Source of the DNA: Meghimatium bilineatum
Taxonomy: Eukaryota > Mollusca > Gastropoda > Stylommatophora > Philomycidae
Direction of reading: 5' to 3'
Assembly (NCBI GenBank): GCA_034231615.1
Contig: CM067317.1
Location: 15,591,073-15,655,072, forward strand
Length of the DNA: 64,000 nucleotides
A program made the position numbers and the translations under genes. Within the stretch, counting starts at the first letter, position 1, and each line of letters starts with the position of its first letter. Below the pieces are notes generated by a model. The model was given only the letters and a program-made list of their open reading frames with translations, did no database searches and had not been told where the DNA came from. This document shows, piece by piece, positions 1-64,000 of this stretch.

Positions 1-1130
1 GGGATTGATTTCTGAATATCATCAATGTTTCTAAATTTGACTTGTTCATTCTCATGTTGTTGATTTCACAATGGGTATTTAATGCGTTTATGTGTTTTTT
101 GAAGCACAGATATATCGTTGTATATCAAAGTCTGATTGTTTGCGAATAGTAGTTCGTTTATGATGTTACTGTCTTCGTTTTCTTCGTTCACTTGTTCGGG
201 TTAGTTTTCTTGTTCTATTGCTTTTAAGGTTTCTTATGTTATTTTGTCTATATAGATGTTGAATAGGAGCGGGCATAATACTCATCCCTGTCTGACTCCA
301 GATGTTATCATGGATGTGTCTGGCATTGCTTCTGGTGCTCTTACTCTTGCTTCGCATATCTGATATGGTGCTCTGATGTTTTCGAGGAGTCCCAGTAGAT
401 CTCGTATTCTTCTAAGTATGCCCACAATTTGTCTCTGTTCAACCTCTCGAAAGCCTTTTCTTGGTCGATAAATGTGATGTTCGTTGACTGTTGTATACTA
501 TTGTCTGTTCGCTCAGTTGTCTAAGTGTGAAAATGACGTCCGTGCAGTCCATGCCCCTACTAAAGTCTACATACACTGAGATGGCTGCTGAAACGGAGGG
601 CAGAGAACTTATGGGAATACCACATGTGCTGTGAAACTAGTTTCTAATCAAGAATCAACTTGACTCTGTAGCGATATCCCTCTGTATTAGTCGCAATCTC
701 TCTTTGAACCCTTGTTCTTCCATATAGGTATTATTGTGCAGTCTGCCAGTCTTCAGATGTTCTTATCTCATCCCATATCGTGTGGAATATTCTGTGTAGC
801 CATTTTACTACAGCGGTGCTACATTTGTTTATTAAATCTGCTGTAATACCATCTGCGCCCGGAACTTTGTGTACTTGGCTATTTTTCAGTGCCTCTTGCA
901 CTTCTGATATCATACTATCTGGTTCTGCTTCTTATTCCAATTTGTGTGTGAATGTAGGATAGCTGTTGCTTATTTACGATTTCAGCAGTTCTTGGATATA
1001 CTCTTTCCATCGGTTTTTCTTCTATTTTGAATAAGTGTTTGCCATATTTGTCATTTATTATTGTTGTCTGGTTAAATTTATCATCTCTGGTCCTCATAAC
1101 TTTAAGCTTTTATAAAATTCTCTAGAACAT
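1..1130 (-). pseudogene. RTE/BovB-like LINE reverse transcriptase, decayed
   Basis: Read on the minus strand, this is the middle of a non-LTR reverse transcriptase. From high to low coordinate the pieces are: a linker resembling the endonuclease-RT junction (about 1097-915); a palm-entry motif, KVPGADGITADLI (about 900-820); a FIDQEKAF block near 470-430 that matches the usual F-x-D-x-x-KAFD motif; and a GVRQG-x-VL-x-PLLFNIYID block near 300-250. At about 155-130 the position of the catalytic YADD box reads FANN, so both aspartates are lost. Stops and frame changes occur throughout. The copy runs off the left edge. Assignment to the RTE/BovB type rests on motif spacing and wording and is an inference. 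Confidence 0.75.
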
Positions 1131-1289
1131 GATTTTAAAATGTTTAAGATCTGTTGTCCGTATTCTTTACAAGTCATCTCACCCAAGGTCTTGTCGCCAT
1201 TCCTTCCCTTATTCCCAGATACTCTGTCTTCGTCGACTCTGCCAAGACGACTCATAATTTCCTGTGTCAGTTTCACAAAATGATGGATT

Positions 1290-1820
1290 TTTTTTCGCCA
1301 TTGCTTGTATCCTGAAGATATCATATCATCAGCTTTGCAACGAGTTTACCTATTTCCCGTTCTGATGCCCTTTCTTTCTAGTCGGTGTACCTCTGTAGGT
1401 GAATTAGGAACTGTTCCTTGTACCCGTAATTGTTTAACTTGCCCTTTTGTTATTCTAAATCCATTGCTTCAGTTCCCTAAGTCAAATTTCGAGATCCACG
1501 ACTCTTTCTCTTATTTGCCCCGTAATTTAATATACTCTATCACAATGTAAGCGTTGTGGTATGAGTATATTGGTGAAACAGTTAGATGTTTGGCTGATAG
1601 ATTCGCTGAAAATTTAAGAGATATCACGAATCATCGTGACTTCTTGGTGGCCATTCATTACAACAGCCCTTCACGTCATGGCAGTACTGATGTTTCTGTA
1701 ACTGGTCTGTTATCTTGCTATTCCGGTAACCGGCAACGTCAGTCTTTAGAATATCGGCTCATTTGTCATATAGGGGTCTTAGAACCACACGGTATAAACA
1801 TTAATCACCGTTTTGTTTGA
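1290..1820 (+). pseudogene. Penelope-like element, C-terminal GIY-YIG endonuclease fragment
   Basis: The frame at 1305-1550 gives a YPEDIISSAL stretch typical of the PLE region after the reverse transcriptase. It then jumps to a cysteine-rich PCTRNCLTCP linker. A disrupted C-x-x-C stretch (tgt aag cgt tgt, out of frame near 1548-1559) leads into the GIY-YIG nuclease: EYIGETVRCLADRFAENL at about 1560-1613, with the conserved arginine and E-N-L (usually E-H-L) helix. The fold continues to a stop near 1818. PLE proteins combine reverse transcriptase with this nuclease and act at chromosomal DNA. Here the thumb region between YPED and the cysteine linker is missing and two small frameshifts flank the C-x-x-C. 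This is a dead copy. Confidence 0.8.
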
Positions 1821-2069
1821 TTTACTCACCACTTTTTAATAACCTCTACTCCCATATTCAACTGATCCTTGTAACTGTTTTTTATGTGCACGCTCATCAT
1901 CAATTACCTTTAATGTTTGCTAGATTTAAGTCTATGTGTTAGATGTCTTTGTTGTTTCTGTTGATTATATTGTATTCCATTCTGTCAAATGTGCATGATT
2001 ATACCCTATTGTGTAATTGTGTTGCTTCATTTACATATCTTGAATGTAACTGTTTTACCTATTGGAACC

Positions 2070-2114
<45 letters not shown>

Positions 2115-2885
2115 TTGTGTATGTGCGTGTTTGTGTGTATGCATATTATTTTACATGATTATATGTATCCATACAGTTATTTTGGGTTACACATTTGTAT
2201 GTGTGCATATTCTTGTGTTATAGTAATACATGTGAATATCTTAATGTGAACGAATGTGTATGGGAATACATCATGTATATATCTCTATGTGTGCGAATGT
2301 TTATGTTGCATGTAGCTATGTGAGAAAATATTTATGTGAATGCCTGTATATATATATTTATATGAATGCTTATTTTGTGTCATTATGTACACCTAGTCTT
2401 GTGTGAACCCTTGCTTGTGTTTGGATACATTTACATGCTTGTGCATTTTGTGTGGATACCTTTCTCATATCTATGTATTGATATTTTTAGATATATGCGT
2501 GTGTGTGTTTCCCGAGTATACTTGTATGTGTATGTATATTTGTTGTTAGATATATATTTGTGCGTATGTTCCTACTATACTTGTATTTGTATGTATATTT
2601 GTATATGTATGTATGTGTATATATGTATATATATGTGTGTATGTATGTTTGTATATATATATATATGTGTGTGTGTGTTGTGTATGTAGATACCTATATA
2701 CATGCATGTGTCTGTATTCACATGTATGCTTTCATATCCGTGTTTACTTTTATATATATGTTTAGATATTTTTATGTATATGTGCATGTATATTTAGGTA
2801 TTTATGTTTATTCAAATGGAATGTATATATATTTGTTTAGTTGTGTGATTGTATTCTGGTGTGTATATATTGTGATGTAAATCTG
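2070..2885. repeat. (TA)n/(GT)n tract and TATG/TGTG-rich low-complexity block
   Basis: A clean TA then GT run occupies 2070-2116. The next 750 bases are a degenerate mixture of TATG, TGTG and TATA words. Long open frames here (runs of Y, V, C, I) follow from the composition and do not indicate protein. Confidence 0.85.
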
Positions 2886-3004
2886 TACCATGTGCTATCA
2901 ATTACCATTCTTACCTGCACATTTTTATGTTCTCTGTATCTATTTGTAGCCCCCCCCTCTACGTACTAATTTATTTATCCTTTCCCATTTATCACCCGCC
3001 CCTA

Positions 3005-3024
3005 CCCCCCCCCCCCCCCCCCCC
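3005..3024 (+). repeat. Homopolymer C tract
   Basis: Twenty consecutive cytosines lie in a pyrimidine-rich stretch downstream of the PLE fragment. Length is likely to be unreliable in an assembly. Confidence 0.9.
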
Positions 3025-3263
3025 ATTCTTGGCATCACGAATTTGTGTTCTTTTTTTATTTTTTTATTTTCCATCTTATACTTTGGGTTTCCATTTCATC
3101 AATTTTGACCCTCATATTTAATGCATCATTTTGCACGTCATTTAAAAGACGCGCTAGAACCGCCACTCGAGCAATGGTGTTTTGTTTTTTTGTTAGGAAA
3201 CCGTTGTCTCAGTCTTCTTGACAGTTTTTTTTATAGTTGTGTTGTCTTAATTGGTTTTTGTTT

Positions 3264-3299
3264 CTTGATAACGGTCCCAATAGGACCGACACGTCGATA
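3264..3299 (+). ncRNA. Degenerate hammerhead-like ribozyme motif of a Penelope-like element
   Basis: The stretch reads CTTGATAAC, then GGTCC, a CAATA loop, GGACC, GACAC and GTCGATAA. The five-base stem pairs perfectly. A hammerhead has CUGAUGA, stem II, GAAA and a GUC-type cleavage context; here the first core block is TTGATAA and GAAA reads GACA. Hammerheads are known from PLE terminal repeats, and this one lies 1.45 kb downstream of a same-strand PLE nuclease fragment. The mutated core predicts no activity. Confidence 0.5.
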
Positions 3300-3411
3300 A
3301 TTTTCTTTGCTTTTTATTTTATTGTTCTTTATTAGTATTTTATATTGATAATTAGTTCTCTACAGTAACCTGTATACTTAATTTAGTATTTACCTCCGTA
3401 TTCTTCCCATG

Positions 3412-3613
3412 CTTTCGCTTTTGCTTTTTGTATTATGTCTTTTGCTTCTGTATTATGTCTTTTGCTTTTTGTATTATGTCTTTTGCTTTTTGTATCATGT
3501 CTTTTGCTTTTTGTATTATGTTTTTGCTTTTTGTATTATGTCTTTTGCTTTTTGTATTATGTTTTTGCTTTCTGTATTATGTCTTTTGCTTTTTGTGTTA
3601 TGTCTTTTGCTTT
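3412..3613. repeat. Minisatellite, 21-bp unit, about 9-10 copies
   Basis: The unit is TGTATTATGTCTTTTGCTTTT, with occasional loss of one T giving 20-bp units. All three plus-strand frames stay open as hydrophobic F/L/C repeats, which reflects base composition. Confidence 0.9.
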
Positions 3614-4262
3614 TCTTTTCTTCAAGAGCAGTAGGCGATTATAATCAGATGATTTCTTGTGAATCATTGCCTAGGCAGCTGATGCACTTATGGTAATCGT
3701 TGTGCTAAGATGCAGGTTCATGAAACCTTATCTTTACATTTATCTCTTATCCTTATTATATGTTTTATATGCATGTGTGTTCGAAACTATTGCTATTCTT
3801 AAGACATAAGCTTTGAGATCTATATTTTTGTGTACTTTCGCCTGTGTTATCTTTTGTACATAATGGTTCATATCAAGCGAGTTCCCACGTTATCGTACAT
3901 ATTAAAAATATAATTATGTTGAGACAGATATTATTCTATAATGAACTCTAACATCAACAGTGGTTACATGTTCCACCGAGACGGGGGAATGTTTGAAGTA
4001 GATAGCCATCGAGTACAAAATTGATACAAGTTCTTTTCATTATCATGGAATCAATGCTTTACATCTATTCATATTATTTTGAGAGAACTGTTCCTTTTAT
4101 TATTACTAGCGCAATTTCAGTTTATTTTATACCTCTATTTACCTTTCATTCGGTGAAATTATCATTTACCTTGCGTGTGAAAAATTTAGAGATATGATAG
4201 TGCCTGAAATGTCTAGAAACTTTCTTAACAAAATAAGTAATATCTACTTGAACGTATCAGAC

Positions 4263-4472
4263 AATCACACATCCATCACACAATCAGCCATCACACAATC
4301 AGCCATCACACAATCAACAATCACACAATCATCCATTACACAATCAGCCCACATACAGTCAGCCATCACACAATCAGCAATCACACAATCAGCCCTCACA
4401 CAATCTGCCATCACACAATCAGCCATCACACAGTCAACAATCACACAATCAGCCATCACACAATCAGCCATC
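4263..4472. repeat. Minisatellite, 15-bp unit, about 14 copies
   Basis: The unit is ACAATCAGCCATCAC with AACAATC and ATACAGT variants. The unit is a multiple of three, so open frames persist on both strands (ITQSA on plus, MADCV on minus). There is no start context, signal peptide or flanking coding sequence to support translation. Confidence 0.9.
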
Positions 4473-4530
4473 ATAAAGGCTGCTATGGACTATCATAATT
4501 ATGCACATGTATGTCACATATGCTGGTACT

Positions 4531-5735
4531 TCATCATCACCAAGTGCCGTCACCGCAGCGAAGGTTGACTGCAACAGACCTCCAACATCCCCTGTCTCTT
4601 GTTTTGATGGTGCACTCTGCTATACTGTAACCTGTCCATCTTGTTATGTTAATCTTCCACTTGTATCTATCTACCTCTTGATCGCTTCCCTTTGACTTTA
4701 CCCTCAAGTAAGGTCTTCTTTAAGGTGTCATGTTTTTAATATGTCCAAAATATTTTATTTGCATGAACTTTATTTTTCGTAGTAATTATTTCTTCATATT
4801 AAGTGTTGCTAGAACCTCTTTGTTTGTTTTCTTTTCTTTCCATGATGTTCTCCCTATTCTTCTATATAGTAAAGTAACCCATAGCAATTATTAATGCCGT
4901 GGGGTGTGAGATGCTAGCGATCTCACATTTCAGATGCTCTGCAAATGAGGGCGGAAGCCATCTCCTCTCCCTCGCACTCTTTACTTCCCGGATTAATCTG
5001 GTACCCATTTAAGGCTGGGTCGACCTGGGAGCCGTTGCGATCTGAAAAACATTTCCGCCTCAACTAGGGAATGAACCGAGGACCACTCATATGTGAAGCC
5101 AGTGCGCTAACCACTATAGCGCGGCTCCCTAAGATATATACTTCTATATACCCACATCTTAATGGCATGAATCCTATCTTCCAATTGTTTGTTTAGTATC
5201 CATATTTTTTAGCCATACATTAATATAGAATAGATAGTTAGTTAATCGTTGGATCATCATCACTGCAAACTGCACACGTCCATAGTTGCTCCAATCTTTC
5301 CTTGAGTGTATTAGCCATTACACTTCTGCTGATAGTACCGGTCCTATGCTGGTTGATCATCATTCTTCTGCGCCCTCCAAAATGTTCACTTCTAGCAACA
5401 CCGCATTTCAAATAAAATAGATGTAGCATTTTATAATTCTCATTAAACTTGTTTGTAATTTTTTTAGATGTTAATATTTACCTCATGTCATTGAAGGTAC
5501 TTTTAGCCATTCCTATTCTCCTTTTAATTCCTGCTTCAAATCTGCCGTCATTTGTGAGTGTCCAAGATATTGATAATGTTTTACTTGTTATAGTTTCCAT
5601 GTATGTTTATGTTTCACTCTTGTTCCTCTATGTCCTTGCTGATTACCGTGGTTTTTTATTTTTGGATATTTATATCCAGTCCATATTCTTTACTTGATTT
5701 ATTGACTTGATCTATTAGTCTTTGTATTGCTGGTA
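4531..5735 (-). pseudogene. RTE-type LINE (family E here), 5'-truncated and split by a SINE
   Basis: Read on minus from 5735 down, the copy gives a block matching the region after the RT palm (YGLDIN, then TNDGRFEAGIKRRIGMAKSTF with shifts). It continues into the C-terminal region and ends at a 3' terminus with the complement of CATCATCACCAAGTGCCGTC near 4531. The segment 4700-4868 is a close match, inverted, to 29312-29490. A SINE interrupts it at 4869-5140. No frame is intact. Confidence 0.7.
4869..5140 (-). mobile_element. tRNA-derived SINE inserted in the RTE copy, 10-bp target duplication
   Basis: On minus, the head contains an A-box-like TAGTGGTTAGCG (complement of 5105-5116) and a B-box-like GGTTCATTCCC (complement of 5067-5077), the two internal pol III promoter elements. 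A body and a short tail at 4869-4896 follow. Identical CTTCTATATA copies flank it at 4859-4868 and 5141-5150. Removing the insert restores the RTE sequence seen at 29305-29330. The body has GGTCGACCCAGCC and AAATGGGTACC words that recall conserved central domains of invertebrate SINE superfamilies; that family link is unverified. Confidence 0.85.
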
Positions 5736-6030
5736 CTTACAATTTTTATTATATAAATGTATCAAACATCCTGTCACAAACTTGATAATGCATGTGTAAA
5801 ACACATTGGTAGAATAAAATAAAATGACAATGGTCGAACGAAATAGATTTGACAACAAATCTCAGTGTAACAAAATTGAATTAAATCTCCGCATTTTGAA
5901 CTGTTTCAATTTAAATCACTGTGGTAGTTGCATGTCGCTGCATTTTGTCTGAGTTCTTACACTCTTACATGATCTAATAACTAATCGATATCATTGCGAA
6001 AGATATTTGTAGAATTTACTTGATCTTTCT
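5736..6030. other. AT-rich DNA without recognisable features
   Basis: Short AT-rich sequence between the RTE copy and a possible SINE. No open frame, repeat or RNA structure was recognised. Confidence 0.5.
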
Positions 6031-6035
6031 TTGAC

Positions 6036-6240
6036 AGTTGATGTTACTGAGGAGTCTCTATAGTGTAGAAACACTTGTTTACCGATCAGATGAACCGAGT
6101 TTCGAGTTCGATTTTTACTCGTGGTTTACACACATACATACGATTGCCAGTGTTTACCCAATCACCAGGAAATGGATACCAGGCCTAGTGCTCTGTGAAG
6201 TTGGAAGGATATTACCATCGATAGTAAGCATGTTCTGTAA
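6036..6240 (+). mobile_element. Possible tRNA-headed SINE
   Basis: A TCTCTATAGTGTAGAAAC block (A-box-like) is followed about 35 bases later by GAGTTCGATTTTT (B-box-like) and a short body including ACCAGGCCTAGTGCTCTG. The order and spacing resemble a tRNA-derived SINE head. The boxes are degenerate, and no target duplication or second copy was identified. Confidence 0.35.
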
Positions 6241-6394
6241 GTGATACTGGCCAATTGATTTATTTTTAATTGAACGTTATCGAGCCTCTTTATTAATCAG
6301 ATTCCTAACATTAGTATTAACTTCTCTAATGGTTCAGCAACAGTAGTTCTTCTTCCTCTTCTGCGTTGCTCTCTTATAACAACATCGAATAAAT

Positions 6395-6625
6395 CGTGTG
6401 ATTTCCGCCAGGAAGCGTGAAGTAAGTTGTACTGCAAGTCCACAGTTGAACTGTGTTATTTGCGCCTCGGTTGGTTTACTTTGTGACCGGAACATCCGAG
6501 GCCCAGCACATCCGTTTTCGTCATGCCTTCAATTCGGGCAGTAGTCTTCACTAACCAGTGAGAACCTGCCTTTCTGTCGACGGGCGCGAGGGTTTGTAAT
6601 GACTCTTCACCGAGACCATACAGTA
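6395..6625 (-). mobile_element. Diverged 3' fragment of the A-tailed composite element
   Basis: The block shares ATTTCCGCC-AGGAAGCGTGA, GGCCCAGCACATCCG, CATGCC and ACTCTTCACC words, in order, with the T-rich end of the element at 12889-13998 and at 31271-32478. It is far more diverged than those copies and lacks the T-rich terminus. Confidence 0.6.
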
Positions 6626-6664
6626 GTTCTAAAATATGTCATTCTGTAGGAAGTGTATAATCTT

Positions 6665-6688
6665 TCTCTCTCTCTCTCTCTCTCTCTC
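6665..6688. repeat. (TC)n microsatellite
   Basis: Twelve TC repeats within a pyrimidine-rich stretch. Confidence 0.9.
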
Positions 6689-6699
6689 AATCTACTTAT

Positions 6700-8240
6700 T
6701 CTCAACTATTTTAGAAGAAACAAGCTCTCTTCCATTCTGTATTGTCCCTCCCAAACGTACATGCTAGATCGACTGATTTACCGGAGCCGGAGCCGAAATC
6801 CGGTACACCCCTAGTTATTATCCTCTTTTAAATATTTCTTTCTTAAAATACAGCACGTTGCTAAGATTCGGAGCCTCTTTGGTATGAAATAAAGCTCTTC
6901 AGAAAACTTCACAAAACATCACGGTGATAAGATTTGAAGTCTCCTTGATATGAAAGAAAGCTCTTAAAAAATCTCCACTAAGCCAAAAATGTTTGGACAT
7001 ACTCTGTTCCTAGTATTTTTGGGGAATATAAATCAATAACAAAAACAATGACGGCAACAATAACAATAACAAATAAACATAAAAACGATAACTGCAAGAA
7101 CAATAATAACAAACAAAAGTATTACAAAACAATAATAAATCAGATGTGTGCTTCCAGACATTTTTTTTCTGCATTATTATCATCACTGAATTAAATAACC
7201 AAACACATTGAAATTCAGGTTTGCATATTGATTATTTCGAAATTAAAGGCTTTATATCCTGTTCTACAATTTTATAATAAATTTTAAGCACGCTGTCTGG
7301 TTTTTGTACATCTAATAATATGTCTTTTACATTGAATAATTGTGTGTTGTTTGAAGCTGCAGTACAATTACAGGATATGAAATGTTCATGTCATAACTAG
7401 CTGCTGTATGTATTTTTATTACAAATGTGTTTTTATTACAAGAAAATGGAAAATTAATTGTAACATTTTGTGCATTAACAACAGTGAATAAAAGATCTGC
7501 AGATTGCTTCAGATCCTGGAAACGTTGAGCGCTTGTTTGCAAGTGTTATGATTTGTTGATAAAAATAGAGATTGAACATATTGGAGATCGATCTTTGGTT
7601 GAACCATTCTTCTTATTGATAGAATTTTATATGGAGAACGATTTTACATTTTTTATAAATAAAAACGAATATTAACTACACGTATTGATAACAAATGTAT
7701 CTGAAGATTTAAATTTAAAACATTATAGGAATATATTGGTATCACACAGTGAGTCTATACATAGATACCGCGATCACAGGGTAGGAAACAAATAATTACT
7801 GTGTGTACCACAGCATCAATTACGTCGATATTTTTCCGGTGTGTAGTCATCAATATGTTAAAACAAATGTCTCTCAATAAGCGACATATTTAACAATTTC
7901 ATTGGCTAATTCTAAGTAAGTTTTTACAATCGCCATTTGTGATTTTCATCGTACGTATTTATGTAGAACGTTAAAAAATTAATGGGAACATAAAGTGTGT
8001 TTTTTTCTATTGCTAGGAGATGGAGTTGTGAGACCATCTCTTTGCCATGATAACTTTGTAGTTTATTTCTGGTTTGTGTTTGTTTCTTGAAAGTTTTGAA
8101 AAAGATCTTATTCGGCTGTAACGTGGAAAAGTGCCCTGTACTTGTATTTTTGTTGCTGTTTGTCAGTGAAATTAGTTTTACTATTTACTAGTTATATTAG
8201 TAACCAGTGACAATAATACATTATAATAGCTATTATTGCT
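6700..8240. other. AT-rich DNA, no gene recognised
   Basis: Contains short AAC/AAT-rich stretches (about 7030-7140) and two related AAGCTCTT words near 6890 and 6960. No coding frame with family resemblance, no RNA gene and no mobile-element end could be supported. Confidence 0.5.
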
Positions 8241-8244
8241 TCTT

Positions 8245-8376
8245 AGTTTTGTTACTGCGGCACTCTTCACCTTGTCGGTTGTTATCAGTTCTTCGTTTTG
8301 TTACTGCGGCACTCTCCACCTTGTCGGTTGTTATCGTTTCTTAGTTTTCTTTCTGCGGCACTCTCCACCTTGTCGG
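8245..8376. repeat. Minisatellite, about 50-bp unit, 2.7 copies
   Basis: The unit contains GTTTTGTTACTGCGGCACTC and CACCTTGTCGGTTGTTATC. Three diverged copies lie in tandem. Confidence 0.85.
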
Positions 8377-9605
8377 ATATCTTCTAACTGTTTAGCTATT
8401 TATATTTGTAAATCTAAATTTCAATTTTAATTCAGATCTAAACTGAAACATTCAGTGTTTAAAGTGTCTGAGTCGTGTTTGTGTGCCTAAATGCAAGTCA
8501 AACTATTATACAACTGATTTCGTCACTTCAACCGCGTCTCCAAAAGACTCTCATCCTGATAAATAATTAGCTAAATTAGATTTCTTGTAATAATTTACAT
8601 AGGTTCCAAAAGTGTGCGGTAACACCCTCCTCTTCCCCCCGCCCCCAGGATGCTGAAGCGTTCTAGGGGACGATTGTGTGTACAGAAGCAATTGTGGGAA
8701 GAGGGCGTTCAGACGGTCTATGGGTCAGTAGTTTCTTATAGAAGAAATTAATAATATATATTTAAATTAATTATTTTTTGTGATATTGCTATTAAATAAT
8801 CATTTAAAATTTAAATTATTAATTTTAATGCCCGTCTTACACGATCACATTTTTCATCCAATTTTATATTTAAACCATTGCATGAAAAATCGCATTAATA
8901 TTCTTTTTTGTATTTTCAATTTGTAAGTTAAAAATAAACATTTTTGTTATATATTTGATGGTATTTTAATTATTACAATAAGATTCTTAGTAATTTAATG
9001 CAATATCTTATTATGTATTCCGAATTATTTTTTTAAAACTATTGTATGAAACTGTATGAAACAACCAGAGGATTTTGTGATGAATGAGCATGTGTCAATA
9101 TCGAGAATGCGCGAATTGGGAGTGAGGATGTGCGTGACCCGTAGAGAACCACTGACAAAGATTTCAAAAAGAGCAGAGAATTAACGTAGAACCGGAACGA
9201 TCAGCCATTATACCCTGAGAGATTTAATGAAACTGAGATCTGAGCACCTATGGACGTATCCGGTGTGCGAAGAGGATAATCAACAGACCTTGTAGCTAAT
9301 AATACCTATTATGTCGTAAAATATGAAACGGCTTGAACACGGAACACTGTTATTATAGGGGGAAGAAGCTACAACATTTATGTTTTGCTAGCTAAGAAGG
9401 CGGTGGACCGAAATAGTTTGGATACCTGTGATTTAGAGGTTACAAACACAGTAACTACGGTCAACTTTCCGTAATTTCTATTATTTCCAATATCTCAGTG
9501 TTAGTATAATAATAAATATCAATAAAGTATTTATATAGTCAATTTTCACCAGTAAAACATACAAATTTAAAGAAAATGAGTAGAAAGGCAATATATCTTC
9601 AACTA
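8377..9605. other. Non-coding DNA, no gene recognised
   Basis: Strongly AT-rich at 8740-9050. No motif, tandem array or mobile-element terminus was recognised. Confidence 0.45.
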
Positions 9606-9610
9606 TTTGT

Positions 9611-9611
<1 letters not shown>

Positions 9612-9652
<41 letters not shown>

Positions 9653-9970
9653 CCCATAACCCGTCAGGATCGAAGGGTGTCACACTGGAATCATCAGCAC
9701 AAAAATCTCTCCAAATACCTGTCCTCCGGCGTTTGGAGGAGTATAGAAAAATCACGTCCAGATCATTTCTTGATGTTATCAATCCAGGATTTTCTTTGTG
9801 CGTCTATCTCCTTGACCACCAACTGTTCCTTGAAAATAATTTTAGAGATTGAATCGTGTCTTTCTACATGTCTAAACTAACCACGTTTACGTCATTTCTC
9901 TGCTGCTAAAAGTGGTTATTAACAACCTGCACGTTTGTTTTTTCACTGCTGAACCGAATATATTTGTGGT
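9612..9970 (-). pseudogene. RTE-type LINE (family C here) 3' end with (ATT)n tail
   Basis: On minus this ends in ATT repeats (the AAT run at 9612-9651). Immediately inside lies the complement of CATAACCCGTCAGGATCGAAG, shared with the copies at 36308, 61595 and 14797. Further in, 9820-9970 matches 42475-42640 and 47851-48010 (CTGGTCCTTGAACAT, ACATGTCC and AAAAGTG words). No frame is intact. RTE elements characteristically end in short tandem repeats. Confidence 0.65.
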
Positions 9971-10945
9971 CTTTTCTATATAATTAATTTTTAACAAACG
10001 TCAGTAAAGAATTTCTATTCAAAAGCTTGAAACATTTTTTTCCGTTTCTGCATTGAGTTCCAACTATCACATCCGGTATGACAGTATACTTAGCACTAGC
10101 GATCGTAGTACATGTTCGATGAGTTAAAAGCAATTGGAGAAGAGACCATGAAGGATTTGACAGAGATAGAAATTACATTAAATGAAGGACAATCTGATGA
10201 CATACGAAAGGATACAAATAAATTGAAAATTCTTGACGGTGGCTTATGCCCCAAGTATATGAAGACACTTTATGGGGACTATTTTTCTGCGTTCATACTC
10301 TAAATCCTTCAGACCAGCAGGATGTATTCCACAGAACGATGTGGGTTGTATCAGGGTTTAAAACTTCACTGCGAACGCTGTGCCATTTGGCGTGACAACT
10401 AAGATTATATGTCACTTGAACCCTATATTGAATGGAATCGCCAACCCTTCCTTAACACCTCCATAGTCACTTGCTACAACATGTAGGCAGGTAAGAGTGT
10501 CGCTATTACTTATTCCCTTTTCTGAACCTGACAATCCACTGTGACCAAAACATTGATTAATTACCTGCATCTACTCAATAGATAGAGCAATATCATCTAT
10601 TTGCAAGTTCACATAATCCAACAATATTTAAACATCTCCCATGGGAACATTAACATAAGAAGCAAGCAGCTTAATTAAAACATCGATGAACATCGGCATC
10701 CAGCTTGACATCTTTCAATCAATATATGTCATTATCAATTAAACATACTTTACACACACACACAAACCGAACTAATCCGATTATATAAGATCGTGTTTAT
10801 TTATTGTCAACGCTTAATTATAGATACTTAAAAATATATTATGTCTTTTAAATATTTTTTGCGTGGGAAAACACACTTAAAATGTATATTAGAAACAAAC
10901 TTAATATTTTATATATTTAAGTACCTCAGTTCCACATAGGATCGA
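9971..10945. other. Non-coding DNA with one small unassigned open frame
   Basis: A 63-codon plus-strand frame at 10112-10303 has an ordinary hydrophilic composition and a terminal LYGDYFSAF, but no family was recognised. The stretch 10450-10540 weakly resembles 42790-42850, which lies beside RTE family C sequence, so it may be old LINE debris. Confidence 0.35.
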
Positions 10946-10947
10946 AG

Positions 10948-10949
<2 letters not shown>

Positions 10950-10984
<35 letters not shown>
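10950..10984. repeat. (AT)n microsatellite
   Basis: Uninterrupted TA dinucleotides, about 17 repeats. Confidence 0.9.
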
Positions 10985-11334
10985 CCAACGCTGTTATTTG
11001 TAATGAGGAAAATACTAAATAGTTTCTATTTGTTTGCTTCACGTAAGATGGCGCGGAATGACAGCTATCTTGTTTCTTCTTGTCGATAATGGTAGTTTCG
11101 AACAGAAATGGCGTCACCAAGTAAATTATTCCTACTGGAATACTACTATTTCAGTATCGGCGTAATACGGGTCATGTTTGTTTATGTTGATGTTTGCAAT
11201 GTTAAGTGTTGTTAACAGAAGTTATATTAACACCAATGGACTGTTACGGATTATTTATTTTATTATTTATTTATAATTATACTTTCACTAACTAATTGAC
11301 AAAATGGATACTTCTATGTCACAGCATTATGTCA

Positions 11335-11560
11335 TGTACCCAGACCTGAAAAATTTATTAAAAGGCACACCCTACTCATACAACCCCAGCTTTCCTTTAT
11401 TCCAAATATAGCATGATAACGAGGCCAACAATGTGACAATGATATATGTCCCTGTGTACAATCTCCATGAAACAGAACATATTTTACAGAACTGCCCACT
11501 ATACGATAAAGCATGAAGGAAACTATGGCCATCTGATACAGCTCTGACGGGCAAGCTATA
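11335..11560 (+). pseudogene. LINE C-terminal zinc-knuckle fragment (family H here)
   Basis: With one frameshift the plus strand gives CPC, then ETEHILQNCPLYDKA and RKLWPSDTALTGKLY. This matches the terminal C-x-C...H-x-x-x-x-C knuckle that follows the RNase H region in some jockey/CR1-group LINEs and the copy at 38398-38619. It contains stops and is dead. Confidence 0.65.
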
Positions 11561-11590
11561 TATCCTGTCTCGATAATGTTGACTATAGTA

Positions 11591-11808
11591 TATGTTATGT
11601 TATGTTATGTTCCTCCAGGGCCATAGGCGCCGCATAGGGCAGAAACCATAGCTTTCTATTTCTGTCTTTGTGTTGCCAGGTCTTTCAATTGTTGCGTGTT
11701 GTTTAGGTTCATTGACATGCCTTCTCTATTAATGGTTCTTCGTAGAGTTTCTATAGGTCTCCCTCTTCTTCTTACTCCAGGTGGCACCCAATATAGTGAC
11801 TGCTGGGG
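11591..11808 (-). mobile_element. RTE family A, 5'-truncated copy with (AACAT)n tail
   Basis: On minus this is the last 200 bases of the element at 26073-27561, nearly identical, ending in ATGTT repeats on the plus strand (11591-11611). A 13-bp direct repeat, TGACTATAGTATA, flanks it at 11580-11592 and 11831-11843. A 22-bp filler at 11809-11830 separates the truncated 5' end from the right repeat and contains TATACTAT, an inverted piece of the target. Confidence 0.85.
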
Positions 11809-12206
11809 TCTATACTATGCTGACTGCTGCTGACTATAGTATAGTTCATTGATAAAAACCATATCAGCGCCTTACGTCGACTGGAGAATGAGGAAGAGTG
11901 ACAGAAAAAAGAGTCCCCACACATTCAGAGCTGCATATCCCAACGAAGATATCTATATAACCATTGACTTCAGATCTCCACGGAAATCAATAAAGAGTAC
12001 TAGACACCAATACATGAATGAAATGAAACAAGATGCCCGCATGTGATACACATGTCATTATGAACTATCTCACCGCAAAATAGCGTTCCGGGTCGTATTC
12101 ACAACTTACAACTTTCGCTGAAGAAAAAAGGGTACCTACAGGGTACCTTCTGTCCTATTCGAGGAAATCTTCGCTATCAACCTATATTTATATTTTGCTG
12201 CTGTCG

Positions 12207-12285
12207 TATGAACTTGTCTCGTGTAATTAGACGTATTGTGTCCGTGCCAATCGCGTATTGAATCTTTTCTCATCCTCGAGATCAT
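12207..12285 (-). mobile_element. Short fragment of the A-tailed composite element
   Basis: This matches 13154-13228 almost base for base (AACTTGTCTCGTGTAATTAG, then GTGTCCGTGCCAATCGCG and TCTCATCCTCGAG). It lies 0.9 kb from the copy at 12889-13998 in the same orientation, so a local duplication is as likely as an independent insertion. Confidence 0.75.
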
Positions 12286-12888
12286 TACCTTTCCTTTTTT
12301 GGATTGAATATTTTATAAACCAAAAAATGGAGGAAGCAAAGATAAACGTTGAACTCCCTTCTACGTGACTGGTAGCATGTCGTCATATTCTCCAAATATT
12401 GCTGCAAATTTACAGCAGCTACAACACTCACTCTGTCAGAACTTACCATCTGATCACGAAATATTCAGGTAATTACCAGCAGACTGTTCCGTGGACTCTC
12501 TAGTCAATTAGCCCTAAATCATAGAAAATCACAATACTTTTCTACATTTTATTATTTTTAATCAAGTCACAAGGTGTCCTCGTCACCCCCTGTCTAGCTC
12601 CGCTGCTGACTACACGGTGATTTGTCCACATATTCACAATAAATTGTGAGCTATCTTCTTAATTTTGATTTTCGTCTTTTTTTTCAATTTCTTAGCTACA
12701 ATATGTTCCATGTTGTTTTCCTAATAGTTATCTATAAACTAATCGCATAAAAAACTATATGTCTTTCATAATTTGCTTTATAGTGTATTTTGGTCGTATC
12801 TTGGACTATTTTTTGTTTTTGTCATTTATTATAGCCATCTTCAATTCATGTTTCACACGTTGTATAGTCTCATTGTGGTCTTTACTTG

Positions 12889-13998
12889 TTTGTTTGTTTT
12901 GTTTTGCGTTCGTTCCATTGTAATCATCACGGATATTCGTGTGATTTCCGCAGGAAGCGTAGTTACGTTGAGCTACCATTATGCGCCTTGTAGGCCCAGC
13001 ACAGCCGATTTCAGCATGCCGTGACATTTCGGATGGGCTACCCTAGTCTGTGACAGCCTTCCTATCTGTCGCCAGGCAGTGAATGTGTACTGACTCTACG
13101 CCGAGATGGTTTGTCCTTCACGTCTATCATGCACACGGTGTTCTGCCGCCAGTGAACTTGTCTCGTGTAATTAGACGTATTGTGTCCGTGCCAATCGCGT
13201 TTTGAATCTTTTCTCATCCTCGAGCTTGGTTCCGGTTACGGAAGAACTCGGCAGAAAAGTTGGGCTTGGACTCGTTCCCCTTCTTAGCCGAAGTGTTGTT
13301 CACCAACTTCGTGAACCACTAGTCCAAAACTGAGTCTATACACATAGTTAGGAGCGTCAGAGATTAGCATATTATTATAGAGATGCATAGTGCTTATCAC
13401 CTTGGACGGCTGTGACTGTGCCCAACGGATACTGAACGTTTTCTCTCCGCGAGCATGATTCCGATATAGGAAAAACGCGACAGTGGATCGGGGCCCGTGC
13501 TGGGATCACCGGTAACTAGAAGCTTGTCTCGATCAAACAAAACTTTAGTTCCGATTTCATTGAAACGTTTTCCGTTCACTTTGCATATGATGCTGCCCTC
13601 TAGTGCTGTGCTTTCCTCTCAGTCTACTCATTGTGCTATTCTTATGGTGACTGAAGCACCAATTATTTATATTTCTCATAACATTTGCCCACTTTGTAAC
13701 ATCTGCATTGGCCTTCCCTCCAATGCTTCTGCCGAACTGACTAGCTTCACTGTGTGTCCACAGTGCTGTTGCATATGTTGGCATTGAGGTGTCGGAGATA
13801 TTGTCTGTCTTTTTGCAGTCAAATCTCTTTCCATCTGCTACTTCCCCATTCACGGACTTCCCCAAAAATTGCAGCCAGAATCAGCACCAGCAGCTGTATT
13901 TCTGTTTCCAGGGTGCACCACGATGAGGTACTTTTGGGATCTTGATAATCTGCTAACCCTGGGTCCGCCAACAGCAATGCGGTACCCTTTGCACTCCA
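12889..13998 (-). mobile_element. A-tailed non-autonomous composite retroelement, copy B
   Basis: On minus the element starts at a 5' end shared with two other copies (TGCAAAGGG-ACCGCATTGCT) and ends in an A-rich tail, seen as TTTGTTTGTTTTGTTTTGCG at 12889-12908. Target repeats are GGTCTTTACTTG (12877-12888) and GGTCTTGACTTG (13999-14010), one mismatch in 12. No long coding frame is conserved among copies. Inside, near 13390-13500, it has one roughly 106-bp unit that is repeated in the other copies. Known parallels are A-tailed elements moved in trans by a LINE. Confidence 0.85.
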
Positions 13999-14029
13999 GG
14001 TCTTGACTTGATAACATTGAAATTGTGTA

Positions 14030-14213
14030 TCATTTGTGACTGCGAACATTTGTGACTGCGAACATTTGTGACTGCGAACATTTTGTGACTGCGAACATTT
14101 GTGACTGCGAACATTTTGTGACTGTGAACATTTGTGACTGCGAACATTTGTGACTGCGAACATTTGTGACTGCGAACATTTGTGACTGCGAACATTTGTG
14201 ACTGCGAATATTT
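14030..14213. repeat. Minisatellite, 16-17-bp unit, about 11 copies
   Basis: The unit is TTTGTGACTGCGAACA with one-base length variants. It lies 20 bp outside the target duplication of element copy B. Minus-strand frames stay open through the array but cross straight into the mobile element. Confidence 0.9.
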
Positions 14214-14319
14214 TGTGGATAAGTCCCCGTTTTTCGTATTTTATTATATTCATTGTACTCCTCAATATTCTAAGATCCATTTTGACCTACACCGTTTCCT
14301 CTCCTTAATATTTCACTGA

Positions 14320-14357
14320 TTTTCTCTCTCTCTCTCTCTCACTCTCTCTCTCTCTCT
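14320..14357. repeat. (TC)n microsatellite with one interruption
   Basis: TC dinucleotides with one AC interruption. Confidence 0.9.
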
Positions 14358-14469
14358 GATCTTATATCATTCTCCTCTTCTTTATTTCGATTTCCCAGCT
14401 TCATGTACCATCGCCTATAACGTGTATATATAGGTTCCATAAATATCGTATTTCTTTGATGTCATAAGG

Positions 14470-14590
14470 CATTTGCATTGTGAGCATTTTAATCTACCCT
14501 CCGACAGAAAAATCCCTGTCTTTATCTGAAGTCGAACCCAGGACCTTACGTGTGTGAACCTATCGTTCTTACCTCTCGGCCATGCGCGAC
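14470..14590 (-). mobile_element. tRNA-derived SINE (family 2), short copy
   Basis: On minus: TGGCCGAGAGGTAA (A box, complement of 14569-14582), then GGTCCTGGGTTCGACTTC (B box, complement of 14528-14545), then CTGTCGGAGGGTAGATT. The body is shared with the SINE pieces at 14640-14785 and 21053-21245. Confidence 0.8.
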
Positions 14591-14639
14591 ATTTGTATAA
14601 ATAATTTAAATGTCAATATGTCTGCCAATACTGCATGTT

Positions 14640-14790
14640 TCTGTTAGGGAGTTGCAGGAAGGGGTTTGCAGCTGTGTGATAAAGGCCACATTCTCTTGCT
14701 GTCGCCACATCATGTACAGGGAGAGGTTGTCTTTTTTTTAAATTTACCCTCCGACAGAAAACAAACCCAGTCCTACTATATATATCTATA
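14640..14790 (-). mobile_element. SINE family 2, headless copy
   Basis: Shares GTTAGGGAGTTGCAG, GTGTGATAAAGGCC, CACATCATGT and CCCTCCGACAGAAAA in order with 21053-21175. The tRNA-like head is absent. Confidence 0.7.
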
Positions 14791-14796
14791 AACAGA

Positions 14797-14960
14797 CCCA
14801 TAAATCGTCAGGGTCGTAGTGGTACCACATTGGATGTTTCAGCAAACAAGAGTCTTCCAGCGATTTCTATCTTCAACAATGCGGATAAGTGAGGAAAGAT
14901 CGTGTGCTGATGTTGATGTCTGTCCATGTCTTTATTTGCAATCCATGTCTTTATATGAGA
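14797..14960 (-). pseudogene. RTE family C 3' fragment
   Basis: Matches 61680-61790 and 36340-36500 (CGTCAGGGTCGTAGTGGTAC, then CACATTGGATG and GTCTTCCAGCGA). Read on minus, the better-preserved copy at 36346-36537 encodes the LINE C-terminus. Confidence 0.7.
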
Positions 14961-16084
14961 CAAACGTTCCATCATTTAGGTCATGTGCCATATCAATACT
15001 TTAACATTCCTTAAAATCCTAAATTACATACACTTTCCTTCTTTTTTTTTCTTTGCTCTAATGTAGGTTCATCCGTGTGTGTCCATTGTTTACGTCCAGA
15101 TGAAGTGATGGCATTTTACATCGAAATTTCATTTATCATTGACGTTTCGTTGTTAAACTGTCAAGTACAATATTTAGTACACTTTAATTGATTTTGATTG
15201 CATATTGGTTCATACTCGTATGTGCCCTATGTAATCTCAGCCTTATATTTCCAGCTAGTTGGGTTATTCTTTCAATACTGACGATGTCATTTTGGTTATA
15301 TTAGGGCCACACAAAAATAATGAAAGCTGTAAATTACATCACAAAAAGTCACCAAAAATATATAATATTCCTTTTTAACCTATAGCCCACCGCCTAAAAC
15401 CTAGTCCCCATTACTGCACCCACCAGAATGCATACTTTTCGAACAGTTCTGAAAGTAATGCACTACTTGAAATTCAATGTCGCCAGATTTACTGTTTTAT
15501 TGTATTTATATATACAAATATTCCGTCCCTGTATTCAGAGAACCTTCATAATTCCTTCAGGGAAAACCACCATTTGCAATACACTATACCAACTTGCCAC
15601 GAATTCGCGTACACATGTTTTCTTTTGATATTTCATATTCCGCAACCACTAATATCAATTAAATTGAGATCAATATTTACATCTCAGTCAAAAGATTTCG
15701 TCTTGATTAAAGGAGGTCAGATACTTTATCTTAAATTCATTCTGAAATTTTCCAACTGGCTCATTATTTGCACAACTAAAATGGCCCTTCATCATTACGA
15801 AGATAAAGGATTAATGCAATTATGACTGATAATGTCCTGCTGGTATTGAAATAGCTCATAGAAATGTAATGTGTTCACATCTTTTGTTCATTTGTGTCTT
15901 TTAAAAAGGAAATAAATCGTATTTGTAATGTATTTTATCTGTGTGAGTCTCGTTAGGGCTCAAATTTGTAAAAAAAATTAATAAGGCTCTAGCTGAGGAA
16001 AAGGATATAATAGGAAATAGACATAAGTAGCGTTACACGAGTTGTTTGAAACTTTATTCTGTGAAATAAATTTCTGCAGAAAAC
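14961..16084. other. Non-coding DNA, no gene recognised
   Basis: No recognisable coding frame, array or element terminus. The overlapping frames at 15428-15825 have no family resemblance. Confidence 0.45.
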
Positions 16085-16300
16085 AACGTCATAACAACAC
16101 AGTAGTAATTTGGCACAGCTGTATCCCTAATTCTCAGAGATGCTGGAGTAAAACGACAAATTATAGCAAAAATTAGAAGCACACAATCAAGATTTCTAAA
16201 GCATGTGATGAGGAAAGTAAAACATGCACATTTAGTAATCACTGGAGAGACCAAAGGGAGAAGAGACATAGGAATACACGGGAAAAAAAATTTCTCGATG
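16085..16300 (+). pseudogene. RTE/BovB-like LINE C-terminal fragment
   Basis: The plus strand reads RQIIAKIRSTQSRFLKHVMR, then KVKHAHLVITGETKGRRD. This is the FLGHVMRK...L..TGK..G.R signature after the RT thumb of BovB-like elements. It is short and degraded. Confidence 0.6.
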
Positions 16301-16509
16301 GGTTGTCACTGTGGCACATAAAAGAAGTCACCAACTGAATTTATTAATAACACAAAATACAGAGAGTTGTGGAGCATGCAGCCCAGAAACTCACTTTAAA
16401 AATGTGGATATTCATCAATAGATGTCAACTGTTTACTTCGCATTAGATTGTTAGAGTTGATATAAAAATTATGAGTTATGGAAAGAAAGTGATCGGAGAA
16501 GGCGGTGGG

Positions 16510-16720
16510 GGTAAAGATTAAAAAATATACAAAATGGAAATGGATAGGACACGTCCTCAGAAAAAAAAGACAATAACATAACAATAAAGGCTTTGGATTG
16601 GAACTGATATGGAAAGAGGAGAATTGGGAAACCGAAGAATACCTGGATAAGAACAGTGGATGGGACAAAATCAAAAAGGACCTCGTGGACAGATGAAGAT
16701 AGTGCAACACCGAAATCTTT
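16510..16720 (+). pseudogene. Second LINE C-terminal fragment (different family)
   Basis: The plus strand encodes KWKWIGHVLRKK, then NNITIKALDW, the W-x-GH-x-LRK...ITRQALDWNP signature of another endonuclease-RT LINE family. It contains stops and shifts. It lies 200 bp after the BovB-like fragment on the same strand and is not continuous with it. The 142-codon minus-strand frame here is its shadow. Confidence 0.6.
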
Positions 16721-16824
16721 GGAGAGTGATTGTTGTAAACTAACGTTTCAACTTGGAACTGAAAACAAAGAGAAATAAAAATTCTGAAAAGTAGATATTC
16801 TAGGATTGACATTTCACAGAACAC

Positions 16825-17250
16825 TAGAACATTCTAGTTCAATGTCAAAAATCAGGTTTTACACACAAAAACAAACAAATCGGCTTGACAATTTTTTAGT
16901 GCAAACACAGATTCTGCAAGTAATAGAGAAATGAGCATGCAAAAATGCAATGTTGCTTGCAGTGTCTGTATTTGCTTACACTTTTTTCGGAACAAACTCT
17001 AGAGCTAATGAACACGGATATTATATCGACATGCGAAAGTCATAATTTCAGCAAATATGTTTTGTTACATAGAGTATACTCGTTGTTTCTTTAGATCCTC
17101 TGCAATTACAAGCAATAGAGTGTATCGTTGTGTGCAAATTTAGAGGTGGGATGGGTTCAAATGATCTCTATTCATCACCAGAAATCCCCAACTCGTAGCG
17201 GTAGGCGTTGCTTTTCACTCAGTGGTAATAAAAAAGTAATAGTGCAGATA
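16825..17250. other. Non-coding spacer before the 48-bp array
   Basis: Nothing recognised. Confidence 0.4.
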
Positions 17251-17252
17251 AC

Positions 17253-18180
17253 ATGCTGAGAAACAACAACAACAATACTTCACTATATTATCATGTCCAC
17301 ATGCTGAGAAACAACAACACCAACAATACTTCACTATATTATCATGTCCACATGCTGAGTAACAACAACACCAACAATACTTCACTATATTATTGTGTCC
17401 ACGTGATGAGAAACAACAACAACATTACTTCACTATATTATTGTGTCCACGTGATGAGAAACAACAACAACAATACTTCACTATATTATCATGTCCACAT
17501 GCTGAGAAACAACAACACCAACAATACTTCACTATATTATTGTGTCCACGTGATGAGAAACAACAACAACAATACTTCACTATATTATCATGTCCACATG
17601 CTGAGAAACAACAACAACAATACTTCACTATATTATTGTGTCCACATGCTGAGTAACAACAACAACAATACTTCACTATATTATCATGTCCACATGCTGA
17701 GTAACAACAACAACAATACTTCACTATATTATCATGTCCACATGCTGAGTAACAACAACACCAACAATACTTCACTATATTATTGTGTCCACATGCTGAG
17801 TAACAACAACACCAACAATACTTCACTATATTATTGTGTCCACGTGATGAGAAACAACAACAACAATACTTCACTATATTATTGTGTCCACATGCTGAGT
17901 AACAACAACAACAATACTTCACTATATTATCATGTCCACATGCTGAGAAACAACAACAACAATACTTCACTATATTATTGTGTCCACATGCTGAGAAACA
18001 ACAACAATACTTCACTATATTATCATGTCCACATGCTGAGTAACAACAACAACAATACTTCACTATATTATCATGTCCACATGCTGAGAGACAGTAACAA
18101 CAATACTTCACTATATTATCATGTCCACATGCTGAGAAACAACAACAACAATACTTCACTACATTATCATGTCCACATGC
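17253..18180. repeat. Minisatellite, 45/48/51-bp unit, about 19 copies
   Basis: The unit holds ATGCTGAG, a CAA run, TACTTCACTATATTATCATG and TCCAC. Units differ by CAA or CACCAA insertions and by linked point variants (TCATG versus TTGTG; CATGCTGAG versus CGTGATGAG). All length changes are multiples of three, so a 326-codon plus frame and a 244-codon minus frame survive. The plus frame has no signal peptide or non-repeat body; its last 15 codons are unique sequence. Confidence 0.95.
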
Positions 18181-18429
18181 TAGGGGTTTACTGCAGGTTT
18201 ATCTACATATACACAGACCTAACATGGGCATGAAAAATTCACTTCCCGGTTACGATCGGAGGCTCATAATTTGAATGTTTTGATTCGATTAGAATACTGT
18301 GTCTGTAGTAATACGAGTTTTAAAATGTATAAAATGTTTTATTTTCCTGGAATTTTACTGAGGAAATATATTAACGTGCACCCAATAAGATTTAAAAAAT
18401 CGCCATACTGGAAGAAGGAGAAATAATAT

Positions 18430-18615
18430 GTTGCAATTTCATCTCTTCTCTATGTGACGTGTCCTTTGCAGAACGTTGACCTCACTGCCACTCTGTAAGT
18501 CTCACGGCAATGTGCGAGCGTCCAGTTTCTTCCAGTGTCATGTTCAGAAGGTCTTCAATGTCATGTGTCCAACGTCGTCTTGGTCTGCCTTTTGTTCTCA
18601 CCCTGGAACTTTAAC
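18430..18615 (-). pseudogene. RTE family B-like 3' fragment, diverged
   Basis: The block TGTGACGTGTCCTTTGCAGA, then CGTCGTCTTGGTCTGCC and TTCTCACCCTGGAAC aligns in order with the minus-strand 3' end of RTE family B at 25633-25800. It encodes on minus the G-K-R-R-x-G-R-P-R-R-R-W segment in degraded form. Confidence 0.65.
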
Positions 18616-18645
18616 TTCCATGATTAGTCTTGCAAATCCATACAA

Positions 18646-18730
18646 GAACTAAAAGTACAGGCAGCAGATCGCAACGCATGGAGAATCATAACCTCTGCCC
18701 TATATGCCCCCTGTAGCATGCAAGGAACAA
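18646..18730 (+). pseudogene. LINE C-terminal tip
   Basis: The plus strand reads QELKVQAADRNAWRIITSAL, then YAPCSMQGTS and a stop. The A-x-DR-x-x-W motif is the usual last block of endonuclease-RT LINE proteins. The rest of the element is not present in the same strand nearby. Confidence 0.55.
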
Positions 18731-18773
18731 GCTAATTAACTAAATACGTATGGAACTATTTAAACTATAGTTC

Positions 18774-18864
18774 TGATATATTCATGTGCCCCAATAAGTC
18801 TGGATATATTCATGTGCCCCCAATAAGTCTGGATATATTCATGTGCCCCCAATAAGTGTGGAGA
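18774..18864. repeat. Minisatellite, about 29-bp unit, 3 copies
   Basis: GATATATTCATGTGCCCCC followed by AATAAGTCTG, repeated with a one-C length change. Confidence 0.9.
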
Positions 18865-19149
18865 TATTCAAATTTTAGTTTTGACCTACTTGTCGCTGTA
18901 AAATTCCTAGAAAGTTTTCAGTTCCGATATGCAAGTCTAACTACAATAAAACCAATACGTATGTGACCAATTAGATTTACGTGATTCTAATATGAGAAAA
19001 TCAGATCTATATGTGATTCTAATATGAAGAAAAGATGGAAAAGATATATTGCACGAATAAAATGGTCACCAACAAAATCAATCATGATTCGTCAAAAAAA
19101 AATTATGTCCTTGGTATATTACTGTCTCGTACACTCACTGGCAAATTAA

Positions 19150-19272
19150 CTGTCACGGTGTAGAGTCAGTACACATTCGCCGCCTGAGGACAGATAGGAA
19201 GGCTATCACAGGCTAGAGTAGCCCACCCGAAATGTCAAGGCATGCCGAAATCGGCTGTGCTTGTCCAGAAGT
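19150..19272 (+). mobile_element. A-tailed composite element, internal 3' fragment
   Basis: Shares GGCTATCACAGGCTAG, GTAGCCCACCCGAA and GGCATGCCGAAATCGG in order with 46935-46998 of copy E. It is truncated at both ends and lacks the A-rich tail. Confidence 0.8.
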
Positions 19273-19369
19273 TTTACAAGTATGTATGTTTACAAATATC
19301 TGACGTGTTTATCATCAGATAATTTTTCTATATATCTGTACTTGCTTATGTATGTATCTTGAAAATTCC

Positions 19370-19435
19370 CATTCAGTGATACCTCAACCAAGTGTGTATG
19401 TCCATTCAGTGATACCTCAACCAAGTGTGTATGTC
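19370..19435. repeat. Minisatellite, 33-bp unit, 2 copies
   Basis: Two identical copies of CATTCAGTGATACCTCAACC followed by AAGTGTGTATGTC. An apparent 81-codon minus-strand frame simply spans it. Confidence 0.9.
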
Positions 19436-19439
19436 TATT

Positions 19440-21050
19440 CTGGAAAAAGTTATGACTTTCTTTTCGAATTAATTTGGCATCAAAATAATTGACATGGAGC
19501 ATACAGAAAAATATAAACTTAACTTGTGACCACAAAAAAGACTTTTAATAAAACTGAGCTGTTAATAAGTTATGAATTATCTTACTTATTTTCAATAAAA
19601 TAATACACAAACTAAACATTGTTGTGTTTACGAAGACATAAATAATTCGAAGTTGCATTGCGAAGACAATGTACCGAGACAAGTTGCATTGCAAAGATAG
19701 TGTTGATCACATTGTTAGAATTTTCCAATGCATGCAGAAGTAATTAATATTCACAATGTCAGCTAATGAGCTCAATTATAATTAAAATAAATTATATACA
19801 ATTTATAAAAATATAATAGAATTTAACAGAAACAATAGATCTTTCTGTTCGCAAAGAAAAGAAGCATCCGTTGATAACATTTTTGTAATTATCAGATGCA
19901 TGCAGAACTAATTAATATTCAAAATGTCAGCTAATTCGCATGATTACAATTAAATCGATGTTTTTAAAAACTAATCGTTGTTTTCCGTCATCTCAAACAG
20001 TCTTAACAGTTACCTATATCTTAACAGTTACCTATATTATCTAAAGAAAAATGATAAAAGAAATTAATAAAGTGACAACCAGTGCTCACTAAATTCGTAA
20101 GCGTTATAATGTAGTTAACGTGCATCGAAGCACTAGGGTGTGTATCGATATGAAATATTTCTATCAGAATCGATGACCACTATGTGTAGCAAATATGTCT
20201 AGTCCCGAATCACAAGCCCGTATATGGACATAGCATATAGTATATAGGCAAAATTTTATTCTCAAAATTTCGGAGATAATTATCATGAGATTTTTTTTCC
20301 CAGGTCACAGGCTGAAAAAAAATCAGCTTCAAACCTTGACATGACAACAGCAAAATCCATAAACTATATTGTGATATAAAAACAAATTGCACACCTTACT
20401 GTCTCACGTGTCATTGTTCTCCTTTCGACAAGTTGTGTGATTCACAAATTGAATTACAGTCACTAACAAGGTGGTAATCGGAAATTGTTGTTCACGCTTC
20501 ACATAATAAGAGAACAAAGCAGTTTCTTCAGATTTTTACTTCACTTTGTCAACTCCAAATCAGATATTGTGCACGGCTCAGTGGTGACTTTGTGGTCTTT
20601 GATGCGTATCACTATTAGCGCGACATATGATTAATGGGAATTTCCTTTGACCTATATTATCCGTGACAGGAGTGAATCAGGCTTAATTATTGATGTTTTT
20701 TAAAAATTTGTTAAGGAAAGATAACCATCGTGACAACTGGTAAATTAAAGGACAAGAGGGGGAAAAATAAATAATGATCTAATACTGGGTGCCTAATTAT
20801 CTGAGTTAGAAAATCTTACAGGTAAACATAAAGTCAGTGATATTATTGCAAAGGTCACTTTTTTATTACAACCCTGATCGATCGCATGGCATAAAAAAGT
20901 GGATAGATATATACAAAACAATGCACAACAGTAACAAGAAAAGCGTAATAATGCTTAAAGCTTATATCTATAATAGTGCAAAACAATGGCGTATCTTGGA
21001 TTTTCATAGAGAGCATGCAATTATAAAACTGTCAATATTACATTTTTCCC
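19440..21050. other. AT-rich DNA, no gene recognised
   Basis: Holds dispersed near-repeats (AAGTTGCATTGC at about 19650 and 19682; TGCAGAA-TAATTAATATTC at 19733 and 19903; CTTAACAGTTACCTATAT twice at 20003-20036). No coding frame or element terminus was supported. Confidence 0.5.
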
Positions 21051-21052
21051 GT

Positions 21053-21245
21053 TAGGAAGTTGCAGCAGATTTGGAATGGCGTGTGTGATAAAGGTCGTGT
21101 GGCCGCATGCACATCATGTTCAGTGTGTGTGTGTTTTTTTTTAATTTACACTCCGGCAGAATAAACCCAGTCTTTACTGGAGATCGATCACTGGACCAAA
21201 CCGGGTGTAAAATCAAAGCTATAACCTTTCGACCAATAATGAGGG
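21053..21245 (-). mobile_element. tRNA-derived SINE (family 2), near-complete copy
   Basis: On minus the head carries TGGTCGAAAGGTTATAGC (A box, complement of 21218-21235) and GGTCCAGTGATCGATCTC (B box, complement of 21179-21196). The GACTGGGTTTATTCTGCCGG body and the GTGTGATAAAGG 3' region follow. This links the head-containing piece at 14470 and the headless piece at 14640 into one family. Confidence 0.8.
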
Positions 21246-22665
21246 CCGTTGGTACGTCTACGGTAAAAAAATAAAGGAATGGTACACCTAAAAAATAGGC
21301 ATTCTCCTCTATTCGTCAACATCCATTTTCCGTGCGTTTTAGTGACCTTTACGGAAAATTTATTAGTTTTCAGTTGGGCAGCCAACTTCACCCCTCGAAC
21401 TTCCTTTGTTGCCTCCTACTTCATGCATGAACGGTCACAGTTTTGCTATTATCTGCTCCACGTTTTATAGTGTTTTTGTGGTACCTTGGAGATGGGCAAC
21501 TCATATGCTGATGCGCGTATTTTCTGATTTAAAACAAAAATGTGTGCACTGATGAATCAACCACTTTTCTTGTATTTAGTTTCACCCTTCTAATCTTGTC
21601 TCAGATATTTCAAGTGCCATGTTTTACAATGTATTTCTAGTATTAATTGAGCAATTCTCTTGTGTTCTGGTATTGATCGCAGACTCCAACAACAAACTAT
21701 GGAAGTTTTCGAAGGAAAGAAATTAATGTCATTAAAGCAATAAAAAGAAGACTTTGTGAGTTTACCTCGTTGATAGATCAGGTGTCTGTCTTTTTGTTTT
21801 GGACCTTCTACTTATTCCTATGGTTGTATTTTAGACTCTCTATTACTATTCGTGATTTTATTAAAATGAATTAATCTACATCCCATGTGATGAAATATTC
21901 AATCTTACTCCTAAAACTCACTCTTAAAAGTCGAATTTGCGACTGATATTGTAGGTCACAAGTTACTTTTTTCCATGCCTTTTATTCCAATCACAGTAAT
22001 ACAGAATTTTATAAATAATATTATTTTATTTTTAAACCATAATTACATAATGCCGCCACATTAACTCTTGAGAGTTAATGTTGACATTAACTCTTCAGAA
22101 TTGAATTCAGAGTTTTCTTACCCTGCCGTAATATATTTAGAAGTAACTATACAAATTGTGTTTGAGCGGGAAATCAGCAGATGGGGTCTGCTTCACATGC
22201 CATTTTAGAGGCTTCTCGGAGATAAGGAGTTAATTAAAGGTTGACCACAATGGAACGCCAACATCATATGTCTCTTGACTGCACACTAACACGCTGTACT
22301 TTACTCATCTCGTGATATTTCCTTCCCATTTGTTTTGGAAAAAAAAATAAAACAGTATAGACATTGACATTATTGTACTAAGATTACTCCATATGTACTT
22401 CGTTCCTATCAAAGACTTGACATGTCACCTGCTGAGAGTAGCACAGAAAGCACGTAACATGGTAACTCCAAACAACAATCACCAGGTTTTCCAACAAATT
22501 CCATTGCAAGCAAGAAGTCGACAGCGCCATCCAGTGACATCTCGAGCACAAAGCTAACGGTTTAACCAGGGCCATCTTCTGTATAAAAGACATGTGTAAA
22601 AAAAATATACACATGACCTGAAAGACCACTTTTTATTATAACCGCGCTTTTCTTTGGTCAGGCCT
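21246..22665. other. Non-coding DNA with a small inverted repeat and a shared 33-bp word
   Basis: ACATTAACTCT/AGAGTTAATGT forms an 11-bp stem with a two-base centre near 22059-22082. GCCGTAATATATTTAGAAGT followed by AACTATACAAATT at 22124-22157 recurs at 29228-29261 in the same orientation, so both are probably one old interspersed repeat. No gene was recognised. Confidence 0.5.
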
Positions 22666-22673
22666 TTGCTATT

Positions 22674-22755
22674 TTTTGGGCATGCGACTCCAAGTACATA
22701 AATAGTGACCAAAAAAAGCGCCACACTAATCAAATACGTAACGAATGAAGTCCTA
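22674..22755 (+). repeat. Interspersed repeat (family Y), first of three copies
   Basis: GCATGCGACTCCAAGTACAT, then AAATAGTGACCAA and AATCAAATACGTAACGAATG. It matches 57368-57440 (GCATATGACTCCAAGTATAT, AAACAGAGACCAA) and more weakly 56749-56835. Confidence 0.65.
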
Positions 22756-22949
22756 ATTAATTATGTACAGAGGTCTTCTAGTACGTAAAAGATCACTCTT
22801 AACCAGTACACCAAGGAGATTTTCATGTACATCTCTACCTACCTCCTGCTGGCGCCGCCGATCACATTTTTGCCTTCAAGTAAAGCGTTTATAACCTTGT
22901 GATGTCTTTTCATTCAAATATTTTGTAGCGTAACAATATTTTTATTTCA

Positions 22950-23142
22950 AATGTACACTGTTTTTTTTAATATAAAACCCATGTACTGTAAGGGGCTATA
23001 AATACATTTTTAAATATAAAACCCATGTATTGTGTGGGGCTATCCATAAATTTTTAAATATAAAACCCATGTATTGTGTGGGGCTATCCATAAATTTTTT
23101 AATATACAACCCATGTATTGTGTGGGGCTATCCATAAATTAA
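22950..23142. repeat. Minisatellite, about 44-bp unit, 4 copies
   Basis: The unit contains TATAAAACCCATGTATTGTG and TGGGGCTATCCATAAATTTT. Confidence 0.9.
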
Positions 23143-25100
23143 ATCGACAATGTTTTGCGAGTATTAATTCCCCCCCCCCATATTTTCAGCAACTGTCAAG
23201 AATTATAGGACCCAACCTCCTGTTTTATTATATATAAAAATTTCCTCGCTCTAAAAATATTACCAAAAAATATACTAAAAACATCATTTTTTCAGATTGT
23301 TTAATATTTTATTCAAATACATATAATTTTGTTGATTTATACAAACGGTATTGTTGACGTCAACTTCCGTCAAACCACTTCCCCCTTCTCAACAACTGTC
23401 ATATTTTTTTCAGAACCATACCCTCCCCCCCCCCCCCAAATGTTGACGTAATGTATGAACTAATAATTGAACTTGTTGTAATTCCCTATGACAGTGGTTC
23501 TTAACCTGTGTTACTCTAAACAAAAATATGATGCTCCTAGATGTAACGGGACTTTCTTGCTGTATGTTGTACTATCTAGTTGTACTCTGGTTCCCCTGTT
23601 GTGCGTTTCCAGTCATTTTTACATCATACCATTCACTTTTTTTCTATTTCTTGTGCATCCTAGGACATCTTGTTTTGAAATCCTTCCAATCTATCCGCCT
23701 GTGTTTGCGACAGTGTAAGTAATTGTAAACCTAAAATATTAGTCCAACACAGATAATACCACTGCATGCATCATCTGAAAAAGGGTTCGTTGCGGCATCT
23801 CTGCAGATGCCATGATTTTGACTGCACTGACACCCTTCCTAGATTTCTGAATGACATTGTTCACATGGTTCGCGAAAAAAATAGTTTTCTATCAAAAGTG
23901 ATGCCTAGATATTCCATAGTCTACTCCCTAACAATGTTGATGCCTGTGCAGTTTGCTTTTGGTACTGTGTACCTTCTCTAATGAAGACAGTGAAGACAAG
24001 TCTTCTTGGATACTTCTTATAGTATCATGTGGCATTGTTGCTAATACATGTAAAAAGCTAATTAGTCTTTCTTTATGGTGTGTTTGGTAGAGTGAAGACA
24101 TCTAGTCCTTTCACACTTAACAGTCCACACTAACAACTTAAAGATAATAACAGAAATAAAAAGGTTGCTTTGTATCTATTCTATAAGCGTGCATATCTGC
24201 TTTCCTTAGCAACTAGTTGCCGTAATAAGTACAACCAAGTGTGAATAATGATACAAATTATATAGTATAGTACAAATTACATCAGATAGTAAGAGAAAGT
24301 AAGAAATGAAAGAATCAATCGAAATCAATACATTTCTCCCTAGCGGAATAGCTACACACAATCAAACATTTTTAGAACAGATTCTGTGTTTACTGAAGCA
24401 AAAACAATGTGTTTTTTGTTTGTTAGGATAGTGTGTTTTGTTCACAAGCTGCCAATCGACATCCATTAGCTAGAAACGTTTTACCTTTGATAATTCTGTT
24501 TAATAACTATCCACATCTGAGCTTCATCAAATGTATGTGAGAAATGAAGAAGATGCTTTGAGTTGTAAATAAATATCGCTTGTTTCAGTTGTAGAGAACT
24601 AGATATAAGCCTAAACATATGTTTTAATTATAAACAAATCGTATTGCCAACCACTGATCAGATATTTCTTATTTAGAAAAATATTAGGATCAACTGACTA
24701 TTGGCCAAAGTGTAAAGATGATGGCCCTAATATACATAGATACATACAAACACACAAAGTAACAAATGCTCACAGAATTTAGTAAGCGTTAAAATGGTAT
24801 TAAGCAAAGATCCAAAGCATTTTCATATTTGTTCTTCAAAGTACTGTCCAGAATGTTTGCTCGTGATCATTTCTTTCGATTTCGTTTAAAGGAATCTATT
24901 TTCACTTTACTTGAATAACTCTTTTAATTACATTCTTTGTGGCAAACTAAAGCGGTGGTGATTGCGACAAGACAATCGATAACATAACCAGTTACTCATA
25001 GACTATGAATCTAAGAGAAGAAGTAGGTGAAGATTTGCATGATGATTTTCGGCACATGGAAAAAATATAGAAGACGAAATGTTTATCCTGGTAGATAATA
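23143..25100. other. Non-coding DNA, no gene recognised
   Basis: Includes C tracts at about 23169 and 23426 and two short plus frames at 23488-23981 without family resemblance. The words TGTCAAGAATTA, ATTGTTGACGTCA and GTCAAACC at 23195-23375 recur at 28500-28740, suggesting an old dispersed repeat. Confidence 0.45.
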
Positions 25101-25103
25101 TCA

Positions 25104-25514
25104 GATTTAAAAACAATAGCAGATTTAAAAACAATAGCAGATTGAAAAACAATAGCAGATTGAAAAACAATAGCAGATTGAAAAACAATAGCAGATTGAA
25201 AAAACAATAGCAGATTGAAAAACAATAGCAGATTGAAAAAACAATAGCAGATTGAAAAACAATAGCAGATTGAAAAACAATAGCAGATTGAAAAACAATA
25301 GCAGATTGAAAAACAATAGCAGATTGAAAAACAATAGCAGATTTAAAAAACAATAGCAGATTGAAAAACAATAGCAGATTGAAAAACAATAGCAGATTGA
25401 AAAACAATAGCAGTTTTAAAAAACAATAGCAGATTGAAAAACAATAGCAGATTGAAAAACAATGGCAGATTGAAAAACAATAGCAGATTGAAAAACAATA
25501 GCAGATTGAAAAAC
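25104..25514. repeat. Minisatellite, 17-18-bp unit, about 23 copies
   Basis: The unit is AACAATAGCAGATTGAAA or one base shorter. Single-A length changes shift the frame from unit to unit. The minus-strand open frames (NLLLFF, QSAIVF) are alternate readings of it. Confidence 0.95.
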
Positions 25515-25632
25515 AATATACTCATAACTATTTCTGAAACATGACGGAAAATAAAATGGCAGTGTAATTAGGACAGGCATGGATACACCACTAAACGATA
25601 AAGAGAATGCTGAAAGAGATAATGTACATATT

Positions 25633-26066
25633 TGTCATGTGACGTATTCCTTCCAGAACGTTGGCTTCCCAATGAACTCTCTGAACCTCTCTCTGTCTTG
25701 GGCGATGTGGCTTGCATTTTCTAGCGATGTATTCATGTTATCTTTAATGTCGTCAGTCCATCGTCTTCTTGGTCTGCCCCTTCTCCTCTTCCCAGGTACT
25801 CTTCCCTCCATTATTTGTCTTTCTAAACAGTTATGTCTCTTTATATGACCAAACAGGCGTAGTTTTCTTTTTGTTATTGTATTTAGTAACCAACACTCTG
25901 GAATATTCAGTGTGTTTATAATATCTGAGTTTTTGATTTTATCCTTCCATGATATTCTAAATATCTTCCTGTAGCATTTCAGCTCGAAGGCGTTGATCCT
26001 CTCTGTCGCTGTTTTACTTAGAGTCCATGTTTCACAGCCGTATGTTGCAACCGGAAAAATAAAAGT
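25633..26066 (-). pseudogene. RTE family B, 5'-truncated 3' end
   Basis: On minus this runs from TTTTATTTTTCCGGTTGCAA (26066) to the terminal ACGTCACATGACA (25633). It corresponds to residues from the FIFPVATYGCETWTLSK block to the stop of the plus-strand copy at 57776-59157. The 5' truncation falls beside the 3' tail of RTE family A. Confidence 0.85.
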
Positions 26067-26072
26067 ACATAT

Positions 26073-27561
26073 GTTATGTTATGTTATGTTCCTCCAGGGC
26101 CATAGGCGGCGCATAGGGCAGAAACCATAGCTTTCCATTTCTGTCTTTGTGATGCCAGGTCTTTCAATTGTTGCGTGTTGTTTAGGTTCATTGACATGCC
26201 TTCTCTATTAATAGTTCTTCGTAGAGTTTCTCTAGGTCTCCCTCTTCTTCTTACTCCAGGTGGCACCCAATATAGTGATTGCTGGGGAATTCTTAGGCTG
26301 TTCATTCTGAGAACATGGCCGATGTAAGTCCAACGCCTTTGTCTAATGAAGGAAGATATATAGGTTTGTTTGCTTTCCTCTCTTATAGTAGTGTTAGATT
26401 TAAAGTCACTCCACTTAACGTTCAGAATGGTACGTAGGCATTTGTTTTCAAAGGAGTCGAGTCTTTTATCTGTGGCTTTTGTGGCTTTCCAACTTTCGCA
26501 CCCATATGATAGAATAGGGATGATGTTGGAGTTAAATAACTTGAGTTTTGTGGTGTTTCTTAGTGTGTTTGACGTCCATATGTTGCGTAGTTTATTGAAA
26601 GCACCCGCTGCAAGGGCAATACGGTGTAAAATTTCTTTTGATGAGTCTCCATCCAATGCTAGATTGGTGCCTAAATATGTAAAATTGTTGACTTTTAATA
26701 ATGGAACATTTTGAATTTCTATGTTGTCGTTGGATCTCGTAAAATCTAGTATATGAGTTTTTGATGTGTTGATTTTCAACCCTATCTGATTTGAGTAGTG
26801 TTGGAGATTGTCAAGCTTAGATTGAGCATCTGTGTGGTTTGCGCTCAAAAGGGCCAGGTCATCTGCGTAGTCAAGATCTTCGAGAACGGTATTATTAATC
26901 CATTTTATTCCTGTCAGCTCATTTTCAGTGCTCTTTCTCATGACCCAATCAATAGCGACGCAGAAAAGTAATGGGGACATGATGCATCCCTGTTTAACGC
27001 CTGTAACAACTTGGAACCATTCTGACTTCTCAGTGTTTGTTTGAACACAGCAATGTGAGTTGGTGTAGAATGCCTTTATAACATTGATTATTTTAGTAGG
27101 AAAACCGTATTGCTGTAGAATATTCCATAACGTAGGCCGATGAAGACTATCAAATGCTTTTTCAAAGTCAACAAAGTTGATTATGAGCGGGGATTGAAAT
27201 TCGAGTGATTCTTCAATGATGATGCGAAGAGAAAATATGTTGTCTGTGCAGGAGCGGGCTGATCTAAAGCCTGCTTGTTCTTCTCTGAGTAGTTTATCAA
27301 CAGCATTCTTTAATCTTTCCAATATGATGCTTAGGAAGACCTTGCCTATGACTGATAATAGGGTGATACCCCGCCAGTTGTTGCAGTCTGAGGGGTCGCC
27401 TTTCTTAGGGAGTTTGACGATGATACCGTCTTTCCATTGTTGAGGTGGATTTTCATTGCACCAGACATCATTCATAAGAGACAGCAAGTTTTGTAATGTG
27501 TTATCATCAGAAGCTTTAAGCATCTCACTTGTTATTTCGTCAAATCGACCATTAAGATTTC
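26073..27561 (-). mobile_element. RTE family A LINE, 5'-truncated, intact reverse-transcriptase frame
   Basis: Coding for 479 residues from an internal Met (27523 down to 26084); the frame is open a further 12 codons upstream (NLNGRFDEITSE). Visible order: PKKGD and NWRGITLLS finger motifs (about residues 40-57), EEQAGFRSARSCTDNIF, FVDFEKAFDSL (first catalytic Asp), GVKQGC-x-MSPLLF, DYADDLALLS (catalytic pair intact), the thumb, and a C-terminal RRWTYIGHVLRM...RRRGRPRETLRR...W block. The upstream endonuclease is missing, so it cannot move by itself. The stop codon TAA lies inside the terminal (AACAT)n tail, so there is effectively no 3' UTR. The whole insertion, with its 5' filler to 27708, is flanked by TAAAAGTACATAT at 26060-26072 and 27709-27721. 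Confidence 0.9.
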
Positions 27562-27584
27562 CGTAATGAAATCTTAATGGTCGA
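27545..27584. repeat. 17-bp inverted repeat at the RTE family A 5' junction
   Basis: TCGACCATTAAGATTTC (27545-27561), loop CGTAAT, then GAAATCTTAATGGTCGA (27568-27584), a perfect 17-bp hairpin. A third copy of the first arm follows at 27594-27609 within the 5' filler. Confidence 0.9.
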
Positions 27585-27708
27585 CCCGTAGATCGACCAT
27601 TAAGATTTCAGTCAATGTTGGAGTTTGTGTGCATGATTGCTTGATTGTAATCTGTATGTTCTATGTGCGCGTGTGTGTATATATAACAAGTGTGAACCCT
27701 TTATCTTG
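27585..27708 (-). mobile_element. 5' filler of the RTE family A insertion, copy of 29086-29213
   Basis: About 124 bp nearly identical to 29086-29213, where no RTE family A sequence is adjacent. It lies inside the target duplication of RTE family A (see the element entry), so it was probably added during that insertion. It shares an 18-base word, GAAATCTTAATGGTCGAT, with the truncated 5' end of the LINE. Confidence 0.7.
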
Positions 27709-27721
27709 TAAAAGTACATAT

Positions 27722-29085
27722 ACAGAAAGTAAAAGAAATTTGAACAACCAGGTGAGAAGGGAGAAAGTGCTTCTTCCATGGAAAGCTCAGAACTCACAAC
27801 CTATAACTGACTGGGACAATGAGAGTATACGTTCCTAATTAAATGGCTGATGAAATATCAAGCAGATTACTTACGTAATTGATCCTTATGAAGTGATGTC
27901 ACTTGCTAATTGAGAATAACCAATCATGAATTAAAACGATTGATTCCTCCTTTTCATTTGCAGACAGCACAATGTCTGCACAAAATTGGGAAATTTAATG
28001 GTGTAATAATTATGATAAACAATAATAAAGGTCATGGACTGAATGTTGCTGTCAGGTCGTATACAATGATGTACAGTCTTGCTTTGGCTTACATGTGAAG
28101 CATATAAAATATGGAGAACAGTAAGAAATGATGTAATTAGTAGAAATATATATTGTATAAAGGTATGTTGCGTGTGATCAATATGATCACAGAGTAACAC
28201 GTGTGATCACAGGGTAATCAATATAAGGTAATACTGCGTGAAACGTAACAACAAAATTGTTGTTCTTACAAATTGTTATTAAAAATATAATATGTTTTGT
28301 GTATTGTAATGTGTATGTTTTCTTGTTTGCATATCATAACCCCCTAGTTTCAGTGATAGTCCGTCATGTCTAAGTCGGACGTTCTAAAAACCTGTGTTTT
28401 ACGTAAGTTCATAGGGTAAAGGGGTTGTCTATAAATTAGTCCACAACTTATTGTCCCTTTTTAACCCCCCCCCCACCCCCACCCATCCCTCCCCCAAATC
28501 CCAACCTTGTCAACAACTGTCAAGAATTCAGAGAACCCCCTGCCACTTCCTAATTTTGTCAAAAAAACTTTTGTCAAAAAACTTCAACACTTTCTCCTAT
28601 TATAAATGGTAGCCGAAAAGTACAAAAATAAACTACTCGACTGTTTTCAGATTTTTAGAGAAAATATTTAGATTCACTCTTATAGAAGTCTAAAAAAAAA
28701 AAGCAGTATTGTTGACGTCAGATTTTGTCAAACCTTCACTTTCTCAGTAACTGTCACACTTTTTCAGAATCCCTACCTACTTGTTGAGGTATTTTATATA
28801 CAGACCCAAAATGTTCCAGTTCACCGCTGGTATATTGATTTCACAATAGATTTGTAACTCATTGTGGTTAGACTGATTAAGACCATAATTACCACTAGGA
28901 TCTAATGTCCCTTGTTCATGTGCTATCAACCATCGTTTAACCCTTGACAGTTTCACCTGTAATCTCTTGTGAAATGGTAGCCAACGCTTCAACAGCGCTG
29001 TGACCTTCATCATCAGTCACAAACTTCGGAAGTTACAATCATTATGCGGCGATCTGTTTCCGGGACACGGGTTCGCAATATGTCT
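27722..29085. other. Non-coding DNA, no gene recognised
   Basis: GTGATCAATATGATCACAG and a partial repeat occur at about 28170-28225. C tracts lie near 28465. A minus frame of 78 codons at 28777-29013 has no recognised family. Confidence 0.45.
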
Positions 29086-29214
29086 CCCGTAGATCGACCA
29101 TTAAGATTTCAGTCAATGTTGGAGTTTGTCTGCATGATTGCTTGATTGTAATCTGTATGTTCTATGTGCGCGTGTGTGTATATGTAACAAGAGTGAACCC
29201 TTTATCTTGTAAAG
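29086..29214. repeat. Second copy of the 27585-27708 repeat
   Basis: Begins CCCGTAGATCGACCATTAAG and ends TTTATCTTGTAAA; the two copies differ at only a few positions. Its continuation to lower coordinates differs from that at 27585. Confidence 0.9.
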
Positions 29215-29254
29215 GTTCTCCTGCTATGCCGTAATATATTTAGAAGTAACTATA

Positions 29255-29655
29255 CAAATTTGGACACTAAATAAACAATTAGAAGACAAAATTGATGCCT
29301 TTGAGATGTGGGTATATAGAAGAATAGGGAGAACATCATGGAAAGAGAAGAAAACAAATAAAGAGGTGCTAAAGACACTTAATATGAAGAAAGAACTACT
29401 AAGAGAAATAAAGATCAGGCAAATAAAATACTTTGGACACATTAAAAGACATGACACCTTATTGAAGACCTTACTTGAGGGTAAAGTCAAAGGGAAGCGA
29501 GCAAGAGGTAGGCAGAGACACAAGTGGGAGAGTAACATTACACGATGGACAGGTTACAGTCTAGCAGAGGGCACCACCAAGACAGGAGATGTTGGAGATA
29601 CGTTGCAGCCAACCTTCGTTGCGGAGACGGCACTTGATGATGATACAAATTTAGG
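29255..29655 (+). pseudogene. RTE family E C-terminal fragment with (TGA)n tail
   Basis: Frame 29306-29692 encodes MWVYRRIGRTSWKEKK, then IKYFGHIKRHDTLLKTLLEG and KGKRARGRQRHKW, the standard RTE C-terminal order. The 3' end is GCCAACCTTCGTTGCGGAGA followed by CGGCACTTGATGATGAT at 29608-29650; the TGA repeat is a typical RTE tail. The same terminus appears inverted at 4531-4575 and 54258-54302. The upstream reverse transcriptase is absent. Confidence 0.8.
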
Positions 29656-30130
29656 TTTTCATCGACTTACTGACAAAAAAGAGTCTACTTAATTTGATGT
29701 TCATCGACTTATCTGCAGATGGGGGTCTACTTAACTTGATGTTTCATTAGATCACCGACACAAAATGGTTTGCCTCAATTGATGTTTCATCGACTTATTA
29801 GCAGATGGGAGTCTGCCTCAATTGATGTTTTATCGACTTATTAGCAGATGGGAGTCTGCCTCAATTGATGTTTCATCGACTTATCAGCAGATGTGAATCT
29901 GTCTCGATTGATGTTTCATTGGCTTGCCGACAGAAGAAACCTGTCTAACTTGCTATTTTATCAGCTACGGACAAAATGGAACGTTTAACTTGATGTTTCA
30001 TATATTTATCAGCAGAAGTTATCAGCTTTACTTGCTGTTTCATTAGTTTACTGACAAAAAAGTTATTCTTAACTTGCTGTTTCATCGGCTTACCTGCAGG
30101 AGCATGCATGGTTTGCTGTTTTATTGGCTT
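29656..30130. repeat. Degenerate minisatellite, about 49-bp unit, 9 copies
   Basis: The unit reads roughly TTGATGTTTCATCGACTTAT, CAGCAGATGGGAGTCTGCC and TCAA. Three central copies are nearly identical; outer ones are eroded. It directly follows the RTE family E 3' tail. Confidence 0.85.
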
Positions 30131-30179
30131 GTCAGAGGAAAGGAGTTAAAGAACTGGAAAGTTGATGAAAACTGATTTT

Positions 30180-30926
30180 ACTACCTAATTGATGAATAAT
30201 AATAGTGGGGAACGTTTGCTAATCTTTTTTGCAGAGAATCGCCTAGCAGTAATGAAAATATTTTTCAAACATCACCCGAGAAGATTATACACCTGGACGT
30301 CACCGGACGGAAAGACCAGACACCAAATTGACTATATACTAATAGATCAAAGATGGAAAACAAACATTCTTCAATGTAAGATACTACTAGGTGCAGACTG
30401 CGACACTGTTCATGAGTTACTCATCGCAAAGTTCAAGTCAAAGATAAAAACAACAACAACAAATTCAATCATTTCCACATACGATATGACGTTGATACTG
30501 AAAGAATACAACATCAAAATTTAAAACAAATTTGAAACAGAGTTGTGAAACATGGACCCTAAGTAAAACAGCGGCAAAGAAGATCAACGCCTTCGAACTG
30601 AAAGGCTACAGAAGGATACTTAGAATGTCATGGAAGGATAAAATCAGAAACTCGGATATTATAAACACACTGAATATTCCAGAGTGATGGTAACAAAAAG
30701 AAAACTACACCTGTTTGGTCATATAAAGAGACACAACTGTTTAGAAATAATGGAGGGAAGAGTACCTGGGTAGAGGAGAAACGGCAGACCAAGAAGACGC
30801 TGGACTGACGACATTAAAGATAACAAATATATCGCTAGAAAATGCAAGCCACATCGCCCAAGACAGAGAGAGGTTCATAGAGTTCATTGGAAAGACAACG
30901 TTCTGGAAGGAATACGTCACATGACA
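30180..30926 (+). pseudogene. RTE family B with large internal deletion
   Basis: Frame 30189-30524 is the end of an APE-type endonuclease: SGERLLIFFAENRLAV, YTWTSPDGKTRHQIDYIL and GADCDTVHELLIAKF. The usual S-D-H before ELL reads T-V-H, losing the catalytic Asp. The sequence then jumps near 30535 to the C-terminal region (AAGTAAAACAGCGGCAAAGA onward), collinear with 58745-59157 and ending ACGTCACATGACA. The entire reverse-transcriptase palm is missing. Confidence 0.8.
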
Positions 30927-31241
30927 AATTGATGAATTGTTCATCACTTTTTTGTAAACGTTCTTTTTCAAACTTCCTATTATCTCCCTTGTAGAAGGAT
31001 AATGGACATACTATATTTCTTGAAGGATTTAGTTCAGAGAACCAAGGTGCGTTGCGTCGTAGCTTGTTTCTGCCAATGACTCGATACATCCGACTTCAGT
31101 AGTGGTATGTACATGCGTGCATTATTTTACCATTACCGGTAATATGTACTAACTGCGCAAAACTGAAATCTAACAGATCAATCCAGGAATAGGGTAAATA
31201 CGTTTTACTAATAACTACAGACACATATAATAACACACACA

Positions 31242-32692
31242 AATCGACGTTTCAGCCAAAGGACCTTTATTGTATTTTATTATTATTTTTTTTTTGCGTT
31301 CGCTCCATTGTAACCAGCACGGATATCCGTGCGATTTCCGCCGGGAGCGTGATTACGTTGTGCCACCGTTATGCGCCTTGTAAGCCTAGCACATCCGATT
31401 TCGGCATGCCTCGACAATTCGGTTGGGCTACCCTAGCCTGTGACAGCCTCCATATCGGTCTCCAGGCACACGTGTATGTGGTGACTCTTCGCCCAGACGA
31501 TTTTTGCTCTCGTCTGTCTCGCACGAGGTGTTCCACTGTCTATGAACTTGCCTCGTGGAATTGGACGTACTGTGCCTGTGTCCATCGGGTACTGAACCGT
31601 TTCTCATCCGTGAGCCTGGTTCCTTAAGGGGAAGAACTCAACAGAAGAGTTGGACCCTGGCTCTTTTGCCCTCTTAGCCGAGGTGTCATTCACCGACATC
31701 GTGTACCCCTTGTCCAAGTTTGAGTCTCACACCACGCGTTTGAGAGCAAGGCTTTCTCGAGCTGAGCGACTTTGTCCCAATAGCGCCTGAGCCCATCAGG
31801 TACTGAACCCTTTCTCTCTGCAAGTGTATTTCCGGTATAGGAAAACTTGACAGTAGAGTTGGGTCAGGACTGTCATCGTTGTCCCTTTCTTGCCTAAGCC
31901 CATCTGGTACAGAACCCTTTCTCTTCGCGAGCATATTTCCGGTTTAGGAAGGCTCGACATTAGAGTTGGGTTAGGTCTTATTGCTTTTCCGAACGCCAAT
32001 GATTGGTTCTGGGTCTCTGTCTGTAGGGAGCACAGGTAACTACAAGCTCGTCTCGAGCTGACGGAGCTTGTAGTTCCGCTTTCCTAGGAACTTTTCACTT
32101 TCTATTTGCAGTTCGCGCTGCCCTCTAGCGCTGTTCTGCCCTGTCATTGTTTCATTGTACTCAGTATGAAATATATTTGTCTCTCGCCATGCATCTACCT
32201 TTATGTGAATTTTACATTGGCCGCCCTTCCAATGTAGGGACTGGACTGACTAGCTTCACTGTATGTCGACAGTGCCGCTATATGTGGTGATGCTGGTGGT
32301 GTCGGAGATATTGTCTGTCTCTTATGCAGTCAAATCTCTTTCCATCTCTTACCTCCACATTCTCAGCTCGAGCTGCTGTATTTCTGTTTCCAGGGTGCAC
32401 CACGAGGAGGTACATTTGGGATCTTGGTTATCTGCTAACCCTGGGTCCACCTAGAGCAATGCGTTCCCTTTGCACCCCAAAGACCTTCATCAAGACAAAC
32501 ATTGAAACAAAATTAAAACATACAACAGAAAACGAGCAGTAAGGATATTGATGTTCACATTGGCATATATGTAAATATAGATTGATCGGAAAGGGAGAAG
32601 CAACACCGGACAAAGAATATACAAAAATGACTACATACATATGGCACGAAACACGCAGAAACTATAGAACTACTAGAACAAAGAAGAAGAAC
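31242..32692 (-). ncRNA. PLE 3' region with hammerhead-like motif, interrupted by element copy D
   Basis: On minus the right piece (complement of 32479-32500) reads TTGATGAAGGTCTTT. The left piece (complement of 31242-31270) continues AAAGGTCCTTTGGCTGAAAC followed by GTCGATT. Removing the insert and one target copy gives TTGATGA, GGTCC, TTT, GGC, TGAAAC and GTC, close to the hammerhead core order and better preserved than the copies at 3264 and 38071. It lies downstream, on the same strand, of the GIY-YIG fragment at 32693-33540. Confidence 0.55.
31271..32478 (-). mobile_element. A-tailed non-autonomous composite retroelement, copy D
   Basis: On minus it starts GGGGTGCAAAGGGAACGC at 32478, the same 5' end as copy E. 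It carries two to three roughly 106-bp internal units and ends in an A-rich tail seen as T runs at 31277-31295. Imperfect target repeats AAAGGACCTTTAT (31258-31270) and AAAGACCTTCAT (32479-32490) flank it. Both lie in a PLE hammerhead-like motif, which explains how they should read before insertion. Confidence 0.8.
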
Positions 32693-33540
32693 TTAATCGT
32701 CAAAGAAGAACAACTTAATGTCCGTAAAGTGAATGTCCTGGACGCCCCGATGGCCCGTTCCATTTAAGTGGGCGTCTACATAATAACCCGAATCTTTTCT
32801 ATGATATACAGATGCTCACAGAATTGGTCTGCGAGCCTCATTCCAGTTTCACTATATATGCCATGGCGCAAAGCTTGCATATGATGGCATAGATGACGCT
32901 GCGGGACACAAATGTGAAGCTCTCCTTAATGGTGAAGATGACTTTAGGGAGTTTGACAGACCGGGTCTGGGTGACATAGGCACAGGTCTATCATTTGCTG
33001 CGTTTGCAACTGATGGTGGCGAAATTATTAGAAACGTCAGGTTGGAGGTGACTCCGGACCAGTAGATCCCTTAGTTTCTTATCACATCTGTAAAAAACAA
33101 CGGGGAGGGGTCACAGAACACTTCCCGCGTCTCGGGATCAGACTGGAGAAGAGGAAGATGACGAAGCAGGACTTGACGAACGACATCGCTATAGGGGTAA
33201 AAGGTGTTAACAAACTTAACCCTGTCGGAAGAGGAGGACTTCCGAGTATTGGAGAGGATTCCTGATGGGAGAGACTGCACACTCGAACAGGACAGACCTG
33301 AGGACTCTCTCGGGGTATGGGCAACAGTGGAAGAAATCTGTTATCTTATAGGCTTTCTCGAGGAAGTCGTCCGCGCAACTACACAAGCGCCGGAGACGAA
33401 GAAGTTGGGAGAATGGAAGGGAATCCTGACAGCTAGCACATCGGTACACTACAAACCGACTGATGTCCATAGCTTTCTTCTGTACACCTCGTCCCTCTGC
33501 CCGTTACAAATTACACGACCATGTCCAAAAAATTAAAATT
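32693..33540 (-). pseudogene. Penelope-like element: post-RT region and GIY-YIG nuclease
   Basis: On minus: FVNTFYPYSDVVRQVLLRHL, LLQSDPETREVF and PLFF-x-x-x-x-x-x-LRDLLVRSHLQ (about 33270-33025). Then come a KVIFTIKESFTF / SVIYAIICKLC block (zinc-ligand-like C-x-x-C) and, after a shift, SETGMRLADQFCEHL (GIY-YIG helix with R and E-H-L). HFNGTGHRGVQDIHFTDIKL and FFFDD stop at about 32693. Frameshifts and stops make it inactive. The reverse-transcriptase palm is not recognisable. Confidence 0.8.
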
Positions 33541-35393
33541 TGTATTTAAAAAGCTCAAGATATATTTTTCTAGACATGCCACTATTGTTTCTGACGAAGG
33601 TATTATTCGGAAACTACCATTTGTGGTGTCACTTTTCTTTTCTTTATTATTTTCATGATTGTATCATTATCAACCTTATATTTCTTGTGTTGCACATCGT
33701 TACTTATTTCTGTTATATTTAATATATATATATATATTTGTACTGACGACTAGTGTGAGAAGATTTGTAAAAGGTTTAAAAATTATACATAACTAAGCAA
33801 GAAAAGGGAGGTCCGTGAATTCTTTACAATATTGACAGGAGTGGGGGCATGTAAACAACTGGCAAAAATAAGACGTAATTTATAGACATCCCTTAAGTCA
33901 AACGTGTAGCAACGCGCGTTTAATGATGATAATAAAATCAAACGAAGAACACAATGCACTTCAATCAGGAAATGCCCTGCCACCATGAGCCTGCTTTGTT
34001 TATAACCATGCAATAAATCGCAAATAGCATCTCTAAAATATCCAGTTCTAGTATCGCAAATAAATTATATACTAAACACAACTAGTCAGTCAATCTGTGG
34101 CCATTGATTGGTTTTGTTTTTGAATGATAATTCCACCCATGTTTCAGGGGGGCCACGTGGGGGACACAGAATAGCAAACACTGTTACCTACCTCGCATCT
34201 CGTAGGTAGCGACTACAGAACGAAGATTGGAACAGAGTAATGATGTTTTGCTAATTCTCGCTGCAGAAAAACTGAAATCCGACAGGGGAATCTTGGAATA
34301 CGATCATGAATTCTGCATTAGCAAAAAATGTTACAAGTTCCGCCTATTGAATTTCAGTTGTGCTGCTAAGACAACTAGTTGGATGTAGTTGAATGTTCCC
34401 GCCTCATAGACTGTCAACGTGATTCAAAATTCATTCTGAAGTCTGATGTGTCAGGCCGAAAGGCGCAGATGTCAAGTTAAGCTGTAGACCATGGTACAGC
34501 GCGTTCCGTTCTCCGGAATACATTCTTCTAATTTTCAGAATTTTGATGACGAACGCAGAAGGAAAAGATTGAGAATTGCTGATGATGGCGTATGATCACA
34601 GAACTGCAATTCTATCACGGTATTTTCTATTCCATGAGAAATATTTAACAATGGATACATTTTGTGTACAGTTTTGTTAATTAATATGGAACATTTGAAC
34701 ATTTTGTGAATAAATATTGAACACATTGTTGATACATTGTGTGTTCAACTTTTGAAATTCGGAAATAAAAATCAACCTTGTTCATGGGGATCCTGGAAAA
34801 ACGATGCTAGTGAGAATCGAGAAAGCAAAGAATAAAGGAGGTGATAAGCCACAGAAGTCACTGATGCGCAGAACAAAGAACTGCCTAGGAGTGACTGTGA
34901 CTAGTGAAGAATACATCTCTGTTATCTCCACCTGAATCTCATGGCAAAAATATTTCCACCGACTTCCTGAAAGTAGAAAATCACCCAAAAGCTCATAGAC
35001 AATGACCCAAACATGATATTTCCTCCTTGTGCTGCTCCAGGCAGATGTAGGTCGACCACCTTAACAGGTAGATCGTCTATGAGAAGAACAACTCTGATTA
35101 CAAACGACCTGCTGCCGTGCAGACAAGATACTGGCGCATCAAGGATTAGGAGAAACAACTCCGACAACAAGCATGCTGCTGCCTTGCAGTTTGATTTATT
35201 CCAATGAAAGCTACGGAAGCACATCAAGAAAGAAAAACAGGCACAAGACGGGACCTCCATTGTTTCATAACTCAATTTTACGCAAATCTCCCCAAATGTC
35301 AATATTGTTGAATAATTATTGAACAATTTGTTGATAAATATTGAAGAATCTCCCTCAAATACTTCTGTTTTCTCATAAATCTCTCTCTTTCTT

Positions 35394-35426
<33 letters not shown>

Positions 35427-35960
35427 ACTCTTTCTGTCTCAGTACTTCTGTTACTCGCCCAACAACACGCTTAAATTTATCTATGCTATTTTTAATTGCA
35501 TAGCTTCCTGTTGTTAAAAATAGAAAAAATAACACAAACAAATAACATAAAAACAAACACAGAACAAAAAACATAGAAACACGTAACATAGAAACAAATA
35601 TCATAGAAACAAATCTCAAACTTTTGAGTTATTCAGAACCACTATTGGTCTGTCAAATGCTGGTCTGTATGACCGTGACCATAAATTAGAACAATGAAAT
35701 TACCTCATCTGTGACAGAACAATAGAAAGTTATCAGCTGCATTAATATATGTATCGTGTGATAGGTTGAATAACTTTGATGATGCTCAAGTAAAATAGTG
35801 CTATGATACATTCATGCAAGGGAATCCAGTACATATCTTTCAGTTACTTAAGAAATAAAAAAGTGGTTTTGTCGTATAGAACACTTCGCATTATATGGCT
35901 TGAAAGAAAGCTTATTCCTGGAACTAGAGTGAAAGACTATTCTGCGAATTGAGCAAAGCC
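33541..35960. other. Non-coding DNA, no gene recognised
   Basis: A TA run at 33722-33737, a C/CT run at 35393-35427, and an A-rich AACATAAAAACAAACAC stretch near 35545-35610. No supported gene or element end was found. Confidence 0.5.
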
Positions 35961-35964
35961 GTGA

Positions 35965-36260
35965 TAGGGTTTGAAAAAAAGAGCACTTTTGAAGATATAT
36001 GACAATGTATTGGTGAAGTCTAAGAAGAGTACTTTTGGAGACATGACAAAGGAGTGTTTGAGTCTGAAAAAAAAAACACACTTATGGAGATTTATGACAA
36101 AGGAGTATTGGAGTCTAAAGAAGTACAGGTCTGGAGACATCAGACAAGGCCACGATGGAAACCCAAGAGCACTTTTTGAGATATATTACAAAGCAGTAAT
36201 GAGATCTTAATAAGAGAAACTAAGGTCTGAGGCTAAAGTAGTTATAGTCTTAATAAGCAC
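35965..36260. repeat. Degenerate tandem repeat, about 60-70-bp unit
   Basis: Recurring ACAAAGGAGT, GAGTCTAAAGAAGT and CTTTTGGAGA words at irregular spacing. Confidence 0.55.
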
Positions 36261-36307
36261 ACATTTGGAGAGAATGGACAAAGTAGTGAATTGAGTGTGC
36301 ATTTAAA

Positions 36308-36540
36308 AATATCAATCAATCATCAATCAATGAACCCGTAACCATTCAGTGTCGTAGGGGTACAACATTGGATGCTTCAGCACACAGAGTCCTCCAGCGA
36401 ATTCTATCCTCAGCGATGCGGATGAGTGTGGAAATATCTCGTCCTGTCCATTCCTTGATGTTGTCTGTCCATGCCTTTATTTGTCCTCCTCTGCTTCTCC
36501 CCTCTTCGACAGTTCCCTGCAGCATTGTTTTTGACAAGAA
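36308..36540 (-). pseudogene. RTE family C C-terminus with ATTG-rich tail
   Basis: On minus, frame 36537-36346 reads TVEEGRSRGGQIKAWTDNIK, EWTGRDISTLIRIAEDR and WRTLCAEASNVVPLRH then stop. This is the GRRRRGR-x-x-x-W-x-DNIKEWTG...A-x-DR-x-x-WR signature of a widespread invertebrate RTE family. The tail is ATTGATTGATGATTGATTGA at 36308-36330. Confidence 0.8.
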
Positions 36541-36547
36541 ATCACAA

Positions 36548-36630
36548 GGACAGCTGGAGAGGAGATGGGCACCACTGGCTAAACCTTTTTCCCACTGAAA
36601 TACTACAATGGATGATCACACACAGAGATT
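36548..36630 (+). repeat. Interspersed repeat shared inverted with 61790-61862
   Basis: AGCTGGAGAGGAGATGGGCA, then CCACTGGCTAAACC and TACTACAATGGATGATCACA, is the reverse complement of the block at 61790-61862, with a few changes. In both places it abuts RTE family C sequence. Confidence 0.8.
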
Positions 36631-37078
36631 AAAATAATTTGAAAATATAGGATACAATATTGGCGAGTACTTAATAAAAGTACTTTTGCAGAAACATTAT
36701 TTAGATACGATATGTATGTATTACTCTGGCACTTTACTCTAATGAAGAAGAAATTCAACACTCTCTGGAGCCTGTAATACACTTCTTTTTGATCCTAGAA
36801 TAGATCTGTTTTAAAATCCCTATCTATATATGAATTCCAATTCTATTTAAACAATTTTGTGCTGACAAAGCTTGTCGAGAACTCTGCTCGTGACTTGTCA
36901 CACATACCACACACTCCCTCATCCATTCTCCCTCATCTTTGCAAATACTCTGCAGTTTATTGCAAATAGTCAGAGAGATTAATATATACAATGCTCTCTT
37001 TGAAAAGCAGGCAGTGTCTGGAATTGTTACAACACCTCCAGTTTCTACACATGTAATGGCCTTAATGGCCTAATGTTT

Positions 37079-37146
37079 GTTAATTTCCAATACGGTGTAA
37101 GGTTTCTTTTTTGTTAATTTCCAATTCGGTGTAAGGTTTCTTTTTT
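37079..37146. repeat. Minisatellite, 34-bp unit, 2 copies
   Basis: GTTAATTTCCAATACGGTGT followed by AAGGTTTCTTTTTT, twice. Confidence 0.9.
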
Positions 37147-37540
37147 CCTTCTGAAATAATCCTAAATTTCTATAGACTAAGTACACCTGGAGTTGTATTT
37201 GTCCATCGCGGTTTCTGATGTGAGCACGATCGTGTGATAGGTGAAACTTTCATCACTACTTTTTGTAACAGATTGAATCTTTATTGTTTATGTCCTCCAT
37301 GTGGCAACCGAGTCCTGGAATTATATTTAAGGAATGGCCCGTAGATTAAAGTGTGTGGGGTGGCGTTCAAACTTCTCCCTTATCAAATCAAAACATGACT
37401 TTTAGTACTGGGAACTTAACCATATGTTAGATAAACATCCTTCCTATTTTTCAGAAAAATGTCGTAAAAATTAGGTAAAACTGTCTTCTTAAAGTAATCA
37501 TAACTTCAGCCCTGTTTAAGGGTGTAAAGAATGGCACCAC

Positions 37541-37870
37541 TGTCTTCTTTCCATGCACATCGTAGGAGGTAACTAAGGAAAGTTGTAAGATATGCTGACA
37601 ATCTGTCACCTATGAAAAAATCATCACATTTAGTCTCAATCTCTTATTGTTGACTTCCACCACATCATCCCTATCAATGAGGAAGAGATGCAGGTCAGTG
37701 GGCAGTGCAATATGTGACGGTGAGTGTTTGGTGTGCTTACACTACCGATAGATAAACGAATCTGACAGAAGCATGATAAGATAGTTGGTCCAGAAATGTG
37801 TGTGATGAGCTCCTAGCAGGATGTGGTAATCCTGGGATACTGGAATGTCTCCCTTCAGGGACAAAACAAG
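37541..37870 (+). repeat. Interspersed repeat (family X), uninterrupted copy
   Basis: Shares, in order, TGTCTTCTTTCCATG, AGTCTCAATCTCTTA, AGATGCAGGT-CAGTGG, GATAGTTGG, GGTAATCCTGGGATACTG and CTCCCTTC with 61447-62400, where two insertions break it up. No coding potential was recognised. Confidence 0.75.
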
Positions 37871-38070
37871 CATCCATTATCCATGACTCGTCTATGAACT
37901 GTCAAGAACTACCTACTCACAGCCGTCAATAGCTACCTGCTCAGAGGATAACAGAATCATTTTGTAATCGTCATATTCATTATCATTGTTCCTCTTCATC
38001 GAGGACAGCTCCTTGGCGAGGAGAAGGTATATAAAAAAAAACATGCAATAAAACAAAACAGGACAATTTT

Positions 38071-38103
38071 CGACGCATCGGTCCAAATGGGACCTTTTTC
38101 AAG
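38071..38103 (-). ncRNA. Degenerate hammerhead-like motif (PLE relic)
   Basis: On minus: CTTGAAAAA, GGTCC, CATTT, GGACC, GATG, CGTCG. The stem is perfect but both core blocks are mutated. No PLE coding sequence was recognised nearby, so it is probably a solo terminal fragment. Confidence 0.45.
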
Positions 38104-38397
38104 AAAACTAATAACGTTTAAACCACACAAATTTAATAACTGAGTTTGACCAGGCCATGTTTCACTTACGTGAAACATAACCTAGTACCAGATGCAGAAA
38201 CGCACCGTCCAGCAAAACAGAAAATGCGTGCTTTCAATATGCGGATATATTTTTTTGCGCACTGTTGATGAGTAATGACGAGGTGGTAAGGGCAGGGAGG
38301 TGTTTGAGAAGGAAAAATAAGAAATTTGTCCCAAGGGGGGGGAGGGGGGCGCTACCAATAGAAGTAGAGACTATAGAAATATACCCACAGCTGGCTG

Positions 38398-38640
38398 TTG
38401 AGTCACCTTTACCGATTAAGGATCTCATACACAGATGAATATCCATGTGGATCCGGAACCCAGACTCCGGAACACATACTTCAGGACTGCCCAACATACA
38501 AAGAGCAGAGACAGCAGACCTGGCCAGAGGATACAGACTTGAGGCAAAAGCTATGGGGCAGCCGATCTGACTTGGAGAAGACAGTGGACTTCGTCTTGAC
38601 GACAGGCCTGACGGTATAGCATGACCACAGATGCTGAACG
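38398..38640 (+). pseudogene. LINE family H C-terminus with zinc knuckle
   Basis: Encodes CGSGTQTPEHILQDCPTYKE, then QRQQTWPEDTDLRQKLWGS and FVLTTGLTV with a stop at about 38617. The C-x-n-H-x-x-x-x-C arrangement is the terminal knuckle found after RNase H in some CR1/jockey-group LINEs. A GCTGAACGCAGAAGAAAAAG A-rich terminus follows. The second copy is at 11335-11560. Confidence 0.75.
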
Positions 38641-38705
38641 CAGAAGAAAAAGAAATATACAAGAGGGATCAGCATGCGACAGCGCATGGAATAGAAATAT
38701 AGACA

Positions 38706-38706
38706 T

Positions 38707-38745
<39 letters not shown>

Positions 38746-38750
38746 CAAAT
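38706..38750. repeat. (CA)n(TA)n microsatellite
   Basis: About ten CA repeats followed by TA repeats. Confidence 0.9.
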
Positions 38751-39053
38751 ATATATAAACATCAAAATAGATCAGAAATACATGTGAAACAAATATAAAT
38801 CGAAACATAGATGTATGAAAGATACCCACACAAAATGCATAAGCATGTAAATATATCCACACTCAAGTGAGGGCTCACACAAGGATAGGCGTACATATTG
38901 ACACAGAATGGAGCCATATGCATTAACATAAATAAGCACTCACATAAATATATATATATCCATGTATATACATGTTTCTGTGGATGCATGTGGAGGCATG
39001 TCGGTGTAGAATTATGCTGCAATGGATTCCATCACACTGTTGAATAGCAGGAA

Positions 39054-39345
39054 ATGAGAGAGCTGATCAACTGGCCAATGGGGGTTCTAACATGCAACAA
39101 CCGGATGTACCAATCTTTTATCACTACAGAAAATCCATGTGAAGAGACACAATTGTTTGGAAGTTTGGAAAGATTAATCATGGAGGGGAAAGTGCCAGGA
39201 AAGAGAGTAAGTGACCAAGACTACGATGGACACATGACATCGAAGACCTGAACATGAACTGGAAGAGGCTGGGTGACTCGCACAGAACCGTGGGGCTTAT
39301 AGAGTGGAAGTGAGGACAACATTCTACAAATGACACGTAACATAG
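39054..39345 (+). pseudogene. RTE family B-like C-terminal fragment (unit 1)
   Basis: Encodes LFGSLERLIMEGKVPGKRVS, then DQDYDGHM; a shifted frame continues EDLNMNWKRL and TVGLIEWK. This parallels LFGHIKRHNCLERQILEGRV and the end of family B, with GHIK changed to GSLE. The duplicate is at 43105-43396. Confidence 0.65.
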
Positions 39346-40139
39346 GGAGAGATGGACAAAATCATATTTCATGTATGAACAGAATGATTTATGCTTTATA
39401 TATACTGACTATTTTTTGCACATTCCCACTAGAACATTAACGAATTACACAAAAATCAAATTCTACTGTTTAATTAATGCTTCTCTAATTTGTTCACCTC
39501 GTGACAGCAACTAACGCACGCATGTAATACTCGTTACACTGATTGCATAAATGAATCTAGACAGCTCAACGATATATTCATTTGAAATTGTTTAGTGGTC
39601 ATCATTCTAACAATATATCATACGAGATACAACGTTCGATGAACTTGCACAATTGTTAACGAATTGTATTTTGGTTACACTTAGCTATAACCTCATGGAT
39701 TTCATTTAATTTACCAAGAATCGCTACAAATCTTAATCCCCTTGGATTAAGAATCATCTGTTACTAATTTACAATGTTTTTTTGCACTGTTGTATGCGTT
39801 ATAGTACAATACTGTATTCACTGCCGATGGAAGATTATATACTGTTACATGACTGTTCCTGCATGTTGTTAATACAACGGAAAATCAAATATTATTATCA
39901 ATTGCTGCAACTGTTAATGTTTTACAAAAAATTAACAAAACAGTTTCTGATAAATGTGACTGTATGACAAGCATAACGACTGCAGAACATATGTTGCCAC
40001 AGTGTCCTGGATGTGAGAATTGTAGAAATTGTATGAGATCGTCACAAATACCCTTCATTAACAAACATATAGTTTCATAAATATACTGTATTCACTATTA
40101 CAATAAAGATCAATCTATAAATCTATAGGTAGCTAGTGA

Positions 40140-40590
40140 TAAGTATACTGTTATGCGAATGTGAAAAACTGGGCACTAAATTCGAACACAGAAAAAGGAT
40201 TTAGACTTTTGAATACAAGTGGTACAAACGTTTGTTAAGAATTAGTTATACTGAACACAGTATTCGTAGCCTATTTTCGTTCGGCAGCAAATAAATACAC
40301 TTGCTGGTTATCATGAACAACTATTGCCAGTGGTGAAACAGCGTTAACCATGGTTTGGACATGTAACCAGGCACAACTCACTTTCCAAAACTATTATCAA
40401 GGACCAGTCGTGGGTGGACGGAGAAGAGACGGTCATAGAAAATAGCAATAAAATCAAGGCCTGTGCCTAGCATGATTGTTCTACATTCGTCTGAATGTCT
40501 TATGACAGACATGTTTGAAGTACTTTTTTGTACTGATGTCTCCTATGTAGCACGTCTACGATTCCACCCGGGTGTGGATATTGTTATTTT
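40140..40590 (+). pseudogene. RTE family C thumb-to-tail fragment (unit 1)
   Basis: Broken frames give FEYKWYKRLLRISYTEHSIR, WFGHVTRHNSLSKTIIKDQS and GGRRRDG, matching the FE-x-K-x-x-RRLL-x-ISY and GHVTRH-x-SL-x-KTI blocks of family C. It ends directly in an ATT array, the same tail as the copy at 9612. Confidence 0.65.
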
Positions 40591-40748
40591 AATACTATTA
40601 TTATTCTATTTTTGTTATTATTATTATTATTAATATTATTAATATTAATATTATTATTATTATTATTTATTAGTATTATTTGTTATTTATTAGTATTATT
40701 AGTATTATTATTTATTTATTATTATTATTATTATATTATTATTTTATG
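40586..40748. repeat. (ATT)n array, tail of RTE family C (unit 1)
   Basis: Interrupted ATT/ATTT repeats. The paralogous tract at 44633-44780 differs in length and interruption pattern, showing change since the duplication. Confidence 0.85.
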
Positions 40749-41548
40749 TTTGGTGCTAAATAGACAGTTTTACTGCTTCTGGTGAGGAACTCTTCTGCCA
40801 ACCACGAACCTTAATACAATTTGGATATATTAGATAGAATAACCATACACAAATAATGAGTACATGGGAACTGCGATATCAGCCTTTAATGTTCACGATA
40901 ATATATTCCTTATTTATATTCACAAGGGAAACAATTTTAGTTCGAGGTCACAGTGTTTTTGTTTACTATGACAATGATAGTTTTAGTCAGAGATTGTTCT
41001 TGTTTGTATATGGTGACAAAACTAGCTCAGAACTTATTTGTTTTATGTGCTGGTTTCATTTAACTTGCCGATTTGTTGTTATGTGCTGCTGCTGCTGCTG
41101 CTGCTTGATAAGGCATGGTGATTGCAACGACGAAATCGACCTTGTTCACATCATTTATATTTATTACTATTTATACTTATTTATAATAATCTTATTAATG
41201 GTAACATGTTATCTATCCTTGTTAATAGTTGAAACGATTATACGCTTACTTTGGCATGAACATCTACTTTATAAGACCTGCAAGCTAATGAGAAATCAAG
41301 CCTTCTTAATGACTCTATCCTTTCCTTGACTATTACCTAGATTCTCAATGCCCCTCACAAAGTATAATCATAGTGCCCAATGAAAATCACTGAAAAAGAC
41401 TTATGAGTCACTAAGAAGGCTTCATTTCTCATTAGCTACTAGATCTTATAGACGGTCATGACTCAGAGTAGTAGATGTGTCTTTCATAAGGGAATTACCT
41501 AAAACAAAAAAAGGGGTTCTACAATCGTAAAGCATACTCCATATACTT

Positions 41549-41683
41549 CGACCTATTGGACGCCCTCGTAAAAGGTGGATAAATAGTGTATTAGAGACAC
41601 TCGGAAATATAACAGCAGAGGAGGCAAATAGAAGGGCAAAAGACCGTACAGTCACACTCCCCTCAACACCGAAAGGTACATGA
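41549..41683 (+). pseudogene. LINE C-terminal tip with (GAA)n tail (unit 1)
   Basis: Encodes RPIGRPRKRWINSVLETLGN, then ITAEEANRRAKDRTVTLPST and a stop. GRPRKRW and A-x-DR are typical of endonuclease-RT LINE C-termini. A GAAGAAGAAGAA stretch follows at 41694-41707. The paralogue is at 45573-45707. Confidence 0.65.
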
Positions 41684-42474
41684 GGACAGAATGAAGAAGA
41701 AGAAGAAAATAGCGGGATGTGAACGAAACAAGATTCAATGCACATGTTCATTGGTAGTGTATGATGGTTTGCGCATTGTATTCATTTTATTGCACGGTCT
41801 AAGAAATTACGTCACTTACGTCACATGAAGAACGTTAGTACAACTGCAGGATACTGCTAGATTTTAGGACCCTGGGAGGATGGCAGGGTTAGGTATAGTG
41901 TTTACAATAAATCTAACGCTAGTACATGCCCCCCCCTCTTCTCGGTGACATTCCAAAACAATAAAAACTTTTACGCGCGCAAATTTTTTTTAAAACTGTA
42001 AGCAGGAAGTAGTATGGGGTATTCTCTGCGATTACTGTTCCAAAAAAGGTCATGTCCTAATTCACGTGGGTATTTCCTGCCTTCTAATTTGATTACTGGT
42101 GAGCTTCCTTTTTGGGTATAAACTATTGGGGAGGGGGGAGGGGGGAGTAGTTATTTATAACCCCTTCTTTACTTTCTTCATATAACTAAATGTTACTCTT
42201 ACAGTATCTAAAGGGTGGGGGTAAACCCCCCCCCCTCCAATCTACAAGTTCATACCTACTTATTTTAGTTGTCTCAGCAAAATCGCTTTTTTAAATTAGT
42301 CAGTGGTCATTAAAAATTATTACTGACGGTAGAACATGTTGAAAGTAGTTTTGTTCATGTAAACCTCTATCTACATTGATAGTTTTAACTTATTTTTGTG
42401 TAAATGACAGAGTTGATTTTATCCGTGATTTTCCTTGATTTGTATTAATTCAATAGTTTCTAAGTTGCAATTTC

Positions 42475-42660
42475 TCCTTTCACCCTCAACTGGTCCTTGA
42501 ACATAGGTTTAGAAAGCGACTCGTGTCTCATACATGTCCAAAACACACAGGTTTACGCTGTTTCACCACTGCCAAAAGTGATTCTTGATTACCTGCAAGT
42601 TTGTTTATTTGCTGTTGGACGAATATATTTATTCCTGTACGTTAACTATACAAATATTTC
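42475..42660 (-). pseudogene. RTE family C relic (unit 1)
   Basis: Matches 9820-9970 in order (CTGGTCCTTGAACATA, TCATACATGTCC, CCAAAAGTGATT, CCTGCAAGTTTGTTTATTTG). It lies about 1.9 kb from the plus-strand family C fragment in the same unit and is in the opposite orientation. Confidence 0.55.
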
Positions 42661-42978
42661 AATTGAGAATCTTCTTTAACTAATTGTGTGCGTTACAAAT
42701 GATTCCCAATCATGCAGATATCACACTTGAACATTGCTTCTGCGTCACTTCGAATCTCTATGTGAAGGAACACACACCTCTATCCCAAAAGCCATTAGTG
42801 GTCTCTTATAACATGCATGGCAACTAACAGGGTCGCTATTATTTGCTTCCCTTTTGAGTACCATCAATACACAGGCGGCAGGAAATATCAACTGGTGACA
42901 GCAAATCAACCGTGGTGTCCTCATTTTAACCAACACTGTCTCCAAATAGATTGAATGGTAAGTAAATATTGCAAAGAA

Positions 42979-44670
42979 ATAAATAAGCACTCACATAAAT
43001 ATATATAAATCCATGTATATACATGTTTCTGTGGATGCATGTGGAGGCATGTCAGTGTAGAATTATGCTGCAATGGATTCCATCACACTGTGGAATAGCA
43101 GGAAATGAGAGAGCTGATCAACTGGCCAATGGGGGTTCTAACATGCAACAACCGGATGTACCAATCTTTTATCACTACAGAAAATCCATGTGAAGAGACA
43201 CAATTGTTTGGAAGTTTGGAAAGATTAATCATGGAGGGGAAAGTGCCAGGAAAGAGAGTAAGTGACCAAGACTACGATGGACACATGACATCGAAGACCT
43301 GAACATGAACTGGAAGAGGCTGGGTGACTCGCACAGAACCGTGGGGCTTATAGAGTGGAAGTGAGGACAACATTCTACAAATGACACGTAACATAGGGAG
43401 AGATGGACAAAATCATATTTCATGAATGAACAGAATGATTTATGCTTTATATATACTGACTATTTTTTGCACATTCCCACTAGAACATTAACGAGTTACA
43501 CAAAAATCAAATTCTACTGTTTAATTAATGCTTCTCTAATTTGTTCACCTCGTGACAGCAACTAACGCACGCATGTAATACTCGTTACACTGATTGCATA
43601 AATGAATCTAGACAGCTCAACGATATATTCATTTGAAATTGTTTAGTGGTCATCATTCTAACAATATATCCCACGAGATACAACGTTCGATGAACTTGCA
43701 CAATTGTTAACGAATTGTATTTTGGTTACACTTAGCTATAACCTCATGGATTTCATTTAATTTACCAAGAATCGCTACAAATCTTAATCCCCTTGGATTA
43801 AGAATCATCTGTTACTAATTTACAATGTTTTTTGCACTGTTGTATGCGTTATAGTACAATACTGTATTCATTGCCGATGGAAGATTATATACTATTACAT
43901 GACTGTTCCTGCATGTTGTTAATACAACTGAAAATCAAATATTATTATCAATTGCTGCAACTGTTAATGTTTTACAAAAATTAACAAAACAGTTTCTGAT
44001 AAATGTGACTGTATGACAAGCATAACGACTGCAGAACATATGTTGCCACAGTGTCCTGGATGTGAGAATTATAGAAATTGTATGAGATCGTCACAAATAC
44101 CCATCATTAACAAACATATAGTTTCAGAAATATACTGTATTCACTATTACAATAAAGATCAATCTATAAATCTATAGGTAGCTAGTGATAAGTATACTGT
44201 TATGCGAATGTGAAAAACTGGGCACTAAATTCGAACACAGAAAAAGGATTTAGACTTTTGAATACAAGTGGTACAAACGTTTGTTAAGAATTAGTCATAC
44301 TGAACACAGTATACGTAGCCTATTTTCGTTCGGCAGCAAATAAATACACTTGCTGGTTATCATGAACAACTTTTGCCAGTGATGAAACAGCGTTAACCAT
44401 GGTTTGGACATGTAACCAGACACAACTCACTTTCCAAAACTATTATCAAGGACCAGTCGTGGGTGGACGGAGAAGAGACGATCATAGAAAATAGCAATAA
44501 AATCAAGGCCTGTGCCTAGCATGATTGTTCTACATTCGTCTGAATGGCTTATGAAAGACATGTTTGGAGGAACTTTTTTGTACTGATGTCTCCTATGTAG
44601 CACGTCTACGATTCCGACGGGGTGTGGATATTGTTATTTTATTACTATTATTATTCTATTTTTGTTATTA

Positions 44671-44714
<44 letters not shown>

Positions 44715-47700
44715 ATTATTATTATTATTTATGTATTAGTATTATTATTTATTTATTATTATTATTATTATATTATTTTATGTTTGGTGCTAAATAGACA
44801 GTTTTACTGCTTCTGGTGAGGAACTCTTCTGCCAACCACGAACCTTAATACAATTTGGATATATTAGATAGAATAACCATACAAAAATAATGAGTACATG
44901 GGAACTGCGATATCAGCCTTTAATTTTCACGATAATATTCTCCTTATTTATATTCACAAGGGAAACAATTTTAGTTCGAGGACAGTTTTTTTGTTTACTA
45001 TGACAATGATAGTTTTAGTCAGAGATTGTTCTTGTTTGTATATGGTGACAAAACTAGCTCAGAACTTATTTGTTTTATGTGCTGGTTTCATTTAACTTGC
45101 CGATTTGTTGTTATGTGCTGCTGCTGCTGCTTGATAAGGCATGGTGATAGCAACGACGAAATCGACCTTGTTCACATCATTTATATTTATTACTATTTAT
45201 ACTTATTTATAATAATCTTATTAATGGTAACATGTTATCTATCCTTGTTAATAGTTGAAACGATTATACGCTTACTTTGGCATGAACATCTACTTTATAA
45301 GACCTGCAAGCTAATGAGAAATCAAGCCTTCTTAATGACTCTATCCTTTCCTTGACTATTACCTAGATTCTCAATGCCCCTCACAAAGTATAATCATAGT
45401 GTCCAATGAAAATCACTGAAAAAGACTTATGAGTCACTAAGAAGGCTTCATTTCTCATTACCTACTAGATCTTATAGACGGTCATGACTCAGAGTAGTAG
45501 ATGTGTCTTTCATAAGGGAATTACCTAAAACAAAAAGGGGTTCTACAATCGTAAAGCATACTCCATATACTTCGACCTATTGGACGCCCTCGTAAAAGGT
45601 GGATAGATAGTGTTTTAGAGACACTCGGAAATATAACAGCAGAGGAGGCAAATAGAAGGGCAAAAGACCGTACAGTCACTCTCCCCTCAACACCGAAAGG
45701 TACATGAGGACAGAAAGAAGAAGAAGAAGAAGATAGCGGGATGTGAACGAAACAAGATTCAATGCACATGTTGGGGTGCAAAGGGAACGCATTGCTCTAG
45801 GCGGACCCAGGGTTAGCAGATAACCAAGATCCCAAATGTACCTCCACGCGGTGCACCCTGGAAACAGAAATACAGCAGCTCGTGCTGATTCTGGCCAAAT
45901 CATTTGGGGATCGTGTCCGAGAATGTGGAGGTAGCAGATGGAAAGAGATTTGACTGCACAAGAGACAGACAATATCTCCGACACCACCAGCTGCACCACA
46001 TATAGCGACACTGTCGACATACAGTGAAGCTAGTCAGTCCAGTCCGAACATTGGAGGGGCGGCCAATGTAAAATGCACGTAAAGGTAAATGCATGGCGAG
46101 AGACAAATATGTTTCATACAGAGTACAATGAAACAATGAAAGGGCAGAACGGCGCTAGAGGGCAGCGCGAACTGCAAATAGAAAGTGAAAAGTCCCTAGG
46201 AAAGGGAACTACAAGCTCCGTCAGCTCGAGACGGGCTTCTAGTTACCAGAGTTCCTAACAGGCAGAGACCCAGACCCATCCATCGGCGTTTGCTAAAGCA
46301 AAAGACCTAACCCAACTCTAATGTCGAGCCTTCCTAAACCGGAAATATGCTTGCAAAGAGAAAGGGTTCTGTACCCGATGGGTGTAGGCAAGAAAGGGAC
46401 AACGATGGTAGTCGTGGCCCAACTCTACTGTCAAGCTTTCCTATACCGGAAGAACACTTGCAGAGAGAAAGGGTTCCGTACTCGATTCGCTCAGGCACAA
46501 AAGGGACAACGATTTAGCCCTGGCCCAACTCTACTGTCAGGTTTTCCTACACCGGAAATACACTTGAAGAGAGAAAGGGTTCAGTACCTGATGGGCTCAG
46601 GCGCTATTGGGAAAAGGACGCTCAGCTCGAGAACGCCTTGCTCTCAAACGCGTGGTGTGAGACTCGAACTTGGACAAGGGGTACACGATGTCGGTGAATG
46701 ACACCTCGGCTAAGAGGACGAAAGAGCCAAGGTCCAACTCCTCTGTTGAGTTCTTCCCCTTAAGGAACCAGGCTCATGGATGAGAAACGGTTCAGTACCT
46801 AATGGGCACAGGCACAGCACGTCCAATTACACGAGGCAAGTTCATAGACAGTGGAACACCTCGTTCGAGTGAGACGAGAGCAAGAAAATCGTCTGGGCGA
46901 AGAGTCTTCACTACGCGTGCCTGGAGACAGATATAGAGGCTGTCACAGGCTAAGGGTAGCCCACCCGAATTGTCAAGGCATGCCGAAATCGGATGTGCTG
47001 GGCCTACAAGGCGCATAACGGTGGCACAACGTAATCACGCTCCCGGCGGAAATCGCACGGATATCCGTGATGGTTACAATGGAGCGAACGAAAAACAAAC
47101 AAACAAAACAATGCACATGTTCATTGGTAGTGTATGATGGTTTGCGCATTGTATTCATTTTATTGCACGGTCTAAGAAATTACGTCACTTGCGTCACATG
47201 AAGAACGTTAGTACAACTGCTGGATACTGCTAGATTTTAGGACCCTGGGAGGATGGCAGGGTTAGGTATAGTGTTTACAATAAATCTAACGCTAGTACAT
47301 GCCCCCCCCCCTCTTCTCGGTGACATTCCAAAACAATAAAAACTTTTAAGCGCGCAATTTTTTTTTTAAACTGTAAGCAGGAAGTAGTATGGGGTATTCT
47401 CTGCGATTACTGTTCCAAAAAAGATCATGTCCTAATTCACGTGGGTATTTCCTGCCTTCTAATTTGATTATTGATGAGCTTCCTTTTTGGGTATAAACTA
47501 TTGGGGAGGGGGGAGGGGGGAGTAGTTATTTATAACCCCTTCTTTACTTTCTTCCTATAACTAAATGTTACTCTTACAGTATCTAAAGGGTGGGGGTAAA
47601 CCCCCCCTCCCTCCAATCTACAAGTTCATACCTACTTATTTTATTTGTCTCAGCAAAATCGCTTTTTTTAATTAGTCAGTGGTCATTAAAAATTCTTACT

Positions 47701-48359
47701 GACGGTAGAACATGTTGAAAGTAGTTTTGTTCATGTAAACCTCTATCTACATTGATAGTTTTAACTTATTTTTGTGTAAATGACAGAGTTGATTTTATCC
47801 GTGATTTTCCTTGATTTTTATTAATTCAATAGTTTCTAAGTTGCAATTTCTCCTTTCACCCTCGACTGGTCCTTGAACATAGGTTTAGAAAGCGACTCGT
47901 GTCTCATACATGTCCAAAACACACATGTTTACGCTGTTTCACCACTGCCAAAAGTGATTCTTGATTACCTGCAAGTTTGTTTATTTGCTGTTGGACGAAT
48001 ATATTTATTCCTGTACGTTAACTATACAAATATTTCAATTGAGAATCTTCTTTAACTAATTGTGTGCGTTACAAATGATTCCCAATCATGCAGATATCAC
48101 ACTTCAACATTGCTTCTGCGTCACTTCGAATCTCTATGTGAAGGAACACACACCTCTATCCCAAAAGCCATTAGTGGTCTCTTATAACATGCATGGCAAC
48201 TAACAGGGTCGTTATTATTTGCTTCCCTTTTGAGTACCATCAATACACAGGCGGCAGGAAATATCAACTGGTGACAGCAAATCAACCGTGGTGTCCTCAT
48301 TTTAACCAACACTGTCTCCAAATAGATTGAATGGTAAGTAAATATTGCAAAGAAATATA
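42979..48359. repeat. Tandem segmental duplication, unit 2 (about 4.03 kb plus a 1.35-kb insertion)
   Basis: Second unit of the duplication. Differences from unit 1 include a CTG microsatellite shortened at 45117-45130, ATT length, scattered single-base changes and the composite element at 45773-47108. Internal features repeat those of unit 1: family B fragment 43105-43396, family C fragment 44190-44632, ATT array 44633-44780, LINE tip 45573-45707, family C relic 47851-48036. Confidence 0.95.
45773..47108 (+). mobile_element. A-tailed non-autonomous composite retroelement, copy E (1336 bp)
   Basis: Starts GGGGTGCAAAGGGAACGC and ends GAGCGAACGAAAAACAAACA with an AAAC-rich tail. Exact 13-bp target repeats CAATGCACATGTT flank it at 45760-45772 and 47109-47121; unit 1 of the duplication has a single copy (41736-41748). 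From about 46312 it contains three successive units of about 106 bp (each starting CCCAACTCTA-TGTC, with CCGGAA and GAGAAAGGGTT) and a diverged fourth at about 46729-46835. Short open frames (46321-46701) run through the repeats; none is conserved with copies B and D. Confidence 0.95.
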
Positions 48360-48657
48360 AAAGGAGTAAAGTAGCAGTTTTACATTGCCCGTTACACAGG
48401 ATTGTCGGTTCTGCTAAGAGGGTTTTACCAAGACTGAGACAGACAATCGCAAAATGAAACGACACAATATTTGAATTTCTACTTCCTATACGGCGCACAG
48501 TTGTTCGTCTGTCTGTCAATCACACAAAACAATGAATGAAATATATAAAGTTTAAATATTTTTTTTCAATTTACTGAAGCTCTGGTGATGAATAACATCA
48601 GTATGTGTTCTTTTTTTTTGTGAACATGGATACTATTACGGAATAGTTATTATATAT
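48360..48657. other. Non-coding spacer
   Basis: Nothing recognised apart from T runs. Confidence 0.4.
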
Positions 48658-49797
48658 GACGATCATCGGTCATATAATTTATACATCTTGTGGTGACTCA
48701 TCGGTCATATAATTTATACATCTTGTGGTGACTCATCGGTCATATAATTTATACATCTTGTGGTGACTCGTCGGTCATATAATTTATACATCTTGTGGTG
48801 ACTCCTCGATCATATAATTTATACATCTTGTGGTGACTCATCGGTCATATAATTTATACATCTTGTGGTGACTCATCGGTCATATAATTTACACGTTTTG
48901 TGGTGACTCCTCGATCATATAATTTATACATCTTGTGGTGACTCGTCGGTCATATAATTTATACATCTTGTGGTGACTCGTCGGTCATATAATTTATACA
49001 TCTTGTGGTGACTCATCGGTCATATAATTTATACATCTTGTGGTGACTCATCGGTCATATAATTTATACATCTTGTGGTGACTCATCGGTCATATAATTT
49101 ATACATCTTGTGGTGACTCATCGGTCATATAATTTATACATCTTGTGGTGACTCATCGGTCATATAATTTATACATCTTGTGGTGACTCATCGGTCATAT
49201 AATTTATACATCTTGTGGTGACTCATCGGTCATATAATTTATACATCTTGTGGTGACTCATCGGTCATATAATTTACACGTTTTGTGGTGACTCATCGGT
49301 CATATAATTTATACATCTTGTGGTGACTCATCGGTCATATAATTTATACATCTTGTGGTGACTCATCGGTCATATAATTTACACGTTTTGTGGTGACTCA
49401 TCGGTCACATAATTTACACGTATTGTGGTGACTCCTCGATCATATAATTTATACATCTTGTGGTGACTCGTCGGTCATATAATTTATACATCTTGTGGTG
49501 ACTCGTCGGTCATATAATTTATACATCTTGTGGTGACTCCTCGATCATATAATTTATACATCTTGTGGTGACTCATCGTCATATAATTTATACATCTTGT
49601 GGTGACTCATCGGTCATATAATTTATACATCTTGTGGTGACTCATCGGTCATATAATTTATACATCTTGTGGTGACTCATCGGTCATATAATTTATACAT
49701 CTTGTGGTGACTCATCGGTCATATAATTTATACATCTTGTGGTGACTCATCGGTCATATAATTTATACATCTTGTGGTGACTCGTCGGTCATATAAT
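48658..49797. repeat. Minisatellite, 35-bp unit, about 32 copies
   Basis: The unit is CATATAATTTATACATCTTG followed by TGGTGACTCATCGGT. Variants are ACACGTTTTG for ATACATCTTG, and CCTCGAT or GTCGGT for ATCGGT. One unit has lost a G (about 49579). The order of variants is partly repeated, indicating duplication of multi-unit blocks. Confidence 0.97.
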
Positions 49798-49964
49798 TGC
49801 ACAAAACGTACATCTTATGGTGAGGTACTTTTAATCGAAAAGTTGATTCCATTTTTGGTCATCAAAAATAATGGATTTTGGGTAAACATGTCACTATGAT
49901 CTCTCTGCTTTTAAATTAAAGAATACAATCACAAACGCCTCAACATATATTCGTAGAAAAAAAA

Positions 49965-50317
49965 CTTGCTTGGTTAACACCGGAACATAAACTTATTTCC
50001 CCTCTAAATTGCACTTTGTTAGCACCGACACATAAGCTTATCTCCTCTCCTAAAACTCACTTGGTTTACGCGGACACAGAAACTTCTCTCCTAAAACTCA
50101 CTTTATTTACACGGACACATAAGCTTATATCTTCTCCTAGGACTCATTTTATTAACACTGACACATAAACTCATCTCCTCTCCTAAAACTTACTTGGTTT
50201 ACACCGACACATAAACTTATCTCCTCTCCTAAATCTCACTTTGTTAACACCTATGCATAAACATATTTCCCCTCTTAAATTGCACTTTGTTAACACACAA
50301 ACTTATTTCCTCTCCTA
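49965..50317. repeat. Degenerate minisatellite, about 50-bp unit
   Basis: Irregular copies of AACACCGACACATAAACTTA followed by TCTCCTCTCCTAAAACTCAC. It appears ancestral to the adjacent 41-bp array. Confidence 0.85.
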
Positions 50318-50822
50318 AGACTCACTTGGTTTACACGGACACAGAAACTTCTCTCCTAAAACTCACTTGGTTTACACGGACACAGAAACTTCTCTCCTAA
50401 AACTCACTTGGTTTACACGGACACAGAAACTTCTCTCCTAAAACTCACTTGGTTTACACGGACACAGAAACTTCTCTCCTAAAACTCACTTGGTTTACAC
50501 GGACACAGAAACTTCTCTCCTAAAACTTACTTGGTTTACACGGACACAGAAACGTCTCTCCTAAAACTCACTTGGTTTACACGGACACAGAAACTTCTCT
50601 CCTAAAACTCACTTGGTTTACACGGACACAGAAACTTCTCTCCTAAAACTCACTTGGTTTACACGGACACAGAAACTTCTCTCCTAAAACTCACTTGGTT
50701 TACACGGACACAGAAACTTCTCTCCTAAAACTCACTTGGTTTACACGGACACAGAAACTTCTCTCCTAAAACTCACTTGGTTTACACGGACACAGAAACT
50801 TCTCTCCTAAAACTCACTTAGT
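50318..50822. repeat. Minisatellite, 41-bp unit, about 12 copies
   Basis: The unit is ACTTGGTTTACACGGACACA followed by GAAACTTCTCTCCTAAAACTC. Copies are almost identical, in contrast with the eroded flank, so this part expanded recently by loss of about 9 bp and amplification. Confidence 0.95.
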
Positions 50823-51635
50823 TAACACGAACACATAAAGGTATTTCCCCTCCCACAAGTGACCTGTTTTTAAGATTAACTTACTGATATTGCTTATACC
50901 TTGTTGCTCAATTCTTACCTTCTTGATTTCTTTATTCATCTCAGCTTGTGCTTTTTTTGTGGTGTTGATTTTTACTTTCATTCTTCTACGTACTTCACCT
51001 CCGATAACAATATTTTGTTAGTACTCCTCCTGCTTGTGTATTTCTTTAGTATTACTGCTACTTGTGTATTTATTTAGTATTACTGCTATTTGTTTATTTA
51101 TTTAGTATTCCTGCTATTTGTTTATTTCTATGTGATTAATTGTTCTGAGAAGTAAACAGCTTTTGTGATCACTGGTCAGATAAGTAACCAATATTCTGAA
51201 ATTCTATCCCTACAGATATTCTGAAGATGTCACACCGACAACATGGATATACCTGCACAGTCAACTCTCTGTTTGTTTCTCGTCGTCGGACATTGAAGAC
51301 CTGTACTGATGAAGCACATACTCTAGTATTCACTACAGTAAATCATGCAACACGCACAATTACACATTATAAACACAAAACGTACGCAAGTTATTTCATG
51401 GAACAAAAATATATAGAGAAAAAGTTGATTAGTTTATAAAAATCATGGGATGTTTTTAATTAATGTGCAAAGAAATGATAGAAGCATGGATAGGATCATA
51501 GAATCAGCTTCGTCTCACATATTCCTCAGCTGCCTATAGTTAGACACCCGGGTCTTCGCTTAGCTACTATATGAATGTTTATGGTGCATATATCTTATGA
51601 CATTTATGTGATGATGATGGAGATTTATCTGTGTA
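50823..51635. other. Non-coding DNA with a small TATTTAGTATT repeat
   Basis: Two to three copies of TTTATTTAGTATTACTGCTA occur near 51045-51125. A 70-codon plus frame (51227-51439) has no recognised family. Confidence 0.45.
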
Positions 51636-51639
51636 CTAC

Positions 51640-52035
51640 ATTACTGTTCTGGATGTTACTCTGAATCAGATACAAGTACCCTTGATGTTACTCTGAATCA
51701 TATATATGTTATTTGACGTTTACTCTGAATCACATGCAAGTACGCTGTGTGTTACTCTGAAATATATATAAGCATTCTGGGTGTTACTATAAATCATATA
51801 TGATTACATCTGAATGTTACTCTGATTATATACACGTACTCTGGGTGATACTCTGAATCACAAACAATTACTATGGATGTTACTCTAAGTATAAACAAGT
51901 ACTCGGTGTTACTCTGAACCATAAATAAGTACAATGGATGTTACTCTAAGTATATACAAGTAGTCTAGATGCTACTCTGATTCATAAACAATTACTATGG
52001 ATGTTACTCTGTCATGTACAAGTACTCTGTAATGT
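51640..52035. repeat. Degenerate tandem repeat, about 35-bp unit
   Basis: Repeated GTTACTCTGAATCATA and ACAAGTACTCTGG words at variable spacing. Confidence 0.75.
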
Positions 52036-52599
52036 ACTACAATTTATAACTTCATAACCGATGCTACAGATTGAAAATTGGTGGGCACGAGCTATCGCAG
52101 CACTGAAGTTTATAGCTAAAATTAGAACAAACACTGAAAATATAATAAAAGATAGAAATAATTATAATATATATACTAATTAATATATTCAAATTTTAAC
52201 TCCCTGCGGAGTATAGGATCTCAATAAATCTCTTCAATCTGTTCGTAACCTCAACTACTACTTCCAGGTCTCGCCATGTTCCATCAAATGTGTTTGTATA
52301 ATAGTTAAATAAAAATAAAATATGTCATATTAAATATTTGAAGGTAATACGAGTAGCCAAATGATGATCTCTAGTAACAGTCTTGCGTATGCTTCTGCTT
52401 GTTCATCTTCTGTGCTCGTTATTAAACTCTTCCAGTTAGCAGGATGTAGTACGGTGAGCACAGAGTGAAATATATCGTGATTATATCTTAGCCTTAGCTG
52501 CGATATCTGCACTATTCGAAGCAATATATAAATCTTATGATCAGTAAAGATAAAATGATGCTACCAATCATTGATAGCTTCATAATCAAAGGCTCCAAA

Positions 52600-52842
52600 G
52601 GCGTAGCGGATTTACTTTTATGTACGCGAATTTCAACATATGTACTACGAGTCTCTCACGAGTATCACTCGGCTGCGCTGCGTACCACTCACAACCCATA
52701 ACTAGCAGGTAGCTTCAAGAGATAATCCCAAGGGTCCTCAGAAAATATACAAGTGTAAACATGACATCACTATCCAGTATCGAACCAACACCTTTGTGAG
52801 CACAAGCCACATGACTTAACCACTAAACCACAGGAAACAGAA
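52600..52842 (-). mobile_element. tRNA-derived SINE (family 3)
   Basis: On minus the head reads TGGTTTAGTGGTTAAG (A box, complement of 52815-52830), then GGTTCGATACTGG (B box, complement of 52774-52786). A body includes GAGGACCCTTGGGATTATC. Both boxes are close to consensus. No acceptor stem pairs, so this is not a tRNA gene. Confidence 0.75.
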
Positions 52843-53530
52843 AATATAAATAATGTCACCATTGGTGGGATTTATGTTTCACAGTCAATATATAACAGTG
52901 TCAATCAAAATAATTGTTTACTTCTTTTAATTCTCTTCTGATATGGATGAGATTAATTTTACTGACACCTTAGACTCTATCGTCAATGTTGGTCTCATCC
53001 TTGAGGAGCTTCATTGAAATAAGCAACATGAGACTTTATGCATTTGCGTTCCAATGCCTGGTTATATGATAACATATAAGGCAGACAACAAACATTAGGT
53101 GCAGCCAATTATCTATTTCTATGGGAGATACAAACACTAGGGTCTGGTGTGCAAGCTGCGCACGCTATAAGAACCACTTGTATTAGGGAAACAACAACGA
53201 GCACAATTAAGATGCCGCTGACCCGGCATTTCAACATTTCATAGATCTAATTTATTTATTTTAAATTAAGCACCATAATAATAATTTAATACATAGGACA
53301 TTCTTACATGCACTTCAGAAACAGATCGGTGTACCAGTGGTTTTGATCTAGTGTGCAATGACCACAGAACAACAGAAATATTCATATATCATCACTATTG
53401 TTGTTCAGATCTTCTTGGTGGCTAGAAATCCTGACGAGTATTTCATCACATAATCTACAGCAGCAATTTAGGAATATTAATCCTGTCATTCAGATAAATC
53501 AAATTAATAAATAAAAGACGGGTAAGCAGT
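52843..53530. other. Upstream region of the receptor gene
   Basis: AT-rich sequence 5' of the first coding exon. No TATA or initiator element can be assigned, and 5' non-coding exons cannot be excluded. Confidence 0.4.
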
Positions 53531-53813
53531 ATGCACAACAAGACTGAGAGCAACCAAACAAACTACTTCGACATATATTTCCTAGTGACGAAAACTAAAG
53601 GCGTTGATCTGTTGGCTTTGATCTTATCAACGGTAACTATAATAGTCGGAGCTATTGGAAATGTGTTACTAAGTTTGACCATTGCTGTAACCGTTTCGTT
53701 GAGGACGCCTATGAACACATTTGTGCTGGGTATCGGTTTGGTAGACTTGCTGACATCTGTTTTTCTGCTACCTCTACGGCTTGTTATAGAAAGGAAACTT
53801 GTTTTACATGAAG
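53531..53813 (+). CDS. Rhodopsin-like GPCR, exon 1 (N-terminus, TM1, TM2)
   Basis: Encodes residues 1-94 plus one base. The Met is followed by two N-glycosylation sequons (N3-K-T, N8-Q-T), as expected of an extracellular N-terminus. TM1 (about 27-52) holds the GN pair (N44 = 1.50). The RTPMNTF turn leads into TM2 with D72 (2.50) and P81. The exon ends at a GAAG/GTGAGA donor, phase 1. Class A GPCRs sit in the plasma membrane and signal through G proteins. The ligand cannot be inferred. No close family was recognised. Confidence 0.88.
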
Positions 53814-53918
53814 GTGAGACTATTAGAAATTAAGCATTCTCCTGCTATGTAAATGTTTCCTTAAATCGTTCATTTCAAATTCATCTGTTTATAACTCACT
53901 ACAGCACCAGTATGTATG

Positions 53919-54078
<160 letters not shown>

Positions 54079-54257
54079 GATTAATCAAATGGGTTTGAGA
54101 TCTGTAAATTAAATATAACAACGAAACTACTCGTTTGCCATGATTTGCCCTTTAAACGCACCTTTTTTGCAGTAGTGCATCGTGCTTAATCTATAGGACC
54201 CAGGAGTACCATTACACTGGTTCATAAGCGGTGCCTACGTATATAGCGGAAGGACAA

Positions 54258-54302
54258 TGATGCTTAATCATTCGATGCCGTCTCCGCAACGAAGGTTGGA
54301 GG
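54258..54302 (-). mobile_element. Very short RTE family E 3' terminus
   Basis: Contains GATGCCGTCTCCGCAACGAA followed by GGTTGGA, the complement of the family E terminus at 29608-29635. Only about 30-45 bp are recognisable, an extreme 5' truncation. Confidence 0.6.
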
Positions 54303-54432
54303 TTATTTTAAATTAAATTAAATGTATATATTGTTATTACTGCTTTTTGAATTTACACTACTGTCTGTGTGCGTACACTGTTGTATGTCTGTTTATTTTT
54401 TTTAATGATTTATTTTTGCGCTCGTCTTTGTG

Positions 54433-54463
54433 TCTGGTGAAAGATGATTGCTCGAAACGTTGA
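54433..54463 (+). ncRNA. Possible hammerhead-like remnant
   Basis: CTGGTGAAAGATGATTGCTC followed by GAAACGTTGAT. The CTG-x-TGA and GAAAC blocks are in hammerhead order, but the intervening stem II is very weak. No PLE coding lies nearby. Confidence 0.25.
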
Positions 54464-54610
54464 TAGGGTTACCCTCTTTACTTTAGTTACTTATAATTAT
54501 CACCACTACATTTTTGTATACTAATGCATATAAAATAAACGAATTTATTATTTTATATTTTAGACATTTGCACAAATTTATATTGCAGTATTGTTCTCTT
54601 GTCTGTTCAG

Positions 54611-54821
54611 GCATAGAATCAACACTACAATTGGTTGAGTTGTTTGTGCGGACGTTTACAGACATCAGCAGGCTGTTCCTTATGATGTCTCTCAGTATTG
54701 AACGCTACCATTCAATAGCTAGACCTTTAATGGTCTCAAATGTTCAGGCCAAGAGACGGGCGGTCATAATGAGTGCAATGACGCTGACCATATCAGTGTT
54801 ACTCAGTGTCCTCTCAATCAG
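54611..54821 (+). CDS. Rhodopsin-like GPCR, exon 2 (TM3, TM4)
   Basis: The acceptor is TTGTCTGTTCAG/GC; joined to exon 1 (phase 1) it gives G95. TM3 leads to the ERYHSIARPL motif (E125-R126-Y127; R126 = 3.50). The D72-R126 spacing of 54 is normal, so no exon is missing between. TM4 follows (about 144-164). Two landmarks are absent: position 3.25 is Q101 instead of the disulfide cysteine, and TM4 lacks the usual Trp 4.50. Position 3.32 is R108, arguing against an amine receptor. The donor ATCAG/GTAAAC is phase 2. Confidence 0.85.
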
Positions 54822-54938
54822 GTAAACGTATGCATTGTATATTTTCAAGAGATAACAAAGTAATACATGTAATGTTGGTATAATTTGATCAGTTATGATC
54901 GATCGTATTTTAAATTTTCGAACATGTCAGAATTTGTT

Positions 54939-55099
54939 CAGGACATCTACAATACATAAGATGTTATATCAAGTTGTTCAGGACATCTACAATACATAAG
55001 ATGTTATATCAAGTTGTTCAGGACATCTACAATACAATAATATGTTATATCAAGTTGTTCAGGACATCTACAATACAATAATATGTTATATCAAGTTGA
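54939..55099. repeat. Minisatellite, 40-bp unit, 4 copies (intron 2)
   Basis: The unit is AAGTTGTTCAGGACATCTAC followed by AATACATAAGATGTTATATC, with a later pair carrying ACAATAATATG. Confidence 0.93.
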
Positions 55100-55454
55100 T
55101 GTAAGGAATTAAACTCCTTTGAAAATTCTCAGAATGCATGTTCTGCTTTTTTGGTGCATATTTGTATTGTGAACCCAACCCTATCCGGAGTCTCTTTTTA
55201 TGGGTAAAACGTTAATCATAGCGACATGTTGCATTACGTTAAGTCAACTTATTTGATTGTAGTTTATCCTATAAACATGTAGTAGAAATAATACAGCGTT
55301 TCAAACAAGATATTGCAATATTCAAAGGTATTATTGTTGCGTTATTTGAGCAACGACTTCATGTGCCCCACTTTCATCAGCCGGTTCTACTTGTAGTTCA
55401 TTATGTATTTCGACATTATACCCACATGCTTTTACATCTCAGTTGTAAACGTCT

Positions 55455-55612
55455 GGAACTGTACAGAATGAATAGTACAGATCTGTACAGAATAAATTAC
55501 ATATCTGTACAGAATATGTAGTACACAACTGTACAGAATATGTAGTACACAACTGTACAGAATATGTAGTACACAACTGTACAGAATATGTAGTACACAA
55601 CTTTAGAGAATG
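55455..55612. repeat. Minisatellite, 24-bp unit, about 6 copies (intron 2)
   Basis: The unit is TGTACAGAATATGTAGTACA followed by CAAC. Confidence 0.93.
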
Positions 55613-55717
55613 AAGAAATGTATTTCTCGGATACGCTAGAGATCTAGAGATTCTCCCTTTATAAAAATGAGATACATGCTTGGACTATTCTCAATATATT
55701 TCTGTCATACTCTCTTC

Positions 55718-55850
55718 CAAACTATGTGGCTGCGTGTCAATGATGATCAGAGACAACTATGTGGCTGCGTGTCAATGTTGATCAGAGACAACTATGTGGC
55801 TGCGTGTCAATGTTGATCACAGGCGACTGCGTTTCTGCGTGTCAGTGTTG
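55718..55850. repeat. Minisatellite, 35-bp unit, about 4 copies (intron 2)
   Basis: The unit is AACTATGTGGCTGCGTGTCA followed by ATGTTGATCAGAGAC. The last copies are diverged. Confidence 0.9.
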
Positions 55851-56179
55851 ATTAAAAATAACTAAGGGACGTACCATCCATGCATGAAAACCCCTTCCTT
55901 AGCATGTCTTATAATACGTGAAATGTGAAAAATAGTGCGAAATTTATTTAGCAATTAATACCAAAATATTGTAAAAATATGTATCATTATTTTCTATAGT
56001 CCAGCAGTGATTCTTCTTCTTCTTCTTCAGCGTTCATTCTCAAACTCCTGCTGGATCTCTCCTGTAGCAGTACTACTAGATCTCAAGCAGGATGCAGTCC
56101 AGAGAATGGAAATGCGTTGTGTCGCCGTTTTATTTGCGCCAATGGATCGACACATCCGTCTTCGGCGGACAGCAGTGAT

Positions 56180-56720
56180 TCAATGCTTTAGTTTCTATAG
56201 TCCAGCAGTGATTCAATGGTTTAGTTTCTATAGTCTAACAATGATTCAATGGTTTAGTTTCTATAGTCTAACAGTGATTCAATGCTTTAGTTTCTATAGT
56301 CTAACAATGATTCAATGGTTTAGTTTCTATAGTCTAACAATGATTCAATGGTTTAGTTTCTATAATCTAGCAGTGATTCAATTGTTTAGTTTCTATAGTC
56401 TAACAATGATTCAATGGTTTAATTTCTATAGTCCAACAATGATTCAATGGTTTAGTTTCTATAGTCTAACAATGATTCAATGGTACAGTGTCTATAGTCT
56501 AACAATGATTCAATGGTTTAGTTTCTATAGTCTAGCAGTGATTCAAGGGTTTAGTTTCTATAGTCTAACAATAATTCAATGGTACAGTTTCTATAGTCTA
56601 ACAATGATTCAATGGTTTAGTTTCTATAATCTAGCAGTGATTCAATTGTTTAGTTTCTATAGTCTAACAATGATTCAATGGTTTAATTTCTATAGTCGAA
56701 CAATGATTCAAGGGTTTAGT
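56180..56720. repeat. Minisatellite, 33-bp unit, about 17 copies (intron 2)
   Basis: The unit is AGTTTCTATAGTCTAACAAT followed by GATTCAATGGTTT. The unit is a multiple of three, so a 260-codon frame (FYSLTMIQW repeats) survives. A block of several variant units (AATCTAGCAGTGATTCAATT next to AATTTCTATAGTC) appears twice, near 56360 and 56630. Confidence 0.95.
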
Positions 56721-56748
56721 TTTTCGAGTTCCCACGTACATTTCGTTG

Positions 56749-56835
56749 GTTGGCCTTTGCACGCGACACAATGGCAATACACAGTATAAATGTAGTGACC
56801 AACGAAAAGTACAGAAATAATCAAATAGATGACGT
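56749..56835 (+). repeat. Interspersed repeat (family Y), diverged copy
   Basis: TTTGCACGCGACACAATGGC, then GTGACCAACGAAAAG and AATCAAATAGATGACG; compare 22674-22755. Confidence 0.5.
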
Positions 56836-57367
56836 AAGAAGGCTGGGTCTACTTTGTTTTATTTCTGCTGTTAGGTCTTGTTTGGAGATTAGTCGCTCGT
56901 ACACTGACAGTTCACTATCTGTTAAGGGATACTGAACACATATGGGTCTTCCAAAACCGCTACAGAGTTGTGTTTTTTTTTTCAATAAGTAAAGACTACA
57001 GACGGATTAACATCAGACGCCGCCAGCGTTCACTGTAGACATTCGTGAAATTACTCTTGTACGAGTACAACTAGATTTTGTAATTATGCATGCGCATGTG
57101 ATTTCACAGCAATAAATCTGACATTGCTTGCAATAGACGTCTTGGCTCTGTGAATTGTCCTCAATTTTTGATACAATCAATTCTCTAGTCCGTAAACTAA
57201 AAATAGGTGCCTTTGCATATTTTTAACTAGGAAAAAATTCTAAACCGCTGCCCGAACTGCTGTGTAAGTGATCTATCGCTGAAACTATCATCTATTTAAA
57301 ATGCTATGGTTCGCCATGAAAACGCAAATAATCGAACGTATTCAATAAATCAATATTTTTTATTTTT

Positions 57368-57440
57368 TTTTGCATATGACTCCAAGTATATAAACAGAGA
57401 CCAACAAAGTTCTTGAGATAAATAAAAAACATCAGGAATG
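57368..57440 (+). repeat. Interspersed repeat (family Y)
   Basis: TTTGCATATGACTCCAAGTA, then TATAAACAGAGACCAACAAA; same family as 22674-22755. Confidence 0.6.
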
Positions 57441-57647
57441 AAATCTTGTTTACTTTCTATTGAGAGGACTATACTGAAGCCTGGTCATGTGTGACTGCCT
57501 TCTGACTATAATATAAAAGGAGACGAGAATATCACACACTAGCTAAAGGAAGGGATAAAATGCAACAATTGAAATATCCACATCCTAATTGACAAACAAA
57601 ACTATCACGCAATGCAGACATGTCAGAGAATATGGGCTTTGTTTTTG

Positions 57648-57776
57648 GTGATGTCGTATCATAAAACTCTCAAATCTTGGTGATGTCGTATCATAAAACT
57701 CTCAAATCTTGGTGATGTCGTATCATAAAACTCTCAAATCTTGGTGATGTCGTATCATAAAACTCTCAAATCTTAC
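57648..57776. repeat. Minisatellite, 32-bp unit, 4 copies (intron 2)
   Basis: The unit is CTTGGTGATGTCGTATCATA followed by AAACTCTCAAAT. The array ends exactly where the RTE family B element begins. Confidence 0.93.
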
Positions 57777-59157
57777 TTAAAAATTAATGTTTGTAATATC
57801 CTCATATGGAAAAAATCATTATATATACCCCTCCCAAAAAAAGGCGACCTTCAGATTTGCTCTAACTACCGAACTATAGCCCTTATAAGTCAAGCAAGTA
57901 AAATAATGTTAAACATCATAATGCAAAGAATCAAACAGAAATTAGAGATGGAGATAAACGAAACACAGGCTGGTTTCAGATCGGGCAGAGGAACAAGAGA
58001 TCACATTCTTAACATGAGATTGATCATAGAAAAGTGTAGGGAATTTTCAACTGACCTGCACATGTGTTTCATAGATTACTCAAAAGCGTTCGACTGCGTC
58101 CACCACCAGCAACTATGGGAGATCATGAACAGCATGGGTTTCCCAAGACATCTGATTCATCTAATAGAGGAACTTCACCAAGATCAAAAGGCTGCAGTGA
58201 AGTTAGAGGACGATAGAGTGGTTTGAGGTACAGAGTGGAGTAAGGCAAGGGTGCACACTCTCCCCATACCTGTTCAACATCTACGCTGAAAGTATAATGA
58301 GGAATGTGAGAGAAGACATACACAACACTGACTACCACGCTTTAAACATAGGTGGATTCCTAATCCCGGAACTACGCTACGCAGACGACACAGTGCTTCT
58401 TTCAAATGATATAAAGGGATTGGAACAACTAATCAAGAACACAAAGAAATATAGCGAAGCACAAAATTTGTATTTAAACACGCAGAAAACAAAAATCATG
58501 TCAACAGATATAACAACACAACAACAAAAAATCAGAATAGACAATACCGAGATAGAATGTGTGGATAAATTTTATTACTTGGGAGCAAACATCAACGGTG
58601 CGGGAGACTGCATGGCAGAAATAAGGAAGAGATTGGCAATGGCATATTCCAAAATAACACGGCTGAAAAACATATGGAAAAACAACAAAATAGAAACGAA
58701 AGTGCTAATGTTACGAACTTTTATTTTTCCGGTTGCAACGTACGGATGTGAAACATGGACTCTAAGTAAAACAGCGGCAAAGAGGATCAGCGCCTTCGAG
58801 CTGAAATGCTACAGGAAGATACTTAGAATATCATGGAAGGATAAAATCAGAAACGCAGATATTATAAACACACTGAATATTCCAGAGTGTTGGTTACTAA
58901 ACACAATAACAAAAAGAAAACTACGCCTGTTTGGTCATATAAAGAGACATAACTGTTTAGAAAGACAAATATTGGAGGGAAGAGTACCTGGTAAGAGGAG
59001 AAGGGGCAGACCAAGAAGACGATGGACTGACGACATTAAAGATAACATGAATACATCGCTAGAAAATGCAAGCCACATCGCCCAAGACAGAGAGAGGTTC
59101 AGAGAGTTCATTGGGAAGACAACGTTCTGGAAGGAATACGTCACATGACACAATATC
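57776..59157 (+). pseudogene. RTE family B LINE: reverse transcriptase to 3' end, one frameshift
   Basis: Two frames (57741-58226 and 58297-59148, offset by one) form one protein. Order: IPLPKKGDLQICSNYRTIAL, ETQAGFRSGRGTRDHILNM, FIDYSKAFDCVHH (first catalytic Asp), a frameshift near 58207, WFEVQSGVRQGCTLSPYLF, LRYADDTVLLS (catalytic pair intact), YYLGANI, YGCETWTLSKTA, RKLRLFGHIKRH and KRRRGRPRRRWTDDIKD, ending EYVT-stop. The endonuclease is missing (5' truncation at the minisatellite edge). It is nearly intact and thus relatively young. It lies in sense orientation in receptor intron 2. Confidence 0.88.
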
Positions 59158-59337
59158 CTCATCAGACTAACATCGACACTACTTGCGACTTTTCTAGATT
59201 TTTTAAAATTATTTTATATGAACATACAGTGAATATTGCATATGAATACATTGTTCAGTTTCATCAATTGAATAAATCCGTGATACCCCGCAACGGCAAA
59301 TAGAATTGTTTGTTTACTTATTAATTTTATTTCCCAG

Positions 59338-59560
59338 ACATGACTAACTATGAAACCCTGATTTGACGAACTATGAAATCCGAGACGAACTATTAAACCC
59401 CAGGCATTACGAACTATGAATTCCCAAACATTACGAACTATTAAACCCCAGGCATTACGAACTTTGAAACCCCAGACAAAACGAACTATGAATTGCCAGA
59501 CATTACGAATTATGAAACCCCAGACATTACGAACTATAAAACCCCAGACATAAAGAACTA
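59338..59560. repeat. Minisatellite, about 24-bp unit, 9 copies (intron 2)
   Basis: The unit is GAACTATGAAACCCCAGACA followed by TTAC, with ATTAAACC and GAATTCCC variants. Confidence 0.9.
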
Positions 59561-59774
59561 TTAACTCGTATTTCCTATGTACATTGGGGTGGCTTCTCCT
59601 AAGCTTTCTTTTCCACCCAGAGGACTCAAACTCTCAGCTCCATTTAATGCTTGATAAGGGATCTCCTACACAGAGAGGTTAACGTAGAAGAAATGTTCCA
59701 CCATTTTGTTTCCAGGCATTCAATCACATCGAAGCATACAAATATTTGGTAACATTTATTTTTGTCAATTTTGA

Positions 59775-59955
59775 CAACACAGCCTGTATGACGACACAGC
59801 CCATATGGCCATGCAGCCCATATAACCACACAGCCCATATGACACACATCCCATATAACCACACAGCCCATATGACCACATATCCCATATGACCACACAT
59901 CCCATATGACCATACATCCCATATTACTACACAGTCTATATGACCACACAGCATT
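59775..59955. repeat. Minisatellite, about 18-bp unit, 10 copies (intron 2)
   Basis: The unit is CACACAGCCCATATGACC. Minus-strand frames read MGCVVIW-type repeats by composition. Confidence 0.9.
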
Positions 59956-60044
59956 AATTAACACCAGATTGCAGAGCTCCTGTACCGATATATTTAATTG
60001 AATGTAAAGTAAACTTCTGAATAGACACCTACGAAAAACAATTG

Positions 60045-60533
60045 CTTGAGAATAATTACCAGAATAATGTCATCAAAGAGACTGAGAGAATAATTACCAG
60101 AATAATGTCATCTAAGAGACTGAGAGAATAATTACCAGAATAATGTCATATACGGGGCTGAGAGAATAATTACCAGAATAATGTCATATAAGGGGCTGAG
60201 ATAATAATTACCAGAATAATGTCATATAAGGGGCTGAGAGAATAATTACCAGAATAATGTCATATACGGGGCTGAGAGAATAATTACCAGAATAATGTCA
60301 ATACGGGGCTGAGAGAATAATTACCAGAATAATGTCAATACGGGGCTGAGAGAATAATTACCAGAATAATGTCATATAAGGGGCTGAGAGAATAATTACC
60401 AGAATAATGTCATATAAGGGGCTGAGAGAATAATTACCAGAATAATTTCATATAAGGGGCAGAGAGAATAATTACCAGAATAATGTCATCTAAGGGGCAG
60501 AGAGAATAATTACCAGAATAATGTCATATTAGG
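60045..60533. repeat. Minisatellite, 34-36-bp unit, about 13 copies (intron 2)
   Basis: The unit is GAGAATAATTACCAGAATAA followed by TGTCATATAAGGGGCT, with CTAAGAGA, ATACGGGG and ATAAGGGGCA variants in neighbouring groups. Confidence 0.95.
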
Positions 60534-60832
60534 TGCTGTTCATTAATTACGTCAACAGTTAGTGGGGAGAAGATATATTTGTTGATAAGGGGAGGTTGGG
60601 CTTGACAAATGTTGGCAAATAAATTTCATTTATTTTCCTAAAAATATAGAAAACATATTTCGCTTTATTCGCACTTTTTCAGCATTTTTAGGTCGGCAGG
60701 GCGTAACAACTATTTAACATAATAAATCAGGAAAGCAGGTGGAACCCTGACATCTTAGGACGTTGTTGACCGGCGAGGGGGAGGGAGATTGAGATCAATA
60801 ATAGCCAAAAATATTGTTAATGTTATTTATGT

Positions 60833-60891
60833 ACGTTACCGAAGGAAAATATACATCTAAGAAAGAACATTCCATCGATACTATTAGCAGT
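60833..60891 (+). pseudogene. Diverged copy of receptor exon 3 segment inside intron 2
   Basis: Ungapped alignment of 59 bases with 63922-63980 of exon 3; I count 51 identities. The copy starts ACGTTACCGAAG and ends TACTATTAGCAGT, where the adjacent tandem repeat begins. It was recognised by eye and needs an aligner to confirm its extent. Confidence 0.75.
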
Positions 60892-61190
60892 GGGCCTGCA
60901 AAAAAGCACTATTAGCAGAGATCTACAAAAAATAATATTAACAGTGGGCCTACAAAAAGACAATATTAGCAGTGGGCCTGTAAAAAAGCACTATTAGCAA
61001 TAGACCTCCAAAAAAACACTATTAGCAGTAGACCTACAAAAAAACCAATATTAGCAGTGGGTCTGCAAAAAAAAACCACTATTAGCAGTATGCCTACAAA
61101 AAACACTATTAGCAGTAGACCTACAAAAAAACACTATTAGCAGTAGGCCTACAAATAGCACTATTAGCAATAGGCCTACAAATAAATATT
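60879..61190. repeat. Minisatellite, about 26-bp unit, 12 copies, seeded from the exon copy
   Basis: The unit is CACTATTAGCAGTAGGCCTA followed by CAAAAAA, with A-run length changes. The first unit overlaps the end of the exon 3 copy (ACTATTAGCAGT). Confidence 0.92.
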
Positions 61191-61599
61191 AACACTGATT
61201 GTACTCTAAATGAATATATTGTAACATTGACGTTAGAAAAAAGCCAGATCTCAAATGATAAATAGGTATACCACATTAGTAGCCTGATTGTAATGCCTAA
61301 TTGTAATAACTTTTCACGGCATTCTCGTGATAGATAATAATAGTTTGTGATGGCCTTTTCTTATTGTGCATTTATAAGTAACGTAAACCAATGTGTCAAT
61401 ATGGGTCCAGAATTCTAGTTCAGAGTGAACCGAAGATGATCGCTGTCTTCTTTCCATGGTTGTCGTTAGAGGCGATAAAGAAAAGTTAGGTAGTAAACTG
61501 ACAACATTTCACCTGTGAAAAAAAAGCATGATCTAGGTCACATCTTGTCTCAATTTCTTACCTTTGTCTTTTAGTAAATCGGTCCCATGTATAACGAAG

Positions 61600-61865
61600 A
61601 GATCAATAAATCTTTCAACACATAACCCTTCAGGGTAATCAATCAACACATAACCCTTCAGGGTAATCAATCAACACATAACCCTTCAGGGTCGTAGGGG
61701 TACCACATTGGATGCCTCAGCACACAGAGTCTTCCAGCGAATTATATCTTCAGCGATGCGGATGAGTGTAGAAATATCTTGCTCTGTATGTGATTATCCA
61801 TTGTAGTATTTCAATGGGGAAAAGGTTTAGCTAGTGGTGCCCATCTCCTCTCCAGCTGTATACAG
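61600..61865 (-). pseudogene. RTE family C 3' end nested in repeat family X
   Basis: Contains CAGGGTCGTAGGGGTACCAC, then GCCTCAGCACACAGAGTCTT as at 36350-36400, plus a piece (61790-61862) that is inverted relative to its paralogue at 36548-36630. The 3' junction is a three-copy tandem repeat. Confidence 0.7.
61617..61690. repeat. 28-bp tandem repeat at the RTE family C 3' junction, 3 copies
   Basis: The unit is CAACACATAACCCTTCAGGG followed by TAATCAAT. It consists of the last 20 bases of the LINE plus its ATTG-type tail. Confidence 0.88.
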
Positions 61866-62033
61866 ATGCAGGTTGATACAGGCCAGTGGACATTGCACCT
61901 TTGTCCTATTGTGTCAGACTCGTAGACGACCGGAAATGCTAGATGTGCCATCACTGATGATGGGTCAGCAGAGCTAACAGGAGATTAATGAGATAGTTGG
62001 CCTAGAGGTGTGTGATGTGCTTCAGGCAGGACA

Positions 62034-62329
62034 AAGCCCTAATTTGGCCATTGCAGTATTGAGACCTTCTGGCTATTTCGAATGTTAAACGTTTGTGATT
62101 CTCGTGACCTTTACATACATGTGAAGTGTGTTGTCTGTGTGTCGATCGACCGGTCCATATTCCTAGTAGTTTGAGAATATACACGCTGCGTCGCCTTGAC
62201 TAAAATAACATCTTGTTTAGGGATGCTGCGTTGTCGAAGGCGGAAAACGTGTCGACTCAAGTTGCGAGGCGAGTGGGTACCATCTGAGCGGACCTTGTTC
62301 AATTCCCGTATGCTGCATTATGATTCTTC
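62034..62329 (+). mobile_element. 296-bp insertion with 11-bp target duplication, possible SINE
   Basis: CAGGCAGGACA flanks it at 62023-62033 and 62330-62340; the uninterrupted family X copy at 37825-37850 has only one related word there. Near its right end, GGCGAGTGGGTACC and TTGTTCAATTCCCG resemble an A box and a B box. They are closer to the 3' than the 5' end, which is unusual, so the promoter reading is tentative. Confidence 0.5.
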
Positions 62330-62419
62330 CAGGCAGGACATGGTAATCCTGGGATACTGACATACTGAAATGCCTCCCTTCGTGGAATAAAATGTATCTA
62401 TAAACCTCCATTACACAAC

Positions 62420-62930
62420 ACTGCCTTTGAGACAACATATGTAAGTACGTGTATTGTCTCAGTTACGCAACTGTAAGACAACATATGTAAGTACGTGTAT
62501 TGTCTCAGTTACGCAACTGTAAGACAACATATGTAAGTACGTGTATTGTCTCAGTTACACAACTGTCAGACAACATATGTAAGTACGTGTATTGTCTCTG
62601 TTACACAACTGTAAGACAACATATGTAAGTACGTGTATTGTCTCTGTTACACAACTGTGAGACAACATATGTAAGTACGGGTATCGTGTCAGTTACACAA
62701 CTGTCAGACAACATATGTAAGTACGGGTATTGTCTCAGTTACGCAACTGTAAGACAACATATATAAGTACGTGTATCGTCTCAGTTACACAACTGTGAGA
62801 CAACATATGTAAGTACGGGTATCGTCTCAGTTACACAACTGTCAGACAACATATGTAAGTACGGGTGTCGTCTCAGTTACACAACTGTCAGACAACATAT
62901 GTAAGTACGGGTGTCGTCTCATTTGCATAA
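62420..62930. repeat. Minisatellite, 46-bp unit, about 11 copies (intron 2)
   Basis: The unit is CAGTTACACAACTGTAAGAC, AACATATGTAAGTACGTGTA and TTGTCT. Variants (GTGTATTG, GGGTATCG, GGGTGTCG) are graded from left to right, as expected from polar expansion. Confidence 0.95.
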
Positions 62931-63562
62931 CTTATAATAACAACTTGTGCTTTTGTCAGAAAGACTAAGGAATATTAAGAGTTACCTGCACAAATCTAAA
63001 GCGTTTATATCATCTTAAGTACCGTAATAATATAACGTGAAATTATTTCAGTCACTAGCACGCTAAAATATCAAAGTGTCTGAGTTCAGTTCTAGTCAGA
63101 CCCATTTGAAGTAGCTTTTAAGTGGGAAGGGCAATTCGAGAATTATCAACTTACCCCAATTTTGGAACATCAATCGCAATGAAAACCACAAAGATTTATA
63201 AATCCCAAATGAAATGTTCATACCAACACTGCGTTATCAGCGACAGACATGGACAATATTGTCGAAATAAAATTAACCTGTATATCATTAAACAAGGAGA
63301 CTTGAGAGAAATGAATATTTTTGTAATTAGGAATCGGGTGAGGTGGGGTGCCAAAGGGGAGGGGCACAACCAATAATGTTGTGAAACACCGCTCTAGCGT
63401 AAAAAAAAAAAAATGTTTAGTACCGTGAGGTGAAATATAGTGTATACCATGACAGCAGTATGTCTTTTGAAAATACATTTGCCTTTAATAAGAAACAAAG
63501 AATATACAGTTTCTTCGTTTGTTGTTGGTTTTCCATTAATAATCCACCTGTTTTGTTCCCAG
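62931..63562. other. 3' part of receptor intron 2
   Basis: Unique AT-rich sequence with no recognised element. It ends in the acceptor TTTTGTTCCCAG at 63551-63562. Confidence 0.55.
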
Positions 63563-64000
63563 ATACTTTTGTGACACCGTGCTACACCAGCCCTGTGTTG
63601 ACAAGATAAATAACACAGTCACAAATTGGGGAGATCTTGAGGTCTTCGTGGAGATGCCTTTAAGCTTGCTCTCTGTCTTTACAATCGCCATCAGTTATGG
63701 TTTAATCGTCATGATCCTGAAGCAGCAACGTTCAAGGATGAGTGGACACTCAAAGCCTAAGGTTAACCAGGTGGTCCCTGTAGATAAAAAACCAGAACCA
63801 TCCGTTAACACTAACCTGACAGTGTTGGATGTCAAGGACAAAATGAATGACTCTTTATTTAACATGGCTGCTGGCTTAAAGAAGGATACTTCATTGACTG
63901 TAGCGGTTGTTGATAAGGACAACGTTACCGAAGAAAAATATATATCTAAGAAAGAAGAATTCGTCAGTACTATTAGCAGTACAAAAACGAATACAACTAT
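63563..64000 (+). CDS. Rhodopsin-like GPCR, exon 3 (ECL2, TM5, third intracellular loop), partial
   Basis: Starts with the single base completing R165, then YFCDTVLHQPCVDKINNTVT: an extracellular loop 2 with C168, C176 and a sequon at N181. TM5 runs about 192-217 (FVEMPLSLLSVFTIAISYGL), with Y210 at the 5.58 position; no proline occupies 5.50, the nearest being P197. A hydrophilic loop rich in K, T, D and S continues past residue 310 and runs off the window. The long loop suggests a large ICL3 before TM6, which must lie beyond 64000. Phase 2 agrees with exon 2. Confidence 0.87.

Follow-up and report, generated by a model that had tools for sequence, protein, structure and literature searches.

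A dispersed, apparently non-coding retroelement of the gastropod Meghimatium bilineatum with a putative HDV-like ribozyme at its 5' end, next to an empty copy of its target site

The R2 SIDEs and R2/R1 hybrid SIDEs of Drosophila are non-autonomous elements that hold an HDV-like ribozyme at the 5' end and the 3' end of a LINE, which in the hybrids belongs to another LINE that seemingly provides its machinery too (PMC3414825; this and the following comparisons draw on excerpts of the cited papers). The insert described here, found in a window of 64,000 nucleotides (the whole stretch of DNA analysed) from Meghimatium bilineatum, resembles both in being non-autonomous and in its predicted 5' HDV-like ribozyme fold. 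However, the Drosophila SIDEs are described as rare and as inserting into the loci of rRNA genes, whereas the family of the insert is dispersed and abundant (PMC3414825). Metazoan retrozymes are likewise non-autonomous and carry a self-cleaving ribozyme, as is predicted for the insert, although theirs is of the hammerhead type, for which the window holds no match at gathering level (PMC7229834). The NARTc, RIME, and SIDER elements of trypanosomatids are comparable as well, and are set apart by their description, with a Pr77 hallmark sequence and L1Tc/ingi parents (PMC4035085).

As for the ribozyme itself, the best Rfam match of the insert, weak and below the cut-off, is to drz-agam-1, one of the drz-Agam ribozymes, against which its J1/2 of 51 nt with possible hairpins of its own can be set; large HDV-like ribozymes may have structured J1/2 domains (PMC4908430). 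Like Alu, which is moved by L1 in trans, the family consists mostly of full-length copies: 16 of 20 sampled at the start of one contig, compared to 80.5% for Alu and 16.2% for L1 (PMC2912911). The literature matches listed, as judged from titles and the first lines of abstracts and with partial coverage, include no description of an element headed by an HDV-like ribozyme in a gastropod. In the genome under study, a COX1 fragment in contig 2 resembles that of a pulmonate gastropod. The insert is best read, with a probability of about three in four, as a young, apparently non-coding, and non-autonomous non-LTR retroelement with a 5' HDV-like ribozyme, which was copied in trans by a LINE and landed in a unit that was already duplicated.

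Empty and filled sites in an apparent tandem duplication

The window contains a 4.05-kb unit twice in direct succession (38928-42978 and 42979-48357), and only the second copy carries the insert:

38928..42978, + strand: unit 1 of the tandem duplication, with the empty site (self-BLAST, unit alignment, genome search)
41736..41748, + strand: unoccupied target CAATGCACATGTT (exact matches in the window)
42979..48357, + strand: unit 2 of the tandem duplication, with the filled site (self-BLAST, unit alignment, genome search)
45760..45772, + strand: 5' target site duplication (exact matches, comparison of genomic copies)
45773..47108, + strand: inserted retroelement of 1336 bp, no protein recognised (self-comparison of the window, genomic copies, open frames)
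47109..47121, + strand: 3' target site duplication, in which the initial CAA may belong to the tail (exact matches, sequence inspection, comparison of genomic copies)

A previous sequence-only reading had proposed paired empty and filled sites for a retroelement, based on a target found once in unit 1 and twice in unit 2. Exact matches agree, since CAATGCACATGTT occurs in the window at 41736, 45760, and 47109 only, each time on the + strand. The pairwise alignment of the units, proposed as a check, also bears this out: the flanks are alike, and the difference is the 1336-bp insert, although the end of unit 2, placed at 48359, had to be moved to approximately 48357. By self-BLAST, 42979-45772 is 97.4% identical to 38928-41748, and 47098-48357 is 98.1% identical to 41722-42981. 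When the insert is left out, an alignment of the two units (4051 and 4030 bp) shows 65 substitutions over 4023 aligned positions (1.62%) and 12 gaps; outside a TTA tract, 56 of 3853 positions differ (22 transitions and 34 transversions). That the insert is a retroelement is upheld by its 40 best genomic copies, which have a single 5' start and, in 39 cases, target duplications detected by script.

The insertion event is ordinary in kind, but uncommonly clean: since the assembly contains both the filled site and, 4 kb away, the empty one, the ends of the element can be read almost without outside data. The claim that both ends were fixed to the base holds for the 5' end, where the ribozyme-like fold agrees with the comparison of the two sites, and the length of 1336 bp (45773-47108) stands. 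At the 3' end, the tail itself consists of CAAA repeats, so the CAA of the 3' target copy could equally be tail; therefore, this end is placed within 3 nt, and the duplication measures 10-13 bp rather than exactly the 13 bp first given.

As to the order of events, there are 3 sites at which the insert departs from at least 90% of its 39 best relatives, and the nearest copy also differs at 3 sites, while an insert as old as the duplication would be expected to show 9.6 differences if judged by how far the units have diverged outside the TTA tract (Poisson P 0.014) or 10.7 if judged by the whole unit (P 0.006). The comparison takes mutation rates to be equal, rests on relatives that were selected for their similarity, and ignores sites variable in the family. 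An insertion later than the duplication is thus favoured, and the sequence-only reading was probably right in its order of events, though not in regarding it as demonstrated by the two sites alone, which also fit a deletion or merged haplotypes. An older element that unit 1 had subsequently lost, because its flanking 13-bp direct repeats recombined or slipped, would have left the same exact empty site; against the 3 differences counted, where 9.6 were expected, such a deletion is improbable.

A more serious contender, though less probable than the main reading, is an assembly artefact in which two haplotypes were joined one after the other; the empty and filled sites would then be alleles and the insertion polymorphic. 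The divergence of the units, 1.5-1.6% with indels, is of a size that heterozygosity could produce. The homology at the junction extends over a few bp only, as judged by eye, and of the 40 best matching places, none elsewhere holds a long copy of the unit. A search of the genome (1.61 Gb in 32 contigs) with a 2808-bp query from unit 1 returned two near-full-length places, both at this locus, and shorter scored matches elsewhere, with no third long copy among the best 40 of many candidate places, a result that is strong but does not cover every candidate. No observation speaks decisively against merged haplotypes, as the order of flank, unit, unit, and flank would look alike either way. Under both a real duplication and merged haplotypes, the empty site would show the locus as it was before the insertion.

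Anatomy of the insert and its family

Three further parts are discernible in the insert:

46302..46618, + strand: three internal direct repeats of ~107 bp each; 15 of 55 paired genomic copies are about one unit shorter
46979..47108, + strand: 3' module, the sole part present in L102 and L103, the two 3' ends lacking a 5' end in their vicinity that were inspected over a longer stretch
47090..47108, + strand: A-rich tail of CAAA-type repeats (sequence, comparison of copies)

No Pfam domain was found in the two frames scanned, out of 20 open frames, nor was a reverse transcriptase found in the insert; the window as a whole yielded no tRNA and no Rfam match at gathering level. The sequence-only reading had pointed out neither this lack of a recognisable protein nor the ribozyme-like 5' end.

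The insert belongs to a dispersed family of thousands of copies, as estimated from exact 30-mer counts: the 3' 30-mer occurs 7344 times in the genome and the 5' 30-mer 6099 times, with none for the reversed-pattern control. The 39 best other copies are 99.1-99.8% identical to the insert, and all 40, the one in the window included, begin at GGGGTGC; these copies were chosen as the best matches to a full-length query. The table of target sites holds 36 clean cases, the window's included, after four copies were dropped (L002, L009, L012, and L037), and their duplications measure 10-14 bp. The duplication directly abuts nucleotide 1 in 23 of the 36, has one or two Gs in common with it in 12, and is separated from it by one extra base in the remaining case. 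At the target, T prevails at -2 (27/36), T or C at -1 (33/36), and A at +1 (30/36). In L012, 9 extra nt precede nucleotide 1, as seen by eye.

On contig 1, 55 of 100 listed 3' places can be paired with an exact 5' 30-mer that is no more than 6 kb away and has the same orientation, the pairing having taken in 72 of 100 listed 5' places (those up to 24.34 Mb). The spacing is full in 32 of these pairs, ~107 bp shorter in 15, a difference equal to one internal repeat unit, and otherwise in 8. The 16 full-length copies among the first 20 listed 3' places include one that is one G short of the 5' start; of the other four, three have no element sequence upstream of the 3' part and one allows no clear call. 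A set of ten unpaired 3' ends, which includes two of those 20, is evenly divided: five run on into the element 150-270 nt upstream, and the other five, two of which are identical, do not. The truncated copies L102 and L103 carry target duplications by eye, imperfect in L103. The CAAA-type tail varies in length among copies.

The ribozyme-like 5' end

Nucleotides 1-136 of the insert appear to form an HDV-like self-cleaving ribozyme, with a cut predicted exactly at the 5' end of the element, so that cut and end coincide on one base. The model comprises the following parts:

45773..45908 (nt 1-136), + strand: HDV-like ribozyme fold, with its predicted cut immediately 5' of 45773 (Rfam, descriptor, covariation)
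45773..45779, + strand: predicted P1 5' strand GGGGUGC, pairing with GCACCCU at 45853-45859, 3' of P3; the first pair is G-U
45780..45830, + strand: J1/2, with two possible hairpins (45783-45808 and 45811-45825)
45831..45838, + strand: P2 5' strand CCCAAAUG, pairing with CAUUUGGG at 45901-45908
45840..45852, + strand: P3 and loop L3, ACC UCCACGC GGU (Rfam match, descriptor)
45895..45898, + strand: J4/2 CCAA, with C45895 at the position of the catalytic C; many older copies read CUAA or similar here

From its position, C45895 is taken here to be the equivalent of the catalytic C of HDV-like ribozymes. The drz-agam-1 match covers 45818-45908 (24.4 bits, E 0.036, gathering threshold 37) and, as read here, omits the putative P1 5' strand, which would sit upstream beyond the 51-nt J1/2. 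A descriptor of P1, P2, P3, L3, and J4/2, composed after the motif had been noticed, finds a single site on both strands of the window, at 45773, and no match in either other copy in the window; any match at all appeared in 2 of 200 dinucleotide shuffles. The remaining parts of the nested pseudoknot were P4, counted in the alignment, and P1.1, judged by eye. Minimum-free-energy folding of the 5' end is unremarkable (z -0.69) and uninformative, because the fold is pseudoknotted and pseudoknots are beyond that method.

In the relatives, where a slightly laxer loop pattern than in the window descriptor was used, the fold is intact in 33 of the 40 young copies; the other 7 have a common P2 mismatch, yet spread. 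Only 2 of 30 older copies, which are 80-84% identical to the old copy in the window, pass the descriptor, and 7 do so when it is relaxed, as expected of decayed copies, which also limits the evidence that they can give. An Rfam search of 15 of the 30 older loci fetched gave one weak ribozyme match; the other matches were taken for chance.

P2 covaries among the older copies, in which its strands change in step (CCCAAAUG/CAUUUGGG, CCCAAAAG/CUUUUGGG, CCUAAGAG/CUCUUAGG). Pairing of each P2 with its own partner averages 6.39 of 8 positions, compared to 5.78 when permuted, and none of 20000 permutations was as high (18 distinct P2 types, in a permutation that ignores relatedness); one of the 26 rows (window:32362-32480) was dropped here, as its P4 to P2' is deleted. 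The alignment, A1, of these 26 rows, with its structure drawn from the first sequence, leaves out 7 of the 30 loci L051-L080, namely L051, which is the window copy, L055, which is without the 5' end, and five resembling L058. In it, 88.6% of cells are paired, compared to 33-50% when the structure is slid, and 16 cells are changed on both sides, a number attained by 0 of 500 shuffles; 4 of 500 reached the covariation score. Two of the five measures are no better than shuffles, the pairs with a double change (433 of 500 as high) and further pair types (452 of 500), and slid versions have an equal or greater number of pairs with a double change. P1 shows one-sided changes only.

The 5' fold could conceivably be no working ribozyme, with the constant 5' end marking the transcription start of an internal promoter and the HDV-like pattern being chance or a relic. 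The Rfam score below the cut-off and the sublineage with the P2 mismatch would fit such a view, which is nevertheless rather unlikely in light of the P2 covariation and of the sole descriptor site in both strands of the window falling on nucleotide 1, even if the descriptor postdates the motif. The least probable of the readings considered is a classical SINE, whose Pol III promoter would stem from tRNA, 5S, or 7SL RNA. Alu, for instance, holds a 7SL head and a Pol III promoter. The high copy number and the mostly full-length copies, in a small sample, would fit such an element; however, no head of this kind was detected in the window, by tRNA search or at the Rfam gathering level, and the element is 1336 bp long. 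Under the ribozyme reading, the predicted cut is the likely reason why all the best copies start at one base. If the ribozyme works, the thousands of dispersed copies would offer an accessible animal system in which to set 5' self-cleavage against full-length insertion by borrowed LINE machinery.

Proposed movement in trans and a second subfamily

The RNA of the element would probably be transcribed within longer transcripts, and its 5' end is expected to fold into the HDV-like ribozyme and to cut itself just before nucleotide 1, so that full-length copies would begin at the same G. A LINE protein acting in trans would then nick the target and prime on the CAAA tail, and target-primed reverse transcription of the RNA would produce the 10-14-bp target duplication, as the anatomy of the copies suggests. 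In this locus, the insert would have landed in one of two 4-kb units duplicated beforehand and, under the order favoured by the mutation counts, the other unit would thus preserve the pre-insertion site. Target duplications of variable length, an A-rich 3' tail, and 5' truncations in two copies were found, without LTR; the CAAA tail, the target duplications, and the truncated copies are features that target-primed reverse transcription leaves when a LINE acts in trans.

No helper LINE was found among the candidates compared, several of which were discarded. The commonest intact LINE among the best 150 reverse transcriptase hits, with an open frame of 1026 aa, has no 3' end in common with the element in its copy L101, whose positions 900-4800 gave no Rfam match up to E 1. 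The two LINEs with reverse transcriptase frames in the window have 3' ends unlike that of the element by eye, and L102 and L103, 3' ends with no 5' end close by, proved to be short truncated copies. Nor was a parent LINE for an origin by internal deletion, of the SIDE or NARTc type, found among the LINEs and 3' ends compared.

The R2/R1 hybrid SIDEs are a known case of a changed 3' module (PMC3414825). It is tentatively suggested that the insert is part of a very large and recently active gastropod family of ribozyme-headed non-coding elements that has switched its 3' module and perhaps its helper LINE too, which, if true, would be a natural, genome-wide parallel to those hybrids. A second subfamily, represented by a 3' end at 6350-6610 (- strand) and by loci L105-L107, has parts of its body in common with the element and holds a longer 3' end with a GAA-type tail, compared to the CAAA repeats in the subfamily of the insert. 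The overlap of the bodies begins at nt 6 of the element in L105, with 83% identity, at nt 85 in L106, and at nt 361 in L107.

Related copies and a second subfamily

Besides the 1336-bp element, the window holds two more members of its family, both on the minus strand, as well as a representative of a second subfamily, which also includes loci L105-L107 and is distinguished by a GAA-type tail and a longer 3' end.

Family copies in the window
12889-13997 (-), older member of the element family, with a similarity of about 79-84%
About 31292-32478 (-), member of the element family whose ribozyme-like fold has lost P4 to P2'
6350-6610 (-), member of the second subfamily, with GAA-type tail and extended 3' end

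Two independent truncated copies, L102 and L103, begin at nearly the same position (element nucleotides 1207 and 1210, respectively), and this near-common start might represent a stop site, or it might mark a short unit in its own right.

Substitution bias and a possible further duplication

Outside the TTA tract, the two tandem units (window 38928-48357) exhibit 22 transitions versus 34 transversions, whereas the bias is the opposite among the element copies, with 91 transitions and 74 transversions. Elsewhere in the genome, on contig 1, loci L111 and L112 hold identical 120-bp stretches separated by 451 kb. As each of these identical stretches adjoins a 3' end of the element, there may have been another duplication, in this case one including such an end.

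Other repeats and a COX1 fragment

A 3' piece of an RT gene is present twice in the window, in opposite orientations and 97% alike by self-BLAST; the first copy adjoins, as judged by eye, the AACAT tail of another LINE. Five tandem arrays are also found, with a unit of about 33-48 bp, a size estimated from self-BLAST offsets.

Other repeats in the window
25628-26066, RT-gene 3' piece
58717-59156, RT-gene 3' piece, opposite orientation
17251-18181, tandem array
48663-49798, tandem array
56170-56722, tandem array
60048-60538, tandem array
62425-62932, tandem array

Outside the window, a COX1 fragment with five TGA codons (G000:C2:121989805-121990428), located within a 123-Mb contig, is likely a nuclear-located mitochondrial piece.
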